This document shows, piece after piece, positions 1 through 64,000 of a stretch of 64,000 bases of DNA. Below the pieces are notes generated by a model. That model saw only the letters and a list, made by a program, of their open reading frames with translations. It was not told where the DNA came from and made no database searches. Numbering within the stretch: position 1 is the stretch's first letter; each line of letters opens with the position of its first letter. Origin of the DNA: Neoarius graeffei (lineage: Eukaryota; Chordata; Actinopteri; Siluriformes; Ariidae); the NCBI RefSeq assembly GCF_027579695.1, contig NC_083575.1:66873154-66937153 (forward strand), given 5' to 3'. The position numbers and the translations under genes are program-made.

Positions 1-183
1 AACCATGAATCTAATATAGTAATTTTTATGATTAAAATAATTCATATAGGTAGTGGTCTGAGGGAATGACCTTGACGTCCGCAACGTCACAGCAGGAAGT
101 CTATCGGTCTCCTCGCTTTTTCCGCTATACTAAAACAGAGCTGACTGCAACTTTGAGCTTCAATTTTGAGTCAATTTATCGGC

Positions 184-1570
184 ATGCCACGTAGATGTGC
201 TGCTGGCGGGTGCAGCAACACAACAGAAGGTCGATTTACGTTGCATTCATGGCCCAAGAATGTTCAAACTGCAAAGATTTGGACTCGTTTTGCAAGAAAT
301 TCACGGGCACATTGGGCACCTACCAAGTGGTCTCTCCTCTGCTCTGTATATTTTACTGAAGACTTGTATGAGACCTCGAATCCAGGCTTTCGTCTAAACC
401 GGGGAACAGGGGCGCTGCGCCCTCTTACTCTCGGCGTGCGCCCTCTTACCGAAATGCCGATTGAACCCCAAGTCACACTCAGGCCATGCACTTGTATGCT
501 ACTACACAACATGCAATGTTTCTCAAAACGATCGTTTCTCCGTGAAAACATTCCACGTGACAATGTATCTGATCATCAAATACGTTATAATTACTCCAAA
601 AATATTCCAATCATAGTAGATACACCACCAGACGGTGCAAAAACAATCCGAATTAGCGTTTTCCAGACTGAGGCGCCATGTTGTTTGTTCACTTGTCGCG
701 GCTGCTCTCGCGAGATTTGATACAGACAAGGTCAGCTGACTTGTAGAGCGAGATTTCTTGAGACTGAATGACCTTTCACCCACCGGCGCAGGAGCTTTTG
801 AAAGAAGTAGTTCGGGAGTTGTTTTTGTTGACGCTTGGGCATTTAAAGATGTCATCCCGCGGCACGAAACGGAAGAAAGCCAAAGACTGTCCGGGGCAGA
901 AGATGATTACTTCTTTCTTTTTCAATGTTGACAGACAATTTGTTACAATTTCCCTCTCAGATAGCCTCAGAATGTCCCATTGTCGCCTCAATTTTTCAAA
1001 GGCTTTGCGCGGGGGGGGGACGACAACCGGCACCATCCCCCCCGCCATGGTGAGCGCCCTCATACTAAATTTTTCTAGAAAAAAACCTGTAATCTGTTGA
1101 AGAGTGTTGGCTATAAGCCCGTATTGAAAGAGGGTGCAGTAACAACAATTAAATGAAAAGAAACCCACAAGTATTTATTTATTTTTTTAAAAGGAAAGTG
1201 AGTTCAGTTGCACCAGTTCTCCTCGAGTGTGAGCCGAGGGTTGTTGGTAAAACCCAGACTGGAACGGGATGGGACATATCGCTCAGGCAGTGACCTCCCC
1301 GCGGTTGTTGCTAAAACCGGTGACGTCCTGTCCCGGGTTTTAGTAATTGCCTGAGCCAAGCAGTAATGGTGGAGTATTCAGTACGGAGAAAATGGAGAAC
1401 GAGTGGAGCAGCCATCTGATTTCTGTGCTGGATATGCTCGTCTCAGCAGCAATATCTCGCCCTTAGATGGAAGAAGCGAATGAACAGAAAACTGAACAAA
1501 CAACTGAAAGTCAGATTGTTTCAAAACAATCGGCCACAAGATCAGCCTTCAAGAAGCGAGAACACAGACG
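184..1570 (+). pseudogene. THAP-domain protein fragment, interrupted
   Basis: The reading frame starts at the ATG at 184 (MPRRCAAGGCSNTTEG) and has the C2CH layout of a THAP DNA-binding domain: a Cys pair, a conserved Trp region (KIWTRF), then a Cys with the final ligand. That ligand reads CSVYF here but CSAHF in copy B (52456-52788, minus strand), so the zinc-binding His is a Tyr in this copy. The domain is cut at 381 by an insertion and resumes at 1094 with SVGYKPVLKEG. The following part (1200-1570) stays largely open, with one stop near 1350, and ends in a charged segment rich in Glu, Gln and Lys. It is transposon-derived and not functional as it stands. Confidence 0.6.
382..1090. mobile_element. 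709-bp insertion inside THAP transposon copy A
   Basis: Comparison with copy B shows extra sequence exactly here. It is bounded by a candidate 3-bp duplication, AAT (379-381 and 1091-1093), and has weak inverted ends (CCAGGCTTTCGTCTA on the left, ACAGGTTTTTTTCTA on the complement of the right). It contains G/C homopolymer runs near 1011-1045 and no convincing gene. The superfamily is unknown. Confidence 0.5.
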
Positions 1571-2153
1571 GGTAAGCTCCGACTCTCATTTGGATACAAA
1601 ACAAACATTGTTTACCTGCATTTAGATTAATAAATGTAACTTGTATTGTGTGTTTAAGTTACCAATACAAGATTATTTAATTTGCTTCAGAATGTGATTG
1701 TCTCAGTTCATCTAATTATTTAATTAGCCTTTTACATTTTATCAGTGAAAATGCATGCATGTACATGTCTGCTGCATAAGTTATAACACCTATCCTGTTT
1801 TAATGAGAGTCAACCCACAATCAATGAGGTCAAATCAGTCTTAGTTGAGCAAGTCGGTAACGGTATTTCTTACTTTCACCATAAATTTTTATGACTTGTC
1901 TATAGCTGTCAAAGGCCTCAGCCTTAAAACCGGTTCCTGCTGTGACGTCACGCACTCAGGGCTGGCTGGCTCAGCAGGGCAGCTCGAATGCCAACTCTGC
2001 GCTCGATTTTAACTCTCAGATATATACAGTACATCTTTATTCCCATTTATGCAGCATACAAGAGTCAAGGATGGAGATACTATCCACTCAAAATTTATTT
2101 AAAAAGAAATGTTCTGTGTATCACCTTTAAGCTCAAGGACTAATTAGAAGGTA

Positions 2154-3559
2154 CAGTGGTGCTTGAAAGTTTGTGAACCCTTTAGAATTTTCTATATTTC
2201 AAGTCAAGTCAACTTTATTGTCAAAGATGCTATACATGCTCGACATACAGCACAGATGAAATTTTAGTCCTCTGCATAAATATTAATATTATGCATTAAT
2301 ATTATTCTCTGCATAAATATTATTTCTGCATAAATGACCTAAAACAACAACATATTTTCACACAAGTCCTAAAAGTAGATAAAGAGAACCCAGTTAAACA
2401 AATGAGACAAAAATATTATACTTGTTCATTTATTTATTGAATGAAAATAATCCAATATTACACATCTGTGAGTGGCAAAAGTATGTGAACCTTTGCTTTC
2501 AGTATCTGGTGTGACCCCCTTGTGCAGCAATAACTGCAACTAAACGTTTGCGGTAACTGTTGATCAGTCCTGCACACCGGCTTGGAGGAATTTTAGCCCG
2601 TTCCTCCATACAGAACAGCTTCAACTCTGGGATGTTGGTGGGTTTCCTCACATGAACTGCTCGCTTCAGGTCCTTCCACAACATTTCCATTGGATTAAGG
2701 TCACCATTCTTTGGTAGAATAACTTGTGTGCTTCGGGTCGTTGTCTTGCTGCATGACCCACCTTCTTTTAAGATGCAGTTCATGGACAGATTTCCTGACA
2801 TTTTCCTTTAGAATTCACTGGTATAATTCAGAATTCATTGTTCTCCTTGCAACCCTGCCATGCACACCATTGTTGTTCAGTGTTCTCCTGATGGTGGACT
2901 CATGAACATTAGCCAATGTGAGAGAGGCCTTCAGTTGCTTAGAAGTTACCCTGGGGTCCTTTGTGACCTCGCCGACTATTACACGCCTTGCTCTTGGAGT
3001 GATCTTTGTTGGTTGACCACTCCTGGAGAGGGTAATAATGGTCTTGAATTTCCTCCATTTGTACACAATCTGTCTGACTGTGGCTTGGTGGAGTCCAAAC
3101 TCTTTAGAGATGGTTTTGTAACATTTTCCAGCCTGATGAACATCAACAATGCTTTTTCTGAGGTCCTCAGAAATCTCCTTTGTTCGTGCCATGATACACT
3201 TCCACAAACTTGTGTTGTGAAGCTCAGACTTTGATAGATCCCTGTTCTTTAAATAAAACAGGGTGCCCACTCACACCTGATTGTCATCCCATTGACTGAA
3301 AACACCTGACTCTAATTTCACCTTCAAATTAACTGCTCATCCTAGAGGTTCACATACTTTTGCCACTCACAGATATGTAATACCGGATCATTTTCCTCAA
3401 TAAATAAATTACCAAGTATAATGTTTTTGTCTCATTTGTTTAACTGGGTTCTCTTTATCTACTTTTAGGACTTGTGTGAAAATCTGATGATGTTTTAGGT
3501 CATATTTATGCAGAAATATAGAAAATTCTAAAGGGTTCACAAACTTTCAAGCACCACTG
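2154..3559 (-). mobile_element. Tc1-like transposon, family 1 copy 1, internally deleted
   Basis: Both terminal inverted repeats are present (CAGTGGTGCTTGAAAGTTTG at the left, its complement at the right), flanked by TA on both sides (2152-2153 and 3560-3561), the normal Tc1/mariner target. The left TIR has been invaded by about 65 bp starting at 2203 (TCAAGTCAACTTTATTGTC), which looks like a LINE 3' end. The element lies just outside the end of THAP copy A. Related copies are at 7213-7833 and 10279-11336. Confidence 0.85.
2499..3192 (-). pseudogene. Tc1-like transposase remnant with central deletion
   Basis: The minus-strand frame starting near 3192 (MARTKEISEDLRKS) gives the N-terminal helix-turn-helix DNA-binding part of a Tc1 transposase. 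It then jumps from GRVARR straight to TMNSELYQ, so about 110 residues including the first catalytic Asp region are missing compared with the copy at 10282-10969. A second frame (2499-2801) supplies the C-terminal end (NPMEMLWKDLKRAV). The normal motif has an Asn-Pro-Ile-Glu-Asn stretch there, and here the catalytic Glu falls in altered context. It cannot encode a working enzyme. Confidence 0.8.
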
Positions 3560-3561
3560 TA

Positions 3562-4460
3562 AATACAACGACTTCTGCACTGCCCTGTTACAAATCCTGA
3601 AACATTTGCTTTACCGCTGACTCGCCAATTTGAGTAAAATAATCCTTTGGCCAATGCATTTGATATCTCAGGCTCCTGTTTAAATGTACATCCTGTACAA
3701 GCAGTAATCAAAGAGATCCCAGAAAATGTTTTCAAGTGTTTCAACATTCAGGGTGATGCAGGTAAATCAATTTTTTTTTTGCAGAGAATGGAAAGGCTTT
3801 TACTCTGATCACACCACCATGCTCCTTGTTAGCCAGGTGCTAGGCTAAATTAAAATCATAGCTAAATAGGGGAAAGGAGGGTATTCGGCCCTGCTACATT
3901 GAAAATGAAAGGAATGCATCATCAGCATGTCAGACTTTATTACAGATTACTCAGGAGCCAATCAGGATGCATGATAACTGAACTCAGTAAAATGAAATAG
4001 AAATTGAAAATGGGATTCTTCTGCTGGGGGCTTTAGTTCTATTTTTTTTTAATAAAGTTGACTTGTTAGATTAGCTTAGATTAAACTTTATTGATCCCTT
4101 AAGAAGAACTGTTGGAGAACTGCTGCAGAACTGTTGCACTTTGATCATTGGATTTATTTCCAGTTAGTTAATGTGTAACCATATACTTTTTTTTTTTAAA
4201 AAAGTGTGGAGCTTAAAGCCCCCCTTTGCTCCAATTGCAAAAAGCACCTAATCAGTCACCACAAACTTTGCTGCCTTTATTATTAAGAAATTAGAGTCCA
4301 ATCAGCTGCACAGTGGTTCACCAGGCATTAATTCTGCCTCTCGGGGCCAAGGTCCCACAGGGTCATTCAATCCTGTGTTGAGTTTCCCCATGTCTTTCTT
4401 CAATGTTCTCCCCAGGTTTCTTCCCACCTCACCTCAAAAACACACTGGACTGGCTACTCT
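3562..4460. other. No gene seen; old repeat fragments
   Basis: This is AT-rich DNA with no plausible coding frame. A short LINE-tail-like piece (TTTATTGATCCC context, 4060-4110) and a degraded SINE-like piece (4320-4460, ending ACTGGCTACTCT) are recognisable. The second continues at 5626 after the inserted THAP-type element. Confidence 0.5.
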
Positions 4461-4462
4461 AT

Positions 4463-5623
4463 TGCTGGGTTTCAGTCACGTGACGTTTTTTTGCGGTTTT
4501 ACCGGAAGTGAAATAGCTAGCGGTCTAAACGGCTGCCGTAGTGCAAACAACTAGCAATAACTTATCAAGAGTTTGCTCGGAATCTAGAAGCCACTGCTTG
4601 CTTTAGATATATTCAGGAGATTGCTATGTGCAATGGAATCGACCCCTACAGTCTGAGAAAGAAGGATTTGTCATACGATCTCGAAAACTACCCTTCAGTC
4701 GAGTTCCCCGACATCTCGAACTATCTGGTGTTGCAGACATCCTTCTACACCGCACAACAGATGGAAGCATGGAAGAGTATGGAGGCTTACAACTTTTTTT
4801 TTTTAAATATATATGTGGCTGGGTGAAGGACCTCGGTATCAAGTCGCTGCCGAATGAATCCTGTCTTGTTTTTGCTCATGTAAATATGTTTTTTTTAAAG
4901 CTTTTCGTTCACGTCTTTACAACAAAGCGCTGCAAGTTGAAGTGTAAACAAACAACACTTCGCTTGATTCTCACTTGTGTTGGCTCTTATCTCTCAGGTA
5001 AATCATTCACAAAGATCATCAGAAACCCCTTTAAAGGCCTGGATCTTAGTTAAACAAGACGGAGACATGATCACGGCGCATTGTAACCGTATGGCTAGGT
5101 AAGAATTTTGTCACGACCTTCATGCATATGGACTTTGTGAGGAGGAAACAAAGAAACAGCTGGGGACTTTAGCGCTTCGTGACTAAAAAAAAAAAAAAAA
5201 AAAAAAAAAGTACCATAAAATAACGACACACAGCAAGAAAAGTACTTGGAAAACACTAAAGACGTAGCTGAGAGGGGAAATACAAACCTTTCACCAAGAA
5301 GTGATCACTGCAAACTCAAACATGCTTCGACTCGGCTCACTTCGATTTCAGCGAGAGGCTCAAAAGCCACCTTTCTTGACGTCTTTATGAAATCCTGTGT
5401 TCGCTCACCCTTTTTTATTAGTTCACAGGGAACTCTGAAGAAACTTATCAGTTTCACAGTTTGATTGATTCAGACAACCTAAAACAACGCAAGCATAAGG
5501 CATTTTTCATGCAAGCAATGCACCTTCTCCGTAGAAACGCTTTGTCAACTGAGCTTTGGTAGACCACCAGGTAAAGTTCTGAATAACTAATGAGGCAGAT
5601 GTGACGTCACGTGAAACCCAGCA
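4463..5623 (+). mobile_element. AT-target TIR transposon relic (ISL2EU-like)
   Basis: The ends are inverted (TGCTGGGTTTCAGTCACGTG at the left; CACGTGAAACCCAGCA at the right) and flanked by AT on both sides (4461-4462 and 5624-5625). It splits a degraded SINE-like sequence. Inside is a fragment of the second protein typical of fish ISL2EU-type elements. A 23-bp A-run lies near 5186-5208. The ISL2EU assignment rests on recognising the protein fragment and the AT duplication. Confidence 0.6.
4578..5053 (+). pseudogene. N-terminal fragment of transposon ORF2 (YqaJ-type family)
   Basis: One frame reads NGIDPYSLRKKDLSYD...PDISNYLVLQTSFYTAQQ and ends in a stop after a T-run at 4792-4803. The next frame carries on with CGWVKDLGIKSLPNESC, so a T-run slippage or frameshift separates the halves. 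Proteins with this N-terminal motif are widespread in fish genomes and usually continue into a YqaJ-like nuclease domain. That domain is absent here, the remainder of the element being non-coding. The family link is from memory of such proteins. Confidence 0.55.
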
Positions 5624-5663
5624 ATATCGTTCCTGTGTGTGAATGCGCATAGTGCAGTGCAAT

Positions 5664-6000
5664 GGGGCACGGTGGTGTAAGTGGTGAGCACGGTCGCCTC
5701 ACAGCAAGAAGGTTCTGGGTTCAAGCCCAGTGGCCGGCGAGGGCCTCCCCGTGTCTGTATGGGTTTCCTCCGGGTGCTCCGGCTTCCCCCACAGTCCAAA
5801 GACATGTGGTTAGGTTAATATGGACGGCCTTGGGCTGAGGTGCCCTTGAGCGAGGCACCTAACTCCAAACTGCTCCCCGGGTGCTGTTAGCATGGCTGCC
5901 CACTGCTCTGGGTGTGTGTGTGTGTGTGTGTGTGTGTTCACTTCTTCAGATGGGTTAAATGCAGAGAGGAAATTTCACAAGTGTATGATGAATCAAGTTG
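5664..6000 (+). mobile_element. tRNA-headed SINE, tail type B
   Basis: A tRNA-like head with A box (GGTGGTGTAAGTGG) and B box (GGGTTCAAGCC) is followed by the shared GTCCAAAGACATG segment. It then has a tail (TTGAGCGAGGCACCTAACTC, CACTGCTCTGGG, a TG run, TTCAGATGGGTTAAATG) that differs from the common type A copies elsewhere in this window. A TTTC microsatellite follows at 6005-6030. It is not a tRNA gene: the head lacks an acceptor stem pairing. Confidence 0.75.
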
Positions 6001-6030
6001 TGCTTTCTTTCTTTCTTTCTTTCTTTCTCA

Positions 6031-6762
6031 GTGTTTCTGGGACAGGACCTGGATCCTCTGCTTCCCTGACAATTTTGACTGAATGAGAAAAGCACTTTAT
6101 CAGTCCTGACCTTTGGCATCATTATTATTATTAATCTAGAAATATGAATCCAGTTAATCATTGGCCAGACACAATCCACAAAGTGCATCACATATGGCAT
6201 GAAATAATTTGTACCTGGTGTATTATAAGGGATTAATAACTGACCTTGGAGAAAAACACAGAAATGTCTGATTGCAGTCCACTGTTCATCTGCAACATAA
6301 AAAGTTCAGTGTTAAATAAGACTTTTTCACAGTTTACCTCCAAAGCTTATTTACAGCCTCAGTCAAATGTTTAACAATAAGCTTAGCCGTTAACTCAGCA
6401 CTCACCATGCTTTTCTTAGACTTGATCTTCGACATTGCTGACACTCTAGCTTAAAAAATGGTTATTCAGAAAGTGCCAATAGTTTCTGATCACATCGACT
6501 CCTCTACATTTTAAGCAAAAACATCACCGCTATCCCTCCGCCATTCAGTAAAAAGTCGTTCAAACCGCAATTAAATAAACTGCTATCTTCTATCCCATCC
6601 AAAATAAACATTATCACAGCCCCACACACATTCAACTTCTTCACAGATCCGCGCCAACGCCATAAACACGATACACGTTTCTTCTGTTGTTTTTGTCCAC
6701 TAGGCTGAAAATCTGAAGGTCGCCCCCTGGTGTTACATACACAATACTACAAATCACTGAAG
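6031..6762. other. No gene seen
   Basis: This is AT-rich sequence without a coding frame, TIRs or tandem arrays that I can support. Confidence 0.5.
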
Positions 6763-7080
6763 AAGAAACCTTTATTTGTCACATGCACACTTCAAGCACA
6801 GTGAAATTCATCCTCTGCATTTAACCCATCTGAAGCAGTGAACACACACACACACACCCAGAGCAGTGGGCAGCCACACTACAGCGCCCGGGGAGCAGTC
6901 AGGGGTCAGGTACCTTGCTCGAGGGCACTTCAGCCCAAGGCCGCCCCACGTTAACCTAACTGCATGTCTTTGGACTGTGGGGGAAACCGGAGCACCCGGA
7001 GGAAACCCACGCAGACATGGGGAGAACGTGCAAACTCCACACAGAAAGGCCAGCTCGAACCCAGAACCTTCTTGCTGTGA
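6763..7080 (-). mobile_element. tRNA-headed SINE, tail type B, reverse copy
   Basis: Read on the minus strand, it begins with CTCACAGCAAGAAGG and ends with TTAAATGCAGAGGATG and TGACAAATAAAGG. It is the reverse-oriented partner of 5664-6000. The tRNA-like head is cut: the first 40 or so bases are replaced by an unrelated repeat starting near 7081. An AC run lies at 6843-6857. Confidence 0.7.
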
Positions 7081-7213
7081 GATGTCTGTGAAGATTCTCA
7101 GTCATCCAGGTCATAGTAAACTGTGGGTGGTAAAAGAGAGCAACTGGACTTGCTTGAAGATTCTTGAAGACGTTTCACCTCTCATCCGAAAGGCTTCTTC
7201 AGTTCTGTCTGAC
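7081..7213. repeat. Dispersed repeat fragment, also at 8175-8269
   Basis: About 95 bases (7119-7213, containing CTTGAAGACGTTTCACCTCT) recur at 8175-8269 in the same orientation and, by eye, without difference. Both copies abut the CAGCAAGA region of a SINE head. The source family was not identified. Confidence 0.6.
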
Positions 7214-7833
7214 TTTTTGGTTTAAATGAGAAGCGTTATGTTTGGAGAAAGGAAAACGCTGCATTCCAGCATAAGAACCTTATCTCATCTGTAAAACATG
7301 GTGGTGGTCGTATCATGGTTTGGGCCTGTTTTGCTGCATCTGGGCCAGGACAGCTTGCCATCATTGATGGAACAATGAATTCTGAATTATACCAGCGAAT
7401 TCTAAAGGAAAATGTCAGGACCTTAATCCAATCAAAATGTCATGGAAGGATCTGAAGCGAGCAGTTCATATGAGGAAACCCACCAACATCCCCGAGTTGC
7501 AGTTGTTCTGTATGGAGGAACGGGCTAAAATTCCTCCAAGCCGGTGTGCAGGACTGATCAACAGTTACCGGAAACGTTTAGTTGTAGTTATTGCTGCACA
7601 AAGGGGTCACACCACATACTGAAAGCAAAGGTTCACATACTTTTGTCACTCACAGATATGTAATATTGGATCATTTTCCTCAATAAATAGATGACCAAGT
7701 ATAATATTTTTGTTTTGTTTGTTTAACTGGATTCTCTTTTTCAATTTTTAGGACTTGTGTGAAAATCTGATGTTTTAGGTCATATTTATGCAGAAAATTC
7801 TAAAGGGTTCACAAACTTTCAAGCACCACTGTA
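7214..7833 (+). mobile_element. Tc1-like transposon, family 1 copy 2, 5' truncated
   Basis: The sequence enters abruptly in the transposase coding region (TTTTTGGTTTAAATGAG) and ends with the family TIR (CAAGCACCACTGTA). The transposase pieces are KRYVW...HGGGRIMVWACFA and a C-terminal stretch of 61 residues (7437-7622). About 50 bases between AATGTCAGGA and CCTTAATCC are missing relative to a full-length reading. It is a dead fragment. Confidence 0.8.
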
Positions 7834-8127
7834 TGTAAAAGACCATCATTGGGTGTAATTATTCTTTAATATCATTAGCATAGATTGGAAATAATTAAAT
7901 GACTAAACATATCCTGGAACTGATAAATAGGGGAACAACAAAAGTTCAGAAATTAGAGTACATATTTTATTGAGTTCTATAGAATATTTGAGATTTTTTT
8001 TGGGGGGAAACAAAATTAAAAGCAGTTCTTCAATTTGTTCTTTCACTCTATAATGTATGTATTCAGGTATATTTCTGACTCATTAGAATAGATAACCTAC
8101 AGTATATTAGATCTAATGCTTACAGTG
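7834..8127. other. No gene seen
   Basis: AT-rich unique-looking sequence with no supported feature. Confidence 0.5.
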
Positions 8128-8269
8128 GGCGGCACGGTGGTGTAGCGGTTAGCACGGTCACCTCACAGCAAGAAAACTGTGGGTGGTAAAAGAGAGCAAC
8201 TGGACTTGCTTGAAGATTCTTGAAGACGTTTCACCTCTCATCCGAAAGGCTTCTTCAGTTCTGTCTGAC
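8128..8269 (+). repeat. SINE head fragment fused to dispersed repeat
   Basis: The tRNA-like SINE head (GGCGGCACGGTGGTGTAGCG) is intact up to CTCACAGCAAGAAA. From 8175 it continues directly with the 95-base repeat also found at 7119-7213. The B box and body of the SINE are missing. Confidence 0.65.
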
Positions 8270-8545
8270 TATCCTCTCATGGATGAAAAGCTCATCTAAG
8301 GTGGAACGGCCATCACTGAACAGAGGTGGTGACACCATTTATCAGCCACCTACAATGCTGTCCTTGGCACACTTCCCAGACAACTGAATGCACACCAAAA
8401 CCCAGCTGTTTTCAGTGACTCACAGGAGGACAGAGAGAATCAGCATTCCATTGATCACCTTAACAGGCAATCCATTGATCACCCTAACGACTCTCGAGGC
8501 TGTTCACACCCAGCCACCAGTGACCCACACCAACAGGATGACTCA

Positions 8546-9245
8546 GGCTACGTTTACATTAGACCGTATCTGTCTCGTTTTCTTCGCGGATGCACTGTCC
8601 GTTTACATTAAACCGCCTGGAAACGCCGGGAAAGGGGAATACGCCAGCGTCCACGTATTCAATCCAGATCGTGTCAGCTCCGATGCTGTGTAAACATTCA
8701 GAATACGCGGATCCGCTGTGCTGAGCTCTAGCTGGCGTCTCATTGGACAACGTCACCGTGACATCCACCTTCCTGATTCGCTGGCGTTGGTCATGTGACG
8801 CGACTGCTGAAAAACGGCGCGGACTTCCGCCTTGTATCACCTTTCATTAAAGAGTATAAAAGTATGAAAATACTGCAAATACTGATGCAAATACTGCCCA
8901 TTGTGTAGTTATGATTGTCTTTAGGCTTGCCATCCTTCCACTTGCAAGTGGTAAGTGATATGCACTGGGATCACACACACAGTGGCTCAGTCCCGAATCA
9001 CAGTTTGTTCACTTCACTCGCGTGCTCTGTGAGCTGCGCAGGGCCGGAGTGCACACCCTCCAGAGGGCACTCGCTGTTCAGGGTGGAGTGATTTGGAGCG
9101 CAGGATGCCTGCGGAGCCGAGCGTATCCGTGTATTGGTATTGCTGTGTGCACGCAAATCGTGTATTGGTGTTGCTGTGTGCACACTAATCGTTTTAAAAA
9201 CGTTAATCTGATGATCCGCTGATATGGTCTAATGTAAACATGGGC
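8546..9245. mobile_element. 700-bp TIR element with TCA duplication
   Basis: The ends are inverted (GGCTACGTTTACATTAGACC at the left; GGTCTAATGTAAACATGGGC at the right) and flanked by TCA (8543-8545 and 9246-9248). A 3-bp TNA duplication fits Harbinger-like elements, but no transposase is present. The inner sequence is relatively CpG-rich with two GTGTATTGGT repeats near 9130-9170. It is non-autonomous. Confidence 0.7.
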
Positions 9246-9294
9246 TCAATGACACCTCATCCATGAAAGGATAAATACCTGATACTCCCTATTA

Positions 9295-10275
9295 GGCTAC
9301 ATCCACACGACAACGGCAACGAGATTTTTTAAAAAATAATAAGGCGTCCACATGGGCAATGGATCAGTAAAATATCAGGTACATATGGCAATGCAACGCT
9401 TGCTGAAAACGATGCAATACACATGCCACACCTCTAGGTGCGCTGTAAGATGGTCCCATCGGAGACACCACAACAATAGAAGAAGTAAGGACGCATGCGC
9501 ATAAACTATTATGCACGAGACTTCATATTAGCCACACAGTCAGAAAAATCTGTTCGTAAAATTACGTTATAATGACCAAATACAATGAAAAGTATTTTTC
9601 CAGTCTCACCTGTGAAAGGTAATCCCATGTGATCTCGTTTGGACGGCAAACCTGTTGGTACAGTTAAATGCAGCACATGAATGAGGCATCTTTATTCTCC
9701 ACTTTGACCCATCCAATATGGCGGCGAGGATGACGTATGATTCTACGCGGAAGGCGGCTTCTTTAATGGTCCGGAATAAATTGAATGCTACACGTTGATG
9801 GATTAATTTGTTCTTCTACGCCCTTTTTGAGGAATGTATTGTAGGACTTAAACCAACATCTGAAGAGGTGAGATCGCTCCTTTTTTTCCCTATTTTTGCT
9901 GGCGGGATTGACTCTCACTCTCTCTCTCTCTCTCTCTCACTTTGCACCATTACACAATAAATATTCACAGTGAAAATATTTTGTAAGCGCGTTTCATGAA
10001 CCAAGTTATAGGATTTGTTGACAACTCGCATCGAGTTCATTACACTTCTACCCGGCGTGAAGCACATGTGGTTGTGACGTCATCGTAAACAAATCCATTC
10101 TACTCATCCAGACGACTTCGCAATGGCGCCATTGCCAGATCTTTCCACTCTGGAACCCGTTCTCAAAAGATTTCGTTTTGGGGCACCCAAAACGCCGGTG
10201 CCGTGTGGACGCCAGGCCTAAACGATAAACAATTTTATCAGATTCACCTGAATCCGTTGCCGTGTGGACAGGGCC
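9295..10275. mobile_element. Harbinger-like MITE, copy A
   Basis: The termini are GGCTACATCCACACGACAAC and its complement-like right end GTTGCCGTGTGGACAGGGCC, related to the element at 8546-9245. It is closely similar to 11519-12701 but has a single copy of the internal 200-bp unit. The flanking trinucleotides differ (TTA at the left, TCA at the right), so either the flank mutated or the left side was rearranged. The right end abuts a truncated Tc1 element. It contains a CT run near 9919-9940 and no gene. Confidence 0.7.
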
Positions 10276-10278
10276 TCA

Positions 10279-11336
10279 GTTCATGGACAGATGTCCTGAC
10301 ATTTTCCTTTAGAATTCTCTGGTATAATTCAGAATTCATTGTTCCATCAATGATGGCAAGCCGTCCTGGCCCAGATGCAGCAAAACAGGCCCAAACCATG
10401 ATACTACCACCACCATGTTTCACAGATGGGATAAGGTTCTTATGCTGGAATGCAGTGTTTTCCTTTGTCCAAACATAACGCTTCTCATTTAAACCAAAAA
10501 GTTCTATTTTGGTCTCATCCGTCCACAAAACATTTTTCCAATAGCCTTCTGGCTTGTCCATGTGACCTTTAGCAAACTGCAGACGAGCAACAATGTTCTT
10601 TTTGGAGAGCAGTGGCTTTCTCCTTGCAACCCTGCCATGCACACCATTGTTGTTCAGTGTTCTCCTGATGGTGGACTCATGAACATTAGCCAATGTGAGA
10701 GAGGCCTTCAGTTGCTCAGAAGTTACCCTGGGGTCCTTTGTGACCTCGCCGACTATTACATGCCTTGCTCTTGGAGTGATCTTTGTAGGTCGACCACTCC
10801 TGGGGAGGGTAACAATGGTCTTGAATTTCCCCCATTTGTACACAATCTGTCTGACTGTGGATTGGAGGAGTCCAAACTCTTTAGAGATGGTTTTGTAACC
10901 TTTTCCAGCCTGATGAGCATCAACAACGCTTTTTCTGAGGTCCTCAGAAATCTCCTTTGTTCGTGCCATGATACACTTCCACAAACATGTGCTGTGAAGA
11001 TCAGACTTTGATAGATCCTTGTTCTTTAAATAAAACAGGGTACCCACTCACACCTGACTGTCATCCCATTGATTGCAAACACCTGACTCTAATTTCACCT
11101 TCAAATTAACTGCTAATCCTAGAGGTTCACATACTTTTGCCACTCACAGATATGTAATATTGGATCATTTTCCTCAATAAATAAATGACCAAGTATAATA
11201 TTTTTGTCTCATTTGTTTAACTGCATTCTCTTTATCTACTTTTAGGACTTGTGTGAAAATCTTATGATGGTTTAGGTCATATTTATGCAGAAATATAGAA
11301 AATTCTAAAGGGTTCACAAACTTTCAAGTACCACTG
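10279..11336 (-). mobile_element. Tc1-like transposon, family 1 copy 3, 3' truncated
   Basis: The right TIR is intact and ends in CACTG with TA at 11337-11338. On the minus strand the element covers the 5' part and two thirds of the transposase gene, then stops where MITE copy A begins. The left TIR and C-terminal coding part are gone. Confidence 0.8.
10282..10969 (-). pseudogene. Tc1-like transposase, C-terminally truncated
   Basis: The longest surviving frame of family 1 starts at MARTKEISEDLRKS (about 10969) and has a paired-like helix-turn-helix region. It continues through KNVLWTDETKIELFG with the first catalytic Asp and HGGGSIMVWACFA, and ends at ILKENVRTS. The remaining residues of the open frame come from the adjacent MITE. 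The second Asp and the Glu of the DDE triad are absent, so it is inactive. The frame itself is open over roughly 230 residues, suggesting that this truncation is not very old. Confidence 0.8.
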
Positions 11337-11518
11337 TACATTGTGCATACAGTGCAAGCAGGGACTCCAGCATCCAAACATGGTTGGAATGCTTTGCCAA
11401 TAAATTCTGTGTTTTCATCTAAGATAAAAGCTATTGAGAAAAGGCTTAACTAAACAAATAAAGGACATTTTCTGCATAGAAATTACAAATTTTAAATTGA
11501 GACTGTGTCTGAATCTCA

Positions 11519-12701
11519 GGCTACATCCACACGACAACGGCAACGAGATGTTATTTAAAAATATATCGCATCCAAATGGGCAACGATCAGTAAAATATCA
11601 GGTCCATATGGCAACGCAACGCTTGCTGAAAACGATGCAATACACATGCCACACCTCTAGGGGCACTGTAAGACGGTCCCTTCGGAGACACCAGAACAAT
11701 AGAAGAAGTAAGGACGCATGCGCATAAACTATTATGCGCGAGACTTCATATTAGCCACAAAGTCAGAAAAATCTGTTCGTAAAATTACATTATAATGACC
11801 AAATATAATGAAAAGTATTTTCCAGTCTCACCTGTGAAAGGTAATCCCATGTGATCTCGTTTGGACGGCAAACCTGTTGGTACAGTTAAACGCAGCTAAT
11901 CTTTATTCTCCGCTTTGACCTATCCAATATGGCGGCGAGGATGACGTATGATTCTACGCGGAAGGCGGCATCTTTAATGGTCCGGAATAAATTGAATGCT
12001 ACACGTTGATGGATTAATTTGTTGTTTCTCACCTGTGAAAGGTAATCCCACGTGATCTCGTTTGGATGGTAAACCTGTTGGTACAGTTAAACGCAGCACA
12101 TGAATCTTTATTCTCCGCTTTGACCTATCCAATATGGCAGCGAGGCTGACGTATGATTCTACACGGAAGGCGGCGTCTTTAATGGTCCGGAATAAATTGA
12201 ATGCTACACGTTGATGGATTAATTTGTTCTTCTACGCCCTTTTTGAGGAATGTATTGTAGGACTTAAACCAACATCTGAAGAGGTGAGATCGCTCCTTTT
12301 TTTCCCTATTTTTGCTGGCGGGATTGACTCTCACTCTCTCTCTCTCTCTCTCTCTCACTTTGCACCATTACACAATAAATATTCACAGTGAAAATATTTT
12401 GTAAGCGCGTTTCATGAACCAAGTTATAGGATTTGTTGACAACTCGCATCGAGTTCATTACACTTCTACCCAGCGTGAAGCACTCACAGTCATGTGGTTG
12501 TGATGTCATCGTAAACAAATCCGTTCTACTCATCCAGACGACTTCACAACGGCAACGTTGCCAGATCTTTCCACTCTGGAACCCGTTCTCAAAAAGATTG
12601 CGTTTTGGTTACCCAAAACGCCGGTGCCGTGTGGACGCCAGGCCTAAACGATAAGCAATTGTATCGGAGTCACCTGAATCCGTTGCCATGTGGACAGGGC
12701 C
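11519..12701. mobile_element. Harbinger-like MITE, copy B with internal tandem duplication
   Basis: It has the same ends as copy A, here flanked by matching TCA trinucleotides (11516-11518 and 12702-12704). A unit of about 200 bp beginning CTCACCTGTGAAAGGTAATC is present twice in tandem, near 11827-12025 and 12028-12230, against once in copy A. The two units differ at several positions. A CT run lies near 12333-12356. No coding potential. Confidence 0.75.
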
Positions 12702-12899
12702 TCAAACACTAACTGGAAGGCTGCTCCATAATAGTGTGGCTTTAAATGGTCTGTGCGTGTTGCATAGTCTTAATTATTCTAGGTGCAAAAAAGATAGGAG
12801 AGATGTGATCAAATCTTGCTTCTACATTCTGGATGAAATGGAGCTTGTTCATGTACTTACAGGAACATCCAGACGGCAAAGCATTGCAATAGTCTGTGC

Positions 12900-12999
12900 T
12901 GAGTTTCCCAAAAGCATCGTAGCACAAAGATCATTGTTAAATGGTAGCGCAAGCAGCACAATGAACACTCTCCTTGTTAAGAGGCTTTTGGGAAACCCA
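12900..12999. mobile_element. 100-bp palindromic-ended MITE
   Basis: The termini TGAGTTTCCCAAAAGC and GCTTTTGGGAAACCCA are inverted copies of each other with one mismatch. The sequence is a short fish-type miniature element without coding capacity. Confidence 0.6.
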
Positions 13000-13056
13000 T
13001 TACAGAGCTAGAGGTAACAAAAGGATTAGTTACTGTTTCTGAATTAGTTTTTTGCT

Positions 13057-13059
13057 TGC

Positions 13060-13091
<32 letters not shown>

Positions 13092-13108
13092 CTCTCTCTC
13101 TCTCTCTA
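13057..13108. repeat. (TG)n(TC)n microsatellite
   Basis: A run of about 16 TG units passes directly into about 9 TC units. It lies 350 bases upstream of the TRIM start codon. Confidence 0.9.
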
Positions 13109-13461
13109 TTTGCAGAACTTCCACAACAATGCCCCTGTCAAACCAAAATCAAAATGCAGAGCCCATATTAGATAGCTTAAAATTGTGAATGTTGAAGAAT
13201 GATGCAGGTCAGAGCCTATTTACAGTTAAGAAGGCCCTCCTTATCTGCAATTTAAAATACTACCTATTTGACGCCATTTTCGAGTGATCATTTTAACAGT
13301 ATAAACTTTTAGTGAATAAAACATTTACTTCCAACCAGAAATTAATAAAGTATTGTTATACACCATAACTTATATCACAACTATTAGTGTATTTTCTTTT
13401 AAATATCTTACAACAATTAACGTGGAAAAGTGATCCATGCATCACACAATAGCACTGAAAC

Positions 13462-14280
13462 GTGAGCCTCAGCTCTAAAACATTCATGGAAATCCAGCAC
13501 AGTCCATTCAGTGGAGGGTCTTCAGCAAGAGTAGACATGGAGGTTACAGAACAACTACTAACATGTCCCATCTGTGCGGATGTCTTTACAAAACCCATAC
13601 GTCTCCCCTGTGGACACAACTTCTGTCAGACCTGCATCCATATCGTTTGGAACATGGATGATGATGACTCAGGAGCAGGACCACGATTCTGTCCTGAATG
13701 CCAGATCTTTCTTCCACCTGACCTGACGCTTGAAATCAACACAGATCTGGAGCAAAAGGTACAGCATTCCAGCACTTGTGGACGTGTGACAGAAGAGACT
13801 GCATTAATGACTTCAGCTATCACGTGTGATCAGTGCATTGAGAGGTCTTCAGTGGCTGTGAAAAATTGTCTGAACTGTGATGCTTCACTATGCTCAGCTC
13901 ACACTCTCCATCATCAGCACAGGGAGCGGCTCAGAGGACACACACTTATTGAATTGACCGAAGATCTGTTTTCCTATAAGTGTCAGGAGCATGGTGAGGA
14001 GCAGAAGCTGTTTTGCCAGGATGACCAGGCTGCCGTGTGCTATCTCTGTGTGGTGTTCGGAACACATAAGAATCACCGGATCATCCAGCTGCATGAAGCC
14101 TGCTCAGATTTCAAGGTAGTAGACAACATGCTATTACAGTTGTATTATAGTGTTCTAGTTTATTTATAGTTATTTTTGTGTTATATTAGAATGTGATTTT
14201 GTTGGTTTTAGGTTGGTTTTTATTTTATGTTTTATTTTAGATATATTGTTAATATTTTAAGTTCCAGAAACAGACTGAGC

Positions 14281-14342
<62 letters not shown>

Positions 14343-14581
14343 ATACTAGCAGGTTGCCCGGGTTCTTGGGGGGTGAAACTCGGACATAATTTTTTTAGTA
14401 TGTGACATACAATATATTACTCATCTCATCTCATTATCTCTAGCCGCTTTATCCTGTTTTACAGGTTTCTAGTTTTACATTCTTTATTAGAGAAACACAA
14501 ATATAAGCTACATACATTTCTCCTGGGAAAATATTTTCACTTTGTCGATTTTTACACTTCAGGTTCTGATTAAATATGCTG

Positions 14582-14648
<67 letters not shown>

Positions 14649-14869
14649 CACACAAGGTTAGTCAAAATTATGTTAACACTTAAATGGTAGAAACCATTTC
14701 TTCACAAAACATACATCATATGTGCAAGATGATTTACAGGACGGTTCGCCATCGTGTTCAATACACAAAAACCAGCGAGCAACAGTACCATTTAATCTGT
14801 CACCCATGGCATATGTCTATCTGCAGGGGAAAACTAATCGATTAATGTTAACATAATTTTGACTAACCC

Positions 14870-14936
<67 letters not shown>

Positions 14937-17900
14937 ATCTATCTATCCATAGATAGATAGATGGATAGATATCTAGATAGATTTTGTGTGTGTGTGTGTG
15001 TGTGTATCAGAAAAAAAGGGGTTAAAAAGTAATACAATAGTCAGTGGGAAGGGTGGAGAGAAGATATCCACTAAGAAATGAAAGATACTTTGTTGGTACA
15101 TATTTCTTACTTCATCCAAACATCCACCATGCAGGGGCCCACCGGGACCCCCTGGGGCCCAAATATGGAATTTCTGAGTTCTGCCAAATTGTGGCTATCT
15201 CCTATACCTATGTGCCAAGTTTGGTGAAGATCTGTCGAGAGTTTGTGTTGATAAATATAACGTGAAAGGCATTGAGGGAGGGGGTGGGTGGATGTTGTGC
15301 CCCCCCAGGGACCTCCCTGGGGCCCGTACATGAATTTTGCTTATATCTGCAAAATTCCGGGTCATCCCGGACCTACTTGGCAAATTTGATGAAAATCTGT
15401 CGAGAAATGCTAATGTTAGCTCAAAACAAACAAACAAACAATGCCGCTTATTATTTATTGGAGCTTGGTTTTGTAGGGAAGGCATGCACTGAACACCACT
15501 GCATAAACCACCACTTTGTACCACCAATACCCCTGACATTTCCAGAGTAAAACAGATTTACTCTTCACAGTTAAAGACTCTAAACATGTGTTGTCATCTT
15601 CTCTGGCCCTCTGAGGGTCTCTTTAGAAAGCAGTGGAGGAAAGAAATGCGGAGCTGCAGCAGAACAGACACCTGGCTGTGTGTGCTTTACAGGACCTGCA
15701 GCGACTGGTTTCTGAGACATCTGTAAATGTTCACCTAACACAAATATTATAGATTTTACTTTTTAAAATTTGTTTTTAGTCATTAATCTGATTTTTTTTA
15801 TTTTAATGTAACTTGTCTTTGCTGCTTAATTTCTCTCTAATCATCTTTCAAAAATGTGTTTCTTTTTTTAACCTGAAACACAATGATTTTTTGTTTATTT
15901 TCCAGTCTTCTGCTAAAGCCTACAGAGTCAGAACCACAGAAACATACAAGCAAATAAAAGCCTTGATTGTACAGGATCAACAGCTGATGATGGATATTAT
16001 AGAAATGGAAGAAGTTTACATCAACAAGTGGGTGGCGTCTCGGAGAGTGTCTTTGGAGCAGCAAATAAAAGACATGGATTCTTTATTAAGTGAAAGCAAA
16101 TCTCTTCTTCAAGAAAACGATCAGCTAAAACTGATCAGGGTACCATGACAAACTATGTACTAAATACACTATATGAATTTAGAATTATTTGAATGTTTTT
16201 TTCCCTTATTATATAATTTTCTTTTTGTAGCATCTCAAAAAGCATACATTTAGGTGAGTAAAGCATACTGGAAAAATGCCTCTCTTTCCATACAGTCAAG
16301 TGCAAATGTTGCATATCATTTAAAAAAAGATAAAGAATTTTATTTACACCAAGAAGACAGCATGTTTGGTTTCACTCACATTCTTTTATTAGTATAAGCA
16401 ACAAAAAGATGGGAAGATATTAATATAAAACACAAGGACATTAGTTGGTCAGTGATCTCATTCTTCCTCTGGGTCTGGAAACCAAGAATTCCAGGGAAAT
16501 ATTTCATTTAAAAGAAATTTTTCTTTATATTTTTCCCTTATATTTTGAATGGCTCTCATTACAGGATCTTCCTTTTATTTTAACATATTGGAATTCAACT
16601 ATTTGTACAAAAATTGTAAAATAGAGGTGCATTTATGATTTTCATTCAAAACACCATAGCAATGTCTAGGATACAGGCACTTACAAATGCAAGTGCAGGG
16701 GAGAGCAGGTGCATCGTAAACTGGTAACTAAATCCAATACAGCAATCTGAAGACATAATCAGGGACAGGCAAGGGTTGATCAATTTGCAAACAAAGTCAA
16801 CCGCACTAGAATGCCAGAAGGCTCTGTATGATCAGGGACACAAAACAATACTTTGCAGTGAGCGTATGTGAATGCTGGGCTTATATAGGGAAGTAATTAC
16901 AGGAAAATGGGAAACAGGTGAACTTCCTAGAATTCTGGAGATGAGGAGCGCTGCGGTGCTTGGGAATTGTAGTCCAAAGCGGCCATGTTTGGAGGCTGAT
17001 CCAAACTTAGGTTTTCAGTGCTATTACTGACAGGGGATGTAAACCTTTTTATTCAACTGCACATGTGAGGAAAAGCTGACCTGTTAGAATTTAGTTGAAA
17101 AGAATGTAAATAGAGGATTTCCAGGATTTCTTTCTTTCTTTTTTTCAGATTGATCAGTTTCCTCAAAAATGGTTTCACATACAACATATTTCCATCTATC
17201 AATTATCTCTACTGCTTATCCGTCAGGGCCACAGAGGGAGTTTCACATATGTCTTTTATTTATTTATTTTCCTGGTAACAGGGCAAAATTGAAATCAACA
17301 ACACTGTCATCAGTGGATACACACAAACACAGGATGGAAACTGTACAACAGCTGGTTGAAAGTCTTTATAAAGCTGTGTTCCAAATCACTAAGCGACTAT
17401 GGGCAAGTATGCACAATTACTTGATACAAATATATTCTGAAGAGTTTTTATGGTGATGAATACGACACTTCCCTTCTTCCAGACCTGAAGACAATACATT
17501 TAGATCCAGATACAGCACACCCTAATCTGGAAGTTTCCTCAGACCTGCTGGAGGTTTGCTGGAGTAAACAGAGCAGGCAGGAAAGCAAAGACACAGAAGA
17601 CGTCAGCACTGAGTACAGTATCCTGGCCAAGGAGTCATTCCTCAGTGGCTCTCATTACTGGGAGACTGCAGTCTGGGAGAAACCATACTGGCTAATTGGT
17701 CTGTCATATGGGTCCAAAACACAGGCAGGAAAGAAGAATGAAACTCCTGACTGTATCCTCTTGAACAAGACATTCTGCTACATCTATCATGGAAATGGAA
17801 GATATCTTGTATGCAATGGTTCAGAGGAAACTATGTTAGCAGTGGAAAAGAAAATTCAAAAAGTTGGAGTCTGTGTGGAAATTGAGAAAGGAACAGTAGT

Positions 17901-18057
17901 TTTCTATGATGCAGACACACTGAAATTGCTCCATTTGTTTTCAGTAGAATTTCTGGGTCCAGTGAGACCTTTATTCAACCCTTGCCTTTGTTTCAACAAG
18001 CAAAACGCACAACCTCTCATCTTGTTAAACTGGACAGGCCAAAAGGAGTCCGTATAA
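13462..18057 (+). CDS. TRIM-family E3 ubiquitin ligase (RING, B-boxes, coiled coil, B30.2)
   Basis: Six coding exons join in frame: 13462-14115, 15627-15722 (96 nt), 15906-16139 (234 nt), 16231-16253 (23 nt), 17282-17406 and 17483-18057. All introns are GT-AG, and the 96/234/23 pattern is classical for TRIM genes. The predicted protein is 568 residues. A C3HC4 RING spans about 35-80 (CPICADVF, PCGHNFC, CPEC). A B-box 1-like region lies at about 122-160 and B-box 2 at about 174-205. The coiled coil runs about 219-340, and PRY-SPRY about 377-568 (LDPDTAHPNL, GSHYWE). Proteins of this layout ubiquitinate targets bound by B30.2 and often act in innate immunity; the target here is unknown. Starts at 13462 and 13486 are both possible, and only the second or a later one may be used. 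The introns carry AT microsatellites and a MITE. The orthologue was not identified because fish have many such paralogues. Confidence 0.88.
14283..14340. repeat. (AT)n microsatellite in TRIM intron 1
   Basis: An uninterrupted AT run of about 57 bases. Confidence 0.9.
14594..14646. repeat. (AT)n microsatellite in TRIM intron 1
   Basis: A second AT run, lying immediately left of the MITE at 14648. Confidence 0.9.
14648..14874. mobile_element. MITE flanked by AT microsatellites
   Basis: The inverted ends are GGTTAGTCAAAATTATGTTA at the left and its complement at the right (TAACATAATTTTGACTAACC), extended by ACACA/TGTGT. The core (about 180 bases) has no open frame and may be an internally deleted transposon. 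Its ends run into TG and AT microsatellites, which may have grown from its termini or target. Confidence 0.65.
14868..15007. repeat. Compound (TG)n(AT)n(GATA)n(TG)n microsatellite
   Basis: TG, AT, CTAT/GATA and TG runs follow one another, with an inverted ATCTATCTATCC / GATAGATAGATGGATAG pair around 14935-14970. Confidence 0.85.
15105..15420. repeat. Two diverged tandem units in TRIM intron 1
   Basis: Two segments (about 15130-15270 and 15298-15420) share CCTGGGGCCC, a TCTGCCAAA/TCTGCAAAA motif, CTATG/CTACTTGGCAAATTTG-like text and ATCTGTCGAGA in the same order, so they are divergent direct repeats of about 170 bp period. An AAAC run follows at 15421-15438. Confidence 0.55.
16254..17281. other. 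TRIM intron 4; no separate gene seen
   Basis: AT-rich intronic DNA. A possible acceptor at 17150 (TTTTTTTCAG) precedes a short open stretch, but the frame and exon-length pattern favour the acceptor ending at 17281. Confidence 0.5.
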
Positions 18058-18257
18058 TTTTATAAAATATGTATTTTTACTTGTGAAAATCGGGAACGTT
18101 TGCAAGTATGTTGATCTGTCCGTTTGTCCGTTTCGCAAGTATCGTGCTCTGCACGACTTATATATATATAAAAATGCAGATATGTTATCCTGTCATAGCT
18201 ACTGCTGCTTTCAGACATCAATACTACTTGTGTCTTTTACAAATTGTGTAAACTATA

Positions 18258-19235
18258 CACTCACTGTCCACTTTAAGAGGAACTTGTTCTTGATTCTAAG
18301 ATTCCTGTTCTTAGCTGCAGGAGTGGAATCCAATGTGGTCTTCTGCTGTGGCATGCTGAGATGCTTTTCTGCTCACAATAGTTGGGAAGAGTGATTATAT
18401 GAGTTACTATATTCTTCCTGGCAGCTCAAACCAATCTGGTCATTTTCCTAAGCTCTCTTATCAACAAGACGTTTCCACCCACAGAACCGTCGCTCATTCA
18501 GTGGTTTTTTTCACACCATTCTGTGTAAACTCTAGATTCTTTTGTGTGTGTGAAAACTCCAGGAGATCAACAGTTTCTGAAATACTCAAACCAGCCCATC
18601 TGACACCAAGTCAAGTTTATTTGTATAGCGCTTTTAACAATAAACATTGTCGCAAAGCAGCTTTACAGAAAATGAAAGACTTTAAACATGAGCTAATTTT
18701 ATTCCTAATTTATCCCCAATGAGCAAGCCTGTGGTGACGGTGGCAAGGAAAAACTCCCTCAAACAACATGAGGAAGAAACCTCGAGAGGAACCAGACTCA
18801 AAAAGGAACCCATCCTCATTTGGGTGATAACAGATAGCATGGTTATAAATAACTTGCTTCTATAACTGTGTCCTATATAATCACAAAGTATAACTATGAA
18901 AGCAGGAAAATCATCATTGTTTTAACATGAAGTCTGTTTTGTTGAAGATATAAACTGTTCATTGATGGAAACGTAAGTGCAAAATTGTTCATGACAACTG
19001 CAGTCCTAAAGTTAGCAAGTCGACTGTAGTCCTCAGCCATCTTCCAAGTGCAACTTTCAACTGTCCATATGGGGCCATCCTCCACAGGAGCGATGAGATG
19101 AGACTCCAGCCAGACGTAGGGCATCAGGATGGATCAGGCAGGTCCGGAGAGCAGAAGAGGTCGGCACCACTGGTGTCTCAGGATTGACATGTAACTCAAC
19201 AGAGGGACAGACAGAGGGAAGAGATGAGGGAAGGG

Positions 19236-19274
<39 letters not shown>

Positions 19275-19658
19275 CACAGGTTGTTAGGTATGCCCAATGT
19301 CACCTAAAGAGTAAGAACAGGATACATTTTGCACTAAGTGCAAAGAGGGACTAACTATGACAGCATAACTAAAAGGGGAGAGCCAGAAGGTAACACAGGC
19401 ATGAGGACGCCCTGGGACATAAAGCAGCCAGCTACTACACACTCAACAAACCCAAGTGAGCAAGTGACACCAATACCCATGCCACAGTGAAAGTCACAGA
19501 GATCACAGTTTTTCCCATTCTGATGTTTGAAGTGAACATTAACAGCAGCTCTTGATTTGTATCTGCATGATTTTATGTATTGTGCTGCTGTCAAGGGATT
19601 GGCTGATTAGATGACTGCATAAAACAGCAGGGGTATGGGTAATAAAGTGGCCAGTGAG
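18258..19658. mobile_element. TIR element ending in CACTCACTG, interrupted
   Basis: The left end (CACTCACTGTCCACTTTA) and right end (TAAAGTGGCCAGTGAG) are inverted, with TATA on both sides. The body contains non-coding text typical of a high-copy fish element (CTGTTTCTGAAATACTCAAA). It is split at 18610-19464 by a retroposed fragment flanked by a 9-bp duplication. Confidence 0.7.
18610..19464 (-). mobile_element. LINE 3'-tail insertion with 9-bp duplication
   Basis: TGACACCAA occurs at 18601-18609 and again at 19465-19473. On the minus strand, the insert ends in the same tail as 55023-55480 (GCTGCTTTGCGACAATG, then an AAATAAACTTGA-like end), marking it as a 5'-truncated non-LTR copy in reverse orientation. 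A GA microsatellite lies at 19235-19272. No open frame. Confidence 0.7.
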
Positions 19659-19659
19659 T

Positions 19660-20465
19660 ATACAGTTGTTTAATGAAAATATTTCATGTTTGTCTTTATA
19701 CTTTAATTTGTCTATAAATTTAACATAATACAATGCTTATATGCCTTCATTTCAGAGGTGGATGAGGAAATATACGTATAAGATATGATCTCCATCTGTA
19801 CAATTAAACTGATATGTATGACATGTTCTTGTATATCGGATGGATACCGGACAGTAGTAAAAGCAGTGGGGGCAGGAATTGTTATTTAATCATCATCAAG
19901 CAATCTTGCCATATTAATACTGTTGCCACAAAATAATACCATTCTTTTTCTCCTCCTGTGGTAAACCTTCAGTATGTCGATAACCCTAAACCTATTCCTA
20001 AGAGTCTTGCCATCACTGAGGTTGATGTGATATGCATCTTGATGCATTGCCAGTGATCTGATACATTCAAGATACATATGTAGCAAGTATTAATGCGACA
20101 CAATATGATTCTCCTCTACTGCGATGCGGTGCGATTCAACATGATTTGATTCACCACAATGCGATACAATGCAATGCAAATAATACGATGATATGCAACT
20201 CAGTATGGTACAGATAGTTTGAGTTTATTCCTTTGCTACTTCTTAACATTTAAATCAATTTAAGGATGCTCAGGATTAACAGTGAAAAATAGTGCAAAGT
20301 GCTGTAACTACTGCCAGCAGATGGCTGTGCTTTACACTTTCATTGGGTAGGCTAAGTCTGCAGTGAGCAGAAAGCAGTGGTGCTGTTTCTATATGAACAA
20401 TAAAAATTAAAAATAACCTTTCACAGAGAGGTATTTACTAACTGCTTTTAAATGTTAAAAAAAAC
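19660..20465. other. No gene seen; GATGCGATAC-rich stretch
   Basis: Between 20085 and 20205 short variants of ATGCGATACAATG recur irregularly. The remainder is AT-rich without a supported feature. Confidence 0.45.
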
Positions 20466-22379
20466 AGTTTAGATTAGATTAGATTAGATTAGATTAGATT
20501 AGATTAGATTAGATAGAACTTTATTGATCCCTTTGGGCGGGTTCCCTCAGGGAAATTAAGATTCCAGCATCATCATTACAGGATAAACAGAGAATAGAAA
20601 ATAGAGAAAAGCTTCTAGATAAATTAAATTAAGTATTTACATATACAAATATAAAAAGAATAAGATATGGGGAAGCGGCACGGTGTTGTAGTGGTTAGCG
20701 CTGTCGCCTCACAGCAAGAAGGTCCGGGTTCGAGCCCCGTGGCCGACGAGGGCCTTCTGTGTGGAGTTTGCATGTTGTCCGCGTGGGTTTCCTCCTGGTG
20801 CTCCGGTTTCCCCCACAGTCCAAAGACATGCAGGTTAGGCTAACTCCACGTTTCTCAAAGTGTGGGGCGTGTGAAATCGGAAGATTTATGTATTTATTTC
20901 TTTTGCATTCTTTATTTATGCCTTTCTGTTTTGCTTGTAAGTTACACTCGCTCAAAATGTGTTCAGTTATTGTCCTTGCTAAACGTGTTAAAGAACATTA
21001 CATAGGAAACATCTGCACTCGACACCGGCCACCTTTCCTTTTTCATTCACACTGACTATGCGTTGCTATGCGACTAACCATTGTTTACATACCTCAGAAA
21101 GATTCTCGGGCGCTACGCACGCTAGAATCTTCAAACCTGCATTCGTGCTAGCTGAGCCTGAGACATCAGAACTAGGCACGAAAATGGATACGTTTGTTAA
21201 AAGGGCCGCTAAAGTCGGGGATTTTATGGCACCAATAGTGAAGGGGAAGGCAAGTACCAAATGCCAACCTAAAAGAAAATATGTTGAGTCCTACCTTGGC
21301 TTAGGATTCACGGTAGCTGAGGTAGGTGATGAGGAGCGACCTTTATGTGTATTATGCCTGCGGCAACTGGCAGCCGACAGTATGCGGCCTAACAAATTGC
21401 GCAGACACTTGGAGACTGCACACCCCACTCACATTGATAAACCCATAGCTTTTTTTCGAACGAAAACTTGCGGAATACCGGCAGCAGGAAAAGGGAATGG
21501 TGAAAACTGCGTCAGTTAATAGCAGGGCACAGATGGCTTCATACGAAGTAGCATACCATATTGCCCAGTGCAAAAAGCCACATACAATAGCTGAGCAACT
21601 CATTCTCCCTGCTACTATTGATATGGTATCAGTTAATTGATGAGAAAAGCGCTTCCAAATTAAAATCAATCCCCCTGTCAAACGACACCGTTGAGAGATG
21701 AATTTCCGACATTTCTAATGACATCGAATCCCAACTCATTGAACAACTGCAAGAAAGTCGCTTTGCTTTACAAGTGGACGAAGCAACAGACAGCAGTAAA
21801 ACGTGCCTCTTCATTGCTTATGTCCGTTTCATAAACGAGCTGTCACTAAACGAGGATTTGCTCTTTTGCAAACCTGTACCATCAAGAGCCACGGCAGAGG
21901 AGCTGTTCAAGATTATGGACAACTACTTCAAAGAACAAGGGCTGAGGTGGGAAAATTGCTTGGGGTTCTGTTCTGATGGAGCGCAGACAATTAGTGCAGC
22001 AGATAACATAATATTTCAGAGGAATCTTTCAAATTGTGATACAAGCACCAAATTCGGCACAGATACTCCTTAGACATTTTTCTTTTGAAAAAGTACACGG
22101 GCCACTTGAAATTCAAGATGGCTGCCCATTTTAAAGATGGCCACCATGTCCAGTACAGAAATATATCATTTTGCCATAACTATGCACAGACTTGTCCGAT
22201 ATGGATGATTCTGGCATCAAATTATACATTTTTGACCATGTAGAATCCAAATCTGGGAGAATAAAATCACTCAGAAGCTTACTTTTGCCTTATTCTTGGC
22301 CTTTTGTAAAATAGTCCACTAACGTAGCTAGCATGCATGTTTGTATAGACTGTAGCAATAATTATAGTTTGGGATGTAG

Positions 22380-23114
22380 GGTGTAGCAGTAGAGGTAGAG
22401 GATGTCCTCATCATAGCAATCAGTGTTCTGCCTCTCCTTCAAGGAATTGGTCTGCACCAGTTGTGGGTGGCCTTTGGCCAAGGACGGAACCTGAGATGGA
22501 TTCCTGTACATGACCTGCACCTCTCTTTAGGACTGGAGAAGAGCAAAGGAATACTCTTCTTTCATGCCTTCACTGGTTGCAATGTTGTATCAGGCTTCCG
22601 CAGCAAAGGGAAGAAGTCTGCATGGCAAACCTGGGATGTGTATGCTGAAGCTTCTGATGTCTTTGCCAAGCTCAGCCAGTACCCACCAACAGTAGATGAT
22701 GATCTGGAGGTCCTGGAGAAGTTTGTGGTGACAATGTATGACAGGTCCAGTACAGTTGTACGTGTTGATGATGCCAGGCTGGATATGTTTGCTTGAAAGC
22801 AGAGGCCATATGAAGCCATCCCTCTAACTCAAGCAGCACTACTTCAGCATGCAAAGCGCGCTGCCTATCAAGCAGGCTGTATATGGAGTCAGTCAACACT
22901 GCGCCAACCAGAAACACAAAGTCCTGCTGACTGGGGATGGACAAAGAGTGGAGACACATGGAAGGTCTTCTGGACAACGCTTCCACCTATTGCCGAGAGT
23001 TGCCAACAGCTGACCAAATGTGGATGCAAATCTGAATGCCGTGGAAGGTGCAAATGCTACCGATTCAGTCTCACCTGCACCGGACTATGTAGCTGCAAAT
23101 GTGAGGACAAGTGA
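22380..23114 (+). pseudogene. C-terminal half of a transposon-borne protein with a CXC-rich tail
   Basis: One frame is open from 22380 to 23114 apart from a single TGA at 22794-22796. It reads LWVAFGQGRNLRWIPVHD, then FFHAFTGCNVVSGF, a WQTWDVY block and a PADWGWTKSGDTW block. It ends with a Cys-rich tail (CGCKSECRGRCKC followed by CTGLCSCKC) and stops at 23112-23114. The same architecture is familiar from many uncharacterised proteins of fish and cnidarians, where the missing N-terminal half carries a PIN/XPG-like DTDVVVLA-type motif; that is memory, not something visible here. The Cys spacing resembles CXC/TSO1 DNA-binding modules. No upstream start is available because a TAG precedes 22380, so only a decayed 3' part of the gene is carried. 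Confidence 0.55.
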
Positions 23115-23211
23115 AACCATGCAGCTGTTCACTGTATTTGACTCATTGCACTCTGCAGTGACAAACATTGACCATAACTAAACATTCCAGTTGTGCATTT
23201 AAAAATAACAA

Positions 23212-23527
23212 TGTAGCGAGAATCGCGTGTGGGTGGAGCACAGAGGACGGCAGGACAGAGATCAGGTTTGTCTATCGGCTTTATTGCCACACTTTTCAGG
23301 GTTACAATAATGTTTCAAAATAGCGAGAGAGACACACACACACACAGCGTCTCGTCCGGGGCTGAACTCCTCTGCTCTCGCTCTCCCTCCTTAAATAGGG
23401 CGGTTTACTGGGGAGAACACACAAAACACAGGTTAATGACACTCAGGTGAAGTGATTCTGCCACTTACCTTCCCCAACTCCGCCCTCCTGTCACAGACCG
23501 GTGCTTGACCACGCCCCCGCTGCCACA
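23212..23527 (-). repeat. 3' LTR of gypsy copy 1
   Basis: It is 316 bp, reading TGTGGCAGCGGGGGCGTGG to GATTCTCGCTACA on the minus strand. It has the same start as the LTRs of copy 2 but a partly different middle, so the two copies belong to different subfamilies. Confidence 0.9.
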
Positions 23528-26500
23528 TACCCCCACCGCCCGACTCAGGCCGGGTGCCCGTCCGGCCCGCAGCCGACTCCCCCCCCCTTGACGGGAGAGG
23601 AAGTCCGCCATGACCATCTGCGCCCCCGGCCTGTGGACCACCTTGAAGTTGAAAGGTTGGAGCGCCAGATACCAACGGGTGATCCGCGCGTTGGCATCCT
23701 TCATGCGGTGGAGCCACTGGAGGGGCGCGTGGTCCGAACAGAGGGTGAAAGAGCGCCCCAGCAGGTAGTAACGGAGGGCGAGGACCGCCCACTTGATGGC
23801 CAGGCACTCCTTCTCGATAGTGCTGTAGCGCCCCTCACGCACTGACAGCTTCCGGCTGATGTACAACACTGGGCGGTCCTCTCCCCCCACCTGCTGGGAC
23901 AAAACGGCCCCCAGCCCTCTGTCCGACGCATCCGTCTGCAACAAAAAGGGGAGAGAGAAGTCAGGGGAGTGCAAAAGTGGCCCCCCACACAGTGCAGCCT
24001 TTACCTCAGAGAAAGCCCGCTGGCACTGCTCCGTCCACTGGACCGGATCTGGTGCCCCCTTTTTAGTGAGGTCAGTCAGCGGGCTGGTGACGTCTGAATA
24101 ATTAGGTATAAACCTACGATAATAGCCAGCCAGCCCCAGGAACTGTCTCACCCCCTTTTTGGTCTTGGGTCTCGGGCAGGCCGCAATCGCTGCTGTCTTA
24201 TTAATTTGGGGACGCACCTGCCCGTTACCCAAGTGGAAGCCCAGATACCGTACTTCCACCCGCCCAATCGCACACTTCTTCGGGTTGGCAGTGAGCCCCG
24301 CCCGCCTCAGCGACCTAAGGACGGCCCTCAGGTGTTGCAGGTGCCGCTGCCAGTCATTACTATAAATGATGATGTCGTGTAAGTAAGCGGCCGCATAGGT
24401 GGCGTGGGGCCGGAGGATCCGGTCCATCAGCCGCTGAAACGTAGCGGGCGCCCCAAACAGCCCAAACGGAAGTGTGACGAACTGGTGTAAGCCGAACGGT
24501 GTGGAAAAGGCCGTTTTTTCCTGAGATAATGGAGTCAAGGGGATCTGCCAATATCCCTTCGTCAAATCCAGTGTCGAGTAAAAGCGAGCCGTGCCTAGTC
24601 GATCGAGCAGCTCATCAATACGAGGCATTGGGTACGCGTTGAATTTAGACACCGCATTGACTTTTCTATAGTCCACACAGAACCGGACCGAGCCGTCGGC
24701 CTTGGGAACCAAGACCACCGGGCTGCTCCAGTCACTGTGGGACTCCTCGACGATGCCCATTTCGAGCATGGCCTGAAGTTCTTCCCGAACCACCTTTTTT
24801 TTGTGTTCGGGTAATCTATAAGGACGGCTACGCACTACCACCCCCGGGGGCGTCTCTATGTGGTGTTCTATGAGGTTGGTGCGTCCGGGCCGGGGCGAGA
24901 ACACATCCGAAAACTTGGCCTGCAACTGGGCGACCTCCGTGAGTTGGGTCGGGGAGAGGTGGTCTCCACAGGGGACCGGAGAGGTGCGAGATGCCAATGA
25001 CCCTTTTTGGATCTCCGGCCCCAGCTCCGCCTTCTCCGGAACTACCGACACCAACGCCACGGGGACCTCCTCATTCCAGAGCTTCAGCAGATTGAGGTGG
25101 TAGATCTGTAGCGCCCCCTCCCTGTCCGTTCGCCTAACCTCATAGTCGACGTCCCCGACTCGCCGTGTGACCTCGAAGGGCCCTTCCCACTTGGCGATTA
25201 ATTTGGAGCTCGACGTGGGCAACAGGACGAGTACCTTATCTCCCGGAGTGAACTCTCTAAGGCGCGTGCCCTTGTTGTACAGGCGGGTTTGCCGTTCCTG
25301 GGCCTGCCGCAAATTCTCCTGAGTTAAGTGGGTGAGCGTGTGGAGTTTTGCGCGCAGATCCATAACGTATTGAATTTCATTTTTGCTCTGCGAAGGTCCC
25401 TCCTCCCAATTTTCCCGCAGTACATCTAAGATGCCGCGCGGCTTACGCCCATACAGTAATTCAAATGGGGAGAACCCCGTGGAGGCTTGGGGGACCTCTC
25501 GCACTGCAAACAACAAGGGTTCGAGCCACTTATCCCAGTTACGTGCGTCCTCACTTACGAATTTTTTGATAATATTCTTGAGGGTGCGGTTGAACCGTTC
25601 GACTAAACCGTCCGTTTGTGGGTGATACACGCTGGTGCGGATCGGCTTAATACCCAGTAGCCCATACAGTTCGGCCAGTGTTCGTGACATAAACGAGGTG
25701 CCTTGATCAGTCAGAATCTCTTTCGGGATTCCGACCCGGGAGATGACGTGGAAGAGGGCCTCTGCAATACTACGTGCGGAGATATTGCGAAGAGGCACCG
25801 CTTCTGGGTATCGCGTTGCATAGTCCACCAGAACCAATATAAAGTGGTACCCTCGTGTTGACCGATCTAATGGCCCGACGAGATCCATCCCAATTTGTTC
25901 AAACGGGGTCTCGATTAATGGTAGGGGGCGCAAGGGCGCTTTTGGAATGGCCGCTGGATTTACTAACTGGCATTCGCGGCACGCCGTACACCACTTACGG
26001 ACGTCGCCGCGAATCCCCGGCCAATAGAATCGGGCCATTATCCGGGCGAGTGTTTTATCCTGCCCGAGGTGTCCCGCCGTGGGATTAAAGTGAGCCGCCT
26101 GGAATACCAATTCCCGGCGGCTCTTTGGAATTAACAACTGGGTGACACGCTCCTTCGTCTGAGTGTCCTGCGTCACTCGGTATAACCTATCCTTTAAAAT
26201 GGAAAAATAGGGGAAGGTCGGGGTGGCATTCGGCTGGAGCGTTTGACCATCGATTACTCTCACTTGGTCAAATGCGTGTCGCAGAGTTTCGTCTCGCGAT
26301 TGTTCCAGTGGGAAATCCGCGAGGGATTCCCCAATAGAAAGAGGAGGAGCCGGGGGCTCCTCACTCTGTCGCGGAGATGACGTAGACGGCTCTGCGACCG
26401 CAGCTCCAGCCAAAACGACACCGGGACCCCCCCCGGCTAACCGGCAGGACCCACTCTTTACTAGGTGTGCCATCAACCCCCGGAATCCCGGCCAATCAGT

Positions 26501-27775
26501 CCCCAAGATTAAAGAGTGGGTAAGGCGAGGATTAACCGCCGCCTTCACTATAGATTTGTCCCCTCTGAAATGTATGTGGACCGACACCAACGGGTAGCAG
26601 TGAACATCCCCGTGCACACACAACACCTTCACCCCTTGTGCTCCCCCCAATGCCTCGTCTTGCACCAGGCTTTGGCGGATCGAGGTCTGGTTGCAACCCG
26701 AATCCACCAACGCCTGATAGGTCGCCCCTTGTACACTTACTGGTATGCGATATGCTCCGGCCTGATCGAGGGCAGCCTCTGGCGCGTCGGGGATCCGCAC
26801 CACCGCCCCCACCTCCATCGCGGCACACTGTTGCTGCAGGTGGCCTGGTTCCCCGCAGCGCCAGCAAACCGGCCCGGGCCTCCCCTCTGCAGCTGTGGAT
26901 TGAGGGTCACTCACCTGAGGGGGGGGAGAGACAGACACAGAAGGGAGAAACGGGAGGGCACCACGGGTGCGGCGGGCTGGCTGGGGTGGGGCCGGCCCCC
27001 GCCTCCGTGGTGGGGGAATGGGGCGAGGACGGGACACGGGAGGAGGGGGAAGAGAGAGAGAGAGAGAAGAGGAGAGAGAAGATGACATCCGTTGTCCTGC
27101 CGCCGGGACAGCCACCAGATGATCCTCCGCGAGTCCTACGGCCTGATCCAGCGACGCTGGGCGGTGGCACTGGACCCACTCCGCGGTTCCGGCGGGTAGG
27201 CGGGCGATGAACTGCTCCAGCGCCACCTGGTCAATGATCCCCTCGGCGTCGCGATCTTCGGCCCTCAGCCACCGCCAGCAGGCGTCCCGGAGCTGCTGGC
27301 CGAACGCGAACGGGCTGCCGACTTCCTCCATTCGCAGCGCGCGGAAGCGCTGGCGCTGCTGCTCCGGCGTGCACCCCACGCGCTGGAGGACAGCCCGGCG
27401 AAGGTCGGCGTAGGCCAGCCGGTGGTCGGCGGGGAGCTGTAGTGCGGCTAACTGCGCCTCTCCCGTCAGGAGGGGGAGGAGGCGCGCCGCGCGCTGTTCC
27501 ATCGGCCACCCCGAGGCTTCGGCGACCTGTTCGAACAACGCGATGAACGCCTCGGGGTCGTCCTGCGGGCCCATCTTAGTCAAGGTGATGGGAGATGGGC
27601 CCGCGGCCGGGGCGCTGGTGGACCCCGCCGACGCGAGGAGGCGCCGGAACGCCTCACGGTCTTCCTGTTGAGCCAGCACCAGGGCTTCGAAGCGGCGCTC
27701 CTGCTCCTTCCGGAGTGTGATGAGCGACTGGTGCTGGCTCTGCTGAGCCGTGGCGGCTATCGGCTTTATTGCCAC
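23465..27775 (-). pseudogene. Gag-pol polyprotein of gypsy copy 1 (start lost, RT active site altered)
   Basis: An open minus-strand frame of 1436 codons has the order gag, CCHC knuckle (CWRCGEPGHLQQQC), protease (LVDSGCNQTS), integrase zinc finger and DDE core, then reverse transcriptase and RNase H (QTDASDRGLGAVLSQ). The start codon of this frame lies in LTR sequence and is accidental, the genuine gag start being deleted. The RT active site reads YLHD where copy 2 has YLDD; the codon is 24377-24379. The C-terminus runs on into the LTR because the G-run before it has a different length. The frame is otherwise undamaged, so the copy died recently or can be mobilised only in trans. No function in the host is suggested. 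Confidence 0.9.
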
Positions 27776-28012
27776 ACTTTTCAGGGTTACAATAATGTTT
27801 CAAAATAGCGAGAGAGACACACACACACACAGCGTCTCGTCCGGGGCTGAACTCCTCTGCTCTCGCTCTCCCTCCTTAAATAGGGCGGTTTACTGGGGAG
27901 AACACACAAAACACAGGTTAATGACACTCAGGTGAAGCGATTCTGCCACTTACCTTCCCCAACTCCGCCCTCCTGTCACAGACCGGTGCTTGACCACGCC
28001 CCCGCTGCCACA
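27757..28012 (-). repeat. Truncated 5' LTR of gypsy copy 1
   Basis: 256 bp matching 23272-23527. The junction at 27757 passes directly into gag codons (Ala-Thr-Ala-Gln-Gln), so R/U5 sequence, primer-binding site and about 15 N-terminal codons were removed in one deletion. Confidence 0.88.
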
Positions 28013-29311
28013 AACAAATAAATAAAATAGTTTGTAGGATATGTTCTGGTCTATGTATATTTTTCATCATATTTTTGCTAGAAATGGCAGAAAGGAGCTC
28101 CCTAGATGGTTAAGAGTGGGATTTTTAGATTTCTCATAGTCAAAAACCTACTTTTAGACACCAAGATCATTCAAATCGGTCAAAGTGGCCAGATTATATC
28201 CCATTTTCAAGTCTGCAGCAGCGGCCATCTTGAAAATAAGCAGCCATCTTGAATTTCAGATGGCCCACGTACTTTTTCAAAAGAATAATGTCTAAGGAGT
28301 ATTTGTGCCAAGTTTGGTGCTTGTATCACCATTTGAAAGATTGTTTCAGTTATCTGCTACACTAAATGGCAGGAAAAAGGAAGGGACTCCAGGCATTGAT
28401 CAAAAGGGCCACGCCAGATACACAGTGGACGCACTGCATTCTACACAGGGAAGTGCTGGCCTCCAGACACCTCAGCCCCGAATTAAACGAGGTGTTGACA
28501 GCAGTTGTGGATGTGGTCAGTTTTATCAAAACAAGACCCCTGAAAGCGCGACTCTTCTCCACTATTTGTGAGGAGATGGGAGCAGACCATACCGCTGTGC
28601 TGTTTCACAGCGAAGCGAGGTGGCTCTCCCGAGGCAAAGTCTTGTCGCGCGGCTTTGAGCTCCGAACAGAGATCCGGGTGTTTTTAGAAGAAGAGCGCAT
28701 GTATGAGGCAGCGGCCAAATTTGGCGATGAACTGTTTCTGATGAAACTGGCTTACCTCAGCGATGTATTTGCAAAGCTGAATGAATTAAATTTTCAGCTT
28801 CAGGGAAAAGACAAGTACCTACCTCACCTGGCTGACAAGATCACTGCTTTCATCCGAAAGCTGGAGGTATGGGGGAAGCGCGTTGATCAAGGACATACCG
28901 AAGTCTTCGAAAATCTCACTGAAGTCGCAGAGCGCATCGATTCTGGTGCCACCGCAGTGATCCCGTGTATACAGCAGCACATCACAGCCAGGGGCACCGC
29001 TAGAAATCTTGGGTCCTATGAAAGATTACAATTTAGGGCCCCCCCCCCGGTAAAATTTTCAAGCTCAAGCAACTGAATTTGAAGTCTGTTTTTGGCTTGC
29101 ACTTCTACTTTACTATGCATGTGATCAGCTACCTAGCAAGTTTAGGTGATACAATTATTTGGTATATGAGCATTTTAAATGCAGAACTGTCAGAATTAGA
29201 CTGAATAGACTATTGCTTTAAAATGAAAATTCCATGATATATATTGAAGATATGTATTTTTTCTTTTATGAGCAACTATTATTAGGCCACTCAGTAGCCT
29301 ATGGAGTTCAT

Positions 29312-29689
29312 CTCATCTCATCTCATTATCTCTAGCCGCTTTATCCTGTTCTACAGGGTCGCAGGCAAGCTGGAGCCTATCCCAGCTGACTACGGGCGAA
29401 AGGCGGGGTACACCCTGGACAAGTCGCCAGGTCATCACAGGGCTGACACATAGAGACAGACAACCATTCACACTCACATTCACACCTACGGTCAATTTAG
29501 AGTCACCAGTTAACCTAACCTGCATGTCTTTGGACTGTGGGGGAAACCGGAGCACCCGGAGGAAACCCATGCGGACACGGGGAGAACATGCAAACTCCAC
29601 ACAGAAAGGCCCTCGCCGGCCACAGGGCTCGAACCCGGAACTTCTTGCTGTGAGGTGACAGTGCTAACCACTACACCACCGTGCCGCCC
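29312..29689 (-). mobile_element. SINE type A with 14-bp duplication
   Basis: CCTATGGAGTTCAT flanks it at 29298-29311 and 29690-29703. On the minus strand it has a full tRNA-like head, body and the CTCATCTCATCTC-complement tail. It is essentially full length (378 bp). Confidence 0.9.
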
Positions 29690-30633
29690 CCTATGGAGTT
29701 CATTCAATCCAAATGTTTGTGTTGAGAGAAACTGCATGCATCACTGTATCAGTATGGATTTATAACATTCTTTATGCACATTATGGATACTCCAGAGCCC
29801 TCCAGCAAACATCATCAATAATCAGGATTACAAAATGTATTCCTTTGTTTCCTCCATTTATTGACAATGTATGTGATCAAATGTATGCCTTGATGAATAA
29901 CTACACTAGTTTTTTGATACAATTACATAGTGCACTGCGAGAAATCCACTAAGTGTTTTTGGTTTCTTTTAGGCATCACACATTTATTAGAAAACACAGC
30001 AAATGTTCAAATATTCAAGTTAAATACTTAGCAACAGTATCAATAAATCCACACATGAACAATAGCAATGATATCTATGACCACAGCTAATGTGCAACAT
30101 ATTAAAGTTAAATACAATCCACACATGAACAATGGCAAAACATCTTGATTTAATTAATTATACAATAAAGATACCTATGAAAAAAGGTGATTTTTTTTCA
30201 CACACAGTGTGATATCCGGACTTCATAATTCATCACACCTGCTCCTGCTTAGCAACTTCTAGACTGTACACCTCTGTTGCGCACATAGAAAAACTGACAG
30301 CTGATCTAAGCTGCGCTAATAGCGGCGCTGTGCATACACGGAGCTACACATTTCACGTGTCCCGCGCCCAGAATCAGACTGTACCATTAGTAAAAAAGGG
30401 TGGAGGGGTGAAATGACAATATCATAAATAATTCAAGAAAAATGTTATAGCAAATCATAACCATGTATAATTTGCATATTTTAACAGATGAAATGAACTA
30501 TTTTATTTCAAAAACTTACACAAGGCAATAGAGTGCTTCGAGGTTAGCGCGAACCCAGCGGCGGCCATATTGGAAGTCAAAGGTCGCTGTGTCAGTGCAT
30601 TGTTGTTGTTCAGCGAAGCAAAAAGGGGTGACA

Positions 30634-30844
30634 ATGCCAAATACGTGTGTCATTGTTGGCTGTAGTAGCCAGAGGGAAAAGGGTGGCAAAAGCTTCCACA
30701 GACTCCCTAAAGTCGTGACTAACCAGGGAATTGCAGCACAGGAGAAAAGCGAGCGGAGGAGACGACAGTGGCTGGCTGCCATCAACCGATCAAATTTAGG
30801 ACAACTTGACTGTATCCGGATTTGTTCTGATCACTTTGTGACAG
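30634..30844 (+). pseudogene. THAP-domain exon of a transposon
   Basis: It reads MPNTCVIVGCSSQREK from ATG 30634, continues with RRRRQWLAAINRSN and ends with ICSDHFVTG before a GTAGGT donor. The Cys pair and the C-x2-H ligand of the THAP zinc finger are present. The following exons that would encode the transposase core are missing. Confidence 0.6.
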
Positions 30845-31034
30845 GTAGGTTAAATTGTCTTGAATTTCATAGTTACTAAAATAAATGTGATACAAACTAT
30901 TATCTTTTCTATGTACTTTCAGCAATGATTAATGGATATATTTGTCACATTAGGTAGCTTATGTCTACTGCAGTGCATTGTTGCATCAAATGGCATTTAA
31001 GATCTAGGCCTAGTAATGTTTATGTACACATGCT

Positions 31035-31232
31035 TTAGTTCACAAAATGGACTTGGTGAAACACTAGATAGTTCACAAGATCGATGTATGTCACATGCGG
31101 CAACAAGCTGGGGTCAGCTTTCCATTCCTTCTCACTAACAGTGTATGGATCTACATTCCCAATGAAACGTAACTTCTCAGCATAACACTCCCGTGCCTGC
31201 TTATCCAAACTTTCACAGTAGTGCTCCATCAC
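31035..31232 (-). pseudogene. ORF2 fragment of the same THAP element
   Basis: The minus-strand frame contains CYAEKLRFIGNVDPY and YIDLVNYLVFHQVHF. The pattern (DPY ... DLVNYLVF) matches the fragment at 4578-4826 (DPY ... DISNYLVLQ), so both come from the same gene type. It is truncated after 65 residues. Confidence 0.55.
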
Positions 31233-32713
31233 TTCAGATGTCTAAATTCTTAAAAAATCCAAGCTTCTAAGCCCTCTAACGCGGAAACGAATCGGTGAAT
31301 GTGTACTCTATGATGTGTACTCTATGAGCGCTCTGGAGCGAGTGACTTCCAAGATGGCCGCGCAGACCGCAGTGTTACTATTTTTAGCATCATCTTGGAG
31401 CACTCTATACTATTAAAATAATATTAATATCCCTCACAGGCCCCCCTGTCAGTGCCAGGCCCTTAGAATCGTCCTAACTCCCCCCCCCCCCCCCCCAGTG
31501 GCGCCCCTGATCACGGCATTGAGAGGATTCTTTAAAAAATACTTTCCCAACAGTGCTACACTATTGACTGGATAGTGGACCCATTTCATGCTGCAGGTAT
31601 CTATCTGTCTGTCTGTCTGTCTGTCTTGTTAATGTGCAATGGCAAATAAAGTTTTTCATTTCTTTCTGCAGCACCAGCTGATTTTAGCTCTGCTGAAGAG
31701 GAACAACTGATTGAAATGACCTCTGACTCCACCCTGAGGTTAAGATTTACATCTCAGGCACTCAGTCAATTTTGGCTGGAAGTTGAAAGCCAGTACCCAC
31801 TCATTGGGCAGAGAGCTGTGGGCATTCTTCTTCCCTTTGCCACATCTTATCTCTGTGAGATTGGTTTTTCAGCAGTTGCTTCGCTAAAAACAAAGTACAG
31901 ATCTCAGCTTGACATTGAGCATGACTTGAGAGTGGCAGTTTCAAGCGTTCAACCCCGTTTCGAAAAAATCTGTAGCACAAAACAGGCCCATTGCAGTCAC
32001 TAATGCTGTGAAGGCAGTCATTTGTTCACCTGCCTCTGCCCTGCCTCTTTGTAAAGTTTAAAAAGTGACAAACTTAAGCACAATTTTTATTTAATTTTCC
32101 CATTTTCTATATAATTTTTTATTTTTAAACATTGTTCTTAATGTTGCTGGTGTTGAGAGGACTAGATAGAAATTTGTTACTTAGATAAATTTTGAAAAAT
32201 TGTGAACTTGAGTTATTTTTAACATTTTTATTTTGAACATATTGAATGTATCTGATGTTGTTATACAATAGAAATTGCTACAAATTGATGTTACCTCAAT
32301 AAATTGAAAAATATGAACTTGTGTATTTTTTTTTTTTACCATTTTGTTGGTGTGATATGGGACAAGTGGGGTGCAGAAAAATCCCCTTCTTCTGAGGTGG
32401 GGAATGATAGAAAAAGTTTGAGAAGCACTGGGTTAACTGGTGACTCTAAATTGACCGTAGGTGTGAATGTGAGTGTGAATGGTTGTCTGTGTCTATCTGT
32501 CCGCCCTGTGATGACCTGGCGACTTGTCCAGGGTGTACCCCGCCTTTCGCCCGTAGTCAGCTGGGATAGGCTCCAGCTTGCCTGCGACCCTGTAGAAGGA
32601 TAAAGCGGCTAGAGATAATGAGATGAGATGAGAAGATATGGGGAAGGGGCCAGCAGGAGAGATATTGCACATTATATTGCACATTGTCCAGTATTGCTTA
32701 TTGTTAGGCTAGG

Positions 32714-34146
32714 CTACTGCTCCTTCCCGTCCTCTGTCCTCCTGTTACCCCTCCTCCCCCCCAGAGAGGAGTTGTACAGTCTGATGGCATGAGAGACAAA
32801 GGAGTTTTTAAGTCTGTTCGTCCTGCACTTGGGAAGGAGCATTCTGTCACTGAACAGGCTCCTCTGGTTGCTGATGACGGTGTGCAGAGGGTGACTGGCA
32901 TCATCCATGACGTTCAATAGTTTGTCCATAGTCCTCTTCTCTGCCACTGTCACCAGAGAGTCCAGCTTCATGTCGACCACAGAGCCGGCCCGCCTGATCA
33001 GTTTGTCCAGCCTGGATGTGTCCTTCTTGGATGTGCTGCCCCCCCAGCACACCACAGTGTAAAACAGGACACTGGCAACCACAGACTGATAGAACATTCA
33101 CAGGAGTTTCCTGCAGATGTTAAAGGACCGCAGTCTCCTAAGGAAGTATAGCCTGCTCTGTCCCTTCTCGTATAAGTGATTGGTGTTGCAAGTCCAGTCC
33201 AGCTTGCTGTCCAGCCACAGCCCGAGGTACTTGTAGGAATCCACAGCCTCCACCTCGACTCCCTCAATCAGAACTGGTCGTGACCTTGGTCTGGACCTCC
33301 CAAAGTCAATGACCAGCTCCTTGGTCTTTGAGGTGTTGAGCTGCAGATGGTTCCTGTTGCACCACACAGCAAAGTCCCTCACCAGGCTCCTATGTGCCTC
33401 CTCTCTGTCGTCACTGATACACCCAACGATGGCTGTGTCATCGGCAAACTTCTGAATGTGACACAGCTCCGAGTTGTAGCAGAAGTCCGCGGTGTACAGG
33501 GTGAAGAGAAAGGGGCCAGCACCATGCCCTGGGGTGCTCCGGTGCTGCTAATCACAGTGTCAGACGTGATGTCCTTCATCCTGACATACTGCGGCCTGTC
33601 GGTGAGGTAGCTGGAGATCCAGGTGACCAGGCAGGGGTCCACTCGCATCCTGTTCAGTTTGTCCTGAAGCAAAAGGGGCTGGATGGTGTTGAAGGCACTC
33701 GAGAAGTCCAAGAAGACTCACTGTGCCATTTCCTTTATCCAGATACGAGTGGGCTCGGTGTAGCAGGTAGAGGATGGCGTCTTCCACACCAACACCTGCC
33801 CAGTACACAAACTGCAGACAGTCCTGGGCATGTTGTACCTGGGGTCTGAGGAGGCTAAGGAAGAGCCGCTCCAATGTCTTCATCAGATGTGAAGTGAGTG
33901 CCACCGGTCGGAAGTCGTTCAGCTCGCTGGGCCAATTCTTTTTGGGAACTGGAACGATGCATGATGTCTTCCAGAGGGTGGGCACTCTCTCCACAGCTGC
34001 AGGCTGAGGTTGAAGATGCGTTGGAGTGGTTCACCCAGTTCAGCAGCGTAGGTCTTCAGTAGTCGGGGACACACCTTGGCCAGGCCTGCGCTGCTGAACC
34101 ACTCCAACGCATCTTCAAATCTTGACTGACCATGATCGGAGATCAC
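32714..34146 (-). pseudogene. LINE reverse transcriptase, frameshifted
   Basis: Several overlapping minus-strand frames together give an RT fragment: FRPVALTSHLMKTLERL, DFSSAFNT, GAPQGMVLAP, a FADDTAIVG active-site block near 33440, then LNTSKTKELVIDFGR and a C-terminal tail ending LYNSSLGGRR. The FADD residues are present, but frameshifts near 33110, 33390, 33720 and 33990 break the frame. The endonuclease domain is missing, so the copy is 5' truncated. Near its 5' end a 22-base inverted repeat occurs (34012-34033 with 34096-34117). It is not functional. Confidence 0.8.
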
Positions 34147-35019
34147 TTAAACTCTTGGTGTTGAATCATAAAATAAATCGACAGTTGAACTCATGGCTAT
34201 GTTTAAAGGTAGACTGCCTTTCAGATTTCTCAAGTGTAGGTCATAAAAAGAATTTTCCCTGACACCCAATTATTTTTGTTTAGTGGACCAAAAGCTACTG
34301 AATTTGAATCACAGATTCCCGATTTTGTTAGTTTTTTTTTTAATATAAATAGAACAATTAATGAATTTAGGGCCATGTGGCCCTCAATTCTCTACAATTT
34401 TTTCCTGCTTCACCATGACCCAATTCAAGATACCACGTCATGCATCATGTGGTGGGCTTTCCCTGTTCACGCAAGGCACTGTGGAATACAAATTTGAAAC
34501 AGGAGAGAAAATGGAGGATGTGAGTGTGCGAATGAAACGTGAAAGACCGACTACACTAATGGAAAGTGAGAAGAAAAGACGTTATGTTATAAAGGAAAGG
34601 AAACGCAGGACCAAACTAATAAATATCGGCGGTCAGCGAGCACCTCGGTGTGATCAGCTGTTCGTTTAGTGACAGAATGATGTAACTGTCAGTGCACGGT
34701 CAAAGGTAAACCTGTAGATGGCAGTAATGCAACACTGTGGATGCCAGCTGCCGTAAAACCCAAAAGAAGAAGAAGAAGAAAGTAAACCTGCGCATGTGCA
34801 CACGGACTTCCTCTGTCTGCTTGACTGCGTAAAGCAAGCGATTTCATGCACATTATTTGCTCGGGAATCCCCTCAAATTAAATAACTTCCCAGCCACAGG
34901 ATGGCCTGATATTTTGTGAGATATTACAGAAATAATCATATATCACGATGACCAAATTTCAGAGGGAACTAAATTTTACTGATTTTATGAAATCGAAAGG
35001 TCGTCTAGCTTTAATAGTG
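34147..35019. other. No gene supported; weak open frame and GAA run
   Basis: A Lys/Arg-rich frame (34361-34669) ends at 34669 and lacks any motif I recognise. A GAA run lies at 34767-34780. Text around 34670-34760 resembles old transposon sequence, but no ends were found. Confidence 0.4.
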
Positions 35020-35148
35020 AATCTAACTGGAATAAAAGGCGTCAATTTGCTAGAAAGCATAAAGATTGGACTTTAGAGCAATGGAAAAAGGTCATATGGA
35101 CTGATGAGTCCAGATTCAGCCTATTCCAGAGAGATGGGCATATCAAGG

Positions 35149-35460
35149 TGTGGCAGCGGGGGCGTGGTCAAGCATCGGTCTGTGACAGGAGGGTGGAGCC
35201 GGGGAAGGTGAGTGGCAGATTCGCTACACCTGACGGTAATTAACCTGTGTTTTGTGTGTGTTTTCCCAGTAAACCGCTCCCTATTTTAAGAGGCTGAGAG
35301 AGAGCAGAGGGAGCGCGACCCGGGAGTGGAGGCTGAGAGTGTGTCTGTGTGCTGCGAGTTCTTTTTAAACTGAAAAGTTTATTAATAAAATACGCTGTTA
35401 CTACCTCCAAACATTGTCCTGCCGTCCTCTGTGCTCCACCCACGCATTGTCCGCGCTACA
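35149..35460 (+). repeat. 5' LTR of gypsy copy 2
   Basis: 312 bp, TGTGGCAGCGGGG to CCGCGCTACA. A TATTTTAAG element lies near 35282 and an AATAAA signal near 35393, as expected for transcription start and polyadenylation within an LTR. Confidence 0.93.
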
Positions 35461-35461
35461 G

Positions 35462-35479
35462 TGGTGCCGAAACCCAGGA
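35462..35479 (+). promoter_or_regulatory. Primer-binding site of gypsy copy 2
   Basis: TGGTGCCGAAACCCAGGA lies one base after the LTR and begins with TGG, complementary to a tRNA CCA end. The specific tRNA was not assigned. Confidence 0.75.
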
Positions 35480-35507
35480 AAAGGTGGAGCACCAGTGCTA
35501 CAGCTCC

Positions 35508-38500
35508 ATGGAATCCTCCCCGTTCGCGGACTTGGTCCACGCCCTCGCCACGGCTCAGCAGAGCCAGCACCAGGCACTCGTCACGCTCCGAACGGAGCAG
35601 GAGCGCCGCTTCGAAGCCCTGGTGCTGGCTCAACAGGAAGATCGAGAGGCGTTCCGGCGGCTCCTCGCGTCGGCGGGGTCCACCAGCGCCCCGGCCGCGG
35701 GCCCGTCTCCCCTCACTGTGACCAAGATGGGCCCGCAGGACGACCCCGAGGCTTTCATCACCTTGTTCGAGCAGGTCGCCGAAGCCTCGGGGTGGCCGAT
35801 GGAGCAGCGCGCGGCGCGCCTCCTCCCCCTCCTGACTGGAGAGGCGCAGCTGGCCGCATTACAGCTCCCCGCCGACCGCCGGCTGGCCTACGCTGACCTT
35901 CGCCGGGCCGTCCTCCAGCGCGTGGGGCGCACGCCGGAGCAGCAGCGCCAGCGCTTCCGCGCGCTGCGGATGGAGGAAGCCGGCAGCCCGTTCGCGTTTG
36001 GCCAGCAGCTCCGGGACGCCTGCTGGCGGTGGCTGAGGGCCGAAGATCGCGACGCCGAGGGAATCATCGACCAGGTGGCGCTGGAACAGTTCGTTGCCCG
36101 CTTACCAGCCGGAACCGCGGAGTGGGTCCAGTGCCACCGCCCGGCGTCGCTGGATCAGGCCGTAGGACTGGCGGAGGATCATCTGGCGGCTGTACCGGCG
36201 GCAGGACAACGGATGACATCGTCTTCTGTCTCCTCTTCTCTCTCTCTGTCTTCCCCCCCTCCTCCCGTGTCCCGTCCTCGCCCCATTCCCCCACCACGGA
36301 GGCGGGGGCCGGCCCCACCCCAGCCGGCCCGCCGCACCCGTGGTGCCCTCCCGTTTCTCCCTTCTGTGTCTGTCTCTCCCCCCCCTCAGGTGAGTGAGCC
36401 CCAGAACACAGTTGCAGAGGGGAGGCCCGGGCCGGTTTGCTGGCGCTGCGGGGAACCGGGCCACCTGCAGCAACAATGTGCAGCGATGGAGGTGGGGGCG
36501 GTGGTGCGGATCCCCGACGCGCCAGAGGCTGCCCTCGATCGGGCCGGAGCGTATCGCATACCGGTAAGTGTACAAGGGGCTACATATCAGGCGTTGGTGG
36601 ATTCAGGCTGCAATCAGACCTCGATCCGCCAAAGCCTGGTGCAAGACGAGGCATTGGGGGGAGCACAAGGGGTGAAGGTGTTGTGTGTGCACGGGGATAT
36701 TCACAGCTACCCGTTGGTGTCAGTCCACATATATTTTAGAGGGGAAAAATCTATAGTGAAGGCGGCGGTTAATCCTCGCCTTACCCACTCTTTGATCTTG
36801 GGGACCGATTGGCCGGGATTTCGGGGTTTAATGGCACGCCTAGTAAAGAGTGGGTCCTGCCGGTTGACGGGGGAGGGTCCCGGTGTCGCTTTGGCTGGAG
36901 CGGCGGTCGCAGAGCCGTCTACGTCACCTCCGCGACAGGGGGAGGAGCCGCCGGCCCCTCCTCTTTCTATTGGGGAATCCCTCGTGGATTTCCCACTGGA
37001 ACAATCGCGAGACGAGACTCTGCGACACGCGTTTGACCAAGTGAGAGTAATCGATGGTCAAACGCTCCAGCCGAACGCCACCCCGTCCTTCCCCTATTTT
37101 TCCATTTTGAAGGATAGATTATATCGAGTGACGCAGGACACTCAGACGAAAGAGCGAGTCACCCAGTTATTAATTCCAAAGAGCCGCCGGGAATTGGTAT
37201 TCCAGGCGGCCCACTTTAATCCCATGGCTGGACACCTCGGGCAGGATAAGACACTCGCCCGGATAATGGCCCGATTCTATTGGCCGGGGATTCGCGGCGA
37301 CGGCCGTAAGTGGTGTACGGCGTGCCGCGAATGCCAGTTAGTAAATCCAGCGGCCATTCCAAAAGCGCCCTTGCGCCCCCTACCATTAATCGAGACCCCG
37401 TTCGAAAGAATTGGGATGGATCTCGTTGGGCCATTAGATCGGTCAACACGAGGGTACCGCTTTATATTAGTCCTGGTGGACTATGCAACGCGATACCCGG
37501 AAGCGGTGCCTCTTCGCAATATCTCAGCACGCAGTATTGCAGAGGCCCTCTTCCACGTCATCTCCCGGGTTGGAATCCCGAAAGAGATTCTGACTGACCA
37601 AGGCACCTCGTTTATGTCACGAACACTGAGCGAACTGTATGGGCTACTAGGTATTAAGCCGATCCGCACCAGCGTTTATCACCCACAGACGGACGGTTTA
37701 GTTGAACGGTTCAATCGCACCCTCAAGAATATTATTAAAAAATTCGTAAGTGAGGACGCACGTAACTGGGATAAGTGGCTCGAACCCTTGTTGTTTGCAG
37801 TGCGAGAGGTCCCCCAAGCCTCCACGGGGTTTTCCCCGTTTGAATTATTATACGGGCGTAAGCCGCGCGGCATCTTAGATGTACTGCGGGAAAATTGGGA
37901 GGAGGGACCTTCACAGAGCAAAAACGAAATTCAGTACGTTATGGATCTGCGCGCAAAACTCCCCACGCTCACCCACCTAACTCAGGAGAATTTGCGGCAG
38001 GCCCAGGAACGGCAAACCCGCCTGTACAACAAGGGCACGCGCCTTAGAGAGTTCACTCCGGGAGAGAAGGTACTCGTCCTGTTGCCCACGTCGAGCTCCA
38101 AATTAATCGCCAAGTGGCAAGGACCCTTTGAGGTCACACGGCGAGTCGGGGACGTCGACTACGAGGTTAGGCGAACGGACAGGGAGGGGGCGCTACAGAT
38201 CTACCACCTCAATCTGCTGAAACTCTGGAATGAGGAGGTCCCCGTGGCGTTGGTGTCGGTAGTTCCGGAGAAGGCGGAGCTGGGGCCGGAGGTCCCCAAA
38301 GGGTCATTGGCATCACGTACCTCTCCGGTCCCCTGTGGAGACCACCTCTCCCCGACCCAACTCGCGGAGGTCGCCCAGTTGCAGGCCGAGTTTTCGGATG
38401 TGTTCTCGCCCCTGCCCGGTCGCACGAACCTCATAGAACACCACATAGAGACGCCCCCGGGGGTGGTAGTGCGTAGCCGCCCTTATAGACTACCCGAACA

Positions 38501-39761
38501 CAAAAAAAAGGTGGTTCGGGAAGAACTTCAGGCCATGCTCGAAATGGGCATCGTCGAGGAGTCCCACAGTGACTGGAGCAGCCCAGTGGTCTTGGTTCCC
38601 AAGGCCGACGGGTCGGTCCGGTTCTGTGTGGACTATAGAAAAGTCAACGCGGTGTCTAAATTCGACGCATACCCAATGCCTCGTATTGATGAGCTGCTCG
38701 ATCGACTAGGCACGGCTCGCTTTTACTCGACACTGGATTTGACGAAGGGATATTGGCAGATCCCCTTGACTCCATTATCCCGAGAGAAAAAGGCCTTTTC
38801 CACACCGTTCGGCTTACACCAGTTCGTCACACTTCCGTTTGGGCTGTTTGGGGCGCCCGCTACGTTTCAGCGGCTGATGGACAGGGTCCTCCGGCCGCAC
38901 GCCACCTATGCGGCCGCGTACCTAGACGACATCATCATTTATAGCAATGACTGGCAGCGGCACCTGCAACACCTGAGGGCCGTCCTTAGGTCGCTGAGGC
39001 GGGCGGGACTCACTGCCAACCCGAAGAAGTGTGCGATTGGGCGGGTGGAAGTACGGTATCTGGGCTTCCACTTGGGCAACGGGCAGGTGCGTCCCCAAAT
39101 TAATAAGACTGCAGCGATTGCGGCCTGCCCGAGGCCCAAGACCAAAAAGGGGGTGAGACAGTTCCTGGGGCTGGCTGGCTACTATCGTAGGTTTATACCT
39201 AATTATTCGGACGTCACCAGCCCGCTGACTGACCTCACTAAAAAGGGGGCACCAGATCCGGTCCAGTGGATGGAGCAGTGCCAGCGGGCTTTCTCTGAGG
39301 TAAAGGCTGCACTGTGTGGGGGGCCACTCTTACACTCCCCTGACTTCTCTCTCCCTTTTTTGTTGCAGACGGATGCGTCGGACAGAGGGCTGGGGGCCGT
39401 TTTGTCCCAGCAGGTGGAGGGGGAGGACCGCCCAGTCCTATACATCAGCCGCAAGCTGTCAGTGCGTGAGGGGCGCTATAGCACCATTGAGAAGGAGTGC
39501 CTGGCGATCAAGTGGGCGGTCCTCGCCCTCCGTTACTACCTGCTGGGGCGCTCTTTCACCCTCTGTTCGGACCACGCGCCCCTCCAGTGGCTCCACCGCA
39601 TGAAGGATGCCAACGCGCGGATCACCCGTTGGTATCTGGCACTCCAACCCTTCAACTTCAAGGTGGTCCACAGGCCGGGGGCGCAGATGGTCGTGGCGGA
39701 CTTCCTCTCCCGTCAAGGGGGGGGGGGAGTCGGCTGCAGGCCGGACGGGCGCCCGGCCTGA
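35508..39761 (+). CDS. Gag-pol polyprotein with integrase before reverse transcriptase
   Basis: One uninterrupted frame of 1417 codons runs from ATG 35508 (MESSPFADLVHALATAQQ). The frame is open upstream, but this Met follows the leader and matches the gag reading. Approximate positions are: gag 1-300; CCHC knuckle 311 (CWRCGEPGHLQQQC); aspartic protease 363 (LVDSGCNQTS); integrase H2C2 finger 568-609; DDE core Asp 640, Asp 697 and Glu 733 (TDGLVERFNRT); reverse transcriptase 990-1200 with YLDD near 1137; RNase H 1286 on (QTDASDRGLGAVLSQ). Integrase upstream of RT is the copia-like order known among Ty3/gypsy elements from gmr1-type retrotransposons of deuterostomes. There is no gag-pol frameshift or stop, so processing must come from the protease. 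The copy looks competent, but activity is not shown. Confidence 0.95.
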   Translation: MESSPFADLVHALATAQQSQHQALVTLRTEQERRFEALVLAQQEDREAFRRLLASAGSTSAPAAGPSPLTVTKMGPQDDPEAFITLFEQVAEASGWPMEQRAARLLPLLTGEAQLAALQLPADRRLAYADLRRAVLQRVGRTPEQQRQRFRALRMEEAGSPFAFGQQLRDACWRWLRAEDRDAEGIIDQVALEQFVARLPAGTAEWVQCHRPASLDQAVGLAEDHLAAVPAAGQRMTSSSVSSSLSLSSPPPPVSRPRPIPPPRRRGPAPPQPARRTRGALPFLPSVSVSPPPQVSEPQNTVAEGRPGPVCWRCGEPGHLQQQCAAMEVGAVVRIPDAPEAALDRAGAYRIPVSVQGATYQALVDSGCNQTSIRQSLVQDEALGGAQGVKVLCVHGDIHSYPLVSVHIYFRGEKSIVKAAVNPRLTHSLILGTDWPGFRGLMARLVKSGSCRLTGEGPGVALAGAAVAEPSTSPPRQGEEPPAPPLSIGESLVDFPLEQSRDETLRHAFDQVRVIDGQTLQPNATPSFPYFSILKDRLYRVTQDTQTKERVTQLLIPKSRRELVFQAAHFNPMAGHLGQDKTLARIMARFYWPGIRGDGRKWCTACRECQLVNPAAIPKAPLRPLPLIETPFERIGMDLVGPLDRSTRGYRFILVLVDYATRYPEAVPLRNISARSIAEALFHVISRVGIPKEILTDQGTSFMSRTLSELYGLLGIKPIRTSVYHPQTDGLVERFNRTLKNIIKKFVSEDARNWDKWLEPLLFAVREVPQASTGFSPFELLYGRKPRGILDVLRENWEEGPSQSKNEIQYVMDLRAKLPTLTHLTQENLRQAQERQTRLYNKGTRLREFTPGEKVLVLLPTSSSKLIAKWQGPFEVTRRVGDVDYEVRRTDREGALQIYHLNLLKLWNEEVPVALVSVVPEKAELGPEVPKGSLASRTSPVPCGDHLSPTQLAEVAQLQAEFSDVFSPLPGRTNLIEHHIETPPGVVVRSRPYRLPEHKKKVVREELQAMLEMGIVEESHSDWSSPVVLVPKADGSVRFCVDYRKVNAVSKFDAYPMPRIDELLDRLGTARFYSTLDLTKGYWQIPLTPLSREKKAFSTPFGLHQFVTLPFGLFGAPATFQRLMDRVLRPHATYAAAYLDDIIIYSNDWQRHLQHLRAVLRSLRRAGLTANPKKCAIGRVEVRYLGFHLGNGQVRPQINKTAAIAACPRPKTKKGVRQFLGLAGYYRRFIPNYSDVTSPLTDLTKKGAPDPVQWMEQCQRAFSEVKAALCGGPLLHSPDFSLPFLLQTDASDRGLGAVLSQQVEGEDRPVLYISRKLSVREGRYSTIEKECLAIKWAVLALRYYLLGRSFTLCSDHAPLQWLHRMKDANARITRWYLALQPFNFKVVHRPGAQMVVADFLSRQGGGGVGCRPDGRPA

Positions 39762-39778
39762 GTCGGGCGGTGGGGGTA

Positions 39779-40090
39779 TGTGGCAGCGGGGGCGTGGTCA
39801 AGCATCGGTCTGTGACAGGAGGGTGGAGCCGGGGAAGGTGAGTGGCAGATTCGCTACACCTGACGGTAATTAACCTGTGTTTTGTGTGTATTTTCCCAGT
39901 AAACCGCTCCCTATTTTAAGAGGCTGAGAGAGAGCAGAGGGAGCGCGACCCGGGAGTGGAGGCTGAGAGTGTGTCTGTGTGCTGCGAGTTCTTTTTAAAC
40001 TGAAAAGTTTATTAATAAAATACGCTGTTACTACCTCCAAACATTGTCCTGCCGTCCTCTGTGCTCCACCCACGCATTGTCCGCGCTACA
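39779..40090 (+). repeat. 3' LTR of gypsy copy 2
   Basis: 312 bp, identical to the 5' LTR except for one G-to-A difference. Confidence 0.95.
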
Positions 40091-40637
40091 CAAGGTAAGC
40101 AAGGAAGTGCATGAAGTGATAAACCCATCATGCACAGTCCAGTGTTATGGTGTTGCTTCAATTGGTAATGTTTAGGCCCAGCAATATTTATGTGGCAATA
40201 AAATAAAGCCAGATGACTACCTGAATGTACTGAATGACCAGGTTATCCCTAACAAAAAAGAAGTTTATTCAAGTGTGCTTCTAGTATACTTCTTTTAAAC
40301 TAAAAATAAGAGTATGCTTTCAGTTTACTTTTTATTTACTTATAGAATAGAATGCCTTTATTGTCACTATACACATGTACAATGAGATTAAAGCATCTCC
40401 AATAACAGTGCAAACAGCGTGTAGAGAGAGAGGAGAAAAAAAGGGGGGAGGGTGTAAGGGGGGTAAGGTGCACAGTCCTGAGATGTATGTGTTGTGTTAC
40501 ACATTGTGGAGTGAGGTATTGCTCATTGCACATTATAAAGTATTGCACAGAGACAGTCACATTATAAAGTATTGCACATTATAAATTTTTGCACGAGAGA
40601 GTCGCATTATAAAATAAAATATTACACATTATGAAGT

Positions 40638-40769
40638 GCCCTGTGATGACCTGGCGACTTGTCCAGGGTGTACCCCGCCTTTCGCCCATAGTCAGCTGGG
40701 ATAGGCTCCAGCTTGCCTGCGACCCTGTAGAACAGGATAAAGCGGCTAGAAATAATGAGATGATATGAG
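40638..40769 (+). mobile_element. 5'-truncated SINE type A tail with 12-bp duplication
   Basis: ACATTATGAAGT flanks it at 40626-40637 and 40770-40781. Only the 3' third of the SINE is present (CCCTGTGATGACCTGG to GATGATATGAG). Confidence 0.85.
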
Positions 40770-40908
40770 ACATTATGAAGTATTGCAAGGTAAGGTAAGG
40801 TGCACAGACTTGAGGTGTATGTGCTGTGTGTAAGGTGCACAGTCCTGAGGTGAATGTGTTGTGTGTAGGGTGCACAGTCCTGAGGTGTATGTGTTGTGTG
40901 TAAGGCTG

Positions 40909-41550
40909 CTGGGCCATAGAAGGTTCACGCTGCACGCTGCATGCTGCACGCTACACGCTACACGTTCACGTGAAGAACCGGACCCTGGGCCATTAAACTT
41001 CATGCTTGGATGTTCACGTGTTGCGTCTGTTCTACTTTGACCGAGTAATACAACAATAACCAACAATATGGACTCTTCGGATGACGACGATTGCCTCATT
41101 CTGCTTTTACTGAGACAGAGGAAGAGAAAAAGGAACAGAATTTGGAGCCGAGAACACTTCCTTCTGAGAGAAACCCGTGGTGAATTTCACCGAACATTCT
41201 ATAATATGCTTGACAATCCCGATGAAGAACTATTTTTCAATTATACCATTCAATTATATTTTTTCTGAAGTTTTCCCCTGAAAGCATAGAGTTATCTCCC
41301 TAGACCCGTTCTGATTGGCTGGCGCGGCGGTGACCGCATGCATTGACTGGAATTTCCATCTTCACGCCTAGAAAAAAGTGTGCATGTTCATTTCATGCTT
41401 CACGCGTGAAGTGTGCAGCGTGCAGCGTGCAACGTGAACGCCATTCTATGGCCCAGAGCAAGTCATGCTACGTTTGTCCACTTTTCTTTACACGCGTGTA
41501 GCGTGTAGTGTGCAGCATGCAGCGTGCAGCGTGAACCTTCTATGGCCCAG
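40909..41550. mobile_element. Harbinger-like transposon, internally deleted
   Basis: The ends are inverted: CTGGGCCATAGAAGGTTCAC and GTGAACCTTCTATGGCCCAG. A candidate 3-bp duplication CTG lies at 40906-40908 and 41551-41553. Subterminal tandem copies of TGCACGCTGCATG-like units lie at 40926-40970, and a second inverted set lies at 41400-41450 (GAACGCCATTCTATGGCCCAG-like), so a shorter nested end may also exist. Confidence 0.7.
41068..41268 (+). pseudogene. N-terminal piece of Harbinger-type transposase
   Basis: MDSSDDDDCLILLLLRQRKR is followed by WSREHFLLRETRGEFHRTFYNML and DEELFFNYT. The Arg-rich segment followed by a GEFHxL...FFNY motif is the usual N-terminus of HARBI1-like nucleases. The frame ends at 41268 and the DDE domain is absent. 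The link to the enclosing inverted ends supports a Harbinger origin for the element. Confidence 0.6.
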
Positions 41551-41717
41551 CTGCCTAAGGTGCACAGTCCTGAGGTGAATGTGTTGCGTTTCACATTATG
41601 GAGTGAGGTATTGCACATTATAAAAGTATTGCACAGAGAGAGTCATCTTATAAAGTACTGCACATTATAAATTATTGCACGAAGAGAGTCACATAGTAAA
41701 ATAAATAGACTATAAAG

Positions 41718-42209
41718 TCAGAGCATATCCGAGTTCAGGGCGGTTATGGCTTTTGGAAAGAATCTGTTTTTTAATCTATTTGTCTTTGCCCTGATGCACC
41801 TGTAGCGCCTCCCTGAGGGCAACAGGTCGAACAGATCAAGGCCAGGGTGGGAGCTGTCCTTGATAATGTTCTTAGCTCTGCTAAGGCAGCAGGAGGTGTA
41901 AATGTCCATCAGGGAGGGGAGAGGGCAGCCAATGATCTTCTGTGCTGTCTTAACTACCCTCTGGAGCCTCTCCCTGTCTACAGCAGTGCAGCTGCCGTAC
42001 CATACTGTAATACAGTACGTCAGCAGGCTCTCGATGGATGAGCGGTAGAAGGTCAGCAGCAGGTTGGAGTTTAGGTTGTACTTCCTGAGGACTCTGAGGA
42101 AGTGTAGCCGCTGCTGAGCCTTCTTAATGACTGCTGTAATGTTTACTGACCGGGAGGTGTCGGCGGAGATGAGGACGCCGAGAAACCGGAAGGTGTGGAC
42201 CCTCTCCAC
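41718..42209 (-). pseudogene. C-terminal tail of LINE reverse transcriptase
   Basis: An open frame of 163 codons contains FRFLGVLISADTS, AQQRLHFLRVLRKYNL, SLLTYCITVWYGSC and LPSGRRYRCIRAKTNRLKN. This is the post-RT region of fish LINE ORF2 proteins. The catalytic FADD block is upstream of the surviving part, so it cannot be an enzyme. The frame is intact, which suggests a young 5'-truncated copy. Confidence 0.8.
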
Positions 42210-42240
42210 ATACTCGTTGTTGATGTAGAGGGGGGCTAGG

Positions 42241-42854
42241 TCGGTGCTGTGCAGTGTTGTTTTTGGCAGCCATTTTTTATTTAGTTTTAGTCTTAGTCTT
42301 TTGGACGAAATGCTTATTAGTTTTAGTCACATTTTAGTCAATTCTATCCTTGATAGTTTTGGTCTAGTTTTATTCGAAGAAAACGAAAAGGGTTTTAGTC
42401 CAGTTTTAGTCATTCATTTTAGTCGAAAAAATAATTACTTTAAAACATTAAATTAGGCTAATACAGAGATAGGAAATTGTAATCGAGGTTGACAGGTTGT
42501 GCATAACATACTCTCTACATAAACGTTGTCTAGTGTGCATGCTCTCTACATAAACACTGTCTAGTGTGTATACTCCATTGTTCACAGACTCGTGTTTCTG
42601 CCTCCGTTTAAAGGAACAGTCCACCGTACTTCCATAATGAAATATGCTCTTATCTGAATTAAGACGAGCTGCTCTGTACCTCTCCGAGCTTTGCGCGACC
42701 TCCCAGTCAGTCAGACGCAGTCAGACGCGCTGTCACTCCTGTTAGCAATGTAGCTAGGCTCAGTATGGCCAATGGTATTTTTTGGGGCTGTAGTTAGATG
42801 CGACCAAACTCTTCCACGTTTTTCCTGTTTACATAGGTTTATATGACCAGTGAT
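42241..42854. other. TTTAGTC-rich repeat and unassigned sequence
   Basis: From 42280 to 42430 short TTTTAGTC units recur with spacing. The remainder (42590-42850) has a CAGTCAGACGC direct repeat near 42702-42728 and no gene. Confidence 0.5.
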
Positions 42855-43097
42855 ATGAAACAAGTTCAGTTACACAAATTGAAACATGGCGATTTTCTAT
42901 GCTATGGAAAGTCCGCACTATAATGACAGGCGTACTAACACCTTCTGCGCGCTTCGGCAGCGCATTGATACGGAGCTCAGATATCAATGCGCTGCCGAAG
43001 CGCGCAGAAGGTGTTAGTACGCCTGTCATTATAGTGCGGACTTTCCATAGCATAGAAAATCGCCACGTTTCAATTTGTGTAACTGAACTTGTTTCAT
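42855..43097. repeat. Near-perfect palindrome, 116-bp arms
   Basis: Arms 42855-42970 and 42982-43097 are complementary with one mismatch seen (near 42886/43066), separated by an 11-base spacer (CGGAGCTCAGA). Open frames on both strands here are a by-product of the symmetry. Confidence 0.92.
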
Positions 43098-43409
43098 GAC
43101 GTTTCATGTCAACGTCTTCCGCGTTGTTTTTGCTTCGATATTCGCGCCAAGGTTTAAGCAAACGTAGCGACGTAACTGATGTATACAGTGACGTAATGAC
43201 GTGGCTTCCCTTAGCACCGCGAGCTATGGAAAAGCAAACTGGTTCTCAGCTGGCTCGCAAGTTGAACGAGTTGTGAACCAGCACCAGCACTGGCCCCGAA
43301 CCAACCCTGGAACTGATTTGGTGGAAAAGGGGTAACAGTGTCTAGGGAACATTACAATAGTGGTTTCCCATTTCCTTCTACTGGATTATGATCAAGGTTT
43401 TCTCCTCTC

Positions 43410-43978
43410 AACTACTCACACTCACATTCACACCTATGGACAATTTAGAGCCACCAATTAGCCTAACCTGCATGTCTTTGGACTGTGTAGGAAACCCACG
43501 CAGACATGGGGAAAACATGCAAACTCCACACAAAGGCCCTCATCGACCGCTGCGCTCGAACCCAGAACCTTCTCGCTGTAGTACTAACCACTACACCACT
43601 GTACCGCCCAATGATCATCCATCCATCCATCCATCCATCCATCCATCCATTATCTATAGCCGCTTATCTTGTTCTACAGGGTTGCAGGCAAGCTGGAGCC
43701 TATCCCAGCTGACTATGGGTGAGAGGCAGGGTTCACCCTTGACAAGTCGCCAGGTTATCGCAGGGCTGACACAGAAACAAACAACCATTCACACTCACAT
43801 TCACACCTATGGTCAATTTAGAGCTACCAATTAGCCTAATTTGCAAGTCTTTGGACTGTGGAGGAAACCCACGCAGACACTGGGAGAACATGCAAACTCC
43901 ACACAGAAAGGCCCTCATTGACCACTGGGCTCGAACCCAGAACCTTCTTGCTGTAGTGCTAACCACTACACCACCCAA
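43410..43978 (-). mobile_element. Two SINE type A copies separated by an ATCC microsatellite
   Basis: A 5' half-copy (about 43410-43610) and a nearly full copy (about 43650-43978) are both read on the minus strand. An ATCC run lies at 43617-43650 between them. The tRNA-like heads are at the right of each copy. Both are more diverged than the copies at 48218-49765. Confidence 0.75.
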
Positions 43979-44048
43979 TGATCATCTACAAACTTTTATT
44001 TTCTTCTTTTAGTGCTATTATAATGGCCTCGGTGCATGCATCACTTCC

Positions 44049-44466
44049 TTGTTTTGTGTAAAGATGGTTCGATATTTCTGGTCGGTATGTGGAAGTGCTG
44101 GTGTTATGGCTGAGTCCATGAAGTTCACAAGGTGCCTCTTGGAATTACCGAAGTTTACTGTTAACAATGTGCATCGTATCGTCAGGGCATCAGGCACAAC
44201 GCCACAGAGTAAACTTGAAAAGGGTTTCAAGTTCTACATTTTGTCTTACCTCTGCAATTTTTTTTTTTTTAAAGATATTTTTTTGGGCTTTTTGCACCTT
44301 TATTGGATAGGACAGTGCAGAGACAGGAAATGGGCGGGAGAGAGAGAGACGGGAAGGGATCGGGAAACGACCTCGGGCCGGAATCGAACCCGGGTCGCCC
44401 GCATTCATGGTATGGCGCCTTAACCACCTGAGCCACGACGCCCCCATTACCTCTGCAATTTTGAAG
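44049..44466 (+). pseudogene. ORF2-type transposon exon split by a SINE
   Basis: The frame reads MVRYFWSVCGSAGVMAES and NNVHRIVRASGTTPQSKLEK, then KGFKFYILSYLCNF, and resumes after the SINE with EG before a GTAAG donor. The SGTTPQSKLEKGFKF stretch is familiar from the same fish transposon ORF2 family seen at 4578 and 31035. No ends of the parent element were found. Confidence 0.45.
44262..44446 (-). mobile_element. tRNA-derived SINE, third family, 16-bp duplication
   Basis: TTACCTCTGCAATTTT flanks it at 44246-44261 and 44447-44462. On the minus strand it starts GGGGGCGTCGTGGCTCAGG (A box) with GGGTTCGATTCC (B box), then a GA-rich body and a short tail. Confidence 0.85.
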
Positions 44467-44713
44467 GTAAGTCGCTGATGCTAACGTTAATTCTAGCTAG
44501 CCTGAGATGGCAGCCTAGTGATGTGACTGTTATCTTTTGGTCACGAACCAAACCGTCCTGGTTCAGTTGAACCATGTTACTAGAAATGCCTATTTTGTAA
44601 CGTGTTTGTACAACCCCGATTCCAAAAAAGTTGGGACAAAGTACAAATTGTAAATAAAACTGGAATGCAATAATTTACAAATCTCAAAAACTGATATTGT
44701 ATTCACAATAGAA

Positions 44714-44970
44714 CAGGGGTGTCCAAACTGATCCATAAAGGGCCGTGTGGCTGCAGGTTTTCATTCCACCCATGCAGCAGCACACCTGATTTGGCTTATT
44801 CAATCAACTGACACACCCACCCTTTAATCAAGGGTGGGTGTGGCTGCAAGTATTTGACTGTGTGAAGACAGTTCAGTTGACAGAATGAGCCAAGTCAGGT
44901 GTGCTGCTGCATGGCTGGAATGAAAACCTGCAGCCACACGGCCCTTTATGGATCAGTTTGGACACCCCTG
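44714..44970. mobile_element. hAT-type MITE with 8-bp duplication
   Basis: CAATAGAA occurs at 44706-44713 and 44971-44978. The ends CAGGGGTGTCCAAACTGATC and its complement extend as inverted repeats over about 50 bases. No coding capacity. Confidence 0.92.
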
Positions 44971-45183
44971 CAATAGAACATCGACAACATATCAAATGTC
45001 AAAAGTGAGACATTTTGAAATTTCATGCCAAATATTGGCTCATTTGAAATTTCATGACAGCAACACATCTCAAAAAAGTTGGGACAGGGGCAATAAGAAG
45101 CTGGAAAAGTTAAAGGTACAAAAAAGGAACAGCTGGAGGACCAAATTGCAACTCATTAGGTCAATTGGCAATAGGTCATTAAC

Positions 45184-46260
45184 ATGACTGGGTATAAAAA
45201 GAGCATCTTGGAGTGGCAGCGGCTCTCAGAAGTAAAGATAGGAAGAGGATCACCAATCCCCCTAATTCTGCACCGACAAATAGTGGAGCAATATCAGAAA
45301 GGAGTTCGACAGTGTAAAATTGCAAAGAGTTTGAACATATCATCATCTACAGTGCATAATATCATCAAAAGATTCAGAGAATCTGGAAGAATCTCTGTGA
45401 GTAAGGGTCAAGGCCGGAAAACCATACTGGGTGCCCGTGATCTTCGGGCCCTTAGACGGCACTGCATCACATACAGGCATGCTTCTGTATTGGAAATCAC
45501 AAAATGGGCTCAGGAATATTTCCAGAGAACATTATCTGTGAACACAATTCACCGTGCCATCCACTGTTGCCAGCTAAAACTCTATAGTTCAAAGAGGAAG
45601 CCGTATCTAAACATGATCCAGAAGCGCAGACGTCTTCTCTGGGCCAAGGCTAATTTAAAATGGACTGTGGCAAAGTGGAAAACTGTTCTGTGGTCAGACG
45701 AATCAAAATTTGAAGTTCTTTATGGAAATCAGGGACACCGTGTCATTCGGACTAAAGAGGAGAAGGACGACCCAAGTTGTTATCGGCGCTCAGTTCAGAA
45801 GCCTGCATCTCTGATGGTATGGGGTTGCATTAGTGCGTGTGGCATGGGCAGCTTACATATCTGGAAAGACACCATCAATGCTGAAAGGTATATCCAGGTT
45901 CTAGAGCAACATATGCTCCCATCCAGACGACGTCTCTTTCAGGGAAGACCTTGCATTTTCCAACATGACAATGCCAAACCACATACTGCATCAATTACAG
46001 CATCATGGCTGCGTAGAAGAAGGGTCCGGGTACTGAACTGGCCAGCCTGCAGTCCAGATCTTTCACCCATAGAAAACATTGGGCGCATCATAAAACGGAA
46101 GATACGACAAAAAAGACCCAAGACAGTTGAGCAACTAGAATCCTACATTAGACAAGAATGGGTTAACATTCCTATCCCTAAACTTGAGCAACTTGTCTCC
46201 TCAGTCCCCAGACGTTTACAGACTGTTGTAAAGAGAAAAGGGGATGTCTCACAGTGGTAA
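45184..46260 (+). CDS. Tc1-like transposase, DD34E, full length
   Basis: The 358-codon frame starts at ATG 45184 ([11 protein letters not shown]). Helix-turn-helix segments occupy about residues 35-120 ([20 protein letters not shown]), followed by basic KGQGRK. The catalytic core has LWSDESKF (first Asp), [11 protein letters not shown] (second Asp) and SPDLSPIEN (Glu), with 34 residues between the second Asp and the Glu, as in Tc1 enzymes. The usual Trp after IEN is replaced by Gly (IENIGR). Length is normal for the family (about 340-360). The enzyme would cut and paste its own element at TA sites in the nucleus. All three catalytic residues and the frame are kept, so it may be active; the MITE upstream could affect expression. 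Confidence 0.93.
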
Positions 46261-46642
46261 ACACGGCCTTGTCCCAATTTTTTTTGAGATGTGTTGTTGT
46301 CATGAAATTTAAAAATCACCTAAGTTTTCTCTTTAAATGATACATTTTCTCAGTTTAAACATTTGATGTGCCATCTATGTTCTATTCTGAATAAAATATG
46401 GAATTTTGAAACTTCCACATCATTGCATTCCGTTTTTATTTACAATTTGTACTTTGTCCCAACTTTCTTGGAATCGGGGTGGTATTTCTGATGGAAGTAT
46501 CAGGCAAAAATAAGGCTAACGAGATAACAGTGAGGGCCCACTGCTACAGATGTATAAAGAAAACAGATACGCCACTCCAGCGGAGAGTAGCACTAGTTAA
46601 AATGACATGTTCAAAGTTCTGTTGAACATGTTCAAAAGTTAG

Positions 46643-46960
46643 TGTAGCAAGCGTTCTAGGTGGGTGGAGCACAGAAGCACGGCAGGCCAGTACTGAGTTC
46701 TCAATAACTCTTTTATTGTCAGCTTTTCAGCTTCTACACGTTTACTCATATACTTATACACACACGCCACACACACACACGTGTTCTGGTCGGGAGAGAG
46801 ACCGCACTGCTCTCGCTCTCTTCCTTAAATAGGGCGCGGCTCCTGGGAAGACACACAAACACAGGTTAATTCACATCAGGTGTAGTGATTCTGCCACTTA
46901 CCTTCCCTGACTCCGCCCTCCGGTCACAGACCGACGCTTGACCACGCCCCCACTGCCACA
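46643..46960 (-). repeat. Solo LTR of a gmr1-type gypsy subfamily
   Basis: 318 bp flanked by GTTAG (46638-46642 and 46961-46965), reading TGTGGCAGTGGGGGCGTGG to CTTGCTACA on the minus strand. It is related to, but clearly diverged from, both LTR types at 23212 and 35149. It results from LTR-LTR recombination. Confidence 0.9.
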
Positions 46961-47675
46961 GTTAGTTCAACACAAGTTCTACCCTTTTTACCCTTGCTCT
47001 TACTTTGATAACCATAGGCAAAGATGTTGGTAGCCAAATGCAGCTGAGTGGGAATCATTAGCAGGCTATTTGGTCTATAGCAGACCTGGGCATTTTACGG
47101 CCCGCGGGCCGCATCCGGCCCTTTGGTTCATTCTGATCGGCCCGCGTAAAGTTAATTAGAAATTACAAAATAAACGTATTTTCTAATTTTACCTCATGCA
47201 TGGACTGAATGTGCATTGCTTTTATTTTGAAGTTGTGTTCAACAAAAACGCAATGCGCGCGACATGAACATGACATGAAATCCCACGAAACCTAATCCCG
47301 CGATAACTACTTCCGTAATTTGTCCAGACCAACCACAAACTTGTATGTCATCCTTCAAACGGTCCAGCCAATCACATAGTGTGACGTCACCAGCAGGCGC
47401 CGGAGCCCGAGCCAATCTGTAGATCTGATTCCTACACCGAATGGACTGATGATCATCTGTCAGCTGTGCTTTGCATCTCCGCCTCAGACATTCAACCTGA
47501 CTTTGATGCACTCGTTAAAGGGGAACAGAGGGCAATATATAGAGTAAATATAACAATAAAACACACAATGACGAATCTTATTCAAGACTGACAAAAGTTT
47601 TTTGTTCTAAGGTTGGAAAGTTATAGTGTTTTGAAAGTAGCTCGAGCAAACTATTTCCGCAGTTTGAACAGCCCG

Positions 47676-48047
47676 TCATGATATTAATTTTATCCAATCA
47701 GAATGCACCTTAATTTTCTCTGCGTAACACTTATGACGTATGTATGTGCCCAGTTGTAAATAAACAATATGGCTCATTGAGGTTGGAAATACCTGTTTCT
47801 GCCTCTTGCGACACGCCGTGTCACCTGCACGCAGACGCTCTGCCCCACGCTCAGCATCAGTATCGGTCTCATCCTCGCCGTCGTCCGAGCTTTCTTCTCT
47901 TATTTCGTCATCACCGGAGTCGAGAGTACCTCTCCTAGGTTCAAACTGGTACCCTTCTAAGCCATAGCCTGCTTGCAGTGTGTCTTGCGGGATCTCTTCG
48001 TACGATTCGACAGAGCTGTCGCTTTCACTTGATGCGCCCAACGCCAT
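47676..48047 (-). pseudogene. Acidic N-terminal fragment of a transposon-linked protein
   Basis: The minus-strand frame starts MALGASSESDSSVESYEE, has GLEGYQFEPRRG and a very acidic stretch (SGDDEIREESSDDGEDETDTD). It then a short basic segment and runs into unrelated sequence. Fish genomes hold many proteins with an acidic head and a YQFEP motif followed by a P2X7-C-terminus-like Cys domain; that domain is not present here. The assignment is by resemblance only. Confidence 0.4.
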
Positions 48048-48217
48048 GATTACACGAGTTCCACTAGTGCAGTGGGTAGGGCTGACGTCACGGTCTTTTA
48101 AAAATGGCGACTCTTGTGCGGTTTAGCGTACCGACTATTAATAAAGTATTATATTTACAATTACCAAGATATTTCGTTGTTTTCTAATACATAAATTTGA
48201 TAGAATACTTATGAATA

Positions 48218-48593
48218 TGGGGCGGCACGGTGGTGTAGTGGTTAGCGTTGTCGCCTCACAGCAAGAAGGTTCTGGGTTCGAGCCCCGTGGCCGGCGAGGG
48301 CCTTTCTGTGCGGAGTTTGCATGTTCTCCCCGTGTCCACGTGGGTTTCCTCCGGGTGCTCCGGTTTCCCCCACAGTCCAAAGACATGCAGGTTAGGTTAA
48401 CTGGTGACTCTAAATTGACCGTAGGTGTGAATGTGAGTGTGAATGGTTGTCTGTGTCTATGTGTCAGCCCTGTGATGACCTGGCGACTTGTCCAGGGCGT
48501 ACCCCGCCTTTCGCCCGTAGTCAGCTGGGATAGGCTCCAGCTTGCCTGCGACCCTGTAGAACAGGATAATGCGGCTACAGATAATGAGATGAG
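48218..48593 (+). mobile_element. SINE type A, 11-bp duplication
   Basis: ACTTATGAATA lies at 48207-48217 and 48594-48604. It is full length, with a clear A box, B box and ATGAGATGAG tail. Confidence 0.9.
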
Positions 48594-48729
48594 ACTTATG
48601 AATACGTTACTTTGTCACATCAGCAACCGTATGTGTTATATTGTGGACCCCTTTAAAGACCAACAGAGACTAGATTTCTCTCACTGAACAAATAAAAAAC
48701 ACCAAATGAGGTGATTAGGCTACAAATGT

Positions 48730-49096
48730 CTCATCTCATCTCTAGCCACTTTATCCTTCTACAGGGTCACAGGTAAGCTGGAGCCTATCCCAGCTGACTA
48801 CGGGCGAAAGGCGGGGTACACCCTGGACAAGTCGCCAGGTCATCACAGGGCTGACACATAGACACAGACAACCATTCACACTCACATTCACACCTACGCT
48901 CAATTTAGAGTCACCAGTTAACCTAACCTGCATGTCTTTGGACTGTGGGGGAAACCGGAGCACCCGGAGGAAACCCACGCGGACACAGGGAGAACATGCA
49001 AACTCCGCACAGAAAGGCCCTCGCCGGCCACGGGCTCGAACCTGGACCTTCTTGCTGTGAGGCGACAGCACTAACCACTACACCACCGTGCCGCCC
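48730..49096 (-). mobile_element. SINE type A, 12-bp duplication
   Basis: GGCTACAAATGT lies at 48718-48729 and 49097-49108. Full length in reverse orientation. Confidence 0.9.
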
Positions 49097-49388
49097 GGCT
49101 ACAAATGTGGGCATCATTATTATAATATGATGTATCTTGTTTGATATTTGGAGTAGAAAGACAATATTGTGATGTCTTTATTGTGTTTTGGGGTGAATGT
49201 GACTGAAAAAAAATGGTACAAACGTTCACATTTTGTTAACCATTGTTTTGGGAAATTTGATTGAATAAATGACATTTTTTGTAAGGCAACCTCGTTTTTT
49301 CCATACTCTTACCAGTCTTAGCAGCTTGTAAAAACAGTGATATTTATTGCTTTATATAAAGAAATACAATTAATATTATGCAGAATTT

Positions 49389-49765
49389 GGCTGCACGGTG
49401 GTGTAGTGGTTAGCGCTGTCGCCTCACAGCAAGAAGGTCCTGGGTTCGAGCCCCGGGGCCGGCGAGGGCCTTTCTGTGTGGAGTTTGCATGTTCTCCCCG
49501 TGTCCGCGTGGGTTTCCTCCGGGTGCTCCGGTTTCCCCCACAGTCCAAAGACATGCAGGTTAGGTTAACTGGTGACTCTAAATTGACCGTAGGTGTGAAT
49601 GTGAGTGTGAATGGTTGTCTGTGTCTATGTGTCAGCCCTGTGATGACCTGGCGACTTGTCCAGGGTGTACCCCGCCTTTCGCCCATAGTCAGCTGGGATA
49701 GGCTCCAGCTTGCCTGCGACCCTGTAGAAGGATAAAGCGGCTAGAGATAATGAGATGAGATGAGA
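49389..49765 (+). mobile_element. SINE type A, 13-bp duplication
   Basis: TTATGCAGAATTT lies at 49376-49388 and 49766-49778. It is the best reference copy in this window for reconstructing the interrupted SINEs. Confidence 0.9.
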
Positions 49766-49860
49766 TTATGCAGAATTTAGTTCAGCCTTATGGTCCGGCC
49801 CTCCACAAAATTTTCTGTTTCTCATGTGGCCCTATGGAAAAAATAATTGCCCACCCCTGA

Positions 49861-50113
49861 TAGAGTATCCCAGTCTACCTACAAACGGTAGGTGGCGGTA
49901 GCGAGCATTAAAGTCAGATAAACAGCAGAAGAACAAAGTCACCCGAGTAGAGAGCAGAGTGGTGTGTTTATATGTTGCTTCACCAGTCTGATTATCTGTA
50001 GCTTATTAATCAGTGTGTTTATTTAATGCGGCCAGTTTTAGCACATATTACCAATACACTGGATATATACAATTACATGATTGGATCTTTGATAAGTCGA
50101 TAAGCGACTGGAA
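49861..50113 (+). promoter_or_regulatory. Presumed mtg1 promoter and 5' UTR
   Basis: About 250 bases lie between the hAT-like element and the start codon. No TATA box at a suitable place was recognised, and the transcription start cannot be placed. The short distance means the transposon end may form part of the regulatory region. Confidence 0.35.
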
Positions 50114-53100
50114 ATGAGGATTTCTCCAGCTTTACTCACAGCTGCTCAGTTCAGGACTGTGTTTGATTTCGGAGAGAGACAAATTGCACACTGGTTCCCT
50201 GGACATATGGCTAAAGGTTTGTTTGGAAAGTTCATGTACAAGTTTATCATCATGTGAATTTCCTCTCCAGTTACTATACACATGATCAGGAAATGGCACT
50301 GTATCATAACACAGTACACACTCAGTGATTATTATCTACATCTGTATTGGACACAGTTCTGTGCAAAAGTCTTAGGCACATGTAAAGAAATGCTGTTGAC
50401 CAAAAATGGCTTAAAATAATGAAATAAAATGTTTCAACTTAAAAAAATACTATAAACAGTAATCAGTAAGCCATAATAAAAGAAACAAAGTCAATAGTTG
50501 GTGTGAGCCGACCCTTTGCTTAAAAAAATAGTAGTCTCGGGTACAATGAGTGCAGTTTTATGCGGAAATGAGCTGTAGGTTTTACTGAGCATCTTACAGA
50601 AGCAGCCACAGTTCTTCTGGACACTTTGACTGTCACACTCACTTCTTCATTTTGCACCAAAACTCAGTAGCTTTCATTATGTTTTCTTTTTTTTTAATCT
50701 GAAAAGTGGTGTCTTGTGTAACATGCTGCTCAGATACAAACCTTTTTTTTCTGCATCATTTAATTTTTTCTGCTCAGTAAAGTCTTTCAGGCATTCCTCA
50801 CTTAAAGCAGATACGCAGAACCTTTATTTTTAAATAAATTTCTGAGTGGATGGTATCTCCATCTTTGACTTTTGTATGCTGCGTAAATGGGAATTAAAAA
50901 ATTATATATTTTTGAGAGTTAAAATCGAGCACAAAGTTGGCATTCGAGCTGCCCCGCTGATCCAGCCAGCCCTGAGTGCGTGACGTCACTGCGGTAACCG
51001 GTTTTAAGGCCAAGGCCTTTGACAGCTATGGACCCTTTTCACTTGACGTCACGACAAACGCGGCCGCCATTTTGGACATGTACTACCAGTAGTTTACCAC
51101 AGCCAACATTGAGGAACGGCAGCAAAGAAAGTGTTTTTCAGCAAGACTTCCATCATGCCACTATATTGTTGTGCACCTGGATGTAGTAACCATCAACAAA
51201 CAAGGCAAGGGTTATCATTTTATCGGATCCCGGTAGATGCTGACCGACGGAGAAGATGGATAGCAGCATACCAACGCTTGTGTAGTGACCACTTTGTTGG
51301 AGGTAAGACGAATAAAATTAGCCAGAAAAGGCATTACATTGCTGTTAACATTCCATTCTAGTTTACTGTAATTATGATCTGGCAGCTATTTACACCGGAT
51401 CCAGTGTAAATAGCTGCCGGAGCCAACGTCCGAGGTTCCGGAGCGCGCTAGCTCGCGGCCGGCCGGCCGGCCAGAGCGCACTCCGGCAAGCTCAGACGTT
51501 GGCTCCGGCAGCTATTTACACTGGATCCGGTGTAAATAGCTGCCAGATCATAATTACAGTAAACTAGTAAATACAGTTTTCTGCATCTCGCTCCTTTTTC
51601 TTTTATGTTTGTCGCCTTCCTCGCATTCAAACCGATTCGAGCCGAAGTTCACTACATGTCCAAAATGGCGGTCGCGTTTACGAAGGTCACGTGACTGAAA
51701 AGGGTCTATAGACCAAAGTCATACAAATAAAAATTTATGGTGAAAGTAAGAAATACCGTTACCGACTTGCTCAACTAAGACTGATTTGACTTCATTGATT
51801 GTGGATTGACTCTCATTAAAACAGGGTAGGTGTTATAACTTATGCAGCAGACATGTACATGCATGCATTTTCACTGATAAAATGTAAAAGGCTAATTAAA
51901 TAATCAGATGAACTGAGACAATCTCATCTCATTATCTCTAGCCGCTTTATCCTGTTCTACAGGGTCGCAGGCAAGCTGGAGCCTATCCCAGCTGACTATG
52001 GGCGAAAGGCGGGGTACACCCTGGACAAGTCGCCAGGTCATCACAGGTCTACAGTCACATTCTGAAGCAAATTAAATAATCTTATATCGGTAACTTAAAC
52101 GCATAATACAAGTTACATGCATTAATCTAAATGCAGGTAAACAACGTGTTTTGTATCCAAATGAGGGTCGGAGCTTACCCGTCTGTGTTCTCGCTTCTTG
52201 AAGGCCGATCTTGTGGCTGATTGTTTCAAAACAATCTGACTTTCAGTTGTTCGTTCAGTTCTCCGTTCATTTGCTTAAGGGCGAGATGGCAGCAATATCC
52301 AGCAGAGAAATCATACGGCTGCTCCACTCATTCTCCATTTTCTCCATACTGAGTACTCTGCCATTACTGCTCGGCTCAGGCAATTACTAAAACCCGGGAC
52401 GGGACGTCACCGGTTTTAGCAACAACCGTGGGGAGGTCACTGCCCGAGTGATATGTCACATCCCGTAAATAAAAAATCCCTGGCTTTTACCAACAACCCT
52501 TGGGTCACACTCCAGGAGAACTGGTGCAACTGAATTTTCCTTTTTAATAAATAAAATAAATACGTTCCTTTTCTTATAGTTTTCTGAAATTGTTGGTACT
52601 GCACCCTCTTTCAATACGGGCTTATAGCCAACGCTCCTCAACAGATCAGAGGTCTCATACGAGTCTTCAGTAAAATGTGCAGAGCAGAGGAGAGACCACT
52701 TCATAGGCGCCCAATGTGCCCGTGAACTTCTCATAAAACGCGTCCAAATCTTGGCAGTTTGAACGTTCTTGGGCCATGAATGCAACATAAATCCACCTTC
52801 TGTTGTGTTGCTGGCAGGTGCAGCAACTCATCTACGTGGCATGGCGATAAATTAGCTCAAAATGGAGGATCGGAGTTGCAGTCAACTCTGTGTTTTAGTA
52901 TAGCGGAAATAGCGATGAGACCGATAGACTTCCTGCTGTGATGTTGCGGATGTCAAGGTCATTCACTCAGACCGCTACCTACATGAATCATTTTAATCTT
53001 AAAATTACAATATTAGATTTATTGTTAACACTTAAAACTATTCCTGTGTCATTCTTGATGTCTCAAGGCATTTATAAACAAAAGTGAGGCCATGGCTCTG

Positions 53101-56100
53101 CGTATATGGTTTAAGTACACCGGTACCATTGCCTGGAATTAGTTACCTAGTCACATTCAGTCTATCGAGTCTAAAGGTGCTTTCAAAAATAGGTTTAAAA
53201 GTTTTTTATTTGATCAACTTTATCAACAGTCACAAAATCCTTAATTATTGTGTCATATTATTTGTTTTTTCTACTGTATAAATTTATTTTGTTGGTTTAT
53301 TTTGTGCTTATATTTACTGCACAACTTTGTTCAAATTTATCATTTTATTTATTAATACTACTATTGTTTACATAATATTTATTATATATTTACTAATTAC
53401 CCCCCATTTTGCCATTTGATTCTTGCTGGACCACAATGGAAATAAGTGTTATGCACTTTCTTGTGTTATCTATGTATCTTAATGTACACTCTTTTTATGT
53501 ATTTTGTACATTATTTTACTAAATAAAATGAATCAATTTTGTGCTGGAAAATGAACGGCTGGAACTCTAAAATATTTTTGTACTGACTCGATAATGTAGC
53601 AGTCATAAAATAGAAATCTATAACAAAGTTTGTATGAAAAAAATAGTGTGCTTAAGACTTTTGCACAGTATTGTACAATCACTCACTAACCACTGTAAGT
53701 GTATATTAACTGACTGGAGATCATCTTTGTCCATCAGTGGGGAAGGAAACACTGATAAATGCATTTAATTATGGGTCTTTCTCAGGACAGCTATAAACTG
53801 TGCACAGCAATGGATGGCCTACAGTCAGTGATTTATATTTCTGTATCCAGTCATCTGGAGTAATATCGATATTGTGCTGAATGATGGTCTCGTGCACTTT
53901 TCAGAAATATTGCAGGCATCTTGTAATTTTTTTTTGTACATTTACTTCAAATAGCAGTTGCTATTAAGTTATAATCAGTTTGATTAGAAGCATCTCATCT
54001 GATGTTATCAAATTCTTAAACTCATCTCATCTCATATCATTATCTCTAGCCGCTTTATCCTTCTGCAGGGTCGCAGGCAAGCTGGAGCCTATCCCAGCTG
54101 ACTACAGGCGAAAGGCGGGGTACACCCTGGACAAGTCGCCAGGTCATCACAGGGCTGACACATAGACACAGACAACCATTCACACTCACATTCACACCTA
54201 CGGTCAATTTAGAGTCACCAGTTAACCTAACCTGCATGTCTTTGGACTGTGGGGGAAACCGGAGCACCCGGAGGAAACCCACGCGGACACGGGGAGAACA
54301 TGCAAACTCCACACAGAAAGGCCCTCGCCGGCCCCGGGGCTCGAACCCAGGACCTTCTTGCTGTGAGGCGACAGCGCTAACCACTACACCACCGTGCCGC
54401 CATTCTTAAACTCATAAAAATATTTTTTTAATTTACTATTATAAAGTAATTTACTCTTACTATTTTTAATGCAACAGTATAGTTTTTGCTGGTGGTTGGT
54501 TGGTAAACCTGTATATTGTGATGCACATCATGTATTGTAGAAATGTAGAAAAGCATAGTGATGTGATATTTTCGTCATATTGCACACACTACCAGTTACT
54601 GCTATATAATGTCTATAACTAGTGTTTTTTTTTTTATTCTTGAAGTTTGTTGTTTTTGTAATCGGCTTGTTTGTCATCTGTTAGGACTCAAGCAGATGAG
54701 AGCTAGCCTGAGGAAGGTGGACTGCATCATTGAAATCCATGATGCCAGAATATCCTTTTCAAGAGTACAAATTTTCCAGCCTATAACTCTAACATACCAT
54801 TCAGATTTTCTCATTTTGTTCCAGTCTTGAAAACTGTGAATCGGGTTTGGACTGATTGGTGATTTTGGTTTATCCATCCAGCCATTATCTGTAGCCGCTT
54901 ATCCTGTTCTACAGGGTCGCAGGCAAGCTGGAGCCTATGCCAGCTGAGTATGGGCGAGAAGCAGGGTACACCTTGGACAAGTCGCCAGGTCATCACAGGG
55001 CTGACACATTCACACCTACGGTTCACCCCCCCCCCCCCCCCCCCCATCTGTCCCTCTGAGTTACATGTTGATCCTGGGATTGAGATGTTGGCCTCTTCTG
55101 CCCCTCGGACCTGCTTGATCCATCCTGGTGCCCTGTGTCTGGTCGGAGTTTTATCGCACCGCTCCTGTGAAGGACGGCCCCATGAGGACAGTTGAGGGTT
55201 ATACCTGTTAAAACTGTTAATATTATAGTCAGGCTGTCTGTTGTTGCCCAAATGAGGATGGGTTCCCTTTTGAGTCTGGTTCCTCTCGAGGTTTCTTCCT
55301 CATGTCGTCTGAGGGAGTTTTTCCTTGCCACCGTCGCCACAGGCGTGCTCATTGGGGATAGATTAGGGATAAAATTAGCTCATGTTTTAAGTCGTTCAAA
55401 TTCTGTAAAGCTGCTTTGCGACAATGTTTATTGTTAAAAGCGCAATACAAATAAACTTGATTTGATTTGATTTGATTTGACCTACGGTCAATTTAGAGCC
55501 ACCAATTAGCCTAACCTGCATGTCTTTGGACTGTGGGGGAAACCGGAGCACCTGGTGGAAGCCCATGCGGACACGGGAAGAACATGCAAACTCCACACAG
55601 AACGGCCCTTGTCAGCTGCTGGGCTTGAACCCAGGACCTTCTTGCTGTGAGGTGACAGTGCTAACCATACACCACCATGCCGCCCCCAATTTTGGTTTAA
55701 GTCAAGTTAACATTGTCAATTCTGCCATGTGTACAGGACGTAGATGGGATTGAAATATCTTTCCTCCCAGACCCTCGGTGTAAACATAAATACACAAACA
55801 AAACGAGTATTAAAAAAAAATGCAGAAACATTGCAAGTTATAAAATACAGTTAAAGTAGTCACACGCATACAAAAACCACATAAGCAGAAATGGTGCAAA
55901 TGGAAACTAGTACAAATGGAGTAAATGGTGCAAACGGCTTAACGAATACATTTTAATCTGAATTTTTTTTAAAAACTTTGATTTGTTCCCTGATTGTTGT
56001 GAACTGAAATAATATAGTTCAGTATTGACCGAGTGTGATGGCTTCATTGCACGCCATATAAATGCTTCTTTAACTGGCAAACATCCCATTTTCTGGAAGA

Positions 56101-59100
56101 AATCCTTTGTTTCAAGAGAGCCTTGATGTCCGGCCACATTTACTCATCCTGAATAAGATGGACCTGGCAGACATGTCAGACAAATTGGTATCACAACATG
56201 CATCAAGTAAATTATCGTCTCTTTATAGTCCTCCCAACAGAGCGTATGTAAATGATTTTGAATGTGTAATCTTTATTTCTTCAGAGTATACTGAAACAGC
56301 TTGAGAGAGATGGAGTTGAGAATGTCTTGTTCACAGACTGTCTAAAGCAAAGAGATGAGAGTATTAAAAAGGTGAGCAGAACAGCAAGTATTGTCACATT
56401 TTACAAACTGCAATAAAACCACAATGCTTTATGGAATTAAGCATGCTTTATTTTATGGCAAATTTGCTCATTGTGTTGTAGATAGTTCCTCTTGTAACAG
56501 ACCTAATAGAGAACGCACCTCGTTTCCACAGAGAGGAGGTGAGAAGTGCTAAGTTTTTTTTCTTTCTTTTTTTTCCTCATAAAAGAAATATGTTCTGTGT
56601 TGATTAATTCACAATTATTCACCGAAGGCAAAGTGAATATCAGTGAAGAATGACCGAGACGAAGTTGAGGTTATTATTCACCGATATTCACTGAGCCTGA
56701 GGGGGATAATAGTTTTAGTATAAATACACAGATGATTATTTAAAAATAATTTATTTCAAACTTCAAAAGCAGCATGCAAATGTAATAACAGCACGGCGCA
56801 GACTTGTCGCTTATCCATGCCGACTCACATAAAATACTTTGTTTTGAAATGGATAAAGTAAATCACTATTCCACCTTGCCCTTAAATAGTTTTAGAACAA
56901 ACTTCGTAGCGTCTTTAATGCTTTTAGGAACAGCATTTGCTTATATAATTTGAAATTCTTCCTCACTTACAATGACAAAGCGATTGGCCGCCATTTTGCC
57001 GAGTCACTCGAGGTGATTATCGAGAAAGGCCCTGTGTCCGAAATCGCTCACTCGTTCAATACTCCCTATATAAGGAATTATTATATAGAGGACTATGTAT
57101 TGAGCTCATTGGTAAAATGTAAAAACACTTTCGGACACTAGTCCGTCACGCTGGTATTTACATCATTACTGTCGCACAATTAAAACGTGCCAGATCAGTC
57201 GGTTGGTGGGTTTTCAAAATAAATACATGCATGTATTTTTGTGATAAATCCATATTATACCAAGCGTATTTTCCACATTAATCAATGCAAAGTACCTGCA
57301 TCTTTCAGTTTTTTTAAAAAAATCAAGGCTGAATACTTTCTTCTTTGCCGCTGCCTTTTATTAAATCAAATTTGAGACTTTTAATTTGATTTCTTTCAGC
57401 GCCACCGCAATGCATGATGGGATATATTGCTTGGTTAGTGACCATCGGTTGTACACTACTTTTCGTGATGCGTTGTGGGATACTTTGAGTGCACTATATA
57501 GGGTGTAATAATCCTCACTATCGTTTTGGACAGCACTACAAAATGGTGTCCTCACTATATAGTGCCCTATTTAGTGAGTAGGGAGCAATTTCGGACACAG
57601 GGATAGTCTGAATTTCTCGACTAATCAGCGCATGCAATTTCCTATAATCGCCTCTATATTTATACTAATTCAAATTATCTATATCACAGCATTGTTGAAT
57701 TCTTGATTCTGATTGGTCAGAAAGCACTGATTGATTAATTTTATATAACAGCAGCTCTGACAAAATTTCCAGCTGCAAGGTTTATATTAATGTGCTTGTT
57801 ATAATACATTATCCTACACAGCGATGGGTTAAAACAGGTGGTTACTTAACAAAGGAAAGTGGATCATATCTGATGTGTTAGCAGTAACAGGAAGTAATAT
57901 GTTTTGCAAATATTCCATAACATTAAATAGAACTATAAAGGAATATAAAGGACAATGTGTTGTATTTTAATTAATTTTAAAAAGTAATTCTTGGCAAATT
58001 GCTGTGGTATGTGCAGAATAAAACATGCCAGGATGTGCTGAAATAGCTTTTTTTTCTTTTTCTTTTTTTTTAAATAACGTTCGGCTGGTAATAGTAACCT
58101 CACTTTGCGTGGGGTGCATGACACCACTCCGTCTCTGATTATTTTCTTATTACAGGACATCCTATGCGCTTTTATTCCTTACTTCAAGCATTCATTCTTC
58201 AGTTTAATTCCTCGCTATTATTTGCCCGTATTTGCTGATTTTTCAATTGTCCAATAGGAACTCGTGTGGATGTTGGTAAATAAATGAGTTTCTTATTTTT
58301 CCATCATTGCACAGAACAGAAGTTATTGCCTAATGGTGATCGGCGTGCCAAATGTTGGGAAATCTTCTTTGATTAATGCTTTAAGAAGGACAAACCTGAA
58401 AAAAGGTAAATTGTGGAAACTGGATATTTGCACTTGTCTTTTTATTCTCTGCTTTCAGGAGTTATTTGTTTTAAAACTGAAGAATAAAATGGATATATCC
58501 TTTTTGAATACAGGCAAAGCTTCAAGGGTTGGAGGTGAACCTGGAATTACCAAAGCTGTCCTGACAAAAATCCAGGTATTTTGATTGACAGTTGTCAGAG
58601 GGGTTTAGCCAGCCAGGGTTTAAAGGAGACCAGATTCTTCTCAGTTGCACTTTTTCTGTTTGTGTTTCTATATGATTTAAAAAAAGAACATTTCCTGACT
58701 GTGAGGATGAGTGGGTTCTAATGGGTGTGTGTCACGGCTTATAAATTCCATGCTTTCAGGCCTTCAGTGGCCTGAATTTGCATCATAACAAGCTCTTGCT
58801 TGGAACTAGGTGCCCTTCTCTGATCATGAACATCCTGTTTTGTGTTTTCAGGTGTGCGAAAGACCCGTAATACATTTGCTTGACACACCAGGAGTGCTGT
58901 CTCCGAAGATTGAGAGCGTAGAGACCGGGATGAAACTCGCCTTATGTGGTAAGATTGTGTCATGATTCCCAGTCCAGTCCTTAGGAACAGTCTACATTGT
59001 TTCTCTCTGTCTCTCAGCTGGTGTCATATTGACTGTGTATACAGTCAGTGCAGTTTATTGTAAAGTGATAAACTCAGGGAAATGCTCAAGGGAGACTTTT

Positions 59101-62100
59101 ATATGGATCGTTTCAGACAGATGTGCATCGGGACTGGCTTCAGAATGGACATCAGTCAGTATTCTCGATTCCTGGATATAGACATAATGGCCTTCGTTTA
59201 CAAAACGAACATATAACATAAAACTGGACATGCAGTCATTTCCACACAAAGCTCGGTATTTATCAATGTGGACATGGGTGGAGGCTACGATTAAATCTCA
59301 CGTCAAGTCTCAGCTTGTGTACGGAAGTTTAAGAGTCAGGATGGACAGAGCAACATCTTTAACCTGGCTGAGTGAAGAATTGTTATTGGACCATATATTC
59401 TGAGTGGCATCTAAACATAAGCAGCCACATAGTCGTCACTTAAAAATATGCAGAATATGGTAAAAATTGATATTTTTTTAAGGCCTGCATCGAATACATT
59501 TCATATATCCCTAACGAAGGCTAAATAGTTATTTTCAAATTGTTTGCAATTAAAGGATTAAAAGTGTTTTGTTTTTGGGTTTTTTTTGCCATAAGATTAA
59601 TTTCTCTTTCATTTTGAGATAGCCTACTTGTTAGGCTACTGGTGAACATAATTACAAATAAAACAAGTGTTGCCAGGCAAAACAAACCTCGCCCGTTAGC
59701 ACTTATGATGAATATGAAGGAAGATATCGCGAAAAAAATGGGCACCCTATGGGTACATGTGGCTACTGCTTATAAATAAAATTATTTTCTGATACCATGT
59801 CCATACAGTAAATATAGTGTGTATATATTTACTCTGAGGCAATAGCCACAAAAATGAAGCGTAATCCAAAAATAAATAATTTAAAAGTCACAGAAGTAAA
59901 ATATACCAAGTGTCTGTACTTTTATATGATTTCTACTCTTACCTCTTACAGTTTTCGAAACTGAAACCTCTGAACCGAGGCTGACATACACACGCTGTTG
60001 CCATGACCCAAACTCTTATTTCCCAGAAATGGCCCAGCGCTAGAGCTCAGTGGAACACACTTTCCCTCTGTGATAAGCATAAACATGTCTGAAAGCAATT
60101 TCTTTAGTCTAGTCCATTTATTTCGAATGCTGAATCGGAACATGTGCATGCACAGTGGGTGATTGTTGCACTCTTACATTCTTACAGCACGGTGACGTAG
60201 TGGCTAGCGCCTCTATATGAGGCAGTATCCACAATAAAAACAATTTCAACCTTTTTGTTGACCTTGACCGGATGACCCTCAGAATGTTGGAGGTTCTATT
60301 TGAGACCAATGCCCATCTATCCTGAAAGTTTCATGAAGATTGATCCAGCAGTTTTCCCGTAATATCGTTAACAAAAAAAGCAAAGAAACCCGACTGAAAG
60401 CATATTACCTCGCCCCGCTTACTCCATAGCAGGCGAGGTAATTAAGCAAGCAAAAGCATTGTGTAGTTTAACTGATTAGCAATGTGTTAGATGTTTATTT
60501 AGTCATCTATTTAAACAAGAGCTTTGCCAGTCATCGAATCTTGGTAATGGCACGTCTAGCTCTGTTAGAAGACCTCTATGCATCGGTAAGACAAGAGAGG
60601 GTTTTTCCTGGACCACAGGGATTTTTTTTTTTAATGGAGAGTGACAAGTGGCTAGTATTCAATCTTTCTTGTCTCCCAAGGCGTCCAGGGTGGTTGTGTG
60701 CCAGCACAGGGATGGAGCTCTCTCTCTCAGCGGGATGGCTCCAGGCCAGTTTATCTAGATACAGGCTGAACACCACTGGTGCCTGGCTGTGATTGATCTG
60801 AAACATGTTTAAAATGAGGAAATAAAGAAACTCCACAACTGTGTATAATTTTTGGTGGCGAGTTTGAGATTTGACCTTTTTTTTTCTCTTTCTTTTTTTT
60901 TCACCTACATGTAAAGATTTGCAATATAAGTTATTAAATTAGACTATTATTATATACACTGAGTGCAGAATTATTAGGCAAGTGAGTATTTTGACCACAA
61001 CATCCTTTTAATGCATGTTGTCCCACTCCAAGCTGTTTAGGCTTGAAAGCCTACTACCAATTAAGTATATCAGGTGCTGTGCATCTGTGTAATGAGAGGG
61101 GGTGTGGTCTAATGACATCAACACCCTATATCAGGTGTGCATAATTATTAGGCAACCTCTTTTCCTCAGGCAAAATGGGTCAGAAGAGAGATCTGACAGA
61201 CTTTGAAAAGTATAAAATTGTGAGATGTCTTGCAGACGGATGCAGCACTCTTGAAATTGCGAAGATGTTGAAACGTGATCACCGAACAATCAAGCGTTTC
61301 ATTGCAAATAGTCAACAGGGTCGAAAGAAGCGTGTGGGGAAAAAAAAGGCGCAAAATAACTGCACATGGTCTGCGGAAAATCAAGCGTGAAGCTAACAAG
61401 CAGCCATTAGCATCCAGTTCTGCCATATTCCAGAGTTGCAACATTCCTGGAGTGTCAGAGTACAAGGTGTGCAATACTGAGGGACATGGCCAAGGTAAGG
61501 AAGGCTGAAAAACGACCACCACTGAGTAAGGCACACAAGATAAAACGTCAAGACTGGGCCAAGAAATATCTTAAGACTGATTTTTCTAAGGTGCTGTGGT
61601 CTGATGAGATGAGAGTGACTCTTGATGGGCCAGATGGATGGGCCTGTGGCTGGATCAGTAATGGGCACAGAGCTCCACTCCGACTCGGATGCCAGCAAGG
61701 TGGAGGTGGAGTACTGCTATGGGCTGGTATCATCAAAGACGAGCTTGTTGGACCTTTTCGAGTTGAGGATGGACTCAAACTCAACTCCCAGACCTACTGC
61801 CAGTTCCTGGAAGAAACCTTCAAGCAGTGGTATAGGAAAAAGTCAGCATCTTTCAAGAAGAACATGATTTTCATGCAGGATAATGCTCCATCTCATGCGT
61901 CCAAATACTCCACTGCGTGACTAGCCAGTAAAGGTCTGAAAGGTGAAAAAAATAATGACATGGCCCCCTTGTTCACCTGACCTAAACCCCATAGAGAACC
62001 TGTGGTCCATTATAAAACGTGAGGTCTACAAAGAGGGAAAACAGTACACCTCTCTGAACAGCGTCTGGGAGGCCGTGGTTGCTGCTGCACACAATGTTGG

Positions 62101-64000
62101 TCGTGAACAGATAAAGAAATTGACAGAATCTATGGATGGAAGGCTTTTGAGTGTCCTCATGAAGAAGGGTGGCTATATTGGTCACTGATTTGTTTTTGTT
62201 TTGTGTTTGAATGTCAGATATGTTTATTTGCAAATCTGGAGTTGTCATATCAGTGTACCTGGTGAAAATAAATAAGTGAAATGGCTACACATTTGGTTTT
62301 TATTAAGTTGCCTAATAATTCTGCACAGTGAAAGTTACCTGAACACATACATATTCTCCTAAAATGGCCAAAACTAAAAACACTCAACCCACTCTAACTT
62401 CCATACATATTCAGCTTTGATATTTATGAGTCTTTTTGTTTGATTGAGAACATAGTTGTTGTTCAATAATAAAACTAATCCTCAAAAATACAACTTGCCT
62501 AATAATTCTGCACTCTGTGTATAGTATATAGGTTATGCATATCACGGATGTATAAAACGAATATTAAAACATCAGCTGAAATTTGATTGTTGATTGCAAT
62601 GCTATTGACCACAGCAGTGATTTCTTTTCATACTGCATTTTTCTGACTATCTTTGATGACACTTTTCAGTCTGCCAAATAAAAATAATGTGTTCTGTTGG
62701 ACCTGTGGAATTAGAGCTTCTATTTCGAGAGTAGAGAAGTTTCTTTTCTTGGCCATATTACACACCTCATCTCCATGTCATAAGATGTAGGGGCGTGACC
62801 TCTAGACAAAGAATATTTAAATAACTATGGTTTTCAGCCACTACATTTATCATTGCCCGATCATTCTTGCACTGTGATTGGCAAGATACGAACGCTTCAT
62901 GAATCACACATGAACCCTTTTGGACAATGACTTCTACGTTCGATTTATAAATGAGGGCCATTGTGAGATAGACTGGTCAAAGTCACTCTCACACTAGGAT
63001 CTGGTCTTCCCAGGCAGTCTCCTGTCCCAGTACTAACCAACTCTTTAAGATGTATGGGTGTGGCGCTGATCTCCGTTTTGATAGCCCTCAGCCTCTCGCC
63101 TATACAGCTAGGGTTACAGTGGGGGGGCTAGTCCTCTGGTAACCGCGAGAGTTTGACTTCCCTGCTCGCATCTGTATTGCAGCGTGCCTTGCCAGATGGC
63201 AGTAGGTACCATTTTTATGATGGTCTTTGGTATGACCCGATCGTGAGTAGAACTCGTGATCTCCCGATCGAGAGATGGACATGCTAACCACTAGACCAAC
63301 TCTCAGTAGATAGAGTGGTCAAAAAAAGTCAAAGTCCTTCCCGCACCATGTGGCGCATCGGGCGGCACCGATCTCCGTTTCCGTAGCCTTTGGCGTCTCA
63401 CCTATTACATAGCTAGGGTTACAGTGGGGGGCTAGTCCTCTGGTAACCACGAGAGTTTAACTCCCCACTCACATCTGTACTGCAGCGTGCCTTGCCAGAT
63501 GGTAGTAGGTACCATTTTTATGATGGTCTTTGGTATGACCCGACCGTGAATAGAACTCATGATAGATAGAGTGGTGGATGGAGCAAAAAATGTGACCATC
63601 TGGGGTACCTGTTCAGCACATACTGGTTTAGTGACGGGTCCGTAGCAATAACATTGTTAGTAACTGGTGTAAATTTGTAAGGAAATTCTTGTTTTGTTTT
63701 CCAACAGGTACCATACTGGACCACTTGGTTGGAGAAGAGATCATAGCTGATTATCTGCTTTTTTCACTCAACAGACTCCAGCGGTTTGGGTAGGTGAACT
63801 ATAGATGCTTGACATGTACTTTCTTTGCGACACACCCCTGAAAACTTATTCTTCTGCACTGACAACACGAAGTTAATGTTTTTGAAACAAATTGTAATTT
63901 ACCTTAAGAGCAGAGACATTAGATATTCAGAAATAATAGTTACGTGATATTAATTAAGAAATCTTGTATTTAACATTGTCTTCTCAGCTATGTGGCGAGG
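50114..64000 (+). CDS. mtg1: Mitochondrial ribosome-associated GTPase 1, 3' end beyond the window
   Basis: Ten exons join in frame: 50114-50216, 54685-54749, 56083-56187, 56285-56371, 56482-56538, 58315-58405, 58514-58575, 58852-58948, 63708-63789 and 63988-64000+. They give 254 codons of a protein usually near 330 residues. It is a circularly permuted GTPase (YlqF/RbgA family): G4 (LNKMDLAD, exon 3) precedes G1 (GVPNVGKSS, exon 6), and G3 (DTPGV) is in exon 8. The N-terminus (FDFGERQIAHWFPGHMAKG) is typical and probably follows a short mitochondrial targeting segment rich in Arg, Ser and Ala. MTG1 helps large-subunit assembly of mitochondrial ribosomes at the inner membrane. All introns are GT-AG except intron 2 (AT-AC). 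Introns 1, 2, 5 and 8 are swollen by transposons. Start choice: the ATG at 50114 is the first in frame and gives the conserved N-terminus. Confidence 0.95.
51155..51302 (+). pseudogene. THAP-domain exon of the AT-target element
   Basis: MPLYCCAPGCSNHQQTRQG continues with LSFYRIPVDADRRRRWIAAY and LCSDHFVGG before a GTAAGA donor. The C-x4-C pair and C-x2-H ligands of a THAP finger are present. Downstream is palindromic DNA instead of further exons, so no transposase can be made. Confidence 0.6.
51358..51567. repeat. Palindrome with nested palindromes and GGCC core
   Basis: Arms 51358-51430 and 51495-51567 (73 bp each) are complementary. Each arm itself contains an inner inverted repeat, GGCAGCTATTTACAC ... 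GTGTAAATAGCTGCC. The 64-base centre is CpG-rich, with a run of GGCC units near 51457-51472. Confidence 0.9.
51922..52047 (-). mobile_element. SINE type A tail fragment
   Basis: Only the 3' part is present (CTCATCTCATTATCTC to CCAGGTCATCACAGG). Copy A of the THAP element is uninterrupted at the equivalent place (CAGAATGTGATTGTCTC), showing that this is an insertion. Confidence 0.75.
52456..52855 (-). pseudogene. THAP-domain fragment of copy B
   Basis: Minus-strand reading: MPRRCS-like start near 52840 with a frame disturbance, then LHSWPKNVQTAKIWTRF and SLLCSAHFTEDSYETSD, and SVGYKPVLKEGAVPTI. The final zinc ligand His is kept here, unlike copy A. A frameshift near 52790 separates the first Cys pair from the remainder, and a stop follows the first exon end. 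It is not functional. Confidence 0.55.
53088..53545 (+). mobile_element. LINE 3' fragment with C-terminal coding tail
   Basis: The translated stretch resembles the end of an L2-like ORF2 (WN-LPSHIQSIESKGAFKNRFKSFLF, with a stop in place of one residue), followed by an AT-rich 3' region ending AAATAAAATGAATC. Plus orientation. Confidence 0.55.
54026..54401 (-). mobile_element. SINE type A, 14-bp duplication, mtg1 intron 1
   Basis: ATTCTTAAACTCAT lies at 54012-54025 and 54402-54415. Full length in reverse orientation, ending about 280 bases before exon 2. Confidence 0.9.
54873..55688 (-). mobile_element. SINE type A split by a LINE tail, mtg1 intron 2
   Basis: ATTTTGGTTTA lies at 54862-54872 and 55689-55699. 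The SINE halves are 54873-55022 and 55481-55688. It is more diverged than the copies at 48218-49765. Confidence 0.85.
55023..55480 (+). mobile_element. LINE 3' tail inserted in a SINE, (TTTGA)n end
   Basis: CCTACGGT flanks it at 55015-55022 and 55481-55488. It starts in a C-run and ends with four TTTGA-type units. It is the same family as 18610-19464, here in forward orientation. Confidence 0.8.
55700..56082. other. mtg1 intron 2, right part; no gene
   Basis: AT-rich intronic DNA with short GGTGCAAATGG-like repeats at 55885-55935. Confidence 0.5.
57030..57602. mobile_element. MITE in mtg1 intron 5
   Basis: The ends CCCTGTGTCCGAAATCGCTC and GAGCAATTTCGGACACAGGG are inverted, with further inverted matches (CTCCCTATATA / AGTGCACTATATAGG). 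It appears nested in a larger, older AT-rich repeat spanning about 56610-57690. A target duplication was not clear. Confidence 0.65.
57603..58314. other. mtg1 intron 5, right part; no gene
   Basis: AT-rich sequence with the end of an older repeat (TTGATTCTGATTGGTCAGAA, 57700-57721) and T-runs at 58047-58070. No coding frame. Confidence 0.5.
58949..60954. other. mtg1 intron 8, left part; repeat fragments only
   Basis: A degraded SINE-like head (CACGGTGACGTAGTGGCTAGCGC, split form, near 60187-60209) leads into a repeat containing TTGACCTTGACCGGATGACC (60258 on). A T-run lies at 60625-60634. No gene. Confidence 0.45.
60955..62521 (+). mobile_element. Mariner-type transposon with IR/DR ends, mtg1 intron 8
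   Basis: The outer ends TACACTGAGTGCAGAATTAT and, on the complement of the right, TACACAGAGTGCAGAATTAT are flanked by TA. A second, inner copy of TGCANAATTATTAGGCAA occurs on each side (61135-61155, and 62310-62328 as complement), giving two direct repeats per end. Confidence 0.88.
61175..62188 (+). pseudogene. Mariner-type transposase, frameshifted
   Basis: It starts at ATG 61175 (MGQKRDLTDFEKYKIVRC) with a helix-turn-helix (LEIAKMLKRDHRTIKRF). The frame shifts in an A-run near 61340 and again near 61480. The catalytic part reads FSKVLWSDEMRVTLDGPDG (first Asp) and FMQDNAPSHAS (second Asp). A stop at 61918-61920 and an A-run frameshift near 61950 come before SPDLNPIENLW (Glu). The spacing from second Asp to Glu is about 37 if the indel is bridged, different from the 34 of the element at 44611. 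The C-terminus ends at 62188. At least four lesions inactivate it. Confidence 0.85.
62970..63304 (-). mobile_element. tRNA-derived SINE, fourth family, copy 1
   Basis: On the minus strand the head reads GAGTTGGTCTAGTGGTTAGC (A box) with a degenerate B box (CGAGTTCTACTC), then a body with ACCCTAGCTGTATAGGCGAG. The flanks carry GATAGASTGGTCAAA-type duplicates (62967 and 63309). Confidence 0.7.
63320..63556 (-). mobile_element. tRNA-derived SINE, fourth family, copy 2 (head lost)
   Basis: It repeats the body of 62970-63304 in the same orientation with about 10 percent differences by eye, but the tRNA-like head is missing after ATGAGTTCTATTCACGG. A third GATAGAGTGGT motif follows at 63563. Confidence 0.65.

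Follow-up and report, generated by a model that had tools for sequence, protein, structure and literature searches.

Within the window, the 64,000-nucleotide stretch of the Neoarius graeffei genome (NC_083575.1) that was analyzed, eight mobile elements were found to form a nested stack five levels deep at a single locus of this 2.34-Gb genome. The outermost host is a LINE on the minus strand, with a 3′ part and (TTAGA)n tail at 20466..20675 (an interval that includes the left target site duplication [TSD] of the SINE inserted next) and a remainder encoding a reverse transcriptase (RVT_1) at 32647..34089, where homology to two other copies stops. Beyond this end, a short inverted piece extends to about 34118, with one arm of a perfect 24-nt inverted repeat occupying 34095-34118; a search near the LINE ends for exact shared words of at least 6 letters found no TSD of the LINE itself. 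SINE#1 (plus strand) is split into halves at 20676..20845 and 32431..32632 and is flanked by identical copies of AAGATATGGGGAAG (20662-20675 and 32633-32646). The octamer GGCTAACT at the end of the left half and the octamer GGTTAACT at the start of the right half differ by one mismatch and represent the 8-bp TSD of hAT#1 (20838..20845 and 32431-32438), its recurrent landing octamer. The hAT#1 element lies on the plus strand in three parts: (i) the 5′ end and N-terminal portion of the transposase (20846..21991); (ii) a middle transposase part (28365..28988); and (iii) the C-terminal region of the transposase together with the 3′ end, ...CACTG (31510..32430). At the first internal junction is an element of TAGTG...CACTA ends, its 5′ part (21992..23211, plus strand) with a short ORF that ends in a Cys-rich stretch and is also found in copy L072, its 3′ part at 28018..28364 (plus strand), and its TSD, AAT, at 21989-21991 and 28365-28367. 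This element is interrupted in turn by gypsy copy 1 (23212..28012, minus strand; TSD AACAA at 23207 and 28013). At the second junction is hAT#2 (28989..31509 including its inserts, plus strand; TSD ATCACAGC at 28981 and ATCACGGC at 31510, one mismatch), which carries SINE#2 (29312..29689, minus strand; identical CCTATGGAGTTCAT copies at 29298-29311 and 29690-29703) and an 877-bp THAP element with the ends AGAGTGC...GCACTCT (30530..31406, plus strand; TSD AT at 30528-30529 and 31407-31408).

Comparison of the junction letters in the window revealed the TSDs at all seven insertions, and paralogues with the site unfilled were found elsewhere in the genome for every level of the stack. The SINE#1 site was empty in all seven other LINE copies, the TAGTG site in 15 of 15 and the hAT#2 site in 14 of 15 other hAT#1 copies, the gypsy site in 9 of 10 TAGTG copies, and the SINE#2 and THAP sites in 18 and 17, respectively, of 18 hAT#2 copies. 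It is these unfilled paralogues, rather than the length of the TSDs, that exclude chance nesting. An earlier note on this DNA had described a five-level stack in which removal of each insert restores the sequence or frame below it, and this was confirmed: the restored hosts align to other family members across the junctions, the hAT#1 ORF is continuous over both internal junctions, like the uninterrupted ORF of copy L004, and a duplicated locus about 217 kb away contains neither gypsy 1 nor a second gypsy copy, both sites being empty there. The same note counted six element families; the eight elements instead belong to seven (LINE, SINE in two copies, hAT#1, TAGTG, gypsy, hAT#2, and THAP). 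The comparisons of sequence support an order in which the LINE received SINE#1 and SINE#1 received hAT#1, with hAT#1 then receiving the TAGTG element, later hit by gypsy 1, and hAT#2, later hit by SINE#2 and the THAP element. The TAGTG element and hAT#2 are siblings in hAT#1, and nesting by itself sets no order between siblings.

The elements were compared with known families. The SINE contains a B-box-like GGTTCGAGCCC, and its middle part may resemble a V domain. The closest candidate family is V-SINE, which is described in PMC6887750. The gypsy 1 coding regions, on the minus strand, place the integrase (rve and H2C2, 25202-26131) upstream of the reverse transcriptase (RVT_1 and RNase H, 23561-24991), an arrangement shared with Gmr1-type Ty3/gypsy elements (PMC8220671); this likeness is one of domain order, and the copy differs by a shortened long terminal repeat (LTR), the high-coordinate one measuring 256 versus 316 nt. 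The ORF of the 877-bp THAP element matched PF05485 in Pfam (41.2 bits versus a cut-off of 23.9), and its TSD in the window, AT, recurs at 18 of 19 further copies, the 3′ end of L050 being unplaced. A THAP domain is a feature of PHIS elements, for which a TSD of 0-4 bp is described, and the TSD of ISL2EU is AT; the THAP element combines this domain with such a short TSD. XPG nuclease is a feature of Academ elements, and no XPG match was detected in the 245-aa ORF of the TAGTG copy L072, the copies being short so that the domain may be deleted; a PDB search with the TAGTG-element ORF likewise gave no convincing match (best E 0.17). The TSDs of the TAGTG element (AAT in the window; TTG, ATA, ACA, and ATA in the 4 of 10 copies with both ends) fall within the 3-4 bp given for AcademX in PMC10045372. 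Assignment of the TAGTG element to Academ was not accepted, as the short copy tested was without an XPG match.

The two hAT elements were examined through their copies elsewhere. The ends of hAT#2 are CAGGGG...CCCCTG, and these inverted ends together with an 8-bp TSD are as in hATs; among 18 copies examined, the TSDs agree in 11 of the 14 with both ends (8 exactly, 3 with one mismatch). Three copies (L037, L040, and L044) sit in GT repeats and their TSDs do not resolve; L040 and L044 have similar right flanks. Five of the 18 copies (L029, L031, L035, L039, and L041) share their target, a left flank of at least 265 nt, and a right flank of about 140 nt. The hAT#1 family comprises 16 copies, the same set being recovered by similarity and by the 5′-end pattern. 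CAGNG is the hAT-type terminal inverted repeat; the hAT#1 5′ ends include CAGCG, CGGCG, CCACG, and CAGCA, among others, and the 3′ end is CACTG (CACTA in L014). The TSDs that fit nnnTAnnn are GGTTAACT, GGCTAATT, AGCTAGGT, CTGTAGGC, GTCTAAGG, GGTTATAC, and GTCTAATC (the last from one end), while GTTCAGTA, AGGACTTA (one end), and TTAAGTTT of L003 (one end) do not, and the two ends of L012 disagree (GTATATAT and AGTATATA). Against Pfam, the best family for the L004 ORF was DUF4371 (E 8e-05, below cut-off), and the hAT#1 pieces gave neither a hAT dimerisation domain nor any curated hAT domain at its cut-off. Buster-type hAT transposons have the TSD consensus nnnTAnnn, according to PMC3499496 and PMC3517528, and hAT#1 shares with them both its 8-bp, mostly TA-centred TSDs and its CAGNG-kind ends; it departs from them in that half its copies lie within a single octamer belonging to one SINE family.

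The stretch at 22165..48594 (plus strand) has a segmental duplicate at G000:C7:66683279-66695796, which is without gypsy 1, gypsy copy 2 (35149..40090, plus strand; TSD CAAGG), and window positions 31153-34948. The two copies are about 1.1% diverged (116 of 10,214 sites over six compared blocks). The duplicate retains the TAGTG, hAT#2, SINE#2, and THAP junctions, and the sites of gypsy 1 and gypsy 2 (the latter at 35149) are unfilled in it; it also has different outer flanks, a SINE and target duplication of its own, and its own deletion, and it terminates at a SINE end. Part of the stack and about 14 kb to its right were copied to or from a place some 217 kb away, with both gypsy elements entering the window copy only afterward. 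Between its two LTRs, gypsy 1 shows 1 difference over 256 aligned sites, and gypsy 2 shows 1 over 312; dating by LTR divergence was set aside as too weak beside the 116 of 10,214 sites of the duplication, and therefore presence or absence alone was used for the order.

Eight of the 16 hAT#1 copies share one insertion site, the octamer GGTTAACT within copies of the SINE, L013 being reversed there; both ends were seen in six of these eight, and just the 5′ end in L003 and L010. The octamer of L003 is degraded. The other half of the family has non-SINE TSDs. The SINE octamer site has 251,537 matches genome-wide at up to 2 mismatches, and an estimated 70% of the GGTTAACT octamers in the genome belong to the SINE; therefore, octamer recognition alone could explain the recurrence. 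We infer that the transposase of hAT#1 favors a near-palindromic octamer with TA at its center and that the SINE would act as a genome-wide landing pad, because about 250,000 copies of the family carry this octamer. The preference would not require that the SINE itself be recognized. Overall, the stack is best explained, with a probability of roughly 0.88, by an ordinary succession of transposition events together with a hAT#1 target preference for the TA-centred octamer. A LINE copy received a SINE, which received hAT#1 at the octamer GGYTAACT, the one step under strong target preference, where the transposase would choose the octamer and the abundant SINE would thereby supply its landing sites. 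Two separate insertions into hAT#1 brought in the TAGTG-ended DNA element and hAT#2, and the latter received a second SINE and the short THAP-domain element.

Other routes to the same arrangement were weighed against these data. In a repeat-rich genome where SINEs are common, hAT#1 could have struck one without any target preference, and the abundance of the site and the half of the family that lies elsewhere agree with this; however, eight of 16 copies in one octamer have a probability of about 1e-18 for random TA-centred positions and 2e-28 for random positions, which makes a pure chance hit extremely improbable. A single hAT#1 insertion in one SINE could instead have reached further SINEs through recombination with them or through gene conversion. 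All eight insertions are at the same SINE position, and the termination of the segmental duplicate at a SINE end implies that SINE-mediated exchange may occur at the locus, but we regard such spread as unlikely: L013 is inserted in the opposite orientation, the duplicated octamers differ between copies (GGTTAACT, GGCTAATT, GGCTAACT/GGTTAACT, and GGTTAACT/GTTTAACT), other hAT-like ends adjoin the same octamer, and SINE-borne and non-SINE copies are intermixed in the hAT#1 tree (6 label changes versus a shuffled mean of 5.6, in a weakly supported tree with 0 of 13 inner branches starred).

Movement of the SINE and hAT#1 as one composite unit, retroposed or carried in a larger repeat, has precedent in the retroposition-moved DNA transposons reported from primates (PMC11195612), and the shared flanks of the five hAT#2 copies show that composite copying occurs in this genome, though it was not seen for hAT#1. 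Against such a unit, the outer left flanks are unrelated among the six of eight SINE-borne copies compared, the identity of their SINEs to the reference ranges from 84% to 99%, L013 is reversed, and half of the family has non-SINE TSDs; a composite origin is accordingly judged highly implausible. The random hit, conversion, and composite readings were rejected on these grounds. A mis-joined haplotype could have produced the stack or its duplicate, as the two differ by only about 1.1% and the locus is known from the assembly alone; yet no junction lacks its expected TSD or a known empty site, and the duplicate has its own flanks, SINE with target duplication, and deletion, which leaves an assembly error very unlikely.

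Junctions of other hATs with the SINE were also scanned. The octamer GGTTAACT gave 106 junction-like matches, 51 of them exact, and the first 8 of the 51 exact junctions with CAGNG all had hAT-like ends by eye, in seven different sequences. Of two octamers intended as controls, CTCTAAAT gave 296 matches (at least 100 exact) and was not negative, and GGCTAGAG gave 62 (25 exact). The first five exact junctions were examined for CTCTAAAT (of at least 100) and the first three for GGCTAGAG (of 25); with those of GGTTAACT this makes 16 junctions, all viewed from the left side only. In these, hAT-like elements other than hAT#1 were found to enter the SINE at GGTTAACT and at further TA-centred octamers. 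hATs therefore enter the SINE at several points, and GGTTAACT stands out for hAT#1 but not for hATs as a whole. A non-TA control octamer yielded 735 matches, with 19 exact, 17 of which were CAGTG (reversed pattern, 7), and is confounded because the SINE reaches CAGTG by two substitutions. The SINE was absent from the 5′ flank in all 18 hAT#2 copies (at most about 13 separate insertions), a weaker comparison than it appears because five copies share flanks. It seems reasonably probable that amplification of the SINE has filled the genome with identical landing sites for an entire class of hATs, with several TA-centred octamers as entry points for many families and half the copies of the low-copy hAT#1 in one of them, so that part of the nesting in such genomes would reflect target choice, not time.

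Transposition-in-transposition (TinT) and related clocks derive relative family ages from nested insertions (PMC3014933). Our analysis shares this principle; it differs in treating one locus, with checked empty sites, a duplication between events, and one preferred-target step. Nesting clocks presume that younger elements fall into older ones by chance, and target preference would bias such counts. The relative clock proposed in the earlier note stands as a nesting order, but its siblings are unordered, and the step from SINE to hAT#1 orders that pair at the locus and is not a random tick, because 8 of 16 family copies are at the preferred target. Nested plant LTR retrotransposons similarly favor certain regions within other elements and show a weak preference for palindromes (PMC6911290); element-into-element preference is common to both, but the inserting element here is a DNA transposon of the cut-and-paste kind and its target one SINE octamer. 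Among the papers listed in the literature searches, which covered few subscription journals, none dealt with hAT insertion into SINEs at a constant octamer. The locus offers a testable case in which the success of a retroelement would determine the insertion sites of DNA transposons and might divert them from genes. It also provides an anchored order, in which the segmental duplication is later than four insertions and earlier than two others.

The nested stack in the window (G000:C7:66873154-66937153 in the 2.34-Gb genome) was found to comprise eight elements of seven families at five levels. Its lower levels are a LINE, SINE#1, and hAT#1, above which it divides into two branches: (i) a TAGTG-ended element with gypsy 1; and (ii) hAT#2, which carries SINE#2 and a THAP element. 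All of the named target duplications were present, six when checked together and the seventh, the AT flanking the THAP element, when checked apart. The insertion order proposed in the earlier note was examined by means of empty sites in other host copies and a duplicate locus, and was found to be correct. A stack of this kind is unremarkable in a repeat-rich genome; of more note are the target choice behind one nesting step and a duplication that anchors the order of six insertions.

Fifteen other hAT#1 copies of at least 94% identity (L003-L017) were compared, with the duplicate (L002) set aside. The TAGTG site was empty and the sequence uninterrupted in all 15, with matches starting at the first base of the AAT (query base 10), and the hAT#2 site was read through in 14, of which 13 were read directly and L010 via an extension (L083); L017 has a deletion at this site. 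When the short flanks were joined, the hAT#1 reading frame was restored across both internal junctions, as had been claimed, and reads like the natural ORF of copy L004. SINE#2 was absent from all 18 hAT#2 copies, and 17 showed the THAP site without its insert, as GGCAATACTATT or a variant one letter off; the remaining copy (L028) gave no alignment there. The gypsy 1 site was uninterrupted in nine of 10 TAGTG copies, with the exact restored letters in five of these, and the match to the tenth (L068) ended 27 nt short of the site. The seven LINE copies fetched besides the window all have the SINE#1 site, with no SINE in it. Purine-rich length variation was observed beside this site in LINE copies, and the LINE copy L085 has a different SINE slightly upstream.

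When the genome was searched with the hAT#1/TAGTG junction, one other locus with the TAGTG end came up; it lies on the same chromosome, about 217 kb upstream. This duplicate matches window positions 22165-48594 piecewise at 96-99% identity, with differences at 116 of 10,214 aligned sites in six blocks of the stretch. On the left it begins within the TAGTG element and on the right it stops at a SINE end; it lacks positions 31153-34948 (a 3.8-kb deletion) and carries a SINE specific to this locus, flanked by a target duplication. The right TAGTG, left hAT#2, both SINE#2, and left THAP junctions are common to the two loci. At the gypsy 1 and gypsy 2 sites, the duplicate has a single, uninterrupted AACAA and CAAGG, respectively; LTR elements usually do not leave without a solo LTR, and thus both gypsies postdate the duplication. 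Gypsy 2 (35149-40090; target duplication CAAGG) is opposite in orientation to gypsy 1, and its host looks Tc1-type by eye.

The 5′-end pattern of hAT#1 was detected genome-wide at 18 places with at most one mismatch, 16 of which belong to the hAT#1 family; the other two (L079 and L080) have no hAT#1 similarity. At least one flank was read for all 16 copies. Half of them (the window, L003, L007, L009, L010, L013, L015, and L016) occupy one octamer, GGTTAACT, of the SINE (presumably a V-SINE), with both ends visible in six and the 5′ end only in L003, whose octamer is degraded, and L010. The flanks read for the other eight copies contained no SINE. Copying of entire hAT-bearing repeats does occur in this genome, as seen for hAT#2: five of its 18 copies (L029, L031, L035, L039, and L041) have the target and both flanks in common and two more share the right flank, so that at most about 13 separate insertions are represented. 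In these five, hAT#2 either rides in another repeat or strikes one site of that repeat repeatedly; the 80 nt ahead of its 5′ end held no SINE in any of the 18 copies. The SINE-borne hAT#1 copies recur at the same SINE position in both orientations (L013 is reversed) and, in the six compared (all except the window and L009), with unrelated outer left flanks, the sole similarity among these being a 21-nt match with an E-value of 0.21. In a tree of all 16 copies, which has little branch support, the SINE label changes six times versus a shuffled mean of 5.6. In the simplest account, we infer, the hAT#1 transposase would recognise the octamer, which SINE amplification would have multiplied. Genome-wide, 251,537 SINE sites were counted (at most two mismatches in 23 letters), and GGTTAACT was counted 266,769 times on both strands compared with 80,022 for the reversed pattern; the SINE holds an estimated 70% of these octamers, and a family preferring GGTTAACT would therefore land mostly in SINEs. 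Most hAT#1 copies have an nnnTAnnn target duplication, like that described for Buster-type hATs in two reports (PMC3499496, PMC3517528). The nesting had been offered as a relative clock; its order stands, but the step from SINE to hAT#1 reflects target choice.

The left half of the SINE followed by CAGNG was found 51 times exactly (one being L013) and 106 times with at most one mismatch, versus none for the reversed pattern. Eight of the 51 were read 134 nt past the octamer, and all showed hAT-like ends by eye, in seven different sequences. Two other SINE octamers chosen as controls came out not negative: GGCTAGAG gave 25 exact among 62 junction-like matches and CTCTAAAT at least 100 among 296, and eight of these junctions, when read, were similar in look to those at GGTTAACT. 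A pattern without TA gave 19 exact among 735, comprising 17 instances of CAGTG (two base changes away from the SINE sequence itself) and two of another kind; its reversed pattern gave seven. TA-centred SINE octamers therefore serve as entry points for many hATs, from which hAT#1 differs in that half of its copies are at GGTTAACT and none of the 16 at CTCTAAAT. Both a hAT in a SINE and a SINE in a hAT were seen within this genome, as an element at 49338-49859 houses a SINE (49389-49766) and its relative follows a SINE octamer elsewhere (L096).

In the THAP element, a THAP domain scoring above the cut-off and AT target duplications like those of ISL2EU elements fit the PHIS group. Of 128 candidates for the TAGTG family, 40 were scored, matching a 361-nt query at 97-100%. 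Its four copies showing both ends all have 3-bp duplications; despite these, the superfamily was not assigned because no XPG domain match was found. Its members (21992-28364; L066-L075) run from TAGTG to CACTA and have a Cys-rich ORF end matching no Pfam family. Gypsy 1 (23212-28012) has unequal LTR copies of 316 and 256 nt and an integrase upstream of the reverse transcriptase, the order given for Gmr1 elements (PMC8220671). The hAT#1 coding region contains a stretch resembling an intron (GT...AG, including a CTGT repeat) at 31597-31671, where the alignments of several other copies break. The LINE 5′ end (34010-34118) has a perfect 24-nt inverted repeat and LINE homology ends at 34089, suggesting that an inverted piece was formed during integration. 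A further inverted repeat pair, 84-98% identical in pieces, lies about 50 kb apart at 1-2131 and 50801-53026.
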